A stretch of 64,000 nucleotides of DNA from Toxorhynchites rutilus septentrionalis (taxonomy: Eukaryota > Arthropoda > Insecta > Diptera > Culicidae). Shown piece by piece: positions 1 to 64,000 of this stretch (position 1 is its first letter; every line of letters begins with the position of its first letter). Made by a program: the position numbers and the translations under genes. The notes under the pieces were generated by a model that made no database searches, had not been told where the DNA came from, and saw only the letters and a list, made by a program, of their open reading frames with translations. Location of the stretch: NCBI RefSeq assembly GCF_029784135.1, contig NC_073745.1, forward strand, positions 110,977,216-111,041,215, written 5' to 3'.

Positions 1-160
1 AAAGTTTGACCAGCAACACCGCTCCAGTGAGAAACAAAAACTCTCTCGTTTTAGCTCTTTCCCCATTCGCTGCTCTCCGCAAATGATGACCGAATGATGA
101 CGTATTTTTTCTTGTATCATTTATCGCTCGGCACTTGTCTGTGCATCGGTTTTCGCTATA

Positions 161-454
161 CACCCATACCTCGCTTTACGGCTTAGATACGTTCCACGAA
201 ACTTGGTCGCAAAGCGAAAAGCCGTATAAGGAATCAATTATTCTAACACCAATTCATACAAATTCAATCGGATCGGTTCTAAATGCGGAAAATATGTATA
301 ATGGTTGTATCACTCAAAATACATATTATTAAAAAAAATTTTTTGCCGTTATAGTGAAACATTTTAAGCCGTAAATCGAAAACGTGCTTTGATTGGAGAG
401 GGCCGTTATGCCGAACTGCCGTATAAAGAGCGGCCGTATAGCGAGGTATGGGTG
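161..454. mobile_element. MITE copy 1, TA target duplication, CACCCATACCTCGCT termini
   Basis: The left end reads CACCCATACCTCGCT and the right end is its reverse complement (AGCGAGGTATGGGTG). Both ends are flanked by TA (159-160 and 455-456), and the inverted similarity continues inward through a TACGGC-type block. There is no coding capacity in the 294 bp. A second copy with the same ends and TA flanks lies at 1813-2215. Short TIRs with a TA duplication suggest mobilisation by a Tc1/mariner-type transposase; that assignment is inference. Confidence 0.8.
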
Positions 455-1019
455 TAGTAGAAAGGGACGATATAAGTGCAGTACACATACAACGTCCCGT
501 CAGCGTGAAGTCAACGTAAAAGAAATGGAAATGCCATGGAAATCGTATGGTAGCATTTATATACACAATCACCGGCAACTTTGACGTCGGCAAAATAAGT
601 CCAAGAGAATAGGTGACGGGACGGTGACGGTGACGCCGTATGTGTAGCGCACTATATGCGGTTCAAACATGTATGCAGGCTTCGGTTCAAACTTACATTG
701 TTTACAAACAAGCAAACTCAAAACCAATAGAGTGTAGAAGTGAGCGTTAGTGTGTTGCAACGTGTACTAAACTTTAAATAAGTAGTTTATGCCATAAGGT
801 ACGATGGCCAATCCCTCGCTACTATTTAAATGCTGCTGCGAAGAAGATACCGTACAATAGGATCATTTTGTGATAGTCGGCCAATTATGTATTTTTGAAT
901 GTCCTATAGTTCAGTCTTTATCCTAGATTCTATGTGAAAAGTAGTAATTGTCCTGTTTCTGTATCAATGTGAAATTAAATGTAGTATAAGTAAAATTAGT
1001 AGTTTCCTTGAATAAATGT
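455..1019. other. Unassigned AT-rich interval
   Basis: No coding region, TIR pair or RNA-like structure was recognised here. A short GGTGACGG-type repetition occurs near 610-635. Confidence 0.5.
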
Positions 1020-1557
1020 AGGGTATCAAAAATTTGCCATACAAATGAAACACAAATTTCTGCATTATTCGAGAATTAATCAAGCAAACGAGATCAAATT
1101 TGGCATGTGAAGGTTTTAGGGTGCAATAAATGATTCCATGGTGGTTAGATATTACTCTCTCTCTTAGGGTGGGCTGTCATACGAATGAAAAACAAATTTC
1201 TGCATAGCTCGAAAACTAATCAAGCAAATGGAGCCAAATTTGGCATGTTAAGATTTTAGGGGGCACGAAACGTTTCTATGGTTAATAGACACTCCTCCCC
1301 CCTCTCTAAGGTGGAGAAGAGGGAGGGGTCTGTGTCTGAAAATAATCTGATATTATAATGATGAGTTTTGGTAGAAGTACTAGGAATTTTTTAGTAAAAG
1401 ATAAATTCAACGGGGTCGATTAGAAGATCAATCAATGAACAGTTCTGCGATTGGACTCATGAACTTGCGCTTAGTAAGAAAACGTGAATGTTTGAAGGTA
1501 TTGATAACAAAAAACAGATTTTGGGCGGGACGAAGTTTGCCGGGTCAGCTAGTTTAT
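1020..1557 (+). mobile_element. Helitron-like/HINE-like repeat, copy 1
   Basis: It contains about two ~140-bp monomers of a unit found elsewhere in the window (CATACAAATGAAACACAAATT, then CAAATGGAACCAAATTTGG, then GTGCAATAAATG, then a C-rich CTCTCTAAGG block). A ~200-bp tail follows that closely resembles 13,305-13,522. The right end reads GCCGGGTCAGCTAGT followed by T, the same terminus as the arrays ending near 13,522 and 25,815. A CTAG(T) end without TIRs inserted next to T is typical of Helitron-related non-autonomous elements. No replicase or helicase is encoded. Confidence 0.55.
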
Positions 1558-1819
1558 TATATAGTTTGTTATATTTATTTTCTAGGCAATAAAACTGTCC
1601 TTCAACGCATAAAAGGTGGTGTTCATATCGCTTTTTTGTTGAGAAATTGAACTTGCGGGCTTCTCTAGCTGCTTTTGACATCCGCATCTCTGCTCGTACG
1701 ATTCGTTCCTTATCCGATTTCCCGCAGAAATTGTTGTACTCGGGTCCTATTACAAGCTTAAATTCATTCAGTACCTCCACAACGCCGTGCAATCTATCAT
1801 TGATTAACTGTACACCCAT
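1558..1819 (-). pseudogene. Coding-like fragment of unknown origin
   Basis: An open minus-strand frame covers the ~255 bp between the Helitron-like terminus (1557) and the second MITE (1813). The peptide is charged, with a stretch like SKAAREARKFNFSTKKR and two cysteines, and it has no stop codon. The frame runs on into both flanking repeats, so neither end is a native gene end. I do not recognise the family. It could be a piece of a host exon or of an older transposon trapped between two insertions, or simply a chance open frame. Confidence 0.3.
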
Positions 1820-2215
1820 ACCTCGCTTAACGGCCTAGATACGTTCCATGAAAATCGGCGGCAAAATGAAAAGCCGGAATCAATCAGTTTTCAAAAAAAA
1901 AACATCTTTTTTTGATTTACAAAAAAAAAACTCAAACTTTGACGGCTGTGCGATACAAGTAAATGAAGTCCGATTGAGCTAATATTTTGCAAAGGGTAGT
2001 TTTTTGTGGGAATTAACATTTTTAGGAAAGTTCCGTTTGAAAATTCGAGATGACAATTTTCATTGGCACTCCTAGATATATCAACATCGAAAAGACTGTT
2101 TTTTTGCCGTTATAGCGAAACATTTTGGGCCGTTAATCGAAAACGTGCCCTAATTGAAGAGAGCCGTTGTAGCGAAATGCTGTATATAGAGCGGTCGTAT
2201 AGCGAGGTATGGGTG
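1813..2215. mobile_element. MITE copy 2, TA target duplication
   Basis: It has the same inverted ends as the element at 161-454 (CACCCATACCTCGCT and its complement) and is flanked by TA at 1811-1812 and 2216-2217. At 403 bp it is about 110 bp longer than copy 1 because the internal section is longer and rich in A and T runs. It is non-coding. Confidence 0.8.
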
Positions 2216-4739
2216 TATTTGCTTTCTATCGTGATCTGAGCGGTCGATTTGTAATATTGATAATTGGCTTGTAACTTCAGAAAGGAGCATCGGGCAAACC
2301 TGGGACAAAACTCCAGTAAAGTGGACATCCCAGAGAACATTTTAAGCCAGAATATTTTTGTTTATTTTTTTCAATTTTCCATAGTGTACTATCCCCTTAA
2401 GTTTCGAGCAGCTTCGTCAAAAATCATATATTAATTGGACATTTGAATTTTGGGTTACGGTTTCTTGGGAAAAAAAGATCAACGATTTTGAATACGTCTT
2501 TTAAGGAAACAAATGGTGATTCTCCAATTTTCGAAAACAAAACGGAAAAGGTCTGAGCTGATTTGGGCTGCAATAGCGTCGATGTAGCGTAGAAGTTCAA
2601 ACATTTTGCCGTTTTTTCAGTTTAAATCTCGGACCTCGATTATAAACGTTACATACATTGCATTTTGAGACATTTTTGATGAGAAATATTAGGCATCAAT
2701 ATGTTCAAGGAACATTTAATGAACATTCTATCGAAGACACTTGTTTCCAGCGCAATATTGCGATTCTTCGATAAGTCGCTTGCTGAAAATTTCAATTCAA
2801 TGAATCACCTGACTAGTAATTCGCAGAACCATTCAAAACTATTATCGGCTTTTCGTTCGTTCTCTCCCTCAGTTTGAATGTATATTACCCTTTCAATAGC
2901 CACAAGTGCCGAAAACTAGGAAGCAGGAATCGTAACTTCAAAGCAATAATAAACCATTACCTATTAATTTCTCCATCGGTCCATTGGCCCATCGAAGGAG
3001 CAAAGTTCCATTCCCACGATGCGTATCATCCCATCAGTTCGTCATTTAATATCTTTTTGTTTTGCCTCCACTTCCTCCATCTTCAAAACCCTCCAAACGC
3101 AATGACCGTCCGTGAGGAACAACCATCGGCAACCCCGATATCGAACAGAGCTCGTGGAGTTTTGATCTACGAACAAAAAAGCAAAATCGATTTAACGCTT
3201 CCATTCCCCCCTACACACGTATGTTTTATTGTTTTCCCTTTAATAGTTACACTCTGGTAGGCTACAGGGTCAGCGTCCAGAATACCCACACCAGATCAAG
3301 CAATCAGCATCAGCGAGCAGTACTTTATCAGCAGATGGTATACCTACGCGAGTGAATGGGAACGGCTTCGAACAGTAATCAGTGTCGTTAAAACGTAACC
3401 GAAAGGTAGGAAAACATTAAAAACCTCGGAAAGGAGACGATCTCATTAATCGATAGTTGGGATTTTGTTTTTCTCGAAACTATTTCCAACTGTCGCGTGG
3501 AGTGATTCGCGGGTGATTCCTTCGAACTCGTAAAGTGGCGTCCAGTCATCAATCCCGGGCTTAGAAGCGAACCGATCAGTTTTCTGATCTGATTTCCAGG
3601 TGAAGACCAAGAATGAGAGTTAAACAAATTGGATGGTCCCTCATCAGCGATCTAGATTGGTTCATATGGTTCTCGGGAAGCGATCAGGATTTGTTGCTAA
3701 CCAAACGGAGCATCGTGGGTAGAAACCAGGAATTAATTTGTCTTGTCTTCTGCTTCGTTACGCCATCAAACTGGACTCCATCAGCATCTTGTGGTCATCC
3801 ATTGTGCCTCTCCGGCCCAGAGAAAACAACATTTGATTAATACGACAAATTGCTAGGCTGACCATCGAATTGACTAGAAATTTATCAAAGCGATAACCCC
3901 AAAAGCACACAGTAAAACCCACTTGACAGATACCGATTGCTTCGAGGAAGACGAAAAAATGCTGTCACCCCTGCGCCCTGGCCAAAGATCGTCCGAAACG
4001 ACCGAAATCTCCAACTAATGTGCTAAAAACGATGATCTCATCGTGGTAATATTCACATATTGTGTTACAAATATCTCCCGTCCACTCTGATCCACTCTGG
4101 CCAACGGATTCTTAGCTCGGGCCCAGCCCTGGAAATGTTGAAAAATAAAACCAATCACGGCGGACAGATTTCGCCTAATGAGTGATCTTTGTCAATTCCG
4201 ACGAGTGGAGATGATTTGTGAATACGGTTTCTTTTCCTCGCCACCCTCTTCCGCTTCCCACGATGCTCCGGCGATGGTTATAAAAATTGGAATGGATCTT
4301 CGTGGGGTCATTCCAGGAGACGCGGGGAGCGACTCGCGAGCTCCAGGCAGGTGGAAAATATTTCAAAAAACAACACGACTGATTAGCATTTAAATAAAAT
4401 ATTCAGTTTTGACACCAGAGCGATAATTACATTATTCGAGATTGTGTGATCTTTAAATGCTGCTCTCCGCGGTCGTAATAGCCGAAGGTGGTGGCCTCGC
4501 AGCCCTCCTCGCGATGCTCTCGGGATCAATATTATCTGGGGAGAAGAACAAAATGTCACAGGGTGCACACAATGGGTTCGATTGTTGTTTTTCTCCCCAC
4601 TGACAGAGAGCGGACATGAATCGATTCGGTTCAACCCTAGTGGTAATGATGAAGCATGCGTGAGTTTATTTATAATATGTTGTGGAATGTGTGTTTTTTG
4701 TTTGTTTGTCGAGAGAATCATACAAACTAAGAATAGATT
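2216..4739. other. Low-copy intergenic or intronic DNA
   Basis: No repeat copy was found elsewhere in the window and no convincing coding frame. The interval is less AT-rich than its surroundings at 2.9-4.6 kb. Around 3250-3408 the plus strand resembles an untranslated first exon: a GGGTCAGCG initiator-like site, then CAG/CAA-rich sequence, ending AACCGAAAG before GTAGGA. This could be host regulatory or 5'-UTR DNA, but nothing proves transcription. Confidence 0.35.
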
Positions 4740-6260
4740 ACAAATTTCGAATACGCATCGTTTTTTGAGGTCGGGGAAGGCTCTTATAATAGTTTAAGAC
4801 CACCTCACCCCCCCTCACACCCCCTCTTCCCTATCTAGCAAATGGAACCAAAGGGCCTGGCCGGCTAAGGGAGTAAAAAGTGCCCCCAAACCAAATCACT
4901 AGCTGTATGGCAAATATTGTACAGGATATTAAATAAGAAATTTTGGTGGTTTATTTGAACCCCTATGTGGTTTGACGTAGGATTCATAGTGAAAAACGTA
5001 CTTTTTCGATTATTTCACACCATCCTCAAAAGATCCGCGCTAAAAATTTGAAAAAAAAACTGAATGTGCATCTTACTACGGTGTATCAAAAAAATTATCA
5101 AAAAAAAATTATCAAAAAAAAATTCATCAAAAATTTTAGTACTAAAAAAAATATTGAAATTTTGAAAATTTTTTTTTTGGGATTTAGAGATTCAGTACTA
5201 CTCTAATTCATATTTTAATGTATTTCTACGGCTTTTCTAGATATGTGTGATTTTTTTCAGTGTTGCGCGGTATCAAAAAATATATTTTTATATTTCCAAA
5301 GAGTGGTTAGGTAAGGGAGTAAAAAGTGTCCCCAAACCAAATCACTAGCTGTATGCCAAATATTGTAAAGGATATTAAATAAGAAATTTTGGTGGTTTAT
5401 TTGAACCCCTATGTGGTTTGACGTAGGATCTATAGTGAAAAACGTACTTTTTCGTTTATTTCACGCCATATTCAATAGATCCAAGATAAAAATTTGAAAA
5501 AAATACTGAATGTACATCTTACCACGGTGTATCAAGAAAAATTATCAAAAAAATATTTCATCAAAAATTTTAGTACTAAAAAAAATATTTAAATTTTGAA
5601 ATTTTTTTTTTTTTGGGATTTAGAGATTCAGTACTACTCTAATTCATATTTAAATGTGCTCTTACGGCTTTTCTAGATTGATAAATATCTTCAAGCTGTT
5701 TTTTTTTCAAATATCTTCAGTTTGAAGATATTTATCAATCTAGAAAAGCCGTAAGAGCACATTCAAATATGAACTAGAGTAGTGCTGAATCTCTAAATCC
5801 CAAAAAAAAATTTTCAGAATTTAATTATTTTTTTAGTACTAAAAATTTTGATGAATTTTTTTTTGATAATTTTTCTTGATACACCGTGGTAAGATGTACA
5901 TTGAGTATTTTTTTCAAATTTTTATCTCGGATCTATTGAGGATGGCGTGAAATAAACGAAAAAGTACGTTTTTCACTATAGATCCTACGTCAAACCACAT
6001 AGGGGTTCAAATAAACCGCCAACATTTCTTATTTAATATCCTTTACAATATTTGCCATACAGCTAGTGATTTGGTTTGAGAGCACTTTTTACTCCCTTAT
6101 CCGGCCAGGCCCTTTGGCTAAATAGGTTTTAGGGAGCAATAATTTTTTTTATGATGGTTTGGCACTCCTTTCCCCTCTCTAAAGAGGAGAGAGCAACCTC
6201 CCCTCGAGAACTAACCAAACAAATGGAATCAAACTTAGCATATAGAGGTTGTTGTAGTGG
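4740..6260 (+). mobile_element. Helitron-like repeat, copy 2, interrupted by a foldback element
   Basis: 4740-4847 carries the GGGGAAGG leader and the start of the monomer (AGCAAATGGAACC). 6118-6260 resumes with AGGTTTTAGGGAGCAATAA and one more monomer up to about 6260. The foldback element at 4848-6117 sits inside the monomer, so it arrived after the array. Confidence 0.5.
4848..6117. mobile_element. Foldback element with ~380-bp inverted arms
   Basis: The ends are inverted: CCAAAGGGCCTGGCCGG at the left and CCGGCCAGGCCCTTTGG at the right. Inside, the arm 5312-5694 is inverted at 5722-6098 around a ~27-nt loop, and the innermost part (AGATTGATAAATATCTTCAA and its complement) is perfect. A third, direct copy of the arm occupies about 4865-5245. 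The unit begins TAAGGGAGTAAAAAGTG and contains GTTTGACGTAGGA. There is no coding capacity. Transcribed, it would form a long hairpin RNA. Confidence 0.8.
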
Positions 6261-6858
6261 ACGGAAAAAAATGCTGATTTTGATTTGACGAAGCGTTTCA
6301 AAGCTGAAAGTTTAACATCTGTCAGAAACTATGTGAATACAAAATATGTACTACATACAATTCAGTTTCTATCCCGTTACTCAATGTAATATATCCAATA
6401 GATTTCGCTCTGTCAATCCAATTTGCCTAAGCTGAAATCTATTGTACAATCCATTAAGTCTGCTACTGAAATTAAATTAGATCTCTCAATACTTCTTATA
6501 TATCAATGGATTATTTTAGTATTCGATATTTAATTCCGTCAGTCAGCTCGCGCAGTCCGAAGCCGCCGGACGCAAAGTTGTTCGTGTCCGTTATTGTGTT
6601 GGAACAATACCGTTATCGGTTTCGCTGAAGTGATTGTGTCGTCCTAACGGTGTTTTCTTTATTGCGAGAGTGAAGTGATAAGTTATCACAACCAACGGGA
6701 GGGAGAAGTCCTCCACTGCGGGCGCTGTGAGCGTGTGCCGTTCCATCGTCATCGTATTGTGGTGCGATACACCATTGCTGTTGTGCCAAGCGATCATCAC
6801 GTGGTTCGATTGGAGCACCGTTACAAATCATCCGCACCGTGCGCTTCAAGTATTTTAG

Positions 6859-6859
<1 letters not shown>

Positions 6860-6943
<84 letters not shown>
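6860..6943. repeat. (TA)n microsatellite
   Basis: About 84 bp of uninterrupted TA dinucleotide lies at the ORF1 5' boundary of the non-LTR element. It reads open as alternating Tyr-Ile in several frames, which inflates open frames on both strands. Confidence 0.97.
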
Positions 6944-6944
<1 letters not shown>

Positions 6945-8457
6945 TAACTACTGGGAAGTCGCTTAAACGCGTTCCCCCCTCAGACGATGTCTTTTCAGAG
7001 GAAGAGTTAATCAACCTCAACAAGCCCCCTTCAAGAAATTTGGCAAACTTTTCCACTTCAGCCCCTCAATCTCCCGCTTTCGCTTCCGATTATCTCCCGA
7101 ACTTGCCTCCCAGCCCAACTGTTCCCGCTCTCGCTCTACAATCGACCTCGTCCTCCCCCTCAGTTGTTCCCTCTCCGCGTGTCAAGGTCTATCCGGAAGA
7201 TGCATCTGGATCTGGCCCATGGGTTGTTTTCTTCCGGCCAAAACCCGGGAAAAACGGGAAATCGCTCAACGTTATTCAGATCATGAAATATCTGACAAAA
7301 AATTATTCCTCCGTGGTCGAAATTAGAAAGGTTCGACCGAACAAACTGCGTGTTGTCGTGGCTGATCGGAAGCAAGCTAACGAGATTGTTGTCGACAATA
7401 GGTTCGTACTAGAATATCGCGTCTATGTGCCCTGCCATAACGTAGAAATTTCGGGGGTGATTACAGAAACGGGTCTGACGAGCGCATTAATAAAAGAGGG
7501 AGATGGCAGATTTAAAAAGCTCCCTTTGACGAAAGTTAAAATTTTGGACTGCCATCAATTAGGAAAAGTGTCCCAGGAAGAGGGAAAAACAAAATTCACG
7601 CCGTCCGACTCGTTTCGAGTAACTTTTGCTGGTTCCGCCCTCTCTGACAACGTTATGGTGGACAAATTGAGGCTTCCGCTGCGTCTCTTTGTACCAAAGC
7701 CCATGACTTGCAACAAATGCAAGTCAGTTGGTCACACAGCAGACTACTGCGCCAACAAGGAGCGCTGTGCCACTTGCGGAGAGCAACATGAGGGGAAATC
7801 CTGCAGTGCGACTGAGCATAAGTGTCCATATTGCGGAGGATCCCCACACGCGCTCTCAGCTTGTGAAACATACAAGAGTCGCTGGGAGAAACAGAAGCGC
7901 TCTTTAAAGGAACGCTCGAAACGCACTTTTGCGGAAATTTTAAAGGGCGCTTCTCCACAGGCCCAACAACAACATCCAATCTCCGCACACAATATCTTTT
8001 CCACGTTGCCAGTTGACGAAATGGAAGCGGACACAGCTCACGGGGGTACACCGTTTATTTCCCAAGGGAATCCCCGGCGCAAAAATGTGACCACTCCCAA
8101 AATTCAATCACAAGTCCCTCCGGCGATATCCCCTGTTAGCTTGCCTAAAAAACGAGTGCAGCGGACAAGCAAAATCAGGTTCCTCCTGGCTTCCGTGGGA
8201 ATAGTTCACCTTCGAACGACCCAGCACTCGAGGGGACATCAAAAACCCCAACTGTCCCTATTTTTCCGTCCAGTTCAACTTCCCAATCGGGATTCATAAA
8301 GTTGTCTGACCTTCTGGATCAAATCTTCAAGTGTTTTAATGTTTCCGACTCCATCAGAACCATTGTCATCTCAATGCTTCCAATATTAAAGACAATTTTG
8401 CAACAATTGATGCAAACATGGCCCCTCCTTGCAATGATTATCTCTCTTGATGTCTAA
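6944..8457 (+). pseudogene. Non-LTR ORF1 (nucleocapsid-like), frameshifted
   Basis: The protein starts in a Ser/Pro-rich segment and continues into a conserved ~200-residue region beginning near PWVVFFRPKPGK (about 7220). It then has three cysteine knuckles: CNKCKSVGHTADYC (about 7709), CATCGEQHEGKSC and CPYCGGSPHALSAC, followed by a basic tail. This is the RNA-binding chaperone layout of I/Jockey-type ORF1 proteins. One frame stops at 8299, but the downstream coding frame (QSGFIKLSDLLDQIF and onward) stays open to TAA at 8455-8457, so a frameshift lies at about 8165-8180. The N-terminus is obscured by the TA tract, so the true start is unknown. The stop overlaps the ORF2 ATG by 8 bp (ATGTCTAA), a tidy ORF1-ORF2 junction. 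Confidence 0.75.
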
Positions 8458-8902
8458 TTTAAATAGAGAGGTCGGAGATATCACTGTTTTACAGTGGAAT
8501 TGTCGTAGTCTTATCCCTAAATTGGATACATTCAAATTTTTAATTCATAAGTTCAATTGTGATGTTTTTGCTCTGTCCGAAACTTGGCTTTCTTCGCGAG
8601 ATGATCTCTCTTTCCATGATTTCAATATTATACGCTTGGACCGTGATGACAGATACGGAGGGGTGCTATTGGGGATCAATAAGTGCCACTCATTTTTTCG
8701 AATTGACCTTCCACCTATTGGAGGGATTGAAGCTGTTGCTTGTCATGCAAACATCATAGGCAAAGACCTCTGTATTGTCAGCTTGTATTGGCCTCCGAGA
8801 GCTGCGGTTAGCCGCAAGCAACTTGTTGACATGTGCTCACTCCTTCCTGAGCCACGATTGATCTTGGAAGACTTCAACTCTCACGGAACTGCCATATCAT
8901 GA
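8450..8902 (+). pseudogene. Non-LTR ORF2, endonuclease domain fragment
   Basis: The ATG at 8450 overlaps the ORF1 stop. The peptide has hallmarks of an APE-type endonuclease: LQWNCRSL near the N-terminus (catalytic Asn), ALSETWLS (catalytic Glu), YGGVLLGI, LCIVSLYWPP, and a degenerate LEDFNSHG in place of the usual GDFN(A/S)H block. It ends in a stop shortly after. The last third of the domain and the reverse transcriptase are absent. It would have nicked target DNA for target-primed reverse transcription; as it stands it cannot. Confidence 0.8.
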
Positions 8903-8909
8903 ATTCGTC

Positions 8910-9775
8910 TCCATGTAGGTTGATCCTTCTTCGTATATTCCCAACCGTGTTTGTTTTCCTGACTACATCAATTCCTCTGTGCATTTTGATCTGTCCATGA
9001 AGCAGGATATCCATGGAATTCCAGATTATCATCGATCGGGGATCGTTCCTACGATTTTCGAAGCAAAGTATGGGCGTGTCAATTGTGATAATATGTACTT
9101 TACTGATGGGTCCTCTATGAATGAGTCCACAGGATTTGGAGTGTTCAACAAATTTTTTAGCACCTCACACAGTCTTCAGTATCCTTGCTCAGTGTATATT
9201 GCTAAATTGGCAGCAATACACTGGACGCTGGACAGCGTCGCCTCACGACCTGTTGAACACTATTACATTGTAAGGGATAGTCTTAGCTCTGTCGAAGCTA
9301 TCCGTTCAGTGAGGCCAGAAAAGCACTCGCCGTACTTCCTTGAGAGAATACGAGAAATTTTGAGTGCTTTATCCAGACGCTGTTATGTCATTATCTTTGT
9401 CTGGGTCCCTTCACATTGCTCAATTCCGGGTAATGAGAGGGCTGACTCGTTAGCAAAGGTAGGTGCAATTGAAGGCGAAATTTATCAGCGTCAAATCGCC
9501 TTCAATGAATTTTATTCTTTAGTTCGTAAAAATACCATCGTTAACTGGCAACGCAAATGGAACGAAGATTAATTGGGCCGGTGGCTCCACTCAATTATCC
9601 CTAAGGTTATCCTCAATCCGTGGTTCAAAAGTCTGGACTTGAGTCGGGACTTTATTCGCACCTTCTCCCGACTCATGTCCAATCACTGTTCGTTAGACGC
9701 GCTGCTTTTTCGTTTTAATCTTGCCGAGCAAGGCTACCTGCATCGTCCGGGTTACCAGGGGTATTTTGCGGCGAC
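8910..9775 (+). pseudogene. Non-LTR ORF2, RNase H domain and tail
   Basis: An open frame from about 8910, with no credible start, covers an RNase H fold: FTDGSS (first Asp), IAKLAAIHWTL, VRDSLSSVEAI (third acidic site) and WVPSHCSIPGNERADSLAK (last Asp). The second catalytic position, normally Glu in AELxAI, is Lys here, which predicts loss of activity. An in-frame TAA at 9570-9572 interrupts the reading. The same frame continues afterwards with GRWLHSIIPK and LMSNHCSLDALLFRFNLAE, the usual I-type ORF2 C-terminal region, and then degenerates at about 9750. Confidence 0.78.
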
Positions 9776-10263
9776 AACATCTTCCCCCCCAATGGAACCA
9801 TCAGCTTTCGAAGTTACATCACTTTCAACAAACTCCAGAGCAGCTAGTACACTATATATGTACAACAAAGAATCAGTGTAGAGTGAATGCTAGATGAACC
9901 CCTCAATGTTAATAACAATCATGTTACGTAGGATAAATTAATTTCAACGAGGGTTTTAAATATTTTATTCTTTCTTATGTCACGAATTTATACTGCAGAT
10001 TTTCAAGGTAGGGCAACGTTTAATAGTATAGAGTGAAAAATGAAAGTCTAAAAAGTGAGTGTGCAATTAAAAAACGAAAGAATTTTAGTATAACCACAAA
10101 AAAATCCTTCTTTATCTCGATCAATTTTGATAGAACGCAAAGATGATTGCATCAATCGATTGGAAGTATTCCTTTCATTGTTCAGAAATCCGTTGTTTTG
10201 ACTGTTTTGAAACCCTAAATGGTGACCCTGTAATATGTACGCATTACCGTCAAACAAGTTGTA
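9776..10263. other. Unassigned interval between two transposons
   Basis: AT-rich, with no coding frame or recognised repeat. Confidence 0.5.
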
Positions 10264-11396
10264 ACGAACAAAAAAACAGGAAGTGGGTTATATCTATGGT
10301 ATAACCGCAAGGGTGACGTAGGACTATCGTTGATTTAGAGATCATTTGTTTGAAGTTGAATCTAAATCCATTCTGAATGAATGAATGAATGAATATTTGG
10401 GGGACTTCGAAAACGAGAGCGTTACGTTGGAGGCACAAGGTTTTATGCATCCAATATAGGATACGAAAAACCTTGTTCTGAACAATATTCTTCAAAAGCT
10501 TTCCTGCTAACTGCACTTGATTGACAAATCACAAAACCAAAGGTATTATATGGATAGTTTATGGATAGAAAACATTAAAATAAACTCTTTCGCTTGAATG
10601 TAATTTTCAATTCCAAGGGGAACTGGCAGATTATTTTCTAGCAACGATTAGATATTTCCACATTTTCCTCGATACTGGAAGCCCACCAGTAGTTAATACT
10701 AACTCGATAACCACCAGTTAATAGCACTTGATTGAAAAATATTTGGTCACAGTGTTACATGGATAGAAAACATTGAAATAAACTCTTTCGCATGAATGTA
10801 TTTTTAAATTCCCAGAGGAACTGGCAGATTATTTTCCAGTAATGATTGGATCTTTCCGGAACTTTCTCGATGCTGAATGGCATCCAAACGGAAATAATTC
10901 CGCGCGTGTATGTGTGTGTGTAGCGATGTCTTCCCGGGGAACCGTTTGTGGCATCACTCTCCTCCTGATGGATTCCCTTCTGGCCTAAGGTGCACAAACA
11001 GACTCTTGGTGACACCGTTCATCAGCGCTTTCATGATAGCTTCATGATAGCGAAGAGCTTCACCACAACAGCGACAACATGCTCCAATCGCTGTTCAATT
11101 AGAACTGAGTGGATTACCGAGCGGCGCTCGCTTATATACCGATTAGTGATTTCAATAGCCTGTTTTGAGAACAATTTTAAGGCTATTGAAAAAAAGTTTT
11201 TGGACCAAAAAGTAACAAGTATAAAACGCGTAGACATTTTATCTTTCGAATGAAGTGTTTATCATACCATTTCGTTCAGTTGTTTAGGAGCTATTAACGC
11301 TCAAAATCTCGGTCTCCGGCGTAACGCTTTCGGTTTCGAAACTTTGATTTTACACCCCGGTATAGAAATGAAAGACGTAGTCCTACGTCAAAAATA
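10264..11396 (+). mobile_element. TIR element family B, copy B1
   Basis: It starts near AACAGGAAGTGGGTTATA. A subterminal block GTGACGTAGGACTATCG lies at about 10,313, and the other end reads GACGTAGTCCTACGTCAAAA, so TGACGTAGGACTA is shared in inverted orientation. Two diverged ~210-bp direct units (AGCACTTGATTGAAAAAT ... GAACTGGCAGATTATTTT) lie at about 10,512 and 10,722. A conserved block near 11,120 contains CGGCGCTCGCTTATATACC. Further copies are B2 (split by BEL/Pao) and B3. There is no transposase. The exact termini are uncertain because no target duplication could be fixed. Confidence 0.65.
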
Positions 11397-12024
11397 GCGT
11401 TCATGGCCAGAACCTCAACTGTTCAACTATCTAACTGAAAATGATTAATGGATATCAGTGTGACACATAATAGAGTGGAATGATAGACAAAGTATAGGTA
11501 GATCGGTAAACAAAAAAAAATATATCGTCATTGATTACATTGAATATGAAGAAGAAACCAGAAATGTTGAAAATACGTAAGATTTCGCTATACTTTGAGG
11601 GAAAAGCCACGTGAAATCATAAAGCTGCTTCATTGTTAATGAATAGCTATAGTATTGTAAGTCATCGGGAGTAGTAGGTTTTTCGGTGAAATAATGTTCG
11701 TATGCAGACTATATTTTACGTCACAAACACTGACACTGTGGGCCGTGATAATACCACCTTGATATCGCTGAAAAAATGATTTTCTAAAATAATGGGCCTT
11801 ATTCCCGCATAAACGCACTTATTGTGCTTGCACAGCACATGTACAGGAACAGGAAAACAACTGTACATAGCAAGAGTATAAAAGACGTCATTCGCGATTT
11901 TTATTTCAGTATCGCTTCAGGAAAAATACATTCAACAGCCTTTTTAAGAATGAAAGCTCAAATTTTCGGTTTAGCTTATTCAAGGTTGGAAGAGACCTGC
12001 GTCTAAACTTTGCAAACCATAAGT
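11397..12024. other. Unassigned interval
   Basis: No coding frame longer than ~60 codons and no recognised repeat. Confidence 0.5.
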
Positions 12025-13525
12025 CTTTTTCAGAGTCTGTCTGTCTGTCTGATTCTTATGAACTCGGAAACTACTGAACCGATCAACATGAAAATTTGTA
12101 TGTAGGGGTTTTTGGGCCTGGGGAAGGTTTTCGTGATAGTTTAATACCCCTCCCCCCTCTTTAAGGGGGGGCTGCCATACAAATTAAACATAAATGTCTG
12201 CATTACTCGAGAATTACTCAAGAACATGAAACCAAATTAGGCATACGGAGGTTTTAGGGTGCAATAAATGTTTCTTTGGTGGTTAGACTCTCCACCTCCC
12301 TCTCTAAGGGGTGCTGTCATACAAATGAAACACAAATTTCGACATAACACGTGAACTGATCAAGAAAATGGAACCAAATTAGGCATATGGAGATTTGAGG
12401 GTGCAATAAATGATTCTATGATGGTTAGACTCTCCACCCCCCTCTCTAAGGAGGGGCTGCCATACAAATGAAACAAAAATTTCTGCATTATCCGAGAATT
12501 ATTCAAGAAAATGAAACCAAATTAGGCATATTGAGGTTTCAGAGTGCATTAAATGTTTTTATGGTAGTAAGATTTTTCACCATCCTCTCTAAGGGGGGGG
12601 GGGTATTGGACTTCCATACAAATGATACACAAATTTCTGCATAATTTGAGAACTAATTAAGCAAATGGAATCAAATTAAGCATATGTAGGTTCTACGGTG
12701 CAATAAATGTTTTAATGATGGTTAGACTCTCCACCCCCCTCTTTAAGGGAGGGCTGTCATACTAATGAATCACAAATTTCTGCATTACTCGCGAATTAAT
12801 CAAGCAAAGGAAACCAAATTTGCCATATGGAGGTTTTAGGGTGCAATAAATATTTCTATGGTGGTTAGACTCTCCACTCCACTCTCTAAGGGGGGCTGTC
12901 ATACAAATGTAACACAAATTTCTGCATTACTCGAGAATTAACCAATCATACGAAACCAAATTTGGCATGTGGAGGTTGTGGAGGCAATTGAAAATTTTCA
13001 GAGAACTCTGAAGGGAAAAGGGAAAATTCAGAAAATTAAATTCGCATATGTTTGCGCTAGCGAAAATGATCTTTGTTCGAAATTGGAAATGGATTTTAAT
13101 GTGATAAAACGCACTCCTATATCTTCTTCTATCTATACCAAAAAGAAGGATCGTCGGATGTGTTGATAAGAGTAGCACTCGAGTAAGGCATTGTCCGATT
13201 CAGGGCTGTCTTTATTCTATCATATTTTCTGTATAAAACAATTATTCAATGTAACGGAAAAACATGTTATTTACAAGTGGTTGAAAAATCTTGAACGAGA
13301 ATTGTGTCTGAAAATAATCTGATTTTATAATGATGAGTTGTGTTAGAAATACTAGGAATTCTATAGTGGAAGGTAAATTCAACGGAGATGAATAGAAGAT
13401 CAATCAATGAACAGTTCTGCGATTAGACCCATGAACTTGCTCATAGTAAGAAAACGTGAATGTTGGAAGGTAACAAAAAACATTTTTTTTTGAGGACGAA
13501 GTTTGCCGGGTCAGCTAGTTTCAAA
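12025..13525 (+). mobile_element. Helitron-like/HINE-like repeat, copy 3 (longest)
   Basis: It starts with a short (TCTG)n run and a leader reading AACTCGGAAACTACTGAACCG. Six monomers of about 141-153 bp follow, recognisable by CATACAAATGAAACACAAATT at about 12,174, 12,318, 12,459, 12,612, 12,760 and 12,901. Next comes a unique tail (about 13,300-13,500) shared with 1330-1557, and the end GCCGGGTCAGCTAGT. A tetranucleotide leader, internal tandem units and a CTAGT end without TIRs match the layout of Helentron-associated interspersed elements. Assignment is by layout only. Confidence 0.6.
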
Positions 13526-14149
13526 TGAAAATGCAGAGAACAAACACTCCAACATGAGAGCGCATACTGTGGAGTGAAGAAATATTGCAATTTAGGCAAC
13601 TTATGGCAACTTTTTGACACAGTCAGAGCATTGTTCATAGCTTCAACTCCAAGATGGAACTCGATGAAATGATACAAAGCGTCGGTTTTCATTCCGTTTG
13701 GTAGAGAGCGCCAGCATACTTTTGTATCACACGCCCTAATTGTGCATTGCAAAATGTAGATTGAAATAGTTACCATTAAGCGGATTTAATGTTTCGTTCG
13801 TTAGTAATGTAGAACAATGGTGGTGATGGAACAACCATATAACCCCATTTGAAAGTGCATTTGTCAACAGGAAAAAGACCGCCTCGGTAGCTGTTAAGAT
13901 AGAAGGACATTGGTTGATCGGATGTCAAATATTTAACACTTTTTAACAGATAAAATTTAGTACAAATATTTCTTGCCAATCCTCAATTATCAACCATTAT
14001 CATCAATGTCACACAATGCCAACATGCATTAAACATTGGAAATGTGAAAATGTGAATAATGGAATGTGAAATTCAAAAAACAAAAAAAATGATAAAAGAT
14101 TAAAATTGTATTTTCTAGGGAATTATTTAATTAAATTAATACAAAATTA
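13526..14149 (-). other. Unassigned interval with a coding-like minus frame
   Basis: A minus-strand open frame (13,540-13,776) gives a non-repetitive peptide containing LPNGMKTDALYHFIEFHLG and several cysteines. It runs on into the Helitron-like terminus. I do not recognise it. The remainder shows nothing. Confidence 0.3.
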
Positions 14150-14345
14150 TTGAAAATCAATGTTCACTGGAAAACAAATTTACAAAAAGAAAAAAAATAT
14201 AATCAAAAAGATCGGATAGATCGAAAAGAAAAGATCGATTTTCGTGATTTTTTGGATCCATCCAAAAATGTATTGGCCATCGTTAGCTACTACTTTTTCC
14301 CATCTTTCTGGCAGTTTACGGATTTTGTCTTGAAAATAGCATTCA
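14150..14345 (-). pseudogene. Mariner transposase C-terminal scrap
   Basis: On the minus strand the sequence reads KLPERWEKVVANDGQYIF, the characteristic C-terminal segment of mariner transposases. The flanks are degenerate and no TIR was found, so this is a small fossil. Confidence 0.65.
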
Positions 14346-14609
14346 TCTTTTGAAGCCGAGAATGAATCTAGTCACTAATTTTTCATAACCTATCGAGGAC
14401 TGAAATTAGATGGTATGTTTTATCGGTTTGATTTGATCAAATCCGAAAAAAATCGTATCCAATACACATTTCTTTTTTTTCTTTTTAGTTTGGCATGATG
14501 CGCTTCAAAATTTTCTAAAATGAACCACTAAACTTGGGGGTTCTCTAGTGAAAATGGCACAAGTTAGTACCTGGTTATATTGCCAATTACTAAGATATGG
14601 GTATTGGGT

Positions 14610-15665
14610 ATAGGTTTCTTGCCCGCGGAAATCGAATATCGTATTCCGATGTAATTTTGGATGGTGACTTGCGGTTCGTTAAAAACGGATCTAAAAGACC
14701 GGAAATGGCATGAAATCAATACGCACCGAGAATGGTAGTGTTAGCATGTATCCCCGGTTGCGTGGAGAAGTATGAAAAAATGAAATAAAGATTTATAGTG
14801 AGCAGATAGGATTTAAGCCAGAGGGAGATAATGTTAGAGTGGGAAGAACTTAGCGTTAGAGCGACGCGTGTGGTGTTAGACAAAAAAGTGCACATACAAA
14901 TGCACACGCAAACGTCAACGATCAACGGTCATCGTCAACAAGTATGCGTACATGCACACCGATGCATACATATAGTTAATCAAAAGTTTCTGATAGCAAA
15001 ATCAAATGCGTTCCACCGGCAATGAGCGCCGCTCGATGAGCTAGGATTGTGCGAGTCATTGATGGCAAACACCAGAGTGAAGAATTATGATGTAAAAACT
15101 GGGTGTCGATCCTCCCCAACTTTTCCCGATTAACGGCATGCCGTGTACTTCAGGTAACAGGTAAATTCAATTCATATAGCTTAGTTTGATGAACATACCA
15201 TAACAAATTAAAATTGCCTTGTCTCGAAATGTTCCACAATTCTGAAGAGGATTGAACTTATTTTGCATACAGGTCAAAAATATTTCTTCTCTGTTTCTTC
15301 AGCAATGAAATCGCAAAATGGCGCTAAAATGCTAGAACGAAGAGAACAAGAAATAAGTCACAATATTATAAAATTGTCAGCGTTATTACACCTTTCATTT
15401 AACACTTCATATTGAAAATTCAGTAGGAAGCACCGTTACAAAGAGATGGAGTAGGTTCAGGACCACCGGTCGCGTTTGGACCACATTCCACTATAGGATG
15501 GACCTTTGGAAGGGGCAGGGGAGATCTCAGAGGAAATTTTCTCAATTTCACTTTAACATCATTTACAATTTCGAAATCGTGTGATTTATACATGGAAACG
15601 AGAAAAAAAAACTGTTTTAGTGAGTCAAAAAGTTGTTACGTCACGCTGGAATGGGTCATTATCGT
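14610..15665. mobile_element. Unclassified repeat family D, copy 1
   Basis: It is collinear with 30,755-31,465 plus 34,231-34,458. Shared blocks include CGTATTCCGATG, GTTCGTTAAAAACGGA, CAAATGCACACGCAAAC, ATGGCGCTAAAATGCTAG and GGGGAGATCTCAGAGGAAA. The right end (about 15,540-15,665) carries TTGTTACGTCACGCTGGAATGGGTC, which also forms the inverted ends of the element at 30,329-34,968. It is non-coding. It may be the interior of that TIR element. Confidence 0.6.
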
Positions 15666-18189
15666 ATGATACCTTCTAAAATACGCATGTACCAATATAA
15701 GCCGATAGAACTTTCCTCGACGAAAACAATCTTATAGCACTAAAGTTTAGAACATACATTAATAGACAAATTCACTCGATTTAATAAAGCATAAAACCCA
15801 CAAAACTCATGAGAATCGTTTTAAATTTTACAATGAGTACAATAATCGGAAGTAAATTCGATATATTGTCAATCCAGTTCTACCGTATGCCCAATCAATC
15901 CACTCGTTTCCATCACCTTAGTTTGGTTAGCCGCGAACTGTGTCATCATATCCGAATTTTCGTGGGAAACTTGTCACTTTCGGAAGAAATATGAAGTGTG
16001 AAGCAGACAGTCAGCGCGGCTTCCCATGGGAGGAATTTATTTATGTTTGCTTTCTGCCATATCGAATATATCACTCTTGTGTGTACCAGAAAATTTGTCC
16101 GATGACAAGAAAACTGTCCGTTCGAATTTAAGGCGTGTCTGGTCGGAATGAGGGGAACAAAACTGTCACCTAGATGTTAATTCGATGAACAATTATACGG
16201 CGAGCGTTTGGAACCAACCGGGACTATTCCCAGCCACGAACCGGTGAGATACCGCTGTGCAACATTAATCGTGGCTCAATATGTAGTAAGTGGCAACAGT
16301 GAACAGGATTAACTATTGGACCAGTTCACGAGTTCCATTCACATGCTCAACAAGCCCCAACATCGAACCATTCCAGAAAGTTGTATACGCTTATCCGGAG
16401 TCGGAATAAGAATGTGTCACGTTGAAAACAGATCGTTTTACATCGATAATTGCACCTATCTACACACGCCGTTCAAATGGTTTCCCCCTCAAGTCCAGAA
16501 GTCAGAGAACGACGACAACAACAACCTCTTCGGGAGCCACCAAAACGGAGCTACAATTAAGAACAAACAGGCACTGTCACCGGTACTGCCCTCAGTTTGA
16601 CTTCCCTGTCCTCGCACTGTACAACTATAAACCAGCCGAGTCAAGTTTCAAACTGGAGTTGCTTGTCTCTCTCTCCATTTCTCACGTTTTTTCCTTCAAC
16701 ATTTAATAAGATTTTAATTAGACTTGATTTCGATTCGATTCCCAATAACTTCCAGATTGTTCAGATGGGCAGATAAGCGGAATGAGAAATTTAAACTGTT
16801 TCCTTGCGGTTCGGTTCGTATGTTGAGTGCGTGGACATTTACCTCCCGAAGGAGCATTACTGGCTTTTGGTTGGTAGACTCGTGTGCGAACACTACCGGA
16901 TGGGGTGCGTTGGCTCGAGTTGAGATGGATATGAGAAAAAAAATCTTAGCGAGGAAGGTTACCTTGTTTGAACGCTAAGATCCCTCCAAAAAATCTCACA
17001 TTTTGCAGTCCGCCTTTTCCTACGGATCGCAGCTAATAGTGACACTTTTGTGGACAATTTTTCTGCAGTTCTTCTGATTTTATTCATTTGAACTAAATGA
17101 TCTTACCTGTTGCCGTAACTTGAGCATGCTGAGTGCAAGTAGCAGCAGCAGCAACCGAACAACCTTTATTGTGGCATGTTTGTACGCCGAGCATCGTGCC
17201 AAAAGTGGACTAATCTACAGCTTATCGCGAATCTGGTGAGTCGAGGTCGTAGGATTCCACCGCTTTCGACAGATAGCTGTGCATCCATCCTGGGGACTGC
17301 TTGCAGGGAAAGCAGAAGAACTTTGGTGGCGCCAACCGGTCGATTCCGGTGCCAGCACAATCCCACTCTACTGTGGGCCATGATTGTGCGGTTGGATCGA
17401 AACGGTAGCACCAAACCAGCATACAATTGCTGATAATTCTCGACCTGAACATTGCGCGGAAACAAACAAACACACACACACACGAGCCTCGATGGCCTAG
17501 TATTCCGACATCGGATGCTGCGACCACCCAGAAGTCGTGCCTTCGTCGTGCGCTTGCTTGGAAGTGCACATTGCGCACAAGTTGACATCCAGCAAATAGC
17601 ACTCGAAATTCTAATAACAATAAACCTCTTCTTTCCCACATGTTAGACCCAGTTAGTACGGGTGGTGGAGGGGAACGAAACAGCAGTCAAGATGATTCAC
17701 GCGAGTGACCATAGGGGCCTCGGCTGGCGAAAGCTCTTGTAAATGCAAATGTCGCACTTGTGTGCGCCAGACTTTTCCCATATTGCACTTGACTGGAATG
17801 CCATCGCTACTGCTGGTGGCGGATGGCGCAATTATTAAAATACATGAATTATGGTTTTGGATAAAATTCCAATTCTTAATAATTCCTCAGAAAACGTCTT
17901 TCTCGTGAGCAGAGCAACCATATGAATGACCGATTGATCATTTCAGACAAAATTAACCCCTTCCCGTATTATTTAATATGTGACGTGACATCAAGTGATT
18001 TCACTAGCTTGCTAAGCGGTCTAGCGCCTTAGTTATTCAAGTACCCACGAGTGAGACTCGATGTTGTACGGGAAAGGGTTAATAATCAACAATGTAAACG
18101 CGATATTCAACATGAAATAGTTGGTTTAGTCCCAAACTTCCGCGACTACTTTGATAATTGTTGGCACTCAGCGAAGCTAAGAAGGATTA
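15666..18189. other. Low-copy DNA without a convincing gene
   Basis: No sequence shared with other parts of the window was noticed. Overlapping open frames exist at 17,166-17,641 on both strands, but they show no domain, no consistent frame preference and a (CA)n-coded Cys-Val run, so I do not call a gene. The less AT-rich composition at 16.2-17.7 kb is compatible with intronic or regulatory host DNA. Confidence 0.4.
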
Positions 18190-18660
18190 AGGAGTTATTA
18201 TAATAGGAGTAGGTAGGTATTTAATAGGTAAGTTTCTTCTTTATTTTTTTCAACAATTAATGCTTTATTCTGCAAAATGGTTACAATTATTGCCCATCGC
18301 TTCACAACTTTTTCCCATCTTTCTGACAATTCAAGGATCCCTTTGCGGAAATAATCGAATCGATCCAATTTTTGACTTCATTTTACAATCTTCTCTTGGT
18401 CCCAATTTCTCATCAATCATGGAGTTTTGCAATGCGAGAAAAAGATGGTAATCGCTTGGTGCCAGATCCGAACTATATGATGGATGCATTAAAACATTTC
18501 AATCAAGTTCCTGGAGTTTCTGGCGAATCACTATAGACATTTGTGGCTTGATGGAACACAACACTTCTGTTGGCCAATTCTGGACGTTTCTGGTCGTTCG
18601 ATGGCTTATAACGGACCAGTTGTTGACAGTGGTGATCTGAATTTAGTGTATTGTACTAAA
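18190..18660 (-). pseudogene. Mariner transposase fossil
   Basis: Read on the minus strand it preserves VVFHQ (remnant of the second catalytic block), then MHPSYSSDLAPSDYHLF, the diagnostic mariner DD34D third-Asp block, then ALQNSMIDEKLG, and a degenerate C-terminus near 18,290. Frameshifts and stops are frequent. No TIRs are recognisable. It is the same lineage as the split mariner at 28,027-35,212. Confidence 0.8.
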
Positions 18661-19423
18661 ACATATGTTTTTAAAATAATTTATAACTTATATGAATATT
18701 TTTTTCGTTCAATTTTGCTTTTATAATAATGGTAGAATGGATATTAAAAATATTCTTTGTTTTTTTGGGGCTCGAAATCCGAAATCGAAGATCCGAACTC
18801 AACATACTTATTTTTTTATTATTGATTATCAGGTAGAATTACGCGAGTGTGTCTTTAAGAAATAAGTCTTGCCTCAAAGCAATACCGCGACTAGTTAGCT
18901 GAAAAACAGGTTGAATAAGATCGGAAGCTTGAAAGATTGGGGTAGCGACTAGTTAATTTGGTGTGAAATTTTGCATAACGTTTACTGGAATCGATAGGAG
19001 AAAGATTGTTCGAGGACCATTTCTAAGCACTCTTAAGGTCAAAATAGTTTATTTTCCTTCTATTTTCTATAAGTTTTGCTAACACATGGATGAAGTAGAA
19101 TTTAGAAACCAGATGCCAAATTGTTACTAGATGGATAGACATTTGTGTAAATCCCAATAACCCTCTGTTTGATATTCTACTTCTCATATGGGGTATTTTG
19201 AATCCAGCTCCATAACTTGTGCTAGCGGGCGCGTATTAGACGAGATTTCATCTGGCAATCCATCAGCCGATAACGATTATATTCTGTACCGAGTCAGCCG
19301 AACTGTCAGTTCCAAATTGTACACACATCAAAGCGGTAGTAAAATTCATTTCGATTGAGTGAATGTTAAAAGGTGTTTCCTGTGAAAGAAATACATAGGA
19401 AGTTAAAGTTAAAGTGACTTGTT
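18661..19423. other. Unassigned interval
   Basis: AT-rich, with no repeat or coding frame recognised. Confidence 0.45.
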
Positions 19424-19429
19424 ACTCAC

Positions 19430-19512
19430 CTGGAATACGCTGGAATTAGCCGTCGTTACACTAATACTTACCTGCCTCGCTGATCGCCGTAACTGTTGCT
19501 GTTTTGTAGAAC
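19430..19512 (-). other. Possible cassette exon with two alternative donors
   Basis: On the minus strand a pyrimidine-rich acceptor (CCTTTCTTTTCAG, ending at 19,513) is followed by 41 nt and a consensus donor GTAAGTAT (exon 19,472-19,512). After 42 more nt there is a second strong donor, GTGAGTAA (exon 19,430-19,512). The 42-nt extension keeps phase and one frame is open across both forms (STKQQQLRRSARQ and onward). A third donor-like site, GCAG before GTGAGTTG, lies at 19,536-19,541 next to the Transib-like insertion. This may be a piece of a host gene, but it has no homology support. Confidence 0.3.
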
Positions 19513-19550
19513 CTGAAAAGAAAGGAAAAAGTTTCAACTCACCTGCGTCG

Positions 19551-20410
19551 CACAGTGGTCACTCAGAAATTCCAGGTGGCATTAAATAGAAAAATGAACA
19601 ACAGTGCCTGACCGAATGAATGGTCTAGTTTTGTTCTATAACCTTCAAGGCATCTAGTATCACATATGGCAACAGTGTTCGTGACCGATTTTCGTTGCGA
19701 CAACGACGTGGCAACGTAGTGTTTGATGCAGTGAACCAGTGAATGCATGTTCTTCAAATTTCGCACAAGTATTACAAAATACTTAAAAAAAATAATGTGA
19801 TGGTGTTCTGGATAGAGAAATTTATTTATATTTATTTATTTATATTTAAAATTATTTATTTATTTCGAATTTGTATTCCGTTTTTGGTTTAAAAAATTTT
19901 GAAGCTGTGAAATGAGTATTTGAAAGTAAGTACATTTTCAACATTGTATTTATACAAAAGTAGACCTACAAAAAATCTCTAAATACCTCCAAAGTTGTTT
20001 ATAACAAAATGTCTTCCTTAGGGTCCCCTCTGAACTTTCCCTTCATGATTTCTGGCCACTTCTGACCACTTTGCGAAAAAATGCCATAAATACTTTGATA
20101 CCCCACAAGTGGTTTTCGATTTTTTTTAATTTTATCCCCTCCCCCTGTACCATCTTTTGGGTTTTGGGTAAAAAGAATATTGAAAACGTTTTCAGGAAGT
20201 TGAAAAACATCTTTTTAGAAACCTCGTGCGTGTTTTTTTTCGAAACTTTTGAATTTTATCCTCTCTTTCAACCTTTGCTGTTGGGGTTCATAACAGAAAA
20301 GACTCAAAAATAGATTCAGCACCTTCGAAAACCCCCGTATACCAAATTTCAAGGCATTTCCATTCATTTTTCTGTTTAATGCCACCTAGAGTTTCTGAGG
20401 CACCACTGTG
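19551..20410. mobile_element. Transib-like MITE, CACAGTG termini, CGTCG target duplication
   Basis: The left end reads CACAGTGGTCACTCAGAAA. The reverse complement of the right end reads CACAGTGGTGCCTCAGAAA. The inverted similarity extends about 50 bp through GGTGGCATTAAA and AGAAAAATGAA. The direct duplication CGTCG flanks it at 19,546-19,550 and 20,411-20,415. A CACWRTG-type terminus with a 5-bp GC-rich duplication is the signature of the Transib superfamily, whose transposase is related to RAG1. The 860-bp interior is AT-rich and non-coding, so the element would depend on an autonomous Transib elsewhere. Confidence 0.75.
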
Positions 20411-20479
20411 CGTCGTCTGCTACTGCTGTTGTTACCGAGTTATAGAGACTATAAATACACAACGTAGGATTTTTTGGCG

Positions 20480-20625
20480 TGCTACCGTGGCCGAGTGGTT
20501 AGCGTCACACCTAACATGCCGGGGGTTCGGGTTCGATTCCCGTTCTGGACAGGGGAATTTTTCATCAAAGAAATTTCCTGCGTCTTGCACTGTGGTCACG
20601 CGTATTCTAGAGCTTTCTTGCAGAC
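20480..20625 (+). mobile_element. tRNA-derived SINE, truncated
   Basis: The head resembles a tRNA with a split Pol III promoter: an A-box-like GTGGCCGAGTGGTTAGCG and a B box GGTTCGATTCC spaced as in a tRNA. The body (GGGGAATTTTTCATCAAAG ... GTGGTCACGCGTATTC) matches the minus-strand copy at 47,721-48,001 and then diverges at about 20,630, so this copy lacks its 3' tail. It is not a functional tRNA: no CCA-compatible acceptor pairing follows. Confidence 0.75.
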
Positions 20626-20689
20626 AGTATATTGAATCTCTCCAATTAATTCGGTCATTTGATCTTGTTACGATGTAGCTTTTATATAT

Positions 20690-21303
20690 CTTTTCGCAAA
20701 ATACGCCACAATTAGGTTTGGGAGATGCCCAATTCATGAAAAAGCCGTGCAATTGACTGATTTGGGTATCGGTTGCGATATCTTCGTTGCTTCGTGCAGG
20801 GCAGCTTCTCATTTGTGCCATCTTCTAAAGTACTCTGCGATTTAGCGCTGGCTGCTGCCGGTCTTGGACATTTTGCGCATGACCATCCGCTGTGTTTTCG
20901 TGAAATTATGCGAGCGACCCATTTTTAATTGACTGTAACTAGAATTCGAGAATTAAAACTTTACATTCTTCTTGTTTACATGATAAATACTTACCAGGAT
21001 CCGAAAAACACAAAATGCCACCGAGAAACAATCAAATTTCTTCAAAAATCAGTCGAAACAACACTCGAAACAGCCGAAAGTGGAACTGGTTCTGAATTTT
21101 GTCACGTCATTTTAGTTGTTAAGTATGTTTAAAACGCATTTTAATGAATGACTATTGTTTTAACTACAGATGTTATACGTTTCATTGAAAAATACATATA
21201 CATTATTATAAATATATTGAAGCACTGGATTGGATTATTTCTAAAAGTTTTGTCACTTTCTTTTTCTGTTAAAGAGTGGTCTTAATGTTTGCCCGACACT
21301 GTA
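20690..21303 (-). mobile_element. Tc1-like transposon remnant (5' part)
   Basis: The right end, read on the minus strand, is a Tc1-type terminus, TACAGTGTCGGGCAAAC. About 380 nt inward a degenerate frame reads KTQRMVMRKMSKTGSSQR followed by a stop and IAEYF, resembling the N-terminal helix-turn-helix of Tc1 transposases. The catalytic part and the other TIR are absent. Confidence 0.6.
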
Positions 21304-21720
21304 TATGTAGATTTCAACATCAGCAAAATATGTAGACGAATTGAAAAAAGTACTGATCTTGTAATTCAGTCTTAAGTTTCAGTGAAAGTCATAATTTTAA
21401 AAGTTTTGAGAAACTTTCATAAAATTTTCTAATTTGAGGAAAGTTGAGGAAATTTGAGATTTTTTTTTTACATCCAACACCCGGGAACGCGAAGAAAACG
21501 AACAAATGTCACCAATCAAACCCATTAATAAAACTTTGTACACATAAATTGCTCACGGAGAACGATGATGTTCATGCCATCATTTGCCTGCAGCTTTACA
21601 CGAGCCTATCTTGTCACCCGGTGGAGATTACTCCTCGCCTAAGCATTGTCACCGCCAGCACCAATTAGTCATCTAATGATATATAATCCTTTTCTAAATA
21701 GTGTCGTTCGGTTTTCACGC
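21304..21720. other. Unassigned interval
   Basis: AT-rich; nothing recognised. Confidence 0.45.
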
Positions 21721-21729
21721 GCCTTACCG

Positions 21730-21935
21730 CGAGGAAAAATCTCCTACTAGACTGTGGCGGAGCGACCCGCATCGGTTCGAGTCCGGTTGAATTCCTCCTT
21801 CATCCACGTCTCGCCTAGGTCCGCCGCTTAGGCTCTCCCAGGGCGAAACGAGCTCACCTCCGCGAGTCTCACGCCGAAAACCAACAAACGAACGAACGAA
21901 CGAACGGACAAACAAACAAACAAACAAGACGCGTC
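21730..21935 (+). mobile_element. Possible SINE with a tetranucleotide tail
   Basis: A perfect B-box match (GGTTCGAGTCC at about 21,774) is preceded by an A-box-like TGGCGGAGCGA only ~20 nt upstream, shorter than in a tRNA. A GC-rich ~110-bp body follows, then a tail of AACG repeats passing into AAAC repeats (21,886-21,930). SINEs often end in short tandem repeats, but no second copy is present here. Confidence 0.35.
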
Positions 21936-21949
21936 GTAACGACGTCTTC

Positions 21950-22769
21950 AAATATCGCCTTATAAATGATGATCATAGTCTAAGATGACTTTTATAAATA
22001 AGAATATTATTCTAATTCATAAAAATTACATTTCATTAATTTTATTAACATTATCATTATTCCCGCTCGAGTCGATTTTATGGAAATGGAGGTACCGTTC
22101 ATACGAGCCAACCCAGTGGAGCGAGTGGAGCTTCGGGGTTAACAGTTCTCGGGGTTCTCGTTGGAAACCATCTCACGCTTGCTTTCGATTCGAATGCAGG
22201 AAACAGAAATGAAATGTCAACTGAAAATGGGTGTATGAAAATCGAAACCTGGCGACGGCGACGACGACGGGGAAGACGTCGAACATATCATATTATGATG
22301 GCAGCCGACGGTCCCAGTTCATGAATTATATCGGGTACTGAGAGGTGTATTGGCGGGGAGGACCACACACCGCCAGTGGGATCTTTTCGTCTTGCTCAAA
22401 CCGATTTTAGCTCGGATCTTTCAACCTGTGATTGATTCTATGAGCGTTTATGGCTCACGTCGTAATGTATTGAAATCGAATTCGTTCATCGTTTGTGAGG
22501 TTACACGAAGAAAGTTTCAGTTTGGGGTAAGGTACACTAGGCTGTGTCTATGGGAAACAGCTTCCGCACTCATTTCGTATCTGTGGTTGACGGGATTTAT
22601 TATTTATGGTTTTCTGGTTACAATAGAACGCGAACGCATATATAGCCATTCCATGCCACACCGATATAGTGGTTCTTAGACTTCCATCAAAATTAATAGT
22701 TTTGTTCCTTATCGCAAAATATTTGACCCGTATTTTTTTATTTTTTCGCAAGGGTGACTATTTCGATTT
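21950..22769. other. Low-copy interval, locally GC-rich
   Basis: It contains a (GACGGC/GACGAC)-rich stretch near 22,250-22,280. No gene can be supported. Confidence 0.4.
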
Positions 22770-23400
22770 TAGGGTGGCCCGAAAATAAGTTTTTTCCTAT
22801 TTTTTTTTCCAAAAATTAATTTTTTTTTCAAATTTACAACTTTTTAACCACTGGACCGAATTAGATGATCGATATCAAATTGAAGTTAATTAGCTGGAGA
22901 AATATTACACTTGCAAAAATTTTGGGTTTTGTTTCCGTAATCATTGATTGTATTTGTTTTTCATAGTTTACATAGTTTCCGGACCAAGGGCACTATATTT
23001 TTAAAATTTTTTTCTTGTAAGCTGAGGATTTTCTACATAATATGACCTGAAATCAGAGACGTGTTATTTTTTTGTTTTTGAGTTATCATTTTTCAAATTT
23101 ATCTTGTTTTTAGTTTCGTTCGATATTCCTATGCAACTAGACTAGATCCATGCGAATAGAATTTCATTTTTTTGCTATTATTTTGAAGAAGACTAGTTCA
23201 TTGACTTCAATTTAATATGCCGATTATCTGAGTCGGTTCAGTAGTTCAAAAGTAATGAATTTTTGAAAAACGTTATTTTTTGGAAAAAAAATCAAAAGTG
23301 ATTTTTCAGACCATCGGTTAATTTTGAAAAATCATAACATTTGATAATAAAGGAAGGGATGTGATAACAGCTAACCTCTACCTGCCTATTTAGTTTTTAG
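22770..23400. mobile_element. Repeat family E, copy 1
   Basis: It begins with AGGGTGGCCCGAAAATAAG and is collinear with 48,002-48,520. Shared blocks include ACCGAATTAGATGATCG, GTCAATTAGCT-like, ATTGATTGTATTTGTTTTTC, and GACCATCGGTTAATTTTG near the end. It is non-coding. No inverted partner of the left end was found, so it appears truncated. Confidence 0.6.
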
Positions 23401-24140
23401 TACATTATTCGTAGTATGATTATGTTTTATCACCGTTTAACATAAAAAGATATTTTTAATTTATTTTATTTTCTAGTTTTTAGTACATTATCTGTTTCAT
23501 TAGCATGTTTCTCTACACTGTAACAATTCCATAATTTCTAAAAATTCAAGCCTTATTGCAGAACACGTAATGCAAAAATGCAAATTTCATATGGAAGTCC
23601 CGGTTATGGACTATGGTTTCAAACAACAGACAACATTCAGCTAATTAACAACGCTTTTCAACGCTCTAATTAAAATCCTAAACCAATACTCGGGCCTCCA
23701 AGTGAACTTCGTTGAACCTGTGAAATAGACATGAAACTCTTCGTACCTATTCCGAAAATATTTTTTACGTATTGATAATATGTTATATACGTTATATTAT
23801 ACGTTATATATTGATCCACTTTGCAGCAAGTACTATTTGTTATACGCTGCAACATCAATAATAGTTCAAACATCAAAATATTATTTTATGAGAAAATCTA
23901 TATACATAACTGACCAGACGTCTCAATAAAATGTCCCGCGTGAGATTACGTCCCGCGAAATGTCCCGCATTTGACAAAAGGAACGAAATTGTCCCGCCAT
24001 ATAAATATATTTCAATATCACAATTTGATCATGTTGATTTTCTTAAATGGATGAACCTCAAAAAAACTTTTATTTGGCAGACTGTTCAAGAACCCCTCTA
24101 ATGCATCCAAAGATTAATACGTTGAGCTGGTTTCATCGCA
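23401..24140. other. Unassigned interval with GTCCCGC repeats
   Basis: At 23,930-24,000 the heptamer GTCCCGC occurs four times in about 65 bp, once or twice as TGTCCCGCGAAAT. Such subterminal motif clusters are common at DNA-transposon ends, but no TIR partner was found. Confidence 0.35.
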
Positions 24141-24401
24141 CAGACATTGGGCTTTTCGTTTAGAATGTGTCAACTGGAAGCGACAGCAACAAAATTGGAA
24201 AATGATTTTTATAAAAGTCCCTCATTGATCCGCAGGGGCCATCGTGAGCCGGACGAAGAGTTCATTTTTGTTCCCCTAGCTCGGTCAGGGCTTAACGCCC
24301 TCAATAAGCCGGAAGAACTAGTGTATACTCAACATGAAGAGGCAGGGTTGTTTGATGAAGTATCGTAAACGAATCGCTGGGCGGTCTTACGGAAGTTGGC
24401 C

Positions 24402-24632
24402 TCAAGCTACTCCTGCTGCACAGGTCTCCCCTGTCGCTTCCGCATAAAAATGTCCATTTAGGCCAGATTCTCCTTCACCGTTTGGTCGGTTGTTTCGATC
24501 TCCCGGCTTAAGGAGCGGCAGGGAGATGATGTTGTAAATACCAGATCGGCTATATCTGGTGGACACAAAGTGCCTCAGGATGTCCAGCTCTTTCGCTGTG
24601 GGGTGGAGCTTGCAGTATGAAAAACTCATCAA
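24402..24632 (-). pseudogene. Possible DNA-transposase N-terminal scrap
   Basis: A minus-strand frame contains HFVSTRYSRSGIYNIISL and then GDRNNRPNGEGESGL. It loosely resembles the helix-turn-helix plus GRP-like linker of Tc/mariner-type transposases. There is no catalytic domain and no TIR. The plus-strand frame at 24,147-24,368 is unrecognised. Confidence 0.25.
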
Positions 24633-24660
24633 GTTGCTTGACAGTGCTGCATCTACGAAT

Positions 24661-24959
24661 CAACAGCCTTGAACCATTTTTTGTAGGCTTAATAAACGTA
24701 AGATTTAAGGAAAATATGTTCCATTAAATTATCTTCCATCGCCATCCGAAATTGGTCCATTTTTTTAAATGCATACTTTAACACTAAAATCGAAGAAAAA
24801 TGAATTGGAATTTTCGAGCATTCCATTCGGTAATTTGAAGCAAATTGTAGAATTTGAATCGTGCTTGCCAGGCGTAAATGCTCTGATTGAGCGAGTGATT
24901 TTCAGGCGTAAACACAATCTAAACCACCGAAAAATCACAACTGAGTGCCGATACTTAGA
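24661..24959. other. Unassigned interval
   Basis: No feature recognised. Confidence 0.4.
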
Positions 24960-25816
24960 AACAATATCTTGATCGACTTGAAAATTGGTATGTTTTTGGG
25001 GCCAGGGAAGGATTTTATATGGGGGGGGGGGTTTGCTATCATTCAAATTAAACATAAATTTCTGCAAAACTCGAGAATAAATCAAGCAAACGAAACCATA
25101 TTTGGCATGTGGAGGTTTAAGGGTGCAATAAATGTTTCTATGGTGGTTCGACACTCCTCCCCCTCTCTAAGGTGGGGGGGGTCTGTCACACAAATCTGCA
25201 AAACTCAAGAACTAATGAAGCAAACGGAACAAAACTTGGCATGTGGAGGTTTTATGGAGCAATATTTTTTTCTATGGTGGCTTGACAGTACTCCCCCCTC
25301 TCTAAAGGGAAGGAATCTGAAAAACTCGAGAGCTATTCAAGCAAATGAAATCAAACTTGAAATATAGAGGTATTAGGGATCGATACACGTTTCTATGGTG
25401 GTTCGATACTACTACCTCCTTTCTAAGGGAGAGCTGCCATATAAATGAAGCACAATTTTCTACATATTTTAAGAACTAATCGAGCAAATGGAACCAAATT
25501 TGGTATATGGATGTTTTAGAGGGGCAATTAATGTTTCTATGGTGGTTCTACATTCCTGCTCCCTCTCTAAAGGAGGAAGGGGGAGAAGGGAGGTTGCATA
25601 ACTCGAGAACTAATCAATCAAATTGAACCACATTTGGCATATGGAAGTTTCAGTGAGTAATAAATGTTTCTATGGTGGTTTGACACACCTACGCCCTCTC
25701 TAAGGGGAAGGGGCTTCCATACAAATGAAATACAAACTTCTGCATAACCGGAGAAAGAATCAATCAAATGGAGCCAAATTTTGGGCAGGACGATGTTTGC
25801 CGGTCAGCTAGTTATT
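24960..25816 (+). mobile_element. Helitron-like/HINE-like repeat, copy 4
   Basis: The leader (GATCGACTTGAAAATTGGTATG, about 24,971) is followed by a G run and about six degenerate monomers of the same unit as at 12.1-13.0 kb. It ends GATGTTTGCCGGTCAGCTAGT before T at about 25,812. Unlike copies 1 and 3 it lacks the ~200-bp unique tail, so the last monomer joins the terminus directly. Confidence 0.58.
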
Positions 25817-26268
25817 CTGTAAAAATAAAAAATAAATAATACGATGTGTTATAATCTATAGCTTTTTACACAACCTTGTACCTTAAACATTAACCACATC
25901 GCTTCATTAATTCAAGCATTGCAGACGAAAATTATCTACTCAAATTAATTTTTAGTTTTAAAAGACTCGAAAACAACCATAGGTTAAGAATATTCAGTAA
26001 ATTTTATTTTGAAATCAATGCATCTCAGAAACTGTAGCATTTAGCAAAATTATGCCGTATACCTTTATGACTGCAAATTGTGCGTACTTTCATAAAATCA
26101 GGCCTAAACATAATCATAAGAAAATTTTTAACAGTTTTCAAATATTCAATTTTTTTAAATTATAACTTCTTTGTCTATTCTTCATTTTGACGCACTCCAT
26201 TGGTTGTCCGCTGAAATATCTGATATATAAAAATTATAGGAGGTTGTGTCCAAGATACGACCGCATTG
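25817..26268. other. Unassigned interval
   Basis: AT-rich; nothing recognised before the A1 element. Confidence 0.4.
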
Positions 26269-27944
26269 TTGACGTAGAACTGCGCTGTTATTTTTTATAA
26301 GTCGCTTGTTTATACCTACGGATATTATTCTATAATGCTGTGAAATTTTAGAAACAACTGCTTAGTAGAATAATCTCTGAAATAGTATTGCATCAAAGGA
26401 ATCGCACCTCTAGGCATCTTTCGTACAACGTAAACCAAGCGCCAAACAAGCGTTCGCCATAGCATGCTTACAGAGCCATACATTGGTGGTTTGAAACTAC
26501 TAGGAATACAAATACTTCTCATCATTTTGCGCTATTCTCAAATGAAACTCTTCTGTTAATATTATTGGTCTCGAAAAAAGTTGCATTACTTTCTCATGCT
26601 CGAGAGAAGCGAAGCTGTCACCCTTAGTGGAGGAAGTTTTGCCACTGGCAAGCGAAACCTAATCACATACAAAATTCCAGAACGACATCTACTTTCTTGG
26701 TGACTAAACAAGTGAAATAAACTCTTTTTGTTAATAACAACCTCGAAAACAGTAGCAATGCTTCATTATGATCAATATTAGCGCAAATGCAATCCTAGAT
26801 GAAGGCAGTTTTGCGACTGGCACGCGAACTCAAATAACTTATGACATTCCAGTAAGACATTCAAAATGCTTGGTATTCCCCAAATATTTTTTTTTGGCGC
26901 ACAACCTTTACACCTGCTTCGCCATAACGTCAGTTTAATGCATTGATGCATTCTCAAAGGCACCAACGAAGCCCTTATGATGACGGAAAACAAACAATGT
27001 TAACTGCTTGGGAAAAGTCTCAATTATCCCACACAGCTTGTACTCTGCTGTAACACCCATCGATGCGAATTCGCTGATGAGTCAAAAGCGACCGCCGTCA
27101 CCACCAGCGGGGGAAGCTTGATTTTGGTTGCTGCCAGGGTAACGGCGTTTACATTTTCGACCGACGCGCGGGAATCGCCTTCTTCGATGTTGTTCGATGC
27201 GGTGTCACACTCTCGAAGGCTCGGTTCAGTGCGAGCACTTTTCACTGCACCAACATCCCGTCCATCATTAGATGACGCTTGCCTCGAAATTTTATTGTTC
27301 GTTTTTGGCAGGGCTCGAGCCTGCCTTCCTTCTTTTCTTGCTCATCACACACTACGCGAAGCGTCCAATTTATGACGCGGAAAGAAAAACACACAATACG
27401 AATAACGCGAAAAACGAACAGAAAAATCAAACGACGATATCCAAGTTGGATTACCACTGGTGGGGTCCAATCTTAGATCGAAGCGCAGCGAAAGCAAAGT
27501 GAACTGGATTGCTCAACAGTCCGATGCCGAATGAAAGTTTGCCTCAGCGAGATCCACTGTTTATACTGTAGGCAAATATTACCCTTCATTCTTCTACTTT
27601 TCCTTTGTTCACGGAGGCTTTAAATCCTACAAATCCCCTCCGTTGGTCGTCGATAAGTTGCTCGTTATTAATAGCTCTGTTCGGGAAAGCACACAAATGG
27701 ACAGAACAAATGTATGGGAAAATGGAAACGCTTAAAGTTTTCATGAATTTTAACCGTTTACAAACCAGGGGATTCTAATGTATTGCATATTAAACATATC
27801 TTACGGAATTTCCGATTCGTTTAGTATGTAAATCGCCAAAATCCGTTCGCGACAAAAATAGTTATTAACGTTAACTTTATTTCACAAAAACGTGACCTGT
27901 TTTCTGATTTGGCACCCTTAATGAAAGACGTTCTACGTCAAAAA
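26269..27944 (+). mobile_element. TIR element family A, copy A1
   Basis: The left end TTGACGTAGAACTGCGC is matched by the right end AAGACGTTCTACGTCAA. Diverged internal direct units contain GTTTTGCCACTGGCAAGCG and GTTTTGCGACTGGCACGCG. The copy A2 (44,518-47,695) is in inverted orientation and aligns over both flanks, but the GC-rich centre (about 27,020-27,480) has no counterpart there. No transposase is encoded. The CTACGTCAA core is shared with family B, so A and B are probably related. Confidence 0.65.
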
Positions 27945-28379
27945 ATAAATCACATTTTTGAGAGAATCGGGTTATTGTGTTATTTCCGTAATACAATCAA
28001 AATAAAACATTTTTTTACAGTGCATATTAGGTTGGGGAAAAAGTTATCCATTATTTTCTTGTTGGCTGGCTCTAGTGATCAATATCTCGCGTAATATCGA
28101 TCGTGAAATTGTTTGTTTGTTTGTTTTGTTTGTTCCATTCAGTTGTGAGTTATAGGGTGTTAACAACGGAGGTCTACAAAGAGAAAAATCGGTACATTTC
28201 ACACTTTTTATTTTATAAATGCGAAAATGCAAGCCAGGCCGCTGGAATGGTGATTGATGTTTCTGGTACCGATACTGCAACAGTAAAATACGTGCAATTT
28301 AATTTTTTTTTCCAATTTTTAGTTATATTTTTCCAATTTTTTTTTGTGCAATACACTAAATCACTGTCAACAAATGGGC

Positions 28380-28560
28380 CATTGACGCTAGCGATTGATC
28401 AGAAACGTTCAGAATTGGCCAACGGACGAGGCGCTGTGTTCCATCAGGACAAAGCAAGGCCACACAATTCCGAGAGCTTGATTGGGATGTTTTAATGCAT
28501 CCACCATATAATTCGGATCTGGCACCAAACGATTATGACCCATTCCATGAGGTTATGCAC
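28380..28560 (+). pseudogene. Mariner transposase, central catalytic fragment
   Basis: It reads RSELANGRGAVFHQDKARPHNS, then after a frame change WDVLMHPPYNSDLAPND, matching the DD34D catalytic core of mariner transposases. The N-terminal DNA-binding region upstream is unrecognisable. Stops and at least one frameshift inactivate it. Confidence 0.8.
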
Positions 28561-28669
28561 CAGAGAACCAAATTTTAAATCTAGTTTTAGGAGAAAATTG
28601 AAAATGTTACAAATTTAATTTTTATGCACCAACCTTCGAGAGAGGCGTGTTTAAAGAACTACATAATTA

Positions 28670-29952
28670 AAGGGTGTGTCACATCAAATTGCATCACGGA
28701 AAAAAAGCTGTAGAATTCGCCCAGTAGACCGATCCTTTTGAAAATTTTAGACAGTAAAATAAAAACTATTTAACAACTTTTGGCATTTTCTTTTTATTCA
28801 TACTTCGAGCCCAAGCCCGTATGCTCACACCTTCCTCTTTACCCCGTCCATAAGGCTCTGTACAACGTCAGGTTGTAGTTTTTTTTTGAATAGAAATCCA
28901 TTTTCTCTTGAAGTCCGCCTCCGATTTGACAACTTTTGGGTTCTTCCGGAGGGCCTGCTTCATAATCGCCCAATATTTCTCTATAGGGCGAAGCTCCGGC
29001 GCGTTGGGCGGGTTCATTTCCTTTGGCACGAAGGTGACCCCGTTGGCTTCGTACCACTCCAACACGTCCTTTGAATAGTGGCACGAAGCGAGATCCGGCC
29101 AGAAGATGGTCGGGCCCTCGTGCTGCTTCAATAGTGGTAGTAAGCGCTTCTGTAGGCACTTCTTAAGGTAAACCTGCCCGTTTACCGTGCCGGTCATCAC
29201 GAAGGGGGCGCTCCGCTTTCCACAAGAGCAGATCGCTTGCCACACCATGTACTTTTTGGCAAACTTGGATAGTTTCTGCTTGCGAATCTCCTCCGGAATG
29301 CTGAATTTGTCCTCTGCGGAGAAGAACAACAGGCCCGGCAGCTGACGAAAGTCCGCTTTGACGTAGGTTTCGTCGTCCATTACCAGGCAATGCGGCTTCG
29401 TCAGCATTTCGGTGTACAGCTCCCGGGCTCGCGTCTTCCCCACCATGTTTTGCCTTTCGTCGCGGTTAGGAGCCTTCTGAAGCTTGTATGTACGCAGGCC
29501 CTCCGCTGCTTGGTCCGCTGGACGAATGAACTTGACAAATTCAGCTTATTGGCGACATCCCGGACCGAACTTCTCGGATCACGTCTAAACTGCTTAACTA
29601 CGCGCTTGTGATCTTCATCCATTTTTGTCGTTCTTCACCTTCCGGTCGATGGTTAGGTTCTCGAAGTATCGTTTTAGTACTCTGCTGACCGTGGATTGGA
29701 CGATTCCCAGCATCTTACCGATGTCCCGATGTGACAACTCCGGATTCTCGAAATGAGTGCACAGGATTAATTCACGACGCTCTTTTTCGTTCGACGACAT
29801 TTTTCCAAATTTACGAAAAATTGACAGTGAAGCATGGCCAACGTGATCTATACACTCTTATATGATTATAAGCGAAAGCTGAAGATATAATTCCTAAAAA
29901 TTAAATTTCTACAGCGTTTTTTCCGTGATGCAATTTGATGTGACACACCCTT
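28670..29952 (-). mobile_element. DD37E Tc1/mariner transposon, defective copy
   Basis: The ends AAGGGTGTGTCACATCAAA and its complement are flanked by TA (28,668-28,669; 29,953-29,954). It is about 97% similar by eye to the intact copy at 45,522-46,819, on the opposite strand. It lies inside the mariner fossil, downstream of the central catalytic fragment. The 1283-bp length against 1298 bp reflects small deletions. Confidence 0.92.
28868..29800 (-). pseudogene. DD37E transposase, frameshifted
   Basis: It starts at MSSNEKERRELIL (29,800). A short deletion after the first DNA-binding region (about 29,615-29,625) shifts the frame. A second shift near 29,480 separates the second helix-turn-helix (FRRDPRSSVRDVANKLN) from the catalytic part (from 29,446). 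The final ~30 residues are lost after an extra A in a poly-A run (about 28,885). Catalytic Asp (MDDETY), Asp (WPDLASCHYS) and Glu (PIEKYW) remain, so it is recently dead. Confidence 0.9.
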
Positions 29953-30754
29953 TATATTTAAAATATTTTAGGTTTTCACTATTTTTATGTTTCTTGAGAT
30001 ATCTCTGCACATGCTTAACCAAACTTCAATGTCCATATACCATTGAATGGGTGATTAAAAGCTTGTTTGTAGAGCCGTGGGTCTACGTTTAATTTTGTAA
30101 TTTATGAGAAACAAGCATTTGTAAAACAGGTATTTTGAAGCGTTGTCACGTCACAAAAATAGACCATTTTTTAGTTTATTAGATGAACATAGGTTCAAAC
30201 ATTTTTATACTTGGGATTCTATGAGCAAACAATGAAGGTCAACAGCCCACAAAATTTGGTTTAGATCGGTCCACAAATAGAGGAGTATCAACTGTCTCCA
30301 GAAGTTGTTGTCACGTCACGAAAAGCATACGATCCATTCCAGTGTGACGTAACAACATTTTGACACACTACAAGAACTTTTTTTTTGCGTTTTCATGAAT
30401 AAAGCACACACAATTGAACGATGTTATAGTAAAATTAAGAAAATTTCCAACAAGAATCATCAGTTGGAGAATATTTTATAGTTGGATTGGCTTGTTGTCA
30501 GTCAAATACTTTTGTGACGTGGCAACACCTGACTTTTTGCTGTTTCGGACTGTTGAACATTAAAGATTAATTAAATTAATTACAGTTTCGTATGTTTTGA
30601 ATACAAATGATCTTTCTCCTATGTTTTATCAACAATATATTATATGAACGTAGATATCAAAATATAATATAAGATATAATCTTATTTTATTTGCGGTTTG
30701 CTGATGATAGTATTGAATGCTAAAAAAATATGGAAAACCTATACAATATGGGCT

Positions 30755-31465
30755 TACCAGCGAAAGTTGAATAGCGTATTCCGATGCCATTTCGGAATCG
30801 AGGATGGTGACTTCCGATTCGTTAAAAACGGACATGAAAGACCGGGAATGGCATGAATTCCCATAATACGATCGTGAATGGTAATGTTGGCATATATCCA
30901 TGGGTTCGCGAAGAGAAATAAAAAAAGAATAATGTTTGATAGTGAAAGATAGTGAGAGATAATGCTTGAGAGAAAAGAACTTAGCCTTAGAGCGACGTGT
31001 GTGGAGTTATACAAAGAAAGTGCCCATACAAATGCACACGCAAACATCAACGATCAACGATCAACTATCAAAGTCATCTTCAACACACAAACATAAACGC
31101 CCTTGCACAGGTATGTGCGCGGTTTATCAAAAGTTTCTGATACCTAAATCAAATGCGTTCCCTCTGTAGTGAGCGCCACTCGATGAACTAGGATTGTGCT
31201 AGCCATTGATGGCAAGCGCCAGAGTAAACGTGTTAAACAATCACGATATAAAAACTGGAGGTTGGTTTATGACCACCCCCACTTTTCCCGAATAGAGACA
31301 TAACAGGTAGATTCTATTTATATAGCTTATTTTGATGAACATACCATAAACAATTAAAATTGCCTTGTTTCGCAATGTTTCACAATTTAAAAGAACATAG
31401 AACTCATATTGCACACAGATCGAATATGTTTCTTCTCTGTTTTCAAAGGAATGAAAACGTAAAAT
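30755..31465. mobile_element. Repeat family D, copy 2, left part
   Basis: Collinear with 14,610-15,310. It is broken at AAACGTAAAAT, where the LINE tail begins, and resumes at 34,231 with ATGGCGCTATAACGCTAG. Confidence 0.7.
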
Positions 31466-34230
31466 TTCTTTATTTCTTTATTTATTTCTTTATTCATCTG
31501 TCTTAATGAAATATTAAATATGTGATGGGGAAAAGCCAGACAAGGGAAGGCATACAAATCCCACATCTTTTACATGACTTACAAACAATATATATAAACA
31601 AACAGTACATTTTGAACACAACATATAAGCCACTAAAAATTTAAAAAAATTAACAGTGAGCATCAACTGAAGTCAAGTCATAAAAAAACAAAATAACTGA
31701 GTGGGAACTGAGCCCTTGTCCATGGCAGTCCTCGTTGCCAGTGGTACCTATTCAGTTCCTGGAGTCGGTGGTTAAATGCAGACGCAGTAGAGACAAAATC
31801 AAAATAGACGAATAATTCATTGAAGCTAGCGGACATGGAACGCACTGGGTCATGTAGTCCGTATAGAGTGTTCCGGGGCTCAAGCAGCAGGAAATTTCGT
31901 TGGCGAAGCAATCGTTAAGGGGCGTAAATGTTGAGTTGCCCTAGCAATTCAGGTGCGTCAATTTCACCGTTTAAAATTTTTGCGATAAACATAGCTTGAG
32001 CAATGCTCCTTCTCTGCTGTAATGTCTGCAATCCCAGTAATCTGCATCGATCTTCGTATCGGGGAAGGTTCATAGGATCCCGCCACAAAGACGACGAAGG
32101 ACATGTCTTACAAATTTCTGTTGTATTGATTCGATCCTAGCAGTCCATGTTGATTGATATGGGCACCATACTTGAGAGTTAGATTCCAAAATCGATCTCA
32201 CCGAAGTGCAGTATAGAGATCGGTCGCAAAGCGGATCATTAAATTCTCGGGATATTTTAAACATAAATCCCAGCTGCCGTTTGGCTTTGGAAATCATGTC
32301 ATTGTTAGTGCAATCTGAAGGTAAATGATGAGTCTAGGATGACGCCAAGATCACGAACTTTAGGAACACGATCGAGAGACTGTCCGTCAATTGAATAATC
32401 AAATGTTATCGGATTGAGCTTGCGGTGATACGTAATAACATTACATTTGTGAATGCTTAGCGTTAGCATGTTCCGTGTACACCATTCGGTGAAATGATCC
32501 AGCAGCTGTTGTAGAGCGTGGCAGTCCTCAAAGCTTCGGATGACCATGTAAATTTTGACGTCATCAGCGTAGAACAATCGGCCGCCAGGTGGTAGTACGA
32601 TAGAAAGCTCGTTAATGAAAATTGAGAATAGCAAGGGGCCCAGATTGCTCCCTTGTGGCACGCCTGACAGGTTCGAAAATTGTTCTGATCTTTCCGATCC
32701 AATGTTAACGGTGAGCATACGATTCGTTAGGTATGATTCGAACCAGTTGACAAGATCCGCTGAGACACCGATTCGTCCTAATCGTTCCAGTAGTATTCAG
32801 TGGTCAACTCTATCAAATGCTGATTTCAAGTCTGTGTAGACGGTCTCGACTTGAGCACCAGCATCAATGTTGCTTATGCAAAACGAGGGGAACTGAGCCA
32901 GGTTCGTGGTAGTCGATCTTTTGGGGTAGAATCCATGTTGATCGGTGGCAATGTAGTTCTTGCAAGAGTCAAAAAGCAAGTCATTCAATCAAATTTCGAA
33001 AACTTTGGAACACGCACAAAGCGATATTATGCCTCTGTAGTTTTCGATGTTCTGTCGATCACCTTTTTTGAACACAGGAAACATGATTGACGTCTTCCAA
33101 CAGGTGGGAAAGCAACGTTGTCTTAAAGAGAGATTGAAGAGTGCAGTGAGTGGACGAATCAACTCCTCGCCACATTTTTTAAGGATGAAGGAGGGAATGC
33201 CATCGGGACTAGACATTGAACACTTCAATTTGTTTATGGCGAATTTCACTTGGTCCGGTGAGACCGCGAGGTTTCTCGGATGACACACATCTTTAGGTGT
33301 ATCTCTACAAGCGTCTATAATACGGCATCCCGACAAAGTCGAATCATTGAATGCACTTCTGAAGTGAGTTGCGAAAAGGTTACATTTTGTTGCGGTGGAA
33401 TTGGTTACTTCACTGCCCAGAAAAATCTCCGCGTGTAGTCCATAGTTATCCTTCCGTTTTGAATTCACGAATTTCCAAAAATTTCGGGGATGTCTACGTA
33501 AATCTTCTTGAGTTCTTATGCAGTAGCGTTTGTATAAATAGCGGTTGAATGTTCGATAACTGTTACTAGCCCGTGCGAAACATTGCTTGGTGAATACACA
33601 GCGGGACTGGCAATAGTCTCGAAGTGCCTTCGATCTCAGTCGTTTCAAACGTCTCAGGTGTGCGTTTCCCCAGGGTGGCTTGGGGGATGGTCTACGCAAT
33701 GGGATAAAATCAACCATGTAACCTTTAAGCAAACTTGTAAAGCAGTCAACTGCAACGTTTATGTCATCTGCGGATTCTAGGAAATGCCAATCAGTTTGGC
33801 GTAGGGCTTCTAGTAATCCTTCAGAATTGGCTCGGTGAAAGACAAGTCCAGGCTCATCCGGAATGTTTATAAGTACGATGGACTGTGAGAGACTAATTGT
33901 TACCTCCAAAGCAGGATGGTCGGCGTCAAGAGCGGAAAGCGGTTCTGCAGCTTCTTCGAGATGGCATCGAGACAGCGTAGTTTCATTCACCAGAGCAAAA
34001 TCCAAATTTCGTTCATTTCGATTAGTAATATAATTGATTTGAGACAATCCATGTAAGCTGGAGCCGTCTAGTAGCGAAGCACAAGCAACAGAAATGCTAG
34101 ATAGTAAGCCATCAACGGAATGACGATCGTTGGTTGAAGTGTTCCAGACATGTCCCGACTGATTGTAGTCACCAAGCAAAATGGCAAGATCGGTATCTCC
34201 AAGGCGGGAATATATCGCTTCAATTGACTC
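31466..34230 (-). mobile_element. Jockey/CR1-type LINE, 5'-truncated
   Basis: On the minus strand the element starts inside the ORF2 endonuclease (about 34,230) and runs through reverse transcriptase to a 3' UTR. It ends in an A-rich tail of AAATAAAG-like repeats (31,466-31,505). 5' truncation and a tandem-repeat tail are typical of target-primed insertion. It sits in repeat D. The junctions are sharp, but no target duplication longer than a few A/T bases can be assigned. Confidence 0.85.
31682..34230 (-). pseudogene. LINE ORF2: endonuclease end plus reverse transcriptase
   Basis: The domain order on the minus strand is: GDYNQSGHVWN (end of the endonuclease, about 34,170); a linker; SPDGIPSFILKKC; FPVFKKGDRQNIENYRGI; VYTDLKSAFDRVDH (RT motif A, first Asp, about 32,800); SGVPQGSNLGPLLF (motif B); LFYADDVKIY (catalytic Asp-Asp, about 32,560); LGVILDSSFTF; and a C-terminal region ending near 31,682. 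Frame breaks occur at about 32,990, 32,797 and 32,305, so the product would not be made. The absence of RNase H and the motif wording fit the Jockey/CR1 group. Confidence 0.85.
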
Positions 34231-34458
34231 AATATGGCGCTATAACGCTAGAATGAAGAGAGCCAGAAAAATGTCACCATATTATCAAATTGTCAGCGTT
34301 TTGACACCTTTCATTTGACACTTTTAAAAATTCGGTAGGGAGCACCGTTCCTGAAATACAAAGGAAGGTAGGTCCAGGACCACCAGTCGCGTTAGAACCA
34401 CCTTCCCCTATAGGATGGGCTTATGGAAGGGGAAGAGGAGATCTCAGAGGAAAGTAAG
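34231..34458. mobile_element. Repeat family D, copy 2, right part
   Basis: It continues the 14,610-15,540 alignment (ATGGCGCTATAACGCTAG through GGAGATCTCAGAGGAAA). It is followed by ~380 bp with no counterpart in copy 1, which carries the TTGTCACGTCAC arm. Confidence 0.65.
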
Positions 34459-34974
34459 AAGTATTCAGAGTAATAAAAAACATAAAAAATAGTATATCAC
34501 TTGCTACATTACGGTGAAATTCTTATTTAATACAACTTATTGATTGTGTGACGTGACAACGCTTCGTGGAGACTGTTTATTCGCACAGAGCGCGTTGTCA
34601 CGCCACCAAATTCATGCAATTCAAAATGCATGTTCTTGCGAGTTTTTTGAAAAACTGAGTATACAGGAATCTACGTTTATCTTTCATTGACAAATCATAA
34701 AACAATGTTTATTTGTATGTTTGAAAAAACAACATTAATGTTCAAAAGTCGGAACCCGTAAAAAGACAGGTGTTGTCACGTCACAAAAGTATTGGACAGG
34801 CAACAAGCGAATTCAACTGCAAAACTGAAAACTCTTGTAGGAAATTTCCTCAATTTCACTTAAAAATCGTTTACCATTTGGAACTCGTGTGATTTATACA
34901 TGAAAACGAGAAAAAGACGGTTTTTAGTGAGTCAAACCGTTGTCACGTCACGCTGGAATGGGTCTTATCACCTT

Positions 34975-35212
34975 TTTCTCGCATTGAAAATTTTTAGAGT
35001 GATAATAAATTGGGATCAAGAGAAGATTGTAAAAATCTATTGCAATGGTTTTTCGCTAATAAGGACCAATACTTCTATGATAGAAACATTATGAAGCTAC
35101 CTTTAGAATGGCAAAACGGTGCATATTTGACACAAATCGGACAATTCTGAGAATATTAAAAATAGTTTTGAATTTCACCCAAAAATAATGTATTACTTTT
35201 TCCCCAACCTAA
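34975..35212 (+). pseudogene. Mariner 3' end
   Basis: Degenerate C-terminal transposase sequence: NWDQEKIVKIYCNGF in one frame, and a segment like FANKDQYFYDRNIMKLP in another. It then runs into the TIR at 35,191-35,212. It completes the mariner whose left end is at 28,027. Confidence 0.75.
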
Positions 35213-37555
35213 TATTTCCCCATATAGCAACAATAATAATCTAATACATTGCGGAAGATAGACAACCGACGTTTCTGAGTTATATTTTTTTGAAGTTTTT
35301 TGTTCGGGCCCATCTCAAAAGTAAGGCTAGAGTCAAAATGGAAAACCGATGGTACGAATTGTCCTTTTTGGTAATAAAAAATGTGTCTGAAAAATTAAGG
35401 CAAATAAAAAAAATACAAATCTAAAATCGACCTTCGATTTCAAATAGAATCGCTCTAATTTATTTCTTAAAAACTTGACCTATTTTGTTGGATTGGGCAC
35501 CCTTACTGATAGATGTAGTTTTACGACAAAAAATCTTCTCCAGAAAATCGAAATTCGATAACGTAATTCAACTCAATATTCCTATTCGAAGACTCCATTC
35601 AATGTAATAGTTTTGAAATTTGACGCTTATTTCATACAAAATATGGAATTCACTGAAACGCAATAATAACAAAAATGATCCACAATGAAAAACAAAATAG
35701 TTCTTTCTGAATGTAACAGGAATTTGTCGAAATATCACAAGCATAATTAATGAACACCATAACACAGAAAAGGTACAGCGGCTACAAATCAATACCAGTG
35801 GAGCATTTACACGAGAACACAAAACGAAACAAACTTCGCAAATTTGAAGAAACAATCTATAATCAGCTCTCCCGCTGGGGTTGCGGCCAGCAAGACACCA
35901 GATTTTCACTGGCAAAGCTTTCAACCGCAAGTTCACCGCCCGGTGAGTCCACGATTTATGAATTTCCTAATCGATGGCCGGCCAAAGATTGCAGCAACTG
36001 GTGTACAAATCCCCATATGCGCAAACGGGGTACAACACATTGGGTGAAACCGCAGATTAGAACCGCTCAGTCACCTTCAAAAGGGCCCCGAAGTTGTCTC
36101 TTCGAGTGCGGTTCGGATACATTCCTGGAACTGGAACCCAAGGAGAATTCCTTTCTTATCATGCGCGCGCAGTTTGTCGACTTTTGTCACCAAACATGAA
36201 CCCCGTGTGGTGCAAATATGCTCCCTTCGCCTTCTCTTGCTCACACTAACAAAGATGGGCAGAAACCCACGCATACACACATTCATCCGGACCCGGAAAG
36301 CCCCGGGGCTGCTACATCTTTGAGTTATTGGTTTGCAAATTATTCCTGATAGGAGCGCTGTTATTTACTCTTTTGTGTTGCCTTACAAATTACCACTTAC
36401 CACGAGATCCGGCGGATCGAAGCGGCGAAGCCACAGAGCGGTCCAGAAGCGTGAACAACGTGCATTTGGCGGGTGTGAAAAATATTCGATTTTCGTTTTA
36501 CGCGGAAATCGCTCATACAAATGGTGCACCGCCTTCGGTGTGAGGTTATAAAGCATACCTCGATCCGAGCCTGCAAACACAGAGGCACGGCGATGCGAGT
36601 GTTTATTTACATAGGACTTATCGCTTGTTTCTCCTTTCCCAACCCGTCCCGTCTTCGCTAGGATCTCGTTCGATTTCGAGAAGGGATCTAGCAACTTGTT
36701 GGCTCGAAGCCAAGACATGATATCGCTGGCAGGCTCATTACGATTTCAGGAAACATCGATCTATGAGTGGAAAGGGAAATGCAAGAAAGCGAGATTCCCG
36801 GATTAGGAATGTGTTCGGTTAATCTGAATAATTTCTCATTTTGTCACCTCGTCTGAGAGAGGCTGTTGTGTTGGGCTGTTGTTCGGAAGAGAAAAGGAAA
36901 CAGAGCGGAATTTCCTGTGCACGATGCAGGGAAGAATGAGTGTGAAGCTAAAGTCAACACTGACCACAATGCGCTTATCCCGGATGATGAGCCGAAGATC
37001 TACGTGTCGTTGGGAGGAATGCAAATCCAGTACAAAAGTTGTTATCGCCGATATAGATGATAATTTTATGTAAAGCTTTTCTTACCTTTTCTTACCCTTG
37101 AATGATAATGTGGGGAATAAATTACGCGTACCGGATTTGGAAAGTACGGGATTGAGGCGAAGCTGTGGAAAATCAGGGATTCTCGCACGAGTGTTGCTTT
37201 AGTACTGGTTGGAGCAATGAATAACCACAGAGTAGTAATGATTTATACTCCAAAGTCATTATCTCGATCGTAGGTAAAAAATCTCTTAACGCGAACATTG
37301 GTTATTAGTTTTGTTAGTCAAATTTGTTGTAACTCGAACAAATAAGAATTACTTTCAAATTTACGTACACTTGTCACTGTATTGAAATTGAATGGAGAAA
37401 GTGTTATCGCATTTGGAATTTTACGGAAATGATAAGAAATACACTCGACAAAAAAAATCAACGGAAACGAGTGTAAAGTCGAAACTTTGAAGTGATTTTC
37501 CACATTCTGTAACTTCGTGGAAAATCAACATGGTTATCACAAGCATAGGTATATA
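35213..37555. other. Low-copy interval
   Basis: 35,340-35,530 weakly resembles a family A end (GGGCACCCTTACTGATAGATG). 35,720-37,150 is low-copy and less AT-rich, with several short open frames but no domain, start context or shared frame. It may be intronic or regulatory host DNA. Confidence 0.35.
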
Positions 37556-37660
37556 TTAGGTTGGGAAAAAAGTAATCCATTATGTTCTCGTAGCTGGCTC
37601 GAGTAATATCGATCATACAATTTCAAGTTTATGCTCGTTGTAGAGATAATATTTCATATT
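37556..37660 (+). mobile_element. Mariner terminus, solitary
   Basis: TTAGGTTGGGAAAAAAGT preceded by TA, followed by ~90 bp similar to the start of the mariner at 28,027 (CCATTATGTTCTCGTAGCTGG, TAATATCGATC). No transposase or partner TIR is present. Confidence 0.7.
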
Positions 37661-38633
37661 TAAAAAGACGGGTTGGTAATGTCGGGGACATAACCGGAGT
37701 GACGTAGGACTATACAAAGGGGACAGCTTTTGCTAAATATATTTTTTAAATATATTGTTTTATTTTCTTCTCCTACGTGAATACCTACCTATCTACCTGA
37801 AAAATGGATTAGTTTACTGTTTACTCTTTATGAACATGTTGGGGGTTCTGAAAAGAACCTTTTGTGTTGTGTTTTTGCTTTTTTTTTACAAACTTTCTCA
37901 ATTTTTTCTCACTATCTCATAGTTGATTCTAAATTTTTTGTTCTGAAGGCTTTGTACTTATTAAATGTTCAACGCCGGGCATCTTTTGGCGTATGCACAT
38001 ATCGTACAATCAAAATGATGGCTGTGATAGGGAATGCATAGTTGGTCATCAGCTCATTCACTATCATATATTTCACTATTGAGCACATTACCGTACCTTA
38101 AACTGCGGTTTCGAAGACGAATGAATTGTAAGATTTGTATCTCCGCAAACAAAGTAAATAGAAATGAAAAAGAACTGAGGTTTTGGAGACGAACTCTACG
38201 ATCTGTCGAGAATTAAACGAGCTATAAGCGTTCTGAAAAACCAACAGTAAATTAACACAGGATTAAAGTCCTTTAAAATAAGAACAGAGCAGCAGGAAAT
38301 ACATAGCTCATCATGTTGCTCCTTAGTTATGTGTCTATACAATACAGATGTAACGTCAGTCAATTTTCAACATCAGTTATCAGCCAAAGAAAGCAGTTCT
38401 TGCTACCGAGAAAATTCGTTAATGCCATCCTGCATACAATGTGTTGTAATTTGAAGCCACTTTTAATTCGGAAACCATGCATTTTTTGGTATTGAAAACT
38501 GAATGATCAATTTAAAAGACCCCAAACCAATAAGTTCAAGAACAAGCATAAACAAAATAAATCAGTTTATATGTCACTTTAGCCAACAATCTATATATGT
38601 CACTTTAGAATGCATTGGTATTGTGAAAAACTT

Positions 38634-38945
38634 TTAATAACTCTTCTTTGAAAGGTTTAATGGCCCTGAAAAGCGCCATGTTTTACGGTGGCTGGTTTTG
38701 CCACCAAAACAGTCTGTATAAACAAACTTTTTCCTTCTTCTACCTGCTTCCGTTTTGCGATTGCGTTTGCCACTCGCTGAAACTAGTTGTTGCCACCGAA
38801 CCGAATGTTCTCTGTTCTGTAGGCGGGTTTTCTTATTGTCGTGAGCAGCTTTGCAAGCCAACTCGAGCACTATGGCGGCCGAAATTCTATACCCGCTATT
38901 AGGTATACTGGTGCGATGTGATGTGAAACGATACCATACAACCAC
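38634..38945 (-). pseudogene. Histone H2A-derived fragment, unit 1
   Basis: The minus strand at 38,823-38,882 reads SAAIVLELACKAAHDNKKTR, close to the H2A alpha2-loop region (AAEVLELAGNAARDNKKTR). A Lys/Arg-rich stretch follows (GKRNRKTEAGRRRKKF) that does not match H2A. At 38,662-38,677 there is a histone-type 3' stem-loop. The N-terminal half of H2A is missing, so this is a fragment, not a gene. Confidence 0.7.
38662..38677 (-). promoter_or_regulatory. Histone-like 3' stem-loop, unit 1
   Basis: On the minus strand GGCGCTTTTCAGGGCC is one mismatch from a perfect 6-bp stem with a TTTC loop, the replication-dependent histone mRNA 3' signal. About 11 nt downstream CTTTCAAAGAAGAG resembles the purine-rich histone downstream element. 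Confidence 0.65.
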
Positions 38946-39354
38946 ACTGATTTACGGTTTGAAAGAGAATGAGATATTTTTCAGCGGATCCGCGCATTTT
39001 GTACTTTAGCGGTACACGGTCACAGGAAAGAGACAAATCGGCAGACTCAGCCAAAGGGGCGAGTTCAACGAGACGAACGAAAGAGCGTTAAAAGGCAGCG
39101 ATGGCAAAAAAATACATTCAAAAACTATGTAATTAGCGCTTTGTAAAACATGCATTCGGCAAAACATAAACCTCATACAAATATGTAAATACCAATTTTT
39201 AACAAAGATGAAAAGTGAAAAATCATTATATCACTTGCTATGTAAATAATAGGAAAGACTAAGTGTACTGTTAAATAAATATGAATTTAATGCAAAAAAA
39301 AAATACATTCATTACGATTTGTTCGCTCGTTGGATTCACATGCAGGCTAAAAAG

Positions 39355-39370
39355 GGTCCTTTTCAGGATC
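39355..39370 (+). promoter_or_regulatory. Histone-like 3' stem-loop on the plus strand
   Basis: GGTCCTTTTCAGGATC folds as a full 6-bp stem (one G-T pair) with a TTTC loop. It points opposite to the two other stem-loops, as expected for a convergent histone neighbour. No histone coding remnant was recognised just upstream on the plus strand. Confidence 0.5.
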
Positions 39371-39972
39371 ACAAAATTATCTTCGCTCTAAAGAGTTTAT
39401 TGTTTTGTTATCACTCGATATCCTCATCTTGTTCGACTAAACCTTCCTGTTTAGCGATTGCGTTTGCCACTCGCCACAGCTTTCACAGTTGGAAAATTTC
39501 TTCCCATCCAGCTCGTGACATGTTGTACAGTAAATTATATTTAATGCGACGTGCCGAAGCCCCACTCAGTGTTGCATTGGAGGCGATTTTAACCTGTAAT
39601 TGAACATTTGCGATGACAGTGGTACAGTGTCGACTTTCAATGTGGGGTCATAATTTGGACCCCGAACTCTATGTTTACAAAAATGTCCAACTAAATATGT
39701 CGCATTACATGACCGTCCAATTAGCTAAATGTCGAACTCAATGTAAATTACAGTACTTTCAATCTGGAAACAATTTAAGAATTGGTGAAAATTGAATAAT
39801 CGGGAAAGTCCCCAACCATCAATAAGCTCAGAACAACTGCCAAATTCTCATACTCACCATATCCTGGAAAACGGGATTATGAAAAAATCAATTTGTGTTT
39901 TATTATTATTTTGGATATTGTTTTAGAAAGCATTGAATTGTATTTCGTAAACTCTTTTTTGAAAGGTTTAAT

Positions 39973-39988
39973 GGCCCTGATAAGCGCC
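39973..39988 (-). promoter_or_regulatory. Histone-like 3' stem-loop, unit 3
   Basis: The minus strand reads GGCGCTTATCAGGGCC followed by ATTAAACCTTTCAAAAAAGAG. It is the same arrangement as unit 1 with one loop change, downstream of the H2A-like sequence at 40,190-40,533. Confidence 0.6.
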
Positions 39989-40189
39989 GTGTTTTATGGA
40001 ATGGTTCCAATTTAGAAAACTTAGTACTCGTGGTTTTGAAAAAAACCATTTCGAACGCCCTCGATGCCGCTTTGTTCTGGATTTGCCACCAAAGCAGTTT
40101 GTATAAAAAACAAACTTTTTTCTTCTGCTACCTGCTGCCGTTTTGCGATTGCGTTTGCGTCTGCCTGTAGTTGTCTTGATGTCTACCGA

Positions 40190-40533
40190 ACCAAAGCGCG
40201 AGCAGTTTTGCCAGCCAACTCGATCACTTCGGCAGCCGAAACTCTATAACGGCGGCTAGGTGGACTGGTGCACTGGTAATAACGCGCTCGGCCTAGCTAC
40301 CCTTGCGGAGTAATTGGCGAACAGCACCGAATATTTCTTCACTTTCCAATTTTTATAGTCGCATAAACTTTCTTTGAGTGAAAAAAAATCGCCCCCAATA
40401 TGTTCCCGTAAACGTCATAAGGTGATTGTTTCAATAATCTAGAGCAGACACCTACGGGAAACTGCAGTCCAACACGGTTCGAGCGGGATTTTCCCTTTCC
40501 CTTCACTTTTCCTCCTTTGCCATGTCCAGACAT
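40190..40533 (-). pseudogene. Histone H2A pseudogene, unit 3
   Basis: The minus strand starts [20 protein letters not shown] and VGLQFPVG (40,450-40,533), matching H2A residues 1-28 almost exactly. A ~130-bp divergent stretch with [13 protein letters not shown] follows. Then RQLLRKGS, a stop, AERVITSAPVHLAAVIEF (40,238-40,319), and in another frame SAAEVIELAGKTAR (40,198-40,239), matching the central helix region. The C-terminal part is replaced by unrelated basic sequence. A stop, a frameshift and the insertion rule out a functional histone. Confidence 0.85.
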
Positions 40534-42297
40534 GGCTGCTTGTGTTAGTTTGTTGATGTGATGTGATGCGAAACGATGTGGTGTACGGTTTGGATGAGAA
40601 TGATCGTCTGGCTCGCTCGAGAATTACGCATGTGTGAGACTGCAACCAATGTTTCGTTCATTTTTTTCTTTTTCCTTTTCAATCGTGCTTCATTGTATTT
40701 CGCTGCTGCTGTGGTTGCCCGTTTTGGTCGGTACGATTTGAGGAGCACAAAATGGACCAATCAAAAATGGGCACATATTGCATTTGGACAATGCTTGATA
40801 TTTCACAATTATTCAATTGTTTATCTCAAGAAGAAAAAAAATGTTATTCGTTATGATAGATGCGTAGATATATTTCCTATCAATTGATGCAAACACCTTT
40901 ACGATCTATTGAGAAATGCTCGAGTTATAAGCGTTCCAAATCTTGCATTTTTTCCTACTTGTTCAGTGCCTAGATTTTCATTTCACCCCCTATATCTTCC
41001 GGTTAGACGTAGTCCTACGTCAAAAGTAGATGCGTCTGGTTCTAAGGACACGGACGGGAGCTTGACGTAGGGTTGTGATTGTTTTTAGTAACTGCATTTG
41101 AATTATTTTTTTTTCATTTTCGGGTAGGATGAGGTAGAATCCGAAACAACATTCTAACATGAACACGAGGAACTCAACACTATTTGATTTTTTTATCGAC
41201 GTTCAAGAATGTGTGCAGAATACAATTGAAGGTATTACCACCTTATTCTTCTATTCATTTTATTATTTTCATTATTATGGGCCTGATCACGAACGTCACT
41301 TCACGGTGAAAACGAAGTGAATTGTATACAACGTTATTACGGCTGCCACCGTGTGTGTATATTTAATCCGGAAGAGTTCATCCGTCGTGACAACTTTGAT
41401 GAACTCGGTGTTATTATGAAAACCACGATATTTGTCACTTGTGTTTTAGGTGGTGAAAGCTAGTCACGCGGAATGGAGTAAGTTTAATTTCGTATTTATT
41501 TAGCTTTTTTGCTACCATCTTGAATCTTGTCTTGCTTTTTAGGAAAGAAAAGATAAACAAACAGCAATTTATCCGTCTGGTGGCATTTTTGGAACGAAAC
41601 TCTGACGTATCCAAAGGACATAAATTTGTTTACTTGTATTCGGTAAATGCGCTAATTAAGGACTAAAAATGTAGCTCCCATAGGCCCATTGAAGCATGGC
41701 GAGAGTACTACTTCCGATTGTCTTGAATGAATAGAATTTTTTTGTTTCTATTCTTAGGATTAGACTAACAGAGAGTTGCAACACCATAAAATGGCAATGG
41801 AGGCCACTCAGTAATCTTCTATTAGAAAGAATGATCATTACTCAATCAATCGATTCATTATTATGATTATGTATAATATTGATTTGTTGGTATTTTAAGT
41901 ATAAAATAATAACTGTAAAGTTTTTCCAACATTGCAGAACAGGTTTTTGAAATTCAAACATTCACAATTGGTGGACAATACCCGAATCAGGTCGGTAGTT
42001 GTAACGAATAAGGCCATTGTTTTTTATTTCTTTTTACGTAATAGATATTTTCAATGATATTGTTTTGAAGACATTCTTTGAGTGAAAGAGTATTAAAAAA
42101 GTGATAATAAGTTTCAAACAAGAAAAAAATGAGTCAGTGTAAAGTATTCACAAGATACTGTTTTTAAATTCTTCTCTATTTATTTTTCCATAATTTTGAT
42201 ATCCGTCTAAAGTAAATTTGAATCACTTTCTGCTATTGGCAAATTTCCTGAAACCCATCAGATATTTTAAATGAAGATTATGTTTCTGACCGACGAC

Positions 42298-43282
42298 CAG
42301 CTCTGCCGTGATCTCGCAAAGTGACGCAAGCGCCAAAATTGACATTTTACTTTTTATGTTATAAATCGATAAATAATACCAAATCCTTTCAAACGACTGC
42401 GATTTTTTATAGAAGTGTGGAAAAATGACCCCGTATAAGCTTCAAAACGGAATGGCGTAAGCTCCATTTCCACTGTGATGTGGCGCAAGCGCCATTTCCC
42501 TTATAATGTGACGTAATTTGGAATCTTATGCGATATGATTTTTAATCCGTTCTGATGGCATATAATGAACGAGAAGGGACAAAACATTTCAAATAACAAC
42601 ATCAATCAAGGGACAAAGCATCTTAACGATGTTCACTTAACTCACTTGCTCAATGTCTTTTTCGGATGAATTGAAGCTGAGAGTTGATCGAAGGTTAATG
42701 TCTAAAATCTCCATCGAAACGCATCTTATACCAAAACTCAGAACATCCTCGCGTAAACTGTATTTGCTTTACATCGGATAATTTCGGACGACATTATCTT
42801 ATTCAACACGGATGTTTTCAATTGCATTTGGATTGGAATAGAAGATGCTGTCAATAGTTATTACAATCGGGTTCTCAACTACGTTGGCCCGCTCGACACA
42901 CGCTACAAAGACGGAAAATGTGCAGAACTCTTCTCTCTGATGCTACCTCTTGCTCCACTCAACGGTGGCATGTTGTAGAAAATATTTGGAAACAGATTCT
43001 CCCACACTTTGATGGATGAACGCCAATCGGTTTAAATTTTTGCAAATTTTAATCGCTGTTTCCACAACAAACTGGCGTTGGTAACATAGCTTAAATAAAA
43101 CTGCATTTTTTTTTAAATCGAGCCGATGGCAATGTTTTTCCATCAATTGTACACAATTTGTACAGATCAGATTTTCGTAATATACGCGTATGCTGATCAT
43201 ACATGCAATTTTGCGAAAAGTCTCGTACTGAAAATTTCTCCCTCTGGCGCTTGCGTCACTTTGCGAGATTACGGCAGAGCTG
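42298..43282. mobile_element. TIR element with 38-bp ends
   Basis: The left end reads CAGCTCTGCCGTGATCTCGC, then AAAGTGACGCAAGCGCCA. The right end is the complement with one difference (GTAATC for GTGATC). GACC flanks both ends if the TIR is taken to start at AGCTCTG, giving a possible 4-bp duplication. Degenerate copies of TGACGCAAGCGCCA recur just inside the left end (about 42,450-42,520). No transposase, so non-autonomous. Confidence 0.8.
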
Positions 43283-43902
43283 ACCAGTTTCAGTTTGAAT
43301 AATTAAATCAAACTTCATGTCCCGTTTATCAAATTACAGAAATTCAGAATCCCATATGGGAGTAGCTCAGATTATACTGATCATGAGGTGGATAAATTCG
43401 GGTTTCCTATGAGTTAGAGAAGGAATTATTATTCAACAAAATTGTAGAAATGGTTCTTATAACATGATTCTAACCTTGACCTATACTGAATGTTTCTCAA
43501 TATTCAAACGAGTAAGACAGAGCTAAGAAAAAGAATATGCGAGATGTTCATTATCATAAATAATAGTCATGTTTTACCTCTAGAGCAATTTATAGAAGGA
43601 AAAATAAAATTACATTCCCATATGTTCAACAACTACATAATTCACGAGCAACCAAGTATTCCTCATCTTTGAACCAGCGTTTGATTCAGCAGATTAACGC
43701 ACCAAACAAATGAATCATGGGATGAGCCCGAATAGAGATGGCATTGAAATACCGAATCATCGAGGTTTAATTGCAACCTTTCATTCTAAAACATACGCTT
43801 AATTAAATCATACACATAGAGGCGAATGAACTTCAAAGTTTAAAGCCTCTTAAAAACAAAGAAAGAAAGAAAGAATCATACACTGTATTAATTTGACCTA
43901 CA

Positions 43903-43975
43903 AAACGTTCAAACGTCCGAAATTATGCAGCCGACATAACGTTCAAACGCTCGAAATTATGCAACCGACATGTCT
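43903..43975. repeat. Two-copy ~36-bp tandem repeat
   Basis: AACGTTCAAACGTCCGAAAT and TATGCAGCCGACAT repeat once with two or three changes. Confidence 0.75.
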
Positions 43976-45521
43976 CTTATAAACGCGAATGAACTTTTTC
44001 ACTTCACGAAGTTTATTTTTACACGCAACTGTCCGTGACAATGATGATAGACACAAAAATATTAAGTGAAGTGCAAGTGACGTGAAAGCGTATGTGGGAG
44101 TGGTGTTCGTGATGAGGCCCTATATCATCATTTATCAGTGCATTTTTGAGTAAAAGTCTAAATAGGTAAGATTCACGTAGATAGAAACCTAAATCTAATA
44201 AATCAATAACTACAGAATTATAATATAGTTGAAATAGCATTTTCTCCAACGTGGCCACGTTGTTCGGAATATTGTTTGTATAGGGTTGTAATAACTCTTG
44301 GTAAGTTCGTGTAACTGCGGTAGTAATGTGATCTCCTCGGGTGTTAAGATCTGCTTATTTATAAGCAAGGAAATGGAATACGAGCAATTGAATTCAGGGA
44401 AGTGAAGCGGGTAAAATAAGAACATAATTACTTCCAGGAAGACATGGATGGGTAACATAATATTAAGATCGCGACTACTTAAGCTATCATGATTTGTCAT
44501 GTGTAAGTGAGTGTGTGAAAACTACGTTTTTCATTAAGGGTGCCAAATCAGAAAACTGGTTACGTTATTATGAAATAAAGTTAACGTTAATAACTTCTTT
44601 TGACGCGAACGGATTTTGGCGATTTACATACCAAAAGAATCGGAAATTCCCTAAGATTTGTTTGACATGATACACATTACAATCCCATAGTCTGTATATT
44701 GTTTAAATTGATGAATATTGGAAGCATTCCCATTTCCTCATACATTTGTTCTGTTCATTTGTGTGCTTTCCCGAACAGAGCTGTCAATAACGAGCAACTT
44801 ATCGACAAGCAACGAAGGCGAAATTGTGAAATATAAAGTCTCTGTGAACAAAGGAAAAGAAGAAGAACGAAGAGGAATGTTTGCCTAGAGTATAAACAGT
44901 GGATCTCGCTGAGGAAAACTTTCATTATTCGTGAGGAAATCGACTGTACAACATCATTGCTGGGCGAGCTGGACGAGCTGGACGGCGAGTGATCGATTGC
45001 CTTTCTCAAGCCAATGGGGTTGCAGGAGTAATATGATGGATAAAGCAAAGTTTTCCAAGGGCCTTTTTGAAGGTTATAGACGAATGAACTGAAGAAGTTT
45101 AAAGTCTCAAGCAAGGGAGGAAGGTAAACTTTCAGTATCGTTCTGTATTCAAAGAAAAGAATATCGCTTGTTCTTCTTTGTTTTGCGTCATCACATGTTT
45201 TCGTTTCGGATTGAGTTGTGGACGCGACCAAATTACTCACTCGCTAATGTATCTGACATTGCAATCATTGCATCAAACTGACGCCGTTGCATTAAGGTAC
45301 TGAACTACACAATTGTGTGGGGAATCATCAAGCTAGGCTATCGATCGTCAGTTCATCAAGAAAATAAATTTTCTGGAATTTTGTCATTTGTGATTTGGTT
45401 TCGCATAACGGTAGGAAAACTTTCCCCACAAAGGAGGACAGCTAAGCTAACCTAGACTGGCAATATTAACAGAAAGGTCTTCTGTTGAGAAGAACGCAAA
45501 ACGGAGATAAGTGGGTATATA

Positions 45522-46819
45522 AAGGGTGTGTCACATCAAATTGCATCACGGAAAAAACGCTGTAGAAATTTAATTTTTAGGAATTATATCTTCAGCTTTC
45601 GCTTATAATCAGATAAGAGTGTATAGATCACGTTGGCCATGCTTCACTGTCAATTTTTCGTAAATTTGGAAAAATGTCGTCGAACGAAAAAGAGCGTCGT
45701 GAATTAATCCTGTGCACTCATTTCGAGAATCCGGAGTTGTCACATCGGGACATCGGTAAGATGCTGGGAATCGTCCAATCCACGGTCAGCAGAGTACTAA
45801 AACGATACTTCGAGAACCTAACCATCGATCGGAAGGTGAAGAACGGCAAAAATGGATGCTCCGTCAGTGAAAAAGATCACAAGTGCGTAGTTAAGCAGTT
45901 TAGACGTGATCCGAGAAGTTCGGTCCGGGATGTCGCCAATAAGCTGAATTTGTCAAGTTCATTCGTCCAGCGGACCAAGCAGCGGGAGGGCCTGCGTACA
46001 TACAAGGTTCAGAAGGCTCCTAACCGCGACGAAAGGCAAAACATGGTGGGGAAGACGCGAGCCCGGAAGCTGTACACCGAAATGCTGACGAAGCCGCATT
46101 GCCTGGTAATGGACGACGAAACCTACGTCAAAGCGGACTTTCGTCAGCTGCCGGGCCTGTTGTTCTTCTCCGCAGAGGACAAATTCAGCGTTCCGGAGGA
46201 GATTCGCAAGCAGAAACTATCCAAGTTTGCCAAAAAGTACATGGTGTGGCGAGCGATCTGTTCTTGCGGAAAGCGGAGCGCCCCCTTCGTGATGACCGGC
46301 ACGGTAAACGGGCAGGTTTACCTTAAGGAGTGCCTACAGAAGCGCTTACTACCACTATTGAAGCAGCACGAGGGCCCGACCATCTTCTGGCCGGATCTCG
46401 CTTCGTGCCACTATTCAAAGGGCGTGTTAGAGTGGTACGAAGCCAACGGGGTCACCTTCGTGCCAAAGGAAATGAACCCGCCCAACGCGCCGGAGCTTTG
46501 CCCAATAGAGAAATATTGGGCGATTATGAAGCAGGCCCTCCGGAAGAACCCAAAAGTTGTCAAATCGGAGGCGGACTTCAAGAGAAAATGGATTTCTGTT
46601 CAAAAAAAACTACAACCTGACGTTGTACAGAACCTTATGGACGGGGTAAAGAGGAAGGTGCGAGCATACGGGCTTGGGCTCGAAGTATGAATAAAAAGAA
46701 AATGCCAAAAGTTGTTTAATAGTTTTTATTTTACTGTCTAAAATTTTCAAAAGGATCGGTCTACTGGACGAATTTCTACAGCGTTTTTTCCGTGATGCAA
46801 TTTGATGTGACACACCCTT
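45522..46819 (+). mobile_element. DD37E Tc1/mariner transposon, intact
   Basis: The TIRs AAGGGTGTGTCACATCAAA ... and their complement extend about 50 bp, with TA on each side (45,520-45,521; 46,820-46,821). The single ORF is uninterrupted. A 152-bp leader separates the TIR from the ATG. It was inserted into A2. Mosquito elements with the D37E spacing have been described (ITmD37E group); membership here rests on the measured spacing and general layout. Confidence 0.95.
45674..46690 (+). CDS. DD37E transposase (Tc1/mariner superfamily)
   Basis: A 338-residue transposase that would bind the TIRs and cut and paste the element at TA sites in the nucleus. Residues ~1-50 form a first helix-turn-helix (HRDIGKMLGIVQSTVSRVLKR) and ~65-105 a second (SSVRDVANKLNLSSSFVQR). 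The catalytic Asp is at ~147 (MDDETY), Asp ~241 (WPDLASCHYS) and Glu ~279 (PIEKYW). Exactly 37 residues separate the last two, so it is DD37E. The first ATG is kept because the MSSNEKERRE start also begins the sister copy at 29,800. The length is normal for the superfamily and no stop or frameshift is present, so this is the best candidate in the window for a functional protein. Its sister at 28,670-29,952 is disabled. Confidence 0.95.
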   Translation: MSSNEKERRELILCTHFENPELSHRDIGKMLGIVQSTVSRVLKRYFENLTIDRKVKNGKNGCSVSEKDHKCVVKQFRRDPRSSVRDVANKLNLSSSFVQRTKQREGLRTYKVQKAPNRDERQNMVGKTRARKLYTEMLTKPHCLVMDDETYVKADFRQLPGLLFFSAEDKFSVPEEIRKQKLSKFAKKYMVWRAICSCGKRSAPFVMTGTVNGQVYLKECLQKRLLPLLKQHEGPTIFWPDLASCHYSKGVLEWYEANGVTFVPKEMNPPNAPELCPIEKYWAIMKQALRKNPKVVKSEADFKRKWISVQKKLQPDVVQNLMDGVKRKVRAYGLGLEV

Positions 46820-47720
46820 TATTTAGTTGCTTCAAGCCATCGTATATGGATATTTGTATGCGTATGTGCGTGCTTCATAATCCGTACGTAAAAATAGCGC
46901 ATCTTCGCTACGCTGAAACCCCATTTGTATCTGCTCCCGTGTGCATTGGCCCTGTAACGATGCAACCATCGCCTAATTTTTTATGCTATGATTGACGATT
47001 GTTTGGTATTGCAAATTATGCAGTCGTAATGATAAATATAAACAAGGAGGGGAGATAGCGGGAGGGAAATTTTCACGCTAGGGTATTGGTAATGAATCTC
47101 TGCTGAGGCAAATATTCAGCCTTTTTCCAATCAGTTAACATTGTTTGTTTTCTGTCATCAATGCATTAAACTGACGCTATGGCGAAGCAGGTGTTGAGGT
47201 TGTGCACCAAAAAATTATTTGGGGAGTACCAAGTTGTTCAATAAGTTATATTAAGTTACTAATTTATTTGGGCTCGCGTGCCAGTCGCAAAACTGCTTTC
47301 AACTAGGATTGCATTTGCGCAAATCTTGATCATAATGAAGCAGTGCTACTCTTTTCGATGTTGTTGAGTATAACAGATAGAGTTTATTTCGTTTATTTAG
47401 TCACCAAGAAAGTAAATGTCGTTCTGGAATTTTGTATGTGATTTGGTTTCGCTTGCCAGTAGCAAAACTATCTCCACTAAGGATGACAGCCGCGCTTATC
47501 TCGAGCATGTATTGTTCTGCGAGCACAAGAATGAATCATCAATCAATTATCGTCAAATGATCCTACAATAAAAAAAACATTTCAGGGCGACCAAACTGGT
47601 AGCATGGTTATTCCAAAATTTTCGTAGCATAATAAAATAATATCCGCAGTTATAAACAAGCGCTTCGTATAAACTACAGCGTAGTTCTACGTCAATAATG
47701 CGGTCGTGTCTAGAACACAG

Positions 47721-48001
47721 TCTCCTTCTTCTTCTTGAATGGCGTTAACGTTCCCTTGGAGCTTTTGCCGTCTCAACGTATTTACTAACTAGCGTCATTT
47801 GCTAATACTAAGTTAAGATTTCTTAAGCCAAATAACAAGCCTAGAATGTATTCCGAGGGGCAAGCTCTTGAATACGCGTGACCACAGTGCAAGTCGAAGG
47901 AAATTTCTTTGACGAAAAATTCCCCTATCAGAACGGGAATCGAACCCGAACACACGGCATGATAATGAGAGACGCTAACCACTTGGCCATGGTGGCCCGA
48001 A
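47721..48001 (-). mobile_element. tRNA-derived SINE with (AAG)n tail
   Basis: Read on the minus strand: CCATGGCCAAGTGGTTAGCG (A-box region), GGTTCGATTCC (B box), a body GGGGAATTTTTCGTCAAAG ... GTGGTCACGCGTATTC shared with 20,480-20,625, and a tail AAGAAGAAGAAGGAG. It lies 25 bp from the end of A2 and abuts the start of repeat E copy 2, which it may have split from its terminus. Confidence 0.8.
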
Positions 48002-48864
48002 AAAATCAACTTTTCCCCCTTTTTTCCAAAAATGACCTTTTTAAATAATTTATAACTTTTGAACTACTAGACCGATTTAGATGATCGTTATATCATATTA
48101 AAGTCAATTAGCTAGTTTTGTTTGAAAAACATTACACTTGGGAAAAAAATCTATATTTTGTTTTTGAATTATTGATTGTAATTGTTTTTCATAACTTATA
48201 TGGTTTCGGAGCTAAGGCCACCATATTTTTTATTTCTTGAAAGCTGAGATTTTTTTACATAACATATCCAAATATCAGAAAGGTGTTTTTTTCTTTTTCG
48301 AGTAATTTTGCAAAGTTAACATGTTTTCAGTTTTCGTTCAATATTCCTATGCGACTAGAATCCAATTTTTATGCATATGTGGTATTTAATGTGGCGTCAA
48401 ATTTGTATATCGATCATCTGAATCGGCCCGGTAGTTTAAAAGTTATGAATTAAAAAAGCATTTTTGGAAAAAATTAAAAAAAGGGAAAAACGATTTATCG
48501 GACCATCGGTAAGTTTTGAAAAATCATAACTCAATAACACAAAATAACGCATCTCTGAATTTTGGATATGTTATCTAAAAAAGTCTTAGCTTTCAAGAAA
48601 AAATATAAATAAATATATAGCGCCCTTGGCCCTGAGACAATGTAAACTGTAAAAAAAATAAAATCAATGAAAATCAATAAAATCAAGACCAAAACCCAAA
48701 ATTTATGCAAGTATAATAGTTTTTGAAAAGAGATTAGCTAATTGGCTTTATTTTTATATGTCGATCATCTGAATCGGTGCAGTAGTTCAAAAGTTATGAA
48801 AAAACTGAGAAAAAAATGGTCTTTCGGACCATTCGGACCATTAAATGGAAATGGTCATCCTAAT
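48002..48864. mobile_element. Repeat family E, copy 2, foldback
   Basis: The first half follows 22,770-23,360. The second half (about 48,530-48,740) is an inverted version of blocks near 48,130-48,300 (for example CGCCCTTGGCCCTGAGAC against the GGAGCTAAGGCCACC region). The right end GGTCATCCTAA resembles the complement of the AGGGTGGCC left end. Non-coding. Confidence 0.55.
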
Positions 48865-51463
48865 GATAAAAAATATGGGTTTAATGTTTTGCGATAAAGA
48901 ACAAAACTACCACTTTTCACGAAAATCTGAGAACCAATATATCGATTTGACATGGAATGGTTGTATATAAACATTTACATCGCACTTCTAGGTGGATTGA
49001 CACTATTTTCGTAACTCAAATAATCATTCAAGATACTTACATATTGTTAAATTATTTTGAAATTATTGAGAAATTGAATTCTAAACACAATTCTTGATAG
49101 AACGTAATATTCACTACTTTGACCCATTGTCACCCCCTCTAAGTGGTGAGATTGGGTTAACTTTCATGTAATCGTAGTTCAGTGAAACATTAATATAATT
49201 CAACAATTCCTTGAACACTTACGAGTGTTCATCATTAGAGAACATTTCTACGTAATCATAATTGTGTTTTACTCTAATTTACGATAGTTATTCAACAAAA
49301 AGTTCAAAAACTACCTTTTTTGACCCATTTTCTCCCCCATCGACGGTATTTTATTTATATAAATCTGATATAACTATAGAGTAAAAATGTAGCTTGTAGT
49401 AGCTCTCCGATGAGGACAGTTATCGATAGAAGGACTCATTTCTTCTTCGAAAAATAGTTCGTAACAACAAATCTCCCAGTTTGAACGGGAACCACGGGAA
49501 CAACACAGATGGACTCAATTTCGGAATCAGATCACAAGCTATCAACCGCTGTCACTATTTCCTATAGAGATTGGATGATGTAATCATAGATATGCATTTC
49601 TAGTCCTGTAAATGTCTTCAAGTTACGATATTTTTATAGCGTAGGACAAATGCAGCAAATCATCGCAACCGGCAGCTTGTTTTACATAAAGTATCGTAAA
49701 GGTTTGTTTTATTGATTATTGTGTTCCCGTCAGCCCTCTCTCGCTCTCGAGGAGGTGCCTGATGCTCTAGAGGAGCCCATCCGTTCCGAGCGCAACAGCC
49801 GATCTGAAGTAATTCAATCAAAGCTAGAAACCACAACAAATCTATTCTGTTCTGCAAATTGAAATTCCACTCCAGCGGTCGGTTTGGGCGAACAGCGTCG
49901 AATGTAAAGCAAGCGTTTAATAATCAATAAAAAAAAGTTATATAATTTATGTCTTACGCTTGGCTTTCGGGAGGAAGCTCCGAATGTACTCACCACTCAT
50001 TGTATGCAAAACAGCTCGAGCATTGTACACATTTATGTGTTGGCTTCTGGTTTGCACCCATGCTGTTTTGAAATTTCTGATTTTCAGCACGCGAGAAGGT
50101 TAAAGTCCGCTCGGATTCCTCAATGGGACTCGAGTCGTTTGCAGGTGTTATAGATTCCACGGCGATCTATGTGTCTCTCGGAGGGGACTTCTGGACTGGC
50201 GTCAGACTAATAAATTTTTCGGCGTAAAAAAATTAACTCCCAAATGTGTCGCCACGGAATCAAACTTTCAATACCACGAACGAGCTCGGAATCGATAAGA
50301 GGCTGGGTGCGGCCCACCTCTCGATGGGCTTCGGTGCGACAGCGCGCGCGCTCTCAGACGGTGCCGTTTCGAATTAAGACTCGGACAGCCAAATTGAGGT
50401 CGTTACGTCAGCAATCAAGGTACGAGATCGATGGGTAGTTTCGTGCCATGTCATCTGTCATCTCCAGCAGGCGATGCGATGGCTAATTGCCCGATCGAAG
50501 ATTTAATGTTGCTGCTGGTGGTGAAGTCTCCTCACATACACGGAGCTAGCAGATAAGCTGTGGTTTTGTTTTCGCATCACTCCATGAAGAAGCATTCAAA
50601 AGTCACACATTTATCAACATTGAAATATGTGCTCAACAAAACGAACACATTTGATGTGGGATTACTAGCGGAAAAGCGACAAAAAATACGTTACGAACAT
50701 ACTGCTTGACCTCGGGCTTCACAACCTGAATTCAGAGGTTTTTCATGGTCATATTGAAGGGGCGTTATATGATTGCCATGCTTGAAACATCATTAGATTA
50801 TAATTATTTGCGAGTGGCGTGATGTGTAATGCAAGGATTTGCACTACATAAAAATTGAAATCCATTAATTCAGGCAGTAGACTACAGCCCTGTCCCAGCG
50901 AGGACATGTAATATCTTGCTCAATATTCCAATGCGCGCTTCTCCCCCAGTAAATAATATTTATCTAAAACTAATAATAATGTCGTGTCGTGTCGTGCAAC
51001 GAATGTTGGAGAGGAACACATACATTGGTCAACTTTGACTTTTCCAACAGCTGAGACTGAATTGGAAAACTGATTGAATACAAGATCCATAAAAAACAGC
51101 AATGATAATTATGGTAAATAATGAAATCATACAGCAACTAGCTTGTGCTGCAGCGTTCATCGATTGGTTTATGGTCAAGTTTGAAACGAGAATCAGAAGT
51201 ATCGAAGATACCCTAATGAGCAAAATAAAACCTCGTGTACAAGCAGCTTAGCTTCCATTTCGACTACTGTGTTGTTAGTAATAAATCAATCTGTGTTATA
51301 CAAATTTTAATTTAATCTTAAGGAGCCCAAATATTTGATTAAAGTTGTTCAAATTTATGTTTCGGTGATATACTTGACAAAACAAGAATAGAGTAAGGCG
51401 TAAAAAGATCGTTATTTTTTAGTATTTTTTAGAGAGCTGAAACACTAACCTGGAAATACAAAA
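48865..51463. other. Low-copy interval
   Basis: Two GACCCATT-type motifs occur at 49,120 and 49,321. 49,640-50,600 is less AT-rich with short open frames on both strands but no domain. A (GTCGT)n-like run is at 50,980-50,997. No gene can be supported. Confidence 0.35.
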
Positions 51464-51905
51464 AAAAACAGGAAGTGGGTTATATCTATGGTATAACCGC
51501 AAGGGTGACGTAGGACTATCGTTGATTTAGAGATCATTTGTTTGAAGTTGAATCTGAATTCATTCTGAATGAATGAATATTTGGGAGACTTCGAAAACGA
51601 GAGCGTTACGTTGGAGTCACAAGGTTTTATGCATTCAATATTGGATACGGAAATATCCTACTGATGGGGAAGAATAATCTTCAGAAGCTATCCTGTTAAT
51701 TGCGATTGATTGAAAAATCACAAAACCAAATGTATTTGGTCACAGTGTTACATGGATAGAAAACATTAAAATAAACTCTTTCACATGAATGTAATTTTAA
51801 ATTCCCAGAGGAACTGGCAGATTATTTTCAGTAACGATTAGATATTTCCACAATTTCCTCGATACTGGAAGCCCACCAGTGGTTAATGCTAACTCGATAA
51901 CCATC
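51464..51905 (+). mobile_element. Family B copy B2, left part
   Basis: It begins AACAGGAAGTGGGTTATA and is collinear with 10,264-10,720 to ACTCGATAACCATC, where the BEL/Pao element is inserted. The remainder resumes at 58,977. Confidence 0.75.
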
Positions 51906-52313
51906 TGTTTGTACTCAGTGTCGCTTTATAGCAAAAATCAAATACCTTAGTGTAGACTTCGGAAGACTAGTGAAGAATTTTTCAGTCATTCGTTTAACAC
52001 TCGCTTATCGCTCGATCATCATTCTTATCACCGTTCAGTTATACCGTCAGCCACCGAACGAGACAGAAGCGAATTCTACGCTCTGTCCGGAATTAAATAA
52101 AGTTTTGTTACAAGTTATAAGTTTACCGCCAATTATTTCGAAGTGGTTTGATCACCGTCATATCACCGATTGATTGTGTTGTGTCGAGTTAAATCCCGCT
52201 GCTGTGTACTCCCAGTTTTGATCTGTTCATCGCTGGCAACATCGCTCGCTTCAAGCAGTTTTCATATTCCACCATTGGACGAGGTGATAAGGTGAGCCCG
52301 ACCTGCCCCAACA
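51906..52313 (+). repeat. BEL/Pao 5' LTR
   Basis: 408 bp, TG...CA ends. An AAATAAAG polyadenylation-like signal lies near 52,095. Nearly identical to 58,564-58,971. Confidence 0.95.
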
Positions 52314-52319
52314 TATTTC

Positions 52320-52337
52320 TGGTGCCGTGACCAGGAT
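52320..52337 (+). other. Primer binding site
   Basis: TGGTGCCGTGACCAGGAT starts 7 bp after the LTR. TGG plus the following bases would pair with the CCA end of a host tRNA; the tRNA species was not determined. Confidence 0.75.
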
Positions 52338-53143
52338 TGGGTATTGCCGCTTTTTTCGCCATCATCCAAGTGAACAACGGTTCAATAGCGACTATTGTTT
52401 TCCACGTTACAATTGGCCGACGCTGTCGCCATTGTGATGCGACACAATCGAAAGACAATCTATTGAGACCACACCATCATTGTGAACAAACCAACGATTG
52501 AACAATTGACCAATTGTTCAACCCGGCATTGTTAAATGCATGCTGACATTTTCTGGTGTTACCGAATTTTAATTATTCAAGTCCTAATTACTCGAGCATC
52601 AGGTAAAGTACCTCTCCAATCTGCGCAAGAAGCCACACAGGTGCTTTTAGATTTGCTTTCCGATATTTTGCATGTTATTTCCCCATCTCATCGGTGCTGA
52701 GTAACAAGCATCAAGTGATTATGTGAACCAGAAACCACTCCACACAACGTAGGTCCGATCCGATTCCAGCCGCATGGTACCGTAAAGGTGGCGGCCGTTG
52801 CTCTATGCTGAAACTCAACCGGCGTAGGAAGAGTTTTCCACGATTGCTACCAGTCGTTGATCAACGAGTAGTTGATTATTTCCAATTCCCGCCAACTTTC
52901 CGTCGTTTACCAGAAGTGAATAGAAGTCACCCGGGCAGAAGAAAAATAATTCACCATCCCACGAGGCAAGTTGCTCATCTGCGTTCCTGGGTTCCCGTTT
53001 TGTAATTCATACAAGGCATTTCAAGCCTTGGTCAAGGTTAGTACATGTCCAAGTAAATTATTTGTGTCAGTGCGGGGCTACCTGGTCTTGTATTTCAGCA
53101 GGCTTTCTTCCTTCCTGTGTGGTCGGCGTTCTATTGATCTACA

Positions 53144-56100
53144 ATGGCCGACGCTCGATCGAAGGAACAAATGGTGACGCGGAGAATGACCCTGCTGGCG
53201 TCGCTGTCACGTGCGGAGCAATTCATCGAACAGTACGTCACTGAACGGGATGGGCTCGAGGTGCAGATCCGGCTAGAGAATCTGGATATACTATGGGCAT
53301 CATTGGAGGAAGTGCAGACTGCCCTAGAGGATTTGGAGGATACCAACGAAGGTAAAATGTTAAATCTCCAATACCGCGCTTCTATGGAGCCTAGGCTGTT
53401 CAGAGTAAAGGCGATGCTTAAGGCTAAACTACCAACTCCTGTTATTCCTCACGAAAACCGCCCCCTTGAAAACCCCCCTCGTTCGTCGTCCGCTTTGTCC
53501 GGTTTGAGGTTGCCAACAATTTCGCTTCCGGATTTTGACGGAGATTACAAGCAGTGGCTTACCTTCCACGATACGTTTCTCGCATTGATCCACGAGAACG
53601 TAGAACTTCCACCGATCCAGAAGTTCCATTACCTCCGTGCAGCGGTGAAGGATGAAGCAGCGCAAATCATCGAAACGATTGCCATCAGTGCGGCCAACTA
53701 TCCACTGGCTCGGCAAACATTGGTCGCTCGTTATTCCAACAAGTATCTATTGAAAAAGCGACATTTACAAGACCTGTTGGAAATTCCCAGGATGAAAAAG
53801 GAGACCGCTGCCGCGTTGCATTCCGCGGTAGACGATTTTCAGAGGCACGTGAAAATCCTAGAACAATTGGGTGAGCCAACTGCACATTGGAGTACCCTGC
53901 TGGAGCATCTATTGTGCATACGATTGCATGATGACACAATCCGAGCATGGGAGGATCATGCAGAGACTGTCGGAAACCAAACGTACAAATGCTTGGTAGA
54001 ATTTTTGGAAAAACGCATCCGTGTTCTTGAGAGTGTTTCGGTCAACCATAATAATATAGCTCACCAAACCACGCCCGCTGCAGGTGTCAACAGTACTCAT
54101 CATCGAAGACCCTCGTTACCGTTTAAAATGTCTACTCACGCCGTCACGGAAAGTTCAGCCCCCAAATGCCATGCATGTGATCAGCATCATCCCCTAGTAA
54201 GATGTTCGAAATTCGAGAAGATGACGCTAGCTGAGCGTTTACGTACAGTGAACTCAAAACGACTCTGCCTAAACTGCTTTCGCCATGATCACTTCGCCCG
54301 TGATTGCTCCTTTTCCTACAGTTGTCGGGTGTGCAAGAAAAAGCACCATTCCATGTTGCACCCTGGGTACATTGAGAATTCCAACAGATTTGGTACTGAA
54401 TCGCCATCCAACAGCGCGATTTATTCGGGTGGTCCGCCACAACAATCATCCAACGTTCAATCCAGAATTTCATTTCAAGAAGTTTCTAACGCATCGAAGT
54501 TACAGACAGTGAAATGCAGCAGCACGATTTACAATCCCCACCCAACCGTGTTCATGCTAACAGTGGTGCTGCGCATCGTAGATGTTTACGGGAAGGAGCA
54601 CTTCGCCCGTGCTCTGCTGGACAGTGCCTCTCAGCCGAACCTAATGTCCGATCGTTTGGCTCAACTGCTCCGTTTGCGTCGACAGAAGGTGAATGTTCTC
54701 GTTCATGGGATTGGTGAGAAGCCTGAACATGCTACGGAGTCTGTGACGACTAAAATCCTCTCCCGCAAAAATGAATTCGCTAAAGATGTTAGCTTTTTAG
54801 TTCTCAAGCGAATGATGTCAAAACTGCCAGCTGAAGATGTACTTGTTGAAAGATGGAATCTACCCGGCGACGTGTTCCTAGCTGATCCTGGATTCAATCG
54901 GTCGAGCGAGATCGATCTCGTAATAGGAACTCAATTTTTCTTCGATTGTTTCCCCACAGCGTCTAAAATTCAACTCTCAGGTAATCTTCCCATAATGGTT
55001 GACAGCGTGTTTGGCTGGATATTTGCTGGAAATTGTCATCTAGTTCCATCTGCCAGTGATGCCGTTAGCTGCACGACCGTCGCCCAGTCGTTAGCCCCGC
55101 TGGAAGAATGCATGGAAAGATTTTGGAAGATAGAAGAACTCCCTGTCAGACGTGATATGTCACCCGAGGAAAAGGCTTGCGAAGAGCTTTATAGGTCAAC
55201 CACATCCCGAAACGATGATGGGAGATATGTTGTTCGACTACCGAAACAGCCCAACTTCGCTGAGATGGTTGGTGAATCGAAGTCCATCACATTACACCGA
55301 TTTCACCTGCTCGAGCGAAGACTTTCGAACGATACTGATCTGAAAGAGAGCTACGATAAGTTTATGGCTGATTACGTAGCTTTAGGACATATGCGTATTG
55401 TACACTCTGACTATACTCCTGATTCACACGTGCACTACTTGCCACATCACCCTGTGCTGAAAGAGGCCAGCACAACAACAAAAACCAGAGTGGTTTTCGA
55501 TGGCTCCAGCAAAACGTCATCCGGTTATTCGCTCAACCAATCCCTATGTATTGGACCCGTTGTACAAGACGACCTCTTGACCTTAATTATCCGCTTCCGA
55601 AAATACCCGATAGCCATGATTGCGGATATTGAGAAAATGTACCGCCAGGTACAGGTACATTCTTCCGATGCTCCTCTCCAACGAATATTATGGAGATTTA
55701 GTCCTTCTGATCCATTGCTCACTTATGAGCTCCAGACCGTCACCTATGGACTAGTTCCTTCATCTTTTCTCGCCACTAGAACGCTACAGCAGCTTGCTGA
55801 AGATGATGGTGACGTTTATCCTCTGGGAGCCGCTGCATTGAGAAAGTCGTTTTACGTTGATGACTATATAGGTGGAGCAGACTCGATTCCTGAAGCTATC
55901 GAGTTGCGCAACGAGTTGACCAAACTGCTGGCAAGAGGTGGTTTCCCGCTGCGAAAGTGGACGTCAAATAAGTTAGAAGTTCTCCAAGGTTTGTCCTCCG
56001 ACGAAATTGGTACCCAGTCAACCCACAAGTTTGACCCAGATGAGACCGTGAAGACCCTCGGAATTTTGTGGGAGCCTGCATCGGATCAGTTTTGCTTCGA

Positions 56101-56179
56101 TCTACAAATGCACTGCGTCACGACGTACGTGACAAAACGGGTAATCATTCCGCTGTGTCACAGCTGTTTGATCCGCTAG
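53144..56179 (+). CDS. BEL/Pao gag-pol, first part (Gag, protease, RT)
   Basis: 1011 residues from ATG 53,144. Residues ~120-270 match the BEL Gag region (LPDFDGDYKQWLTFHDTF, then a helical segment). Cysteine knuckles lie at ~341 (CHACDQHH) and ~373 (CLNCFRHDHFARDC). A retropepsin-like site is at ~490 (ALLDSASQPNLM, DSA in place of the usual DTG/DSG). Reverse transcriptase follows: TRVVFDGSSKTS, MIADIEKMYRQV (~825) and FYVDDYIGG (~903), the catalytic YVDD. The last ~20 residues are out of frame: the true coding frame shifts near 56,145, shortly before the stop at 56,177. The ~830-bp leader after the LTR is non-coding. The product would form the capsid and copy RNA into DNA in the cytoplasm. 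Confidence 0.93.
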   Translation: MADARSKEQMVTRRMTLLASLSRAEQFIEQYVTERDGLEVQIRLENLDILWASLEEVQTALEDLEDTNEGKMLNLQYRASMEPRLFRVKAMLKAKLPTPVIPHENRPLENPPRSSSALSGLRLPTISLPDFDGDYKQWLTFHDTFLALIHENVELPPIQKFHYLRAAVKDEAAQIIETIAISAANYPLARQTLVARYSNKYLLKKRHLQDLLEIPRMKKETAAALHSAVDDFQRHVKILEQLGEPTAHWSTLLEHLLCIRLHDDTIRAWEDHAETVGNQTYKCLVEFLEKRIRVLESVSVNHNNIAHQTTPAAGVNSTHHRRPSLPFKMSTHAVTESSAPKCHACDQHHPLVRCSKFEKMTLAERLRTVNSKRLCLNCFRHDHFARDCSFSYSCRVCKKKHHSMLHPGYIENSNRFGTESPSNSAIYSGGPPQQSSNVQSRISFQEVSNASKLQTVKCSSTIYNPHPTVFMLTVVLRIVDVYGKEHFARALLDSASQPNLMSDRLAQLLRLRRQKVNVLVHGIGEKPEHATESVTTKILSRKNEFAKDVSFLVLKRMMSKLPAEDVLVERWNLPGDVFLADPGFNRSSEIDLVIGTQFFFDCFPTASKIQLSGNLPIMVDSVFGWIFAGNCHLVPSASDAVSCTTVAQSLAPLEECMERFWKIEELPVRRDMSPEEKACEELYRSTTSRNDDGRYVVRLPKQPNFAEMVGESKSITLHRFHLLERRLSNDTDLKESYDKFMADYVALGHMRIVHSDYTPDSHVHYLPHHPVLKEASTTTKTRVVFDGSSKTSSGYSLNQSLCIGPVVQDDLLTLIIRFRKYPIAMIADIEKMYRQVQVHSSDAPLQRILWRFSPSDPLLTYELQTVTYGLVPSSFLATRTLQQLAEDDGDVYPLGAAALRKSFYVDDYIGGADSIPEAIELRNELTKLLARGGFPLRKWTSNKLEVLQGLSSDEIGTQSTHKFDPDETVKTLGILWEPASDQFCFDLQMHCVTTYVTKRVIIPLCHSCLIR

Positions 56180-58443
56180 GACTAATAGCGCCCGTTGTTG
56201 TGAGAGGGAAAATGATGATTCAGGAACTGTGGCTAGCATCATACTCCTGGGACGACGAGGTTCAGGAACCCATAAAAAAGAAGTGGGAAGAGTTCTACGA
56301 CGAATTACCAAGTTTGTCCGAGTTTCGTATTGACCGATTCGCGTTTGCTCCGAATTCCACCATTCAGTTGCACAGTTTTGCGGACTCCTCCGAGGCTGCC
56401 TACGGTGCCTGCACTTACGCCCGTACTGTGGACTCCGAAGACAATGTGCGCATCCAACTGTTAGCAGCCAAATCTCGAGTAGCGCCCTTAAAGCGACTAA
56501 CCCTACCGCGATTGGAGCTTTGTGCAGCTTTGATCGCCACACAGCTGCATTCTCGCATCATAGAAGCACTGCAAATGGGAACCGTCGAATCCTTCTACTG
56601 GTCGGACTCCACCGTGGTGCTACAGTGGCTTAGAACTCCTCCAAGTTTGCTTAAGACATTCGTGGCCAACCGAGTCTCGGAGATACAAACCTCCACGCAC
56701 GGATCGCATTGGCGGCATGTATCTGGAATCCAGAACCCGGCGGATCTTGTATCCAGAGGGATGCATGTGAAGGACCTCCTGACCAGCTCGCTTTGGAAGA
56801 ACGGTCCTGAATGGTTAACCTGGCCTGAAGCGGCTTGGCCGACACCGAAAATTACGATCTCACCCGAAGTAGAACATGAATGCAAGCGAATGATGACTGT
56901 TGTAGCCACTACTGCACCATTTTACAATCCAATTTTTACATTATACCGCAACTTTTCACGTCTGGTAAGAATAATTGTCTACTGCCGATGTTTTATCCAT
57001 AATCTGCGCGACAAGGTTCGAACGCAACCCGTACACTTAACAGGTTTCGAGCCAAGAATGTCGCTTTCCGTTGAGCAAATCTCCCAAACTAAAGCACAGC
57101 TTGTTAGACTGGCTCAAGCCGACTGCTTTCAAGACGAAATTCGTGACCTTCGTCAAGGACGACCTTTGAAGAAGAGCTCTCCGATAAGGCTGCTGAATCC
57201 ATTCGTCGATACAGAGGGTACCTTGAGGGTTGGGGGGCGGTTGAAACTTTCTGAACAGCCATATTTATTCAAACATCCAGCCTTGCTCCCTAGCTTTCAT
57301 CCCCTCGCCAAGCTGATAGCCAAATCCTTCCATTACAAACTGGTTCATGGTGGCGGTCACGTCACCCTATCGAACATGCGTGAGGAGTATTGGCCATTAC
57401 AAGGACGAAGACTAGTACGCAGCGTCATCAGAAACTGCTACCAATGCGCTCGAGCCAATCCCGTTCCAGTCCAGCAACAAATTGGTCAGCTGCCTGCCCA
57501 GCGGATCACTGCCAGCAAGCCGTTTGCTGTTACCGGTGTGGATTACGCCGGTCCAGTTTATTTAAAGCCGATCCACAAACGAGCTCAACCGACGAAGGCA
57601 TACATCTGTCTATTTGTCAGCTTCACGACGAAGGCAGTGCATCTAGAGCTTGCCGGTGACCTCTCAACAGTAGCCTTCCTCAAGGCATTCCGCCGTTTTG
57701 TATCTCGCCGAGGTCGACCAGCACACCTGCATTCCGACAATGGGAAGAACTTCATTGGGGCCAAAAATGAGCTGCACCAAATCTACCAAATGCTCCACAG
57801 CCAGCAGGAGATGGAAAAAATCCAGAAAGTATGTGCCGAAGAAGAAATTGTTTGGCACTTGAACCCACCGAAGGCGCCTCATTTCGGTGGACTTTGGGAA
57901 GCGGCAGTCAAGGTTGCCAAAACCCACCTGTACCGTCACCTCGGGAACACCTTGCTGTCGTTTGAGGACCTGTCTACAGTTTTAGTAGAAATCGAAGCTG
58001 CGATGAACTCGCGGCCACTTGTTCCGATGACCGAAGACCCGAACGACTTCTCCGTTCTGACGCCAGCACATTTCATTATCGGATCGACAATGCATTCCCT
58101 GCCCAGTCCCAACGTTTGCGACTTCCCATGGTCGCGGCTTGACCACTATCACCAGCTGCAGCAGTTATATCAGCAGTTCTGGCACCATTGGAGAACCGAG
58201 TACCTCCAGGAACTCCAAAAGGACACCAGAAGCTGCCAACCAAACGCCGCAATTACGCCTGGCAGGCTAGTGGTGGTCATCGATGAATTCCAGCATCCAG
58301 TTCGTTGGCCACTCGCCCGGATTGAGGCTGTCCATCCAGGCGCAGATGGACTTGTTCGCGTGGTGACGCTACGCACGCCGAGAGGAACCATCAAGCGCCC
58401 AGTCACAAAGATCTGCATATTGCCAACAGACCAAGAAGATTAA
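56068..58443 (+). CDS. BEL/Pao pol, second part (RNase H, integrase)
   Basis: This frame overlaps the first by 112 bp, but true homology starts at SQLFDPLGLIAP (about 56,159), the conserved end of the BEL RT region. RNase H has HSFADSSEAAYGAC (~102) and SDSTVVLQWL (~180). The integrase has an HHCC zinc-binding region (HYKLVHGGGH ~422, CYQCAR ~457) and a DDE core: DYAGPV (~492), HSDNGKNF (~555) and HFGGLWEAAVK (Glu ~605). A C-terminal module typical of BEL/Pao integrases follows, ending at 58,443. There is no native start here. It would be translated as one polyprotein with the first part in an undamaged relative. One indel separates the two. Confidence 0.92.
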   Translation: MGACIGSVLLRSTNALRHDVRDKTGNHSAVSQLFDPLGLIAPVVVRGKMMIQELWLASYSWDDEVQEPIKKKWEEFYDELPSLSEFRIDRFAFAPNSTIQLHSFADSSEAAYGACTYARTVDSEDNVRIQLLAAKSRVAPLKRLTLPRLELCAALIATQLHSRIIEALQMGTVESFYWSDSTVVLQWLRTPPSLLKTFVANRVSEIQTSTHGSHWRHVSGIQNPADLVSRGMHVKDLLTSSLWKNGPEWLTWPEAAWPTPKITISPEVEHECKRMMTVVATTAPFYNPIFTLYRNFSRLVRIIVYCRCFIHNLRDKVRTQPVHLTGFEPRMSLSVEQISQTKAQLVRLAQADCFQDEIRDLRQGRPLKKSSPIRLLNPFVDTEGTLRVGGRLKLSEQPYLFKHPALLPSFHPLAKLIAKSFHYKLVHGGGHVTLSNMREEYWPLQGRRLVRSVIRNCYQCARANPVPVQQQIGQLPAQRITASKPFAVTGVDYAGPVYLKPIHKRAQPTKAYICLFVSFTTKAVHLELAGDLSTVAFLKAFRRFVSRRGRPAHLHSDNGKNFIGAKNELHQIYQMLHSQQEMEKIQKVCAEEEIVWHLNPPKAPHFGGLWEAAVKVAKTHLYRHLGNTLLSFEDLSTVLVEIEAAMNSRPLVPMTEDPNDFSVLTPAHFIIGSTMHSLPSPNVCDFPWSRLDHYHQLQQLYQQFWHHWRTEYLQELQKDTRSCQPNAAITPGRLVVVIDEFQHPVRWPLARIEAVHPGADGLVRVVTLRTPRGTIKRPVTKICILPTDQED

Positions 58444-58549
58444 CATTCGGAAATTGTTTTGTGAAACAAATTTTTCTTTTTCTTTAACTATTTGAAATAT
58501 TGTATCAACTTAGTAAATCTTTTAAATTTATTTGAAATCCTTGAATTTC

Positions 58550-58563
58550 AAAGGTGGCGGCGA
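58550..58563 (+). other. Polypurine tract
   Basis: AAAGGTGGCGGCGA directly precedes the 3' LTR. It is purine-rich apart from single T and C interruptions. A similar AAAGGTGGCGGC occurs internally at 52,785. Confidence 0.65.
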
Positions 58564-58971
58564 TGTTTGTACTCAGTGTCGCTTTATAGCAAAAATCAAA
58601 TACCTTAGTGTAGACTTCGGAAGACTAGTGAAGAATTTTTCAGTCATTCGTTTAACACTCGCTTATCGCTCGATCATCATTCTTATCACCGTTCAGTTAT
58701 ACCGTCAGCCACCGAACGAGACAGAAGCGAATTCTACGCTCTGTCCGGAATTAAATAAAGTTTTGTTACAAGTTATAAGTTTCCCGCCAATTATTTCGAA
58801 GTGGTTTGATCACCGTCATATCACCGATTGATTGTGTTGTGTCGAGTTAAATCCCGCTGCTGTGTACTCCCAGTTTTGATCTGTTCATCGCTGGCAACAT
58901 CGCTCGCTTCAAGCAGTTTTCATATTCCACCATTGGACGAGGTGATAAGGTGAGCCCGACCTGCCCCAACA
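58564..58971 (+). repeat. BEL/Pao 3' LTR
   Basis: 408 bp, same ends as the 5' LTR, followed by the CCATC duplication. Confidence 0.95.
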
Positions 58972-58976
58972 CCATC

Positions 58977-59637
58977 TGTTAATAGCACTTGATCGAAATA
59001 TATTTGGTCACAGTGTTACATGGATAGAAAACATTCAAATAAACTCTTTCACATGAATGCATTTTTAAATTTCCAGAGGAACTGGCAGATTATTTTCCGG
59101 ATCCTTCTCGATGCTGGATGGCATCCAAACGGAAAGAATTCCGCTCGTGTATGTGTGTGTGTGTAGCGGCTGCTTCGAGATCTTCCCAGGGAACCGTTTG
59201 TGGCATCACTCTCCTCCTGATGGATTCCCTTCTGGCCTAAGGTGCACAAACAGGCTCTTGGTGACACCGTTCATTCGCGCTTTCATGATAAACGAAGAGC
59301 TTCACCACAACAGCGACAATATGCTCCCATCGCTGTTCAATTAGAACTGAGTGGATTTCCGAGCGGCGCTCGCTTATATACCGATTGGTGATTTCAATAG
59401 CCTGTTTTGAAAGCAATTTTAAGACTATTGAAACAAGTTTTTGGATCAGAAAGTAACGAGTATAGAACGCGTAGACATTTTATCTTTCGAATGAAGTGTT
59501 TATCATACCATTTCGTTCAGTTGTTCAAGAGCTATTAACGCTCAAAATCTCGGTCTCCGGCGTAACGCTTTCGGTTTCGAAACTTTGATTTTACACCCCG
59601 GTATAGAAATGAAAGACGTAGTCCTACGTCAAAAAAT
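58977..59637 (+). mobile_element. Family B copy B2, right part
   Basis: Continues the B alignment from TGTTAATAGCACTTGAT to GACGTAGTCCTACGTCAAAA. It contains the CGGCGCTCGCTTATATACC block at about 59,364-59,382. Joining it to 51,464-51,905 without the BEL element gives a B copy of about 1.1 kb, like B1. Confidence 0.78.
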
Positions 59638-60180
59638 ATTTAGGCTAATCGTTTCTAGTTTAAGAACCTTCTGCTAACATGTTTTACTTTTATGTAAACA
59701 TATTACATTCCAGTAAGAACTATTACTACAGAGACATCTTTAAATCAATGAAAAAATACCATTTCGTTTTTAACTCTCAATATCTCAAGCAATAAAAACC
59801 GCACAGGAAATCGATAGAAATCAATAGAAACTAGATTAAACTCAGTATAAACACAGCGAATTAAAAATCAAGCAGATGATTCCAAACCAAGGAACTTGAA
59901 GTTTTAAAATGAAGTTCACATACACCTACAGGTGTTCATCCATCGTGAAGTTACAAACCATCTTCAAATTTTTAAAGAAAAATATTATGTTGCACGATTT
60001 TAATTGTTGAGTATATATATATATGGGGAAGTGGGGGGAAAGTGGTCATATGCCCATTTCTTGTGTACCACTAAAATTTACGTTTTTAGAAAAAATATGT
60101 TAGCTCTACTTATTGTTGCTCAAAATAGGAAGTGATTTTTATTATGAAAATTTAAAATAGTACATTTTTCATTACTAGAA
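59638..60180. other. Unassigned interval
   Basis: AT-rich. A GGGGAAGTGGGGGGAAAGTGG stretch near 60,025 is partly echoed at 62,050 (GTGGGGGGCAGAGTGG). Nothing else recognised. Confidence 0.4.
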
Positions 60181-62006
60181 AAAAACAGGAAGTGGTCTAT
60201 GGTATAACCGCAACGGTGACGTAGGACTATCGTTGATTTAGTGATCATTTGTTTGAAGTCGAATCTGAATCCATATCCATTCTGAATGAATGAATAAATG
60301 AATATTTAGGGGACTTCGAAAACGAGAGCGTTACGTTGGAGGTACAATGTTTTATGCATCCAATATTGGATACGAAAATATCCTACTGATGGGGAAGAAT
60401 AATCTTCAGAAGCTTTCCTGCTAATTGCACTTGATTGAAAAATCACAGAACCAAATGTAATTGGTCACAGTGTTATATGGTTAGAAAACATTAAAATAAA
60501 CTCTTTCGCTTGCATGTTATTTTCAATGCCAAGGGGAACTGGCAGATCATTTTGCAGCAGCCATATCTTTCCGGATTCTTCCCGAAGTCCACCATCAGTG
60601 GTTAATGCTAACTCGATAACCACCTATTAATTGCACTTGATTGAAAAATCACAAAACCAATTGTATTTGGTCGCAGTATTATATGGATAGAAAACGTTAA
60701 AATAAACTCTTTCGCTTGAATGTAATTTTTCAATTCCAAGGGGAACTGGCAGATTATTTAGCAGCAACGATCACTTCTTTCCGGATTCTTCTCGATAACC
60801 AGCAAACGTAAAGAGTTGCGCGCGCGTGTATGTGTGTGTGATGTCTCAAGCGGAACCAATTTTCGATGCTGGTATTCTCTCGGTCGTCTTCTCTTCTCTT
60901 TCTGATGGATCGGCTTTTCTGCGCTCCGTCACAGTCCCAAACAAACTGAATTCATTTCAGGTTAGGACAGGCCAGGTAATGAATCCCTTGATCCCTCACC
61001 ATCCAGCTCGTCCAGCTCGTTCAATTCGTTCAGTAACGATGTTGTCTTGTCGATGTCTTCACGAAAAATGTATGCGTTTCACCACCAGAATATCGCTTAA
61101 GTATGCTTTTTGTCCGTGATTGAATAGAAAGAAGGTGTGGTTTACGATGGCAATTTGGAAGGCAAACTAGAGGGGAATGAACTCTCTGAGTTTGAAACTT
61201 TCAGCGACTGAGCAATAATCGATTGAGAATTATGTTTTTCGCGATGTGAAACATTTTCCGTTGCGCGCGCATCCAATATTGGAAACAAACATATCCTACT
61301 GATGGGGAAGAATAAACTTCAGATACTTTCCTGCTAATTGCACTTGATTGAAAAATCACAAAACCAAATGTATTTGGTTGCAGTGTTATATGGATAGAAA
61401 ACATTAGACAACATTTCGCATCAATGTATTTTTCAATTCCCAGGGGAACTGGTAGAGTATTTTTCAGCAACAATTCAATCTTTCCGGAATTTTCTCGATG
61501 CTGAATGGCATCCAAACGAAGAGTTCCGCGCGTGTATGTGTGTGTGTGGCGGCTGCTCCGATCTCTTCCCGGGAAACCGTTTGTGGCATCACTCTCCTCC
61601 TAATGGCCAAAGGTGCACAAACAGGCTCTTGGTGACACCGTTCATCCGCGCTTTCATGATAAACGAAGAGCTTCACCACAACAGCGACAATATGCTCCCA
61701 TCGCTGTTCAATTAGAACAGAGTGGATTTCCGAGCGGCGCTCGCTTATATACCAATTGGTGATTTCAATAGCCTGTTTTGAAGGGAATTTTAAGACTATT
61801 GAAACAAGTTTTTGGATCAGAAAGTAACAAGTATATAACGCGTAGACATTTTATCTTTCGAATGAAGTGTTTATCATACCATTTCGTTCAGTTGTTTAGG
61901 AGCTATTAACACTCAAAATCTCGGTCTCCGGCGTAACGCTTTCGTTTTCGAAACTTTGATTTTACACCCCGGTATAGAAATGAAAGACGTAGTCCTACGT
62001 CAAAAA
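60181..62006 (+). mobile_element. Family B copy B3, enlarged
   Basis: It starts AACAGGAAGTGGTCTATGG and ends GACGTAGTCCTACGTCAAAA. It has three copies of the ~210-bp internal unit (about 60,427, 60,630 and 61,340) separated by a private ~500-bp segment (60,800-61,300) with CCAGCTCGTCCAGCTCGTTC. The TATA-like block is at about 61,735. Longer than B1 (1.13 kb) by about 0.7 kb. Confidence 0.65.
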
Positions 62007-62154
62007 AGTTGAAGAATCGAAAATTTTTTTAGTGAGGCTCGGTCACCTGTGGGGGGCAGAGTGGTCATTCGCACATATCATGCTAGAAGGGATTGATTAA
62101 TGTGGGCTTTCTTGTCCAAATTTGTTTATATAATTATTGCAATAGTAGGCACAT

Positions 62155-63160
62155 TAGGGTGGCAATGAATGTATGGCAAAAAAATCATCATCGAATTTCA
62201 AAAACCCACCATGTACAATGTGTTTCATGGCCCAAAAAAAAAGACCTGTACGACGTTTCAGCTCAATCGGACATGATTTAGGGGTGCCTCAAAGCGCTCA
62301 AAGTTTTGATTATTTGATTCTCGAAAATATTCCAAGGGAAGGAAATTTGGAAAATCGATTCTTTTTTTCGATGCCAAATGACTTCAAAATGTATGAAACG
62401 TCGAGATCTGGTATTATCTCAAAAAAACAATTTTTGGCCGGGCTTAGCCTGAGAATGTCATGAAGGCATGGAAAACAAAAAAAATTATCGAATTTAAAGA
62501 ACCGACATGTACATTTTGTTTATAGGCCCAAAAAAAATTCCTGTGCAAAGTTTCAGCTCAATCGGACATGATTTAGGGGTGCCTCAAAGCACTCAATGTT
62601 TTGATTTTTTGGCCACTTGGGCTAAGTTCCAAAAAGTCGATTTTTTGCCAAAAATTTTTTTTCGAGGTAACACCAGATCTCGTTTTATGCATTTCATTTG
62701 ACATAGAAAACAAAATTTCGATTTTCCAAATTTCCTTAATTCCCCCCTTGGAAGATTTTAACGGATAAAAAATCAAAACATTGAGCGCTTTGAGGCACCC
62801 CTAAATCTTGTCCGATCGAGCTGAAATTTTGCACAGGTCATTTTTTTGGGCCAATAAAAAAATTGTACATGGTCGGTTTTTGAAATTCGATAAGGTCCAA
62901 AAGGTCGATTTTCAGCCAAAATTTTTTTTTCGAGATAACACTAGATCTCGACGTTTCATGCATTTTTAAGTAATTTGGTATCGAATAAATAATATCAATT
63001 TCGATTTCGAAAAAAATCAAAACTTTGAGCGCTTTAAGGCACCCCTAAATCATATCCGATTGAGCTGAAACTTTGCACAGGTAATTTTTTTGGGACCAAT
63101 GAAAAAATGTACATGGTCGGTTTTTGAAATTTGACATGACCATTTTCGCTGCCACCCTAA
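62155..63160. mobile_element. Quasi-palindromic TIR element, TTAGGGTGGCA ends
   Basis: The left end TTAGGGTGGCAATGA is mirrored by the right end GCCACCCTAA. A ~120-bp unit (AGCTCAATCGGACATGATTT, then AGGGGTGCCTCAAAGCGCTC) occurs twice direct (about 62,250 and 62,550) and twice inverted (about 62,800 and 63,030). There is no convincing coding capacity. The AGGGTGGC terminus is also found in family E. Confidence 0.7.
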
Positions 63161-63230
63161 GGTACATATATGAAATGAGCTATGCCTATTCACCTAGTGT
63201 CGTAATTGAAAATTTCTCATATGTACGTAT

Positions 63231-63766
63231 GTACAGGCAAACCTTTTTTGTGCGGGGGACAGGGACCGCACAAAAAAAACACATAAAAAATTGTGCAAAA
63301 CATTACCAGTAGCTTTAGAAAGTCGTGTTCGGTACACAATTTGAAAAAACTTTTTTTGTGCGATAGATAGGGACCGCATAAAAAAAGCTTCCCTCAAGAA
63401 AATAACTCAAATCCACACCATTCACCGTTCGATTTTCTTTTGTTTCCCTGCTTTGCGATGGGACAGTTTGCCTTTTCGGTTGCGCGTGGCTGTGTTGTGT
63501 TTTAGTTGCATTTAGAATCTTGTTTCTAACAGAAACAAGTCTTGAGCAACTTAGAACAATGATATTGGAATGATATGATAATATGAGAATATGAGAAATG
63601 ATAATTTAGACGCAAATATGCTTTTTTCGTACTGAAATGCATATAAACCATCGAAAAAAACTGTATTGATAATAACTTCGTCAAATATGCTTCTCTTTAC
63701 ATATCGCACAAAAAAAAAATCGCCCAAAAACCGCACAAAAAAACCGCCCAAAAACAGGTTTTACTG
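63231..63766. mobile_element. Possible pogo-like MITE
   Basis: TACAGGCAAACCTTTTTTGT at the left and, on the complement of the right end, TACAGTAAAACCTGTTTTTG form imperfect TIRs flanked by TA. TTTTTTGTGCGG and its complement CCGCACAAAAAA recur at 63,246, 63,268, 63,350, 63,372 and 63,700-63,750. Confidence 0.4.
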
Positions 63767-64000
63767 TAGTAGGAAACACATAACGTTTTTCATAATGATA
63801 TTTTTTCTGGGTTAAAACAACAAAAGGGCTCCTTTAGGAGCAGAAGGTAATAAGGTATATCAGCTTTTGAAAACAGAACATTGTCAGTAGTTATCACTGA
63901 ACACTTTGCCCCTATACAACAAAGTGATTTTTAAACGAAATAATCAGGTGAAATAAAGTAAATTTCACTATAAATTCCTTAAATTCGAAATGCACAAAAC

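Follow-up and report, generated by a model that had tools for sequence, protein, structure and literature searches.

Within a 64,000-nt stretch of the genome of the mosquito Toxorhynchites rutilus (hereafter the window), pieces of a histone H2A gene lie beside histone-type 3′ stem-loops, which raises the question of how they came to stand there and whether such 3′ signals serve any purpose today. The original prediction had placed H2A-derived coding sequence on the minus strand, and translated matches bear this out for amino acids 1–39 (40533–40417; E = 1.4e-14), 28–57 (40328–40239; E = 1.6e-6), and 59–78 (38879–38820; E = 0.001), as does a frameshift-aware alignment with scores of 182 and 88, where none of the 300 protein shuffles made for each exceeded 50. 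Together, these methods delimit a pseudogene of amino acids 1–71 with a stop and a frameshift (40198–40533, minus strand) and a pseudogene piece of amino acids 47–78 (38820–38914, minus strand). They belong to two recognizable paralogous units, unit 3 (39742–40603) and unit 1 (38445–38972), respectively, which are identical in 374 of 443 ungapped columns and have a frameshift, substitutions, and a stem-loop mismatch in common. The third of the three predicted ~0.7-kb units shrank to a 32-bp match at 39443–39474. A functional replication-dependent H2A gene was rejected, as the open reading frame is not intact. A Pfam search with the read-through H2A did not recognize it, a search with an H2A composite returned one beetle H2A, and a search with the truncated H2A reading frame returned nothing useful. 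The two H2A placements came out far ahead among 110 tests of histones against regions; in next place, H4 aligned with the N-terminal tail of that H2A, and all other placements were close to the shuffle maximum. Two plus-strand H2B candidates (39027–39155 and 40210–40254) were weak, with 8 and 2 of 300 shuffles reaching their scores, and were excluded from the case. We note as a lead only an H4-like 19-amino-acid match in a separate element, C2 (45177–45121, minus strand; reached by 1 of 300 shuffles, in one of the 110 tests).

The stem-loops proposed to follow the H2A pieces were recovered as Rfam Histone3 matches on the minus strand. One belongs to unit 1 (38662–38677; match 38682–38637, 23.1 bits) and is followed by the downstream element CAAAGAAGAG (38650–38641), the other belongs to unit 3 (39973–39988; match 39993–39948, 20.3 bits) and is followed by CAAAAAAGAG (39961–39952), and both carry the same single G-G mismatch. 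Two more had been overlooked: a second unit 3 stem-loop without a downstream element (40032–40047, minus strand; match 40052–40007, 24.5 bits) and the best of the window, SL0 (37844–37859, minus strand; Rfam RF00032 match 37864–37820, 34.8 bits), the sole one above Rfam's gathering score, with the downstream element AAAGAG read from the sequence at 37824–37829 on the same strand. The stem-loop said to point the other way does have a match (39355–39370, plus strand; match 39350–39396), but a weak one (15.3 bits, E = 3.2), and is present, partly altered, in 10 of 11 fetched copies of the surrounding repeat. Histone3 matches at E ≤ 10 in the 64 kb number four, every one within this repeat. The stem-loop region appears more alike between units 1 and 3 (111 of 120 versus 263 of 323 columns identical; Fisher p = 0.005), a comparison whose region was picked post hoc and which we left out of the case. 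A retroposed histone mRNA inserted in a repeat would agree with an H2A without introns, but we regard this origin as very improbable, because the downstream element, which lies beyond the cleavage site as described in PMC5636114 (between stem-loop and downstream element), remains after units 1 and 3, indicating that DNA and not mature mRNA was copied.

Ends common to the fetched copies, with T-runs outside them, delimit the repeat at 37667–41021 (~3.35 kb; sense on the minus strand, 5′ end at 41021 and 3′ end at 37667; genome-wide query 37671–41021). Its 5′ terminus is a palindromic subTIR, GACGTAGGACTACGTC (41006–41021, minus strand), which is preceded by TTTT and folds (3 of 200 shuffles are equally good); likewise, all 9 fetched copies whose 5′ end could be read have a 16-bp palindrome directly after a T-run. 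An inverted copy, TAGTCCTACGTC (37701–37712, minus strand), lies ~34 bp inside the 3′ terminus. The 16-mer GACGTAGTCCTACGTC has four exact occurrences in the window and none in 100 shuffles even when up to two mismatches are allowed. These asymmetric ends contradict the TIR-bounded element of the original prediction. Insertion occurred into T-runs without target site duplication: in the fetched copies, each of 9 5′ junctions has two or more Ts and each of 10 3′ junctions three or more, and a comparison of the copy L028, which lies within the T-run belonging to a B-type element, with element B1 of the window (one paralogous empty site) reveals no duplicated bases other than Ts. A cut-and-paste TIR transposon was therefore rejected, given the inverted copy inside the 3′ end and the lack of duplication beyond Ts in this one empty-site comparison.

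The 5′ layout is that of Helentrons and their non-autonomous derivatives (HINEs), which are recognized by a palindromic subTIR of 12–15 bp located 2–4 nt from the 5′ terminus; the 16 bp of the window element are one base above this published range. The second subTIR, expected 38–60 bp from the end, is 38 bp from the T-run in B1 and B2 and 34 bp in the window element, a distance to which the Helentron paper would add a few bp, as it counts the Ts within the element (PMC4067079). For the 3′ palindrome (8–35 bp expected), a 9-bp stem 8–9 nt from the end is present in the window element, B1, and B2 and does not form in B3, C1, and C2. In the window element, this hairpin, GGTTATGTC-CCC-GACATTACC (37675–37695, minus strand), has 82% of cells paired versus 33–39% when slid, yet 156 of 500 shuffles reach 82% and single-strand folding is weak (z = −1.1). 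A1 supplies the autonomous partner, encoding Rep/helicase and a C-terminal endonuclease; it has the same two ends as the window element, four H2A pseudogene units, and an open frame of 1674 codons with PF14214, PIF1, and Exo_endo_phos, all above cut-offs. We take the window element, with little doubt, for a degenerate HINE of T. rutilus, a non-autonomous Helentron derived from the autonomous family A1.

The 37.7–41.0 kb sequence forms a dispersed family in the T. rutilus genome. We scored the best 40 of 8098 first-look candidate places (window included), so the counts reflect the best-matching end of the family: among the other 39, the H2A N-terminal stretch is covered by 26 and the stem-loop at 37844–37859 by 36. 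The fetched copies start with GACGTAGGACTACGTC after a T-run and end with ACCCGTC before a T-run, and their flanks differ. Two extra stretches mark the window copy, one at 39121–39298 (sister copies are without it, their matches 1–1450 and ~1629 onward adjoining) and one that splits H2A at 40322–40447 (other copies match to ~2651 and resume at ~2778). The unit 3 stop is common to 11 of 12 copies, the window copy included, so H2A was dead before its spread. The proposed capture and amplification of a histone fragment by a DNA transposon is thus supported, with a Helentron in place of a TIR cut-and-paste vehicle and with an H2A already dead when amplified. The window has five further elements with B- or C-type ends, and tblastn detected no H2A in any of them; H2A is therefore not constant behind such ends, which speaks against the strict form of the test proposed with the original prediction. 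In the window family, a dead histone gene has clearly been amplified genome-wide together with its 3′ signals. An ordinary decayed histone cluster lying by chance among transposons, which the original prediction had named as its own undoing, would accommodate several stem-loops, one of them on the opposite strand, but is hardly credible: it is refuted by dispersed copies with common ends, the two H2A placements alone stand out far among the 110 tests, and the units share their frameshift, substitutions, and stem-loop mismatch. The real host clusters are also of different make-up, two of them (L010 and L012) with complete H2A/H2B and H3/H4 pairs and a third (L011) with the same pairs and H2A matched to amino acid 75 only.

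We then turn to the autonomous elements, in which the signal adjoins a gene of the transposon itself. A1 carries a tandem dead H2A array in its 5′ part, followed by the Rep/PIF1-helicase/endonuclease gene and then by a histone stem-loop and AAAGAG. A2 carries H3 pseudogenes and A3 an H4 fragment; their Reps are 55–71% identical to that of A1, the A2 Exo_endo_phos match (24.2 bits) is just under Pfam's cut-off of 24.5, and the Rep frame of A3 is interrupted, by introns or decay. Recent copies are found for both A1 (two identical over 1038 of 1039 bp) and A2 (two over 1037 of 1038). In all three families, the Rep 3′ UTR contains a fully paired histone stem-loop followed by AAAGAG on the strand of the ORF, that is, a paired 6-bp stem with a 4-nt loop and a purine-rich element after it. 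These stem-loops score 40.5 bits in A1 (E = 7.9e-9), 22.9 in A2 (E = 0.03; under Rfam's gathering score), and 38.1 in A3 (E = 3.9e-8), compared to 41.3, 36.1, 35.3, and 30.0 bits for the host H3, H2B, H4, and H2A genes. The host's replication-dependent histone genes (L010–L012) show the same arrangement of stem-loop and A/G-rich downstream element, but after a histone ORF, whereas in the Helentrons it follows a Rep/helicase ORF. To our knowledge, animal genes with a histone-type 3′ end are almost exclusively histone genes.

In the Rep stem-loops of the three families and those of the four host genes together, all 42 cells are paired, with a covariation score of 0.46 (0 of 500 shuffles reach either), three pairs are changed on both sides (reached by 52 of 500), and the number of pair types is reached by 340 of 500, in tests where kinship alone can beat shuffles without structure. 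The three families of one genome need not be independent. A fully paired Rep stem-loop is kept in 7 of 8 Helentron copies with a readable Rep 3′ region, one pair being broken in the A2-like copy L047; L044, L048, L051, and L052 (Rep 3′ end not shown) and L050 (no A1-like Rep) were not counted. A single control, the canonical Helitron L036 without a detected endonuclease domain, has no stem-loop. Rep and pattern searches of viral contigs gave nothing useful, and a pattern search of genome contigs gave one bacterial match, taken as chance. SL0 and the stem-loop in the A1 Rep 3′ UTR are homologous (the 3′ 215 bp of the window element are 96% identical to A1); SL0 derives from the Rep 3′ UTR that the autonomous elements themselves carry.

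Taken together, we consider it quite probable that the window HINE comes from an A1-type Helentron whose Rep gene is followed by a histone-type 3′ signal. We regard the chances as evenly balanced for the processing step, in which SLBP and U7 snRNP would act on the Rep mRNA at the predicted stem-loop signal and yield a non-polyadenylated, replication-coupled, histone-type mRNA. Derivatives arisen by deletion, the window copy among them, would spread the signal because it adjoins the 3′ end required for transposition. The main competing explanation, a substantial one to which we nevertheless give somewhat less than an even chance, is that all stem-loops, the Rep-adjacent ones included, are passive remnants of captured histone genes in a gene-fragment-carrying Helentron like that of Culex, with Rep polyadenylated normally. 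Captured H2A, H3, and H4 pieces do sit in the same elements, the unit 1 and 3 stem-loops are decayed passengers, and such passengers show that these motifs can ride along without function; polyadenylation of the A1 Rep is possible, since AATAAA occurs 362 and 570 nt beyond the ORF end, and the broken Rep stem-loop of L047 also fits. Passive carriage accords less well with A1 and A3 Rep-proximal stem-loops that score like the host's own, with full pairing in all three Rep stem-loops despite the divergence of the Reps while those of units 1 and 3 share a mismatch, and with A2 and A3 3′ UTRs in which neither AATAAA nor ATTAAA was found from the stop to the element end.

A mosquito Helentron with captured histone sequence has already been published: Helentron-Cq-32A of Culex quinquefasciatus contains broken histone gene fragments (H4 superfamily, H15) in eight copies and resembles the present elements in its palindromic subTIRs and TT insertion and, less surely, in its 3′ stem-loop (PMC4067079, 2014). 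Here, H2A (A1), H3 (A2), and an H4 piece (A3) occur in three families, a derivative family occupies at least 40 dispersed places, and a histone stem-loop with downstream element lies in the Rep 3′ UTR, of which the accessible text of that report makes no mention. Like the DINE-1/HINE elements described there, the window element is non-autonomous, has ends common with an autonomous Helentron, and contains internal repeats; it differs in that it bears histone 3′ signals and sequence captured from histone genes (PMC4067079). A hAT transposon of the fungus Pseudocercospora fijiensis similarly captured and amplified a host histone gene (H3), the copies being inactivated, there by RIP, and the accessible text mentions no 3′ processing signal on the transposase gene (PMC6710886). 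In the literature searched, we found no report of a Helentron whose Rep gene has a histone-type 3′ end.

As a broader proposal from these sequence patterns, whose probability we place a shade below even, the Rep of mosquito Helentrons may be run as an honorary histone gene: cleaved at the stem-loop by SLBP and U7 snRNP and non-polyadenylated, its mRNA would be available mainly in S phase, so that rolling-circle transposition could draw on the replication machinery. Repeated histone capture (H2A, H3, and H4) would then be a trace of how these Helentrons gained or keep histone-type control, and their non-autonomous derivatives would seed histone 3′ ends across the genome. If true, a eukaryotic transposon ties its own expression to S phase via 3′ end processing and not via its promoter, which would allow the coupling of rolling-circle elements to host replication to be tested directly and could explain the recurrence of histone genes as passengers in mosquito Helentrons.

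The H2A coding sequence that the original prediction placed on the minus strand is a genuine match. It lies within element H (window 37667–41021, minus-strand sense), a non-autonomous Helentron (HINE), in which units 1 and 3 consist, as had been described, of an H2A piece followed by a histone-type stem-loop and a purine-rich element. Unit 3 occupies 40198–40533 on the minus strand, unit 1 retains amino acids 47–78, and CAAAGAAGAG or CAAAAAAGAG stands 11 nt beyond the stem-loop of each. All four matches of the whole window to the Rfam model Histone3 (RF00032; E up to 10) fall inside H, and AAGAG occurs 5–30 nt downstream of four of its five stem-loops, as against 335 of 18,276 sampled window positions. 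The best of these stem-loops (37844–37859; 34.8 bits) had been overlooked. Unit 1 has the same frameshift as unit 3 (behind the residues aligned with E-Y), the same three substitutions (M to I, Y to F, N to K) and, in its stem-loop, the same G-G mismatch; the two appear to have arisen by duplication of a single dead H2A rather than by independent decay.

Searching the host assembly (902.6 Mb, 514 contigs) with H as query yielded 125 matches at 40 places, window included (the best 40 of 8098 candidates). At the 39 non-window places of this best 40, the H2A N-terminal stretch was covered at 26 and stem-loop 37844–37859 at 36. Eleven copies, selected for near-full matches, were fetched (L025–L035), and their flanks differ. 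At least two Ts precede GACGTAGGACTACGTCTAACCGG in all nine with a readable 5' end, and ACCCGTC (once ACCCGTT) is followed by at least three Ts in all ten readable at the 3' terminus. One copy (L028) is inserted in a B-type element, at its T-run, and window element B1 represents the uninterrupted form of that element; another (L033) lies immediately after a C-type 3' end. The stop in H2A (RKGS-stop or RKGC-stop) is present in 11 of 12 copies, counting that of the window, with L029 lacking alignment there; the gene was therefore already dead when the family spread. The 126 bases splitting H2A in the window copy are absent from the fetched copies that span the site.

H is one of six related window elements, together with B1 (about 10277–11389), B2, B3, C1 and element C2, that have similar ends in sense orientation: a T-run and GACGTAGGACTACGTC or a variant at the start, then, at 30–38 bp from the 3' end, its inverted copy, followed by a short palindrome and a further T-run. 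Element C2 has a damaged 5' terminus. In the sequence immediately interior to the 5' palindrome, H is similar to B1, B2 and B3, with 1, 0 and 4 of 300 shuffles, respectively, reaching the observed score; no resemblance to C1 was found there (36 of 300). H2A was not found in the five relatives by tblastn; frameshift-aware tests covered parts of them. As described in the cited passages of PMC4067079, Helentrons and HINEs carry palindromic subTIRs 5'-terminally and 38–60 bp from the 3' terminus plus a 3' palindrome, insert at T-rich targets and leave the target site unmodified; the anatomy of H and its relatives appears close to that description. The weakest point of the resemblance is the 3' palindrome, which forms in H and B1 and has identical letters in B2; in B3 it is cut, and it fails to fold in C1 and element C2. 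By count it is 82% paired, yet 156 of 500 shuffles get there.

B2 is interrupted by a BEL/Pao retrotransposon (51906–58971; LTRs identical at 407 of 408 positions, 5-bp duplication CCATC, Peptidase_A17 and integrase domains), and element C2 contains a faint H4-like match (45177–45121). At 11103–11140 and at homologous sites in B2 and B3, TATATAAG precedes TCAGTT by about 30 bp on the sense strand, an arrangement that we take to be a putative TATA-Inr promoter. The window also holds a Tc1/mariner-type transposase (45674–46690 and 28664–29957; 338-aa open frame, 94–95% identical to two Toxorhynchites rutilus septentrionalis proteins), with a second element copy at 97% DNA identity, two related satellite arrays, one of 143-bp units (12152–12977 and 25026–25781), and a one-kb imperfect palindrome (62181–63146) 72% identical to its own reverse complement.

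Helitron_like_N gave 132 matches in the host (150 of 1313 candidates scored), and three autonomous-type Helentron families, A1, A2 and A3, were distinguished. A1 (contig C2, 6592962 to about 6607835) shares its 5' end with H and contains the last 215 bp of H at 96% identity. Its four H2A units, spaced at about 1.32 kb, have a stop identical to that in the H copies, and its open frame of 1674 codons encodes Rep, PIF1 and Exo_endo_phos domains. The ends of A2 (contig C2:320560500 onward; L040 and L037) are B-type. This single autonomous Helentron holds two H3 pseudogenes pointing opposite ways, and its frame of 1564 codons includes Rep and PIF1 domains together with an Exo_endo_phos match slightly under the cut-off; A1 and A2 are 67% identical across 1549 aligned positions. 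In A3 (contig C3:105130600 onward, and L046) the 3' end is of C type and the sequence covered stops short of the 5' end; an H4 fragment (aa 80–98, E 1.6e-6; L049, 1313–1369) lies upstream of Rep, whose pieces have broken frames and are 55–71% identical to A1 and A2.

From 150 listed Histone-family matches, twelve that are partial and dispersed (L013–L024) were chosen by eye, and all proved to be H3 pieces. By raw end score, a B-like 3' end lies downstream in H3 sense at nine of them (25 or more out of 48, against 12–19 at the remaining three), a 5' end upstream at five (at least 17 of 19), and both at four. Six have a same-strand stem-loop 47–85 nt past the H3 match (E 0.003–0.78). These loci, most in B-like Helentrons, appear to represent a second histone-carrying derivative family.

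In all three autonomous families, a histone stem-loop followed by AAAGAG lies past the stop of Rep, the Rep/helicase/endonuclease gene, on the same strand and 128–238 bp before the 3' terminus. It is found 475 nt past the ORF end in A1 (40.5 bits), 291 nt past it in A2 (22.9 bits) and about 220 nt past the Rep stop in A3 (38.1 bits); the four genuine stem-loops of one host histone cluster score 30.0, 35.3, 36.1 and 41.3 bits. When these seven sequences were aligned, all 42 stem cells paired, which none of 500 shuffles matched, and sliding the alignment lowered pairing to 9.5–57%. Three of six stem pairs vary on both sides, a number reached by 52 of 500 shuffles. The stem-loop is fully paired in seven of the eight Helentron copies with a readable Rep 3' end (L037, L038, L041, L042, L043, L045, L046 and L047), one pair being broken in L047. 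Across about 1.04 kb that includes the stem-loop, identity is 99.9% between two A1 copies and likewise between two A2 copies, so the elements bearing it were, by this measure, copied recently. In A2 and A3, neither AATAAA nor ATTAAA was found from the Rep stop to the terminus; A1 contains AATAAA twice there. One canonical Helitron, L036, gave no endonuclease domain match and showed no stem-loop in the 9.9 kb fetched. Window stem-loop 37844–37859 is an inherited form of the A1 Rep signal. In L041, another GGCGCTTTTCAGGGCC stem-loop (sense position 1090) lies within 60 bp past the 3' end of the A1 copy, as if Helentron pieces had been joined.

The Rep stem-loop could alternatively be a passive leftover. 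That explanation must account for a signal kept in three diverged families, and the decay of the captured coding sequences and of the unit 1 and 3 stem-loops contrasts with the kept Rep signal. Histone capture by Helentrons is already known; in the open-access literature searched, we found no report of a transposon Rep gene with a histone-type 3' end. As described in the cited part of PMC5636114, SLBP and the U7 snRNP machinery cut histone pre-mRNA at a site flanked by the stem-loop and the purine-rich element, and no polyadenylation follows. The simplest reading, a step that we infer, is histone-type processing of the Rep message: the Rep mRNA of A1, A2 and A3 Helentrons would be processed as histone pre-mRNA and would hence follow the histone mRNA cycle.
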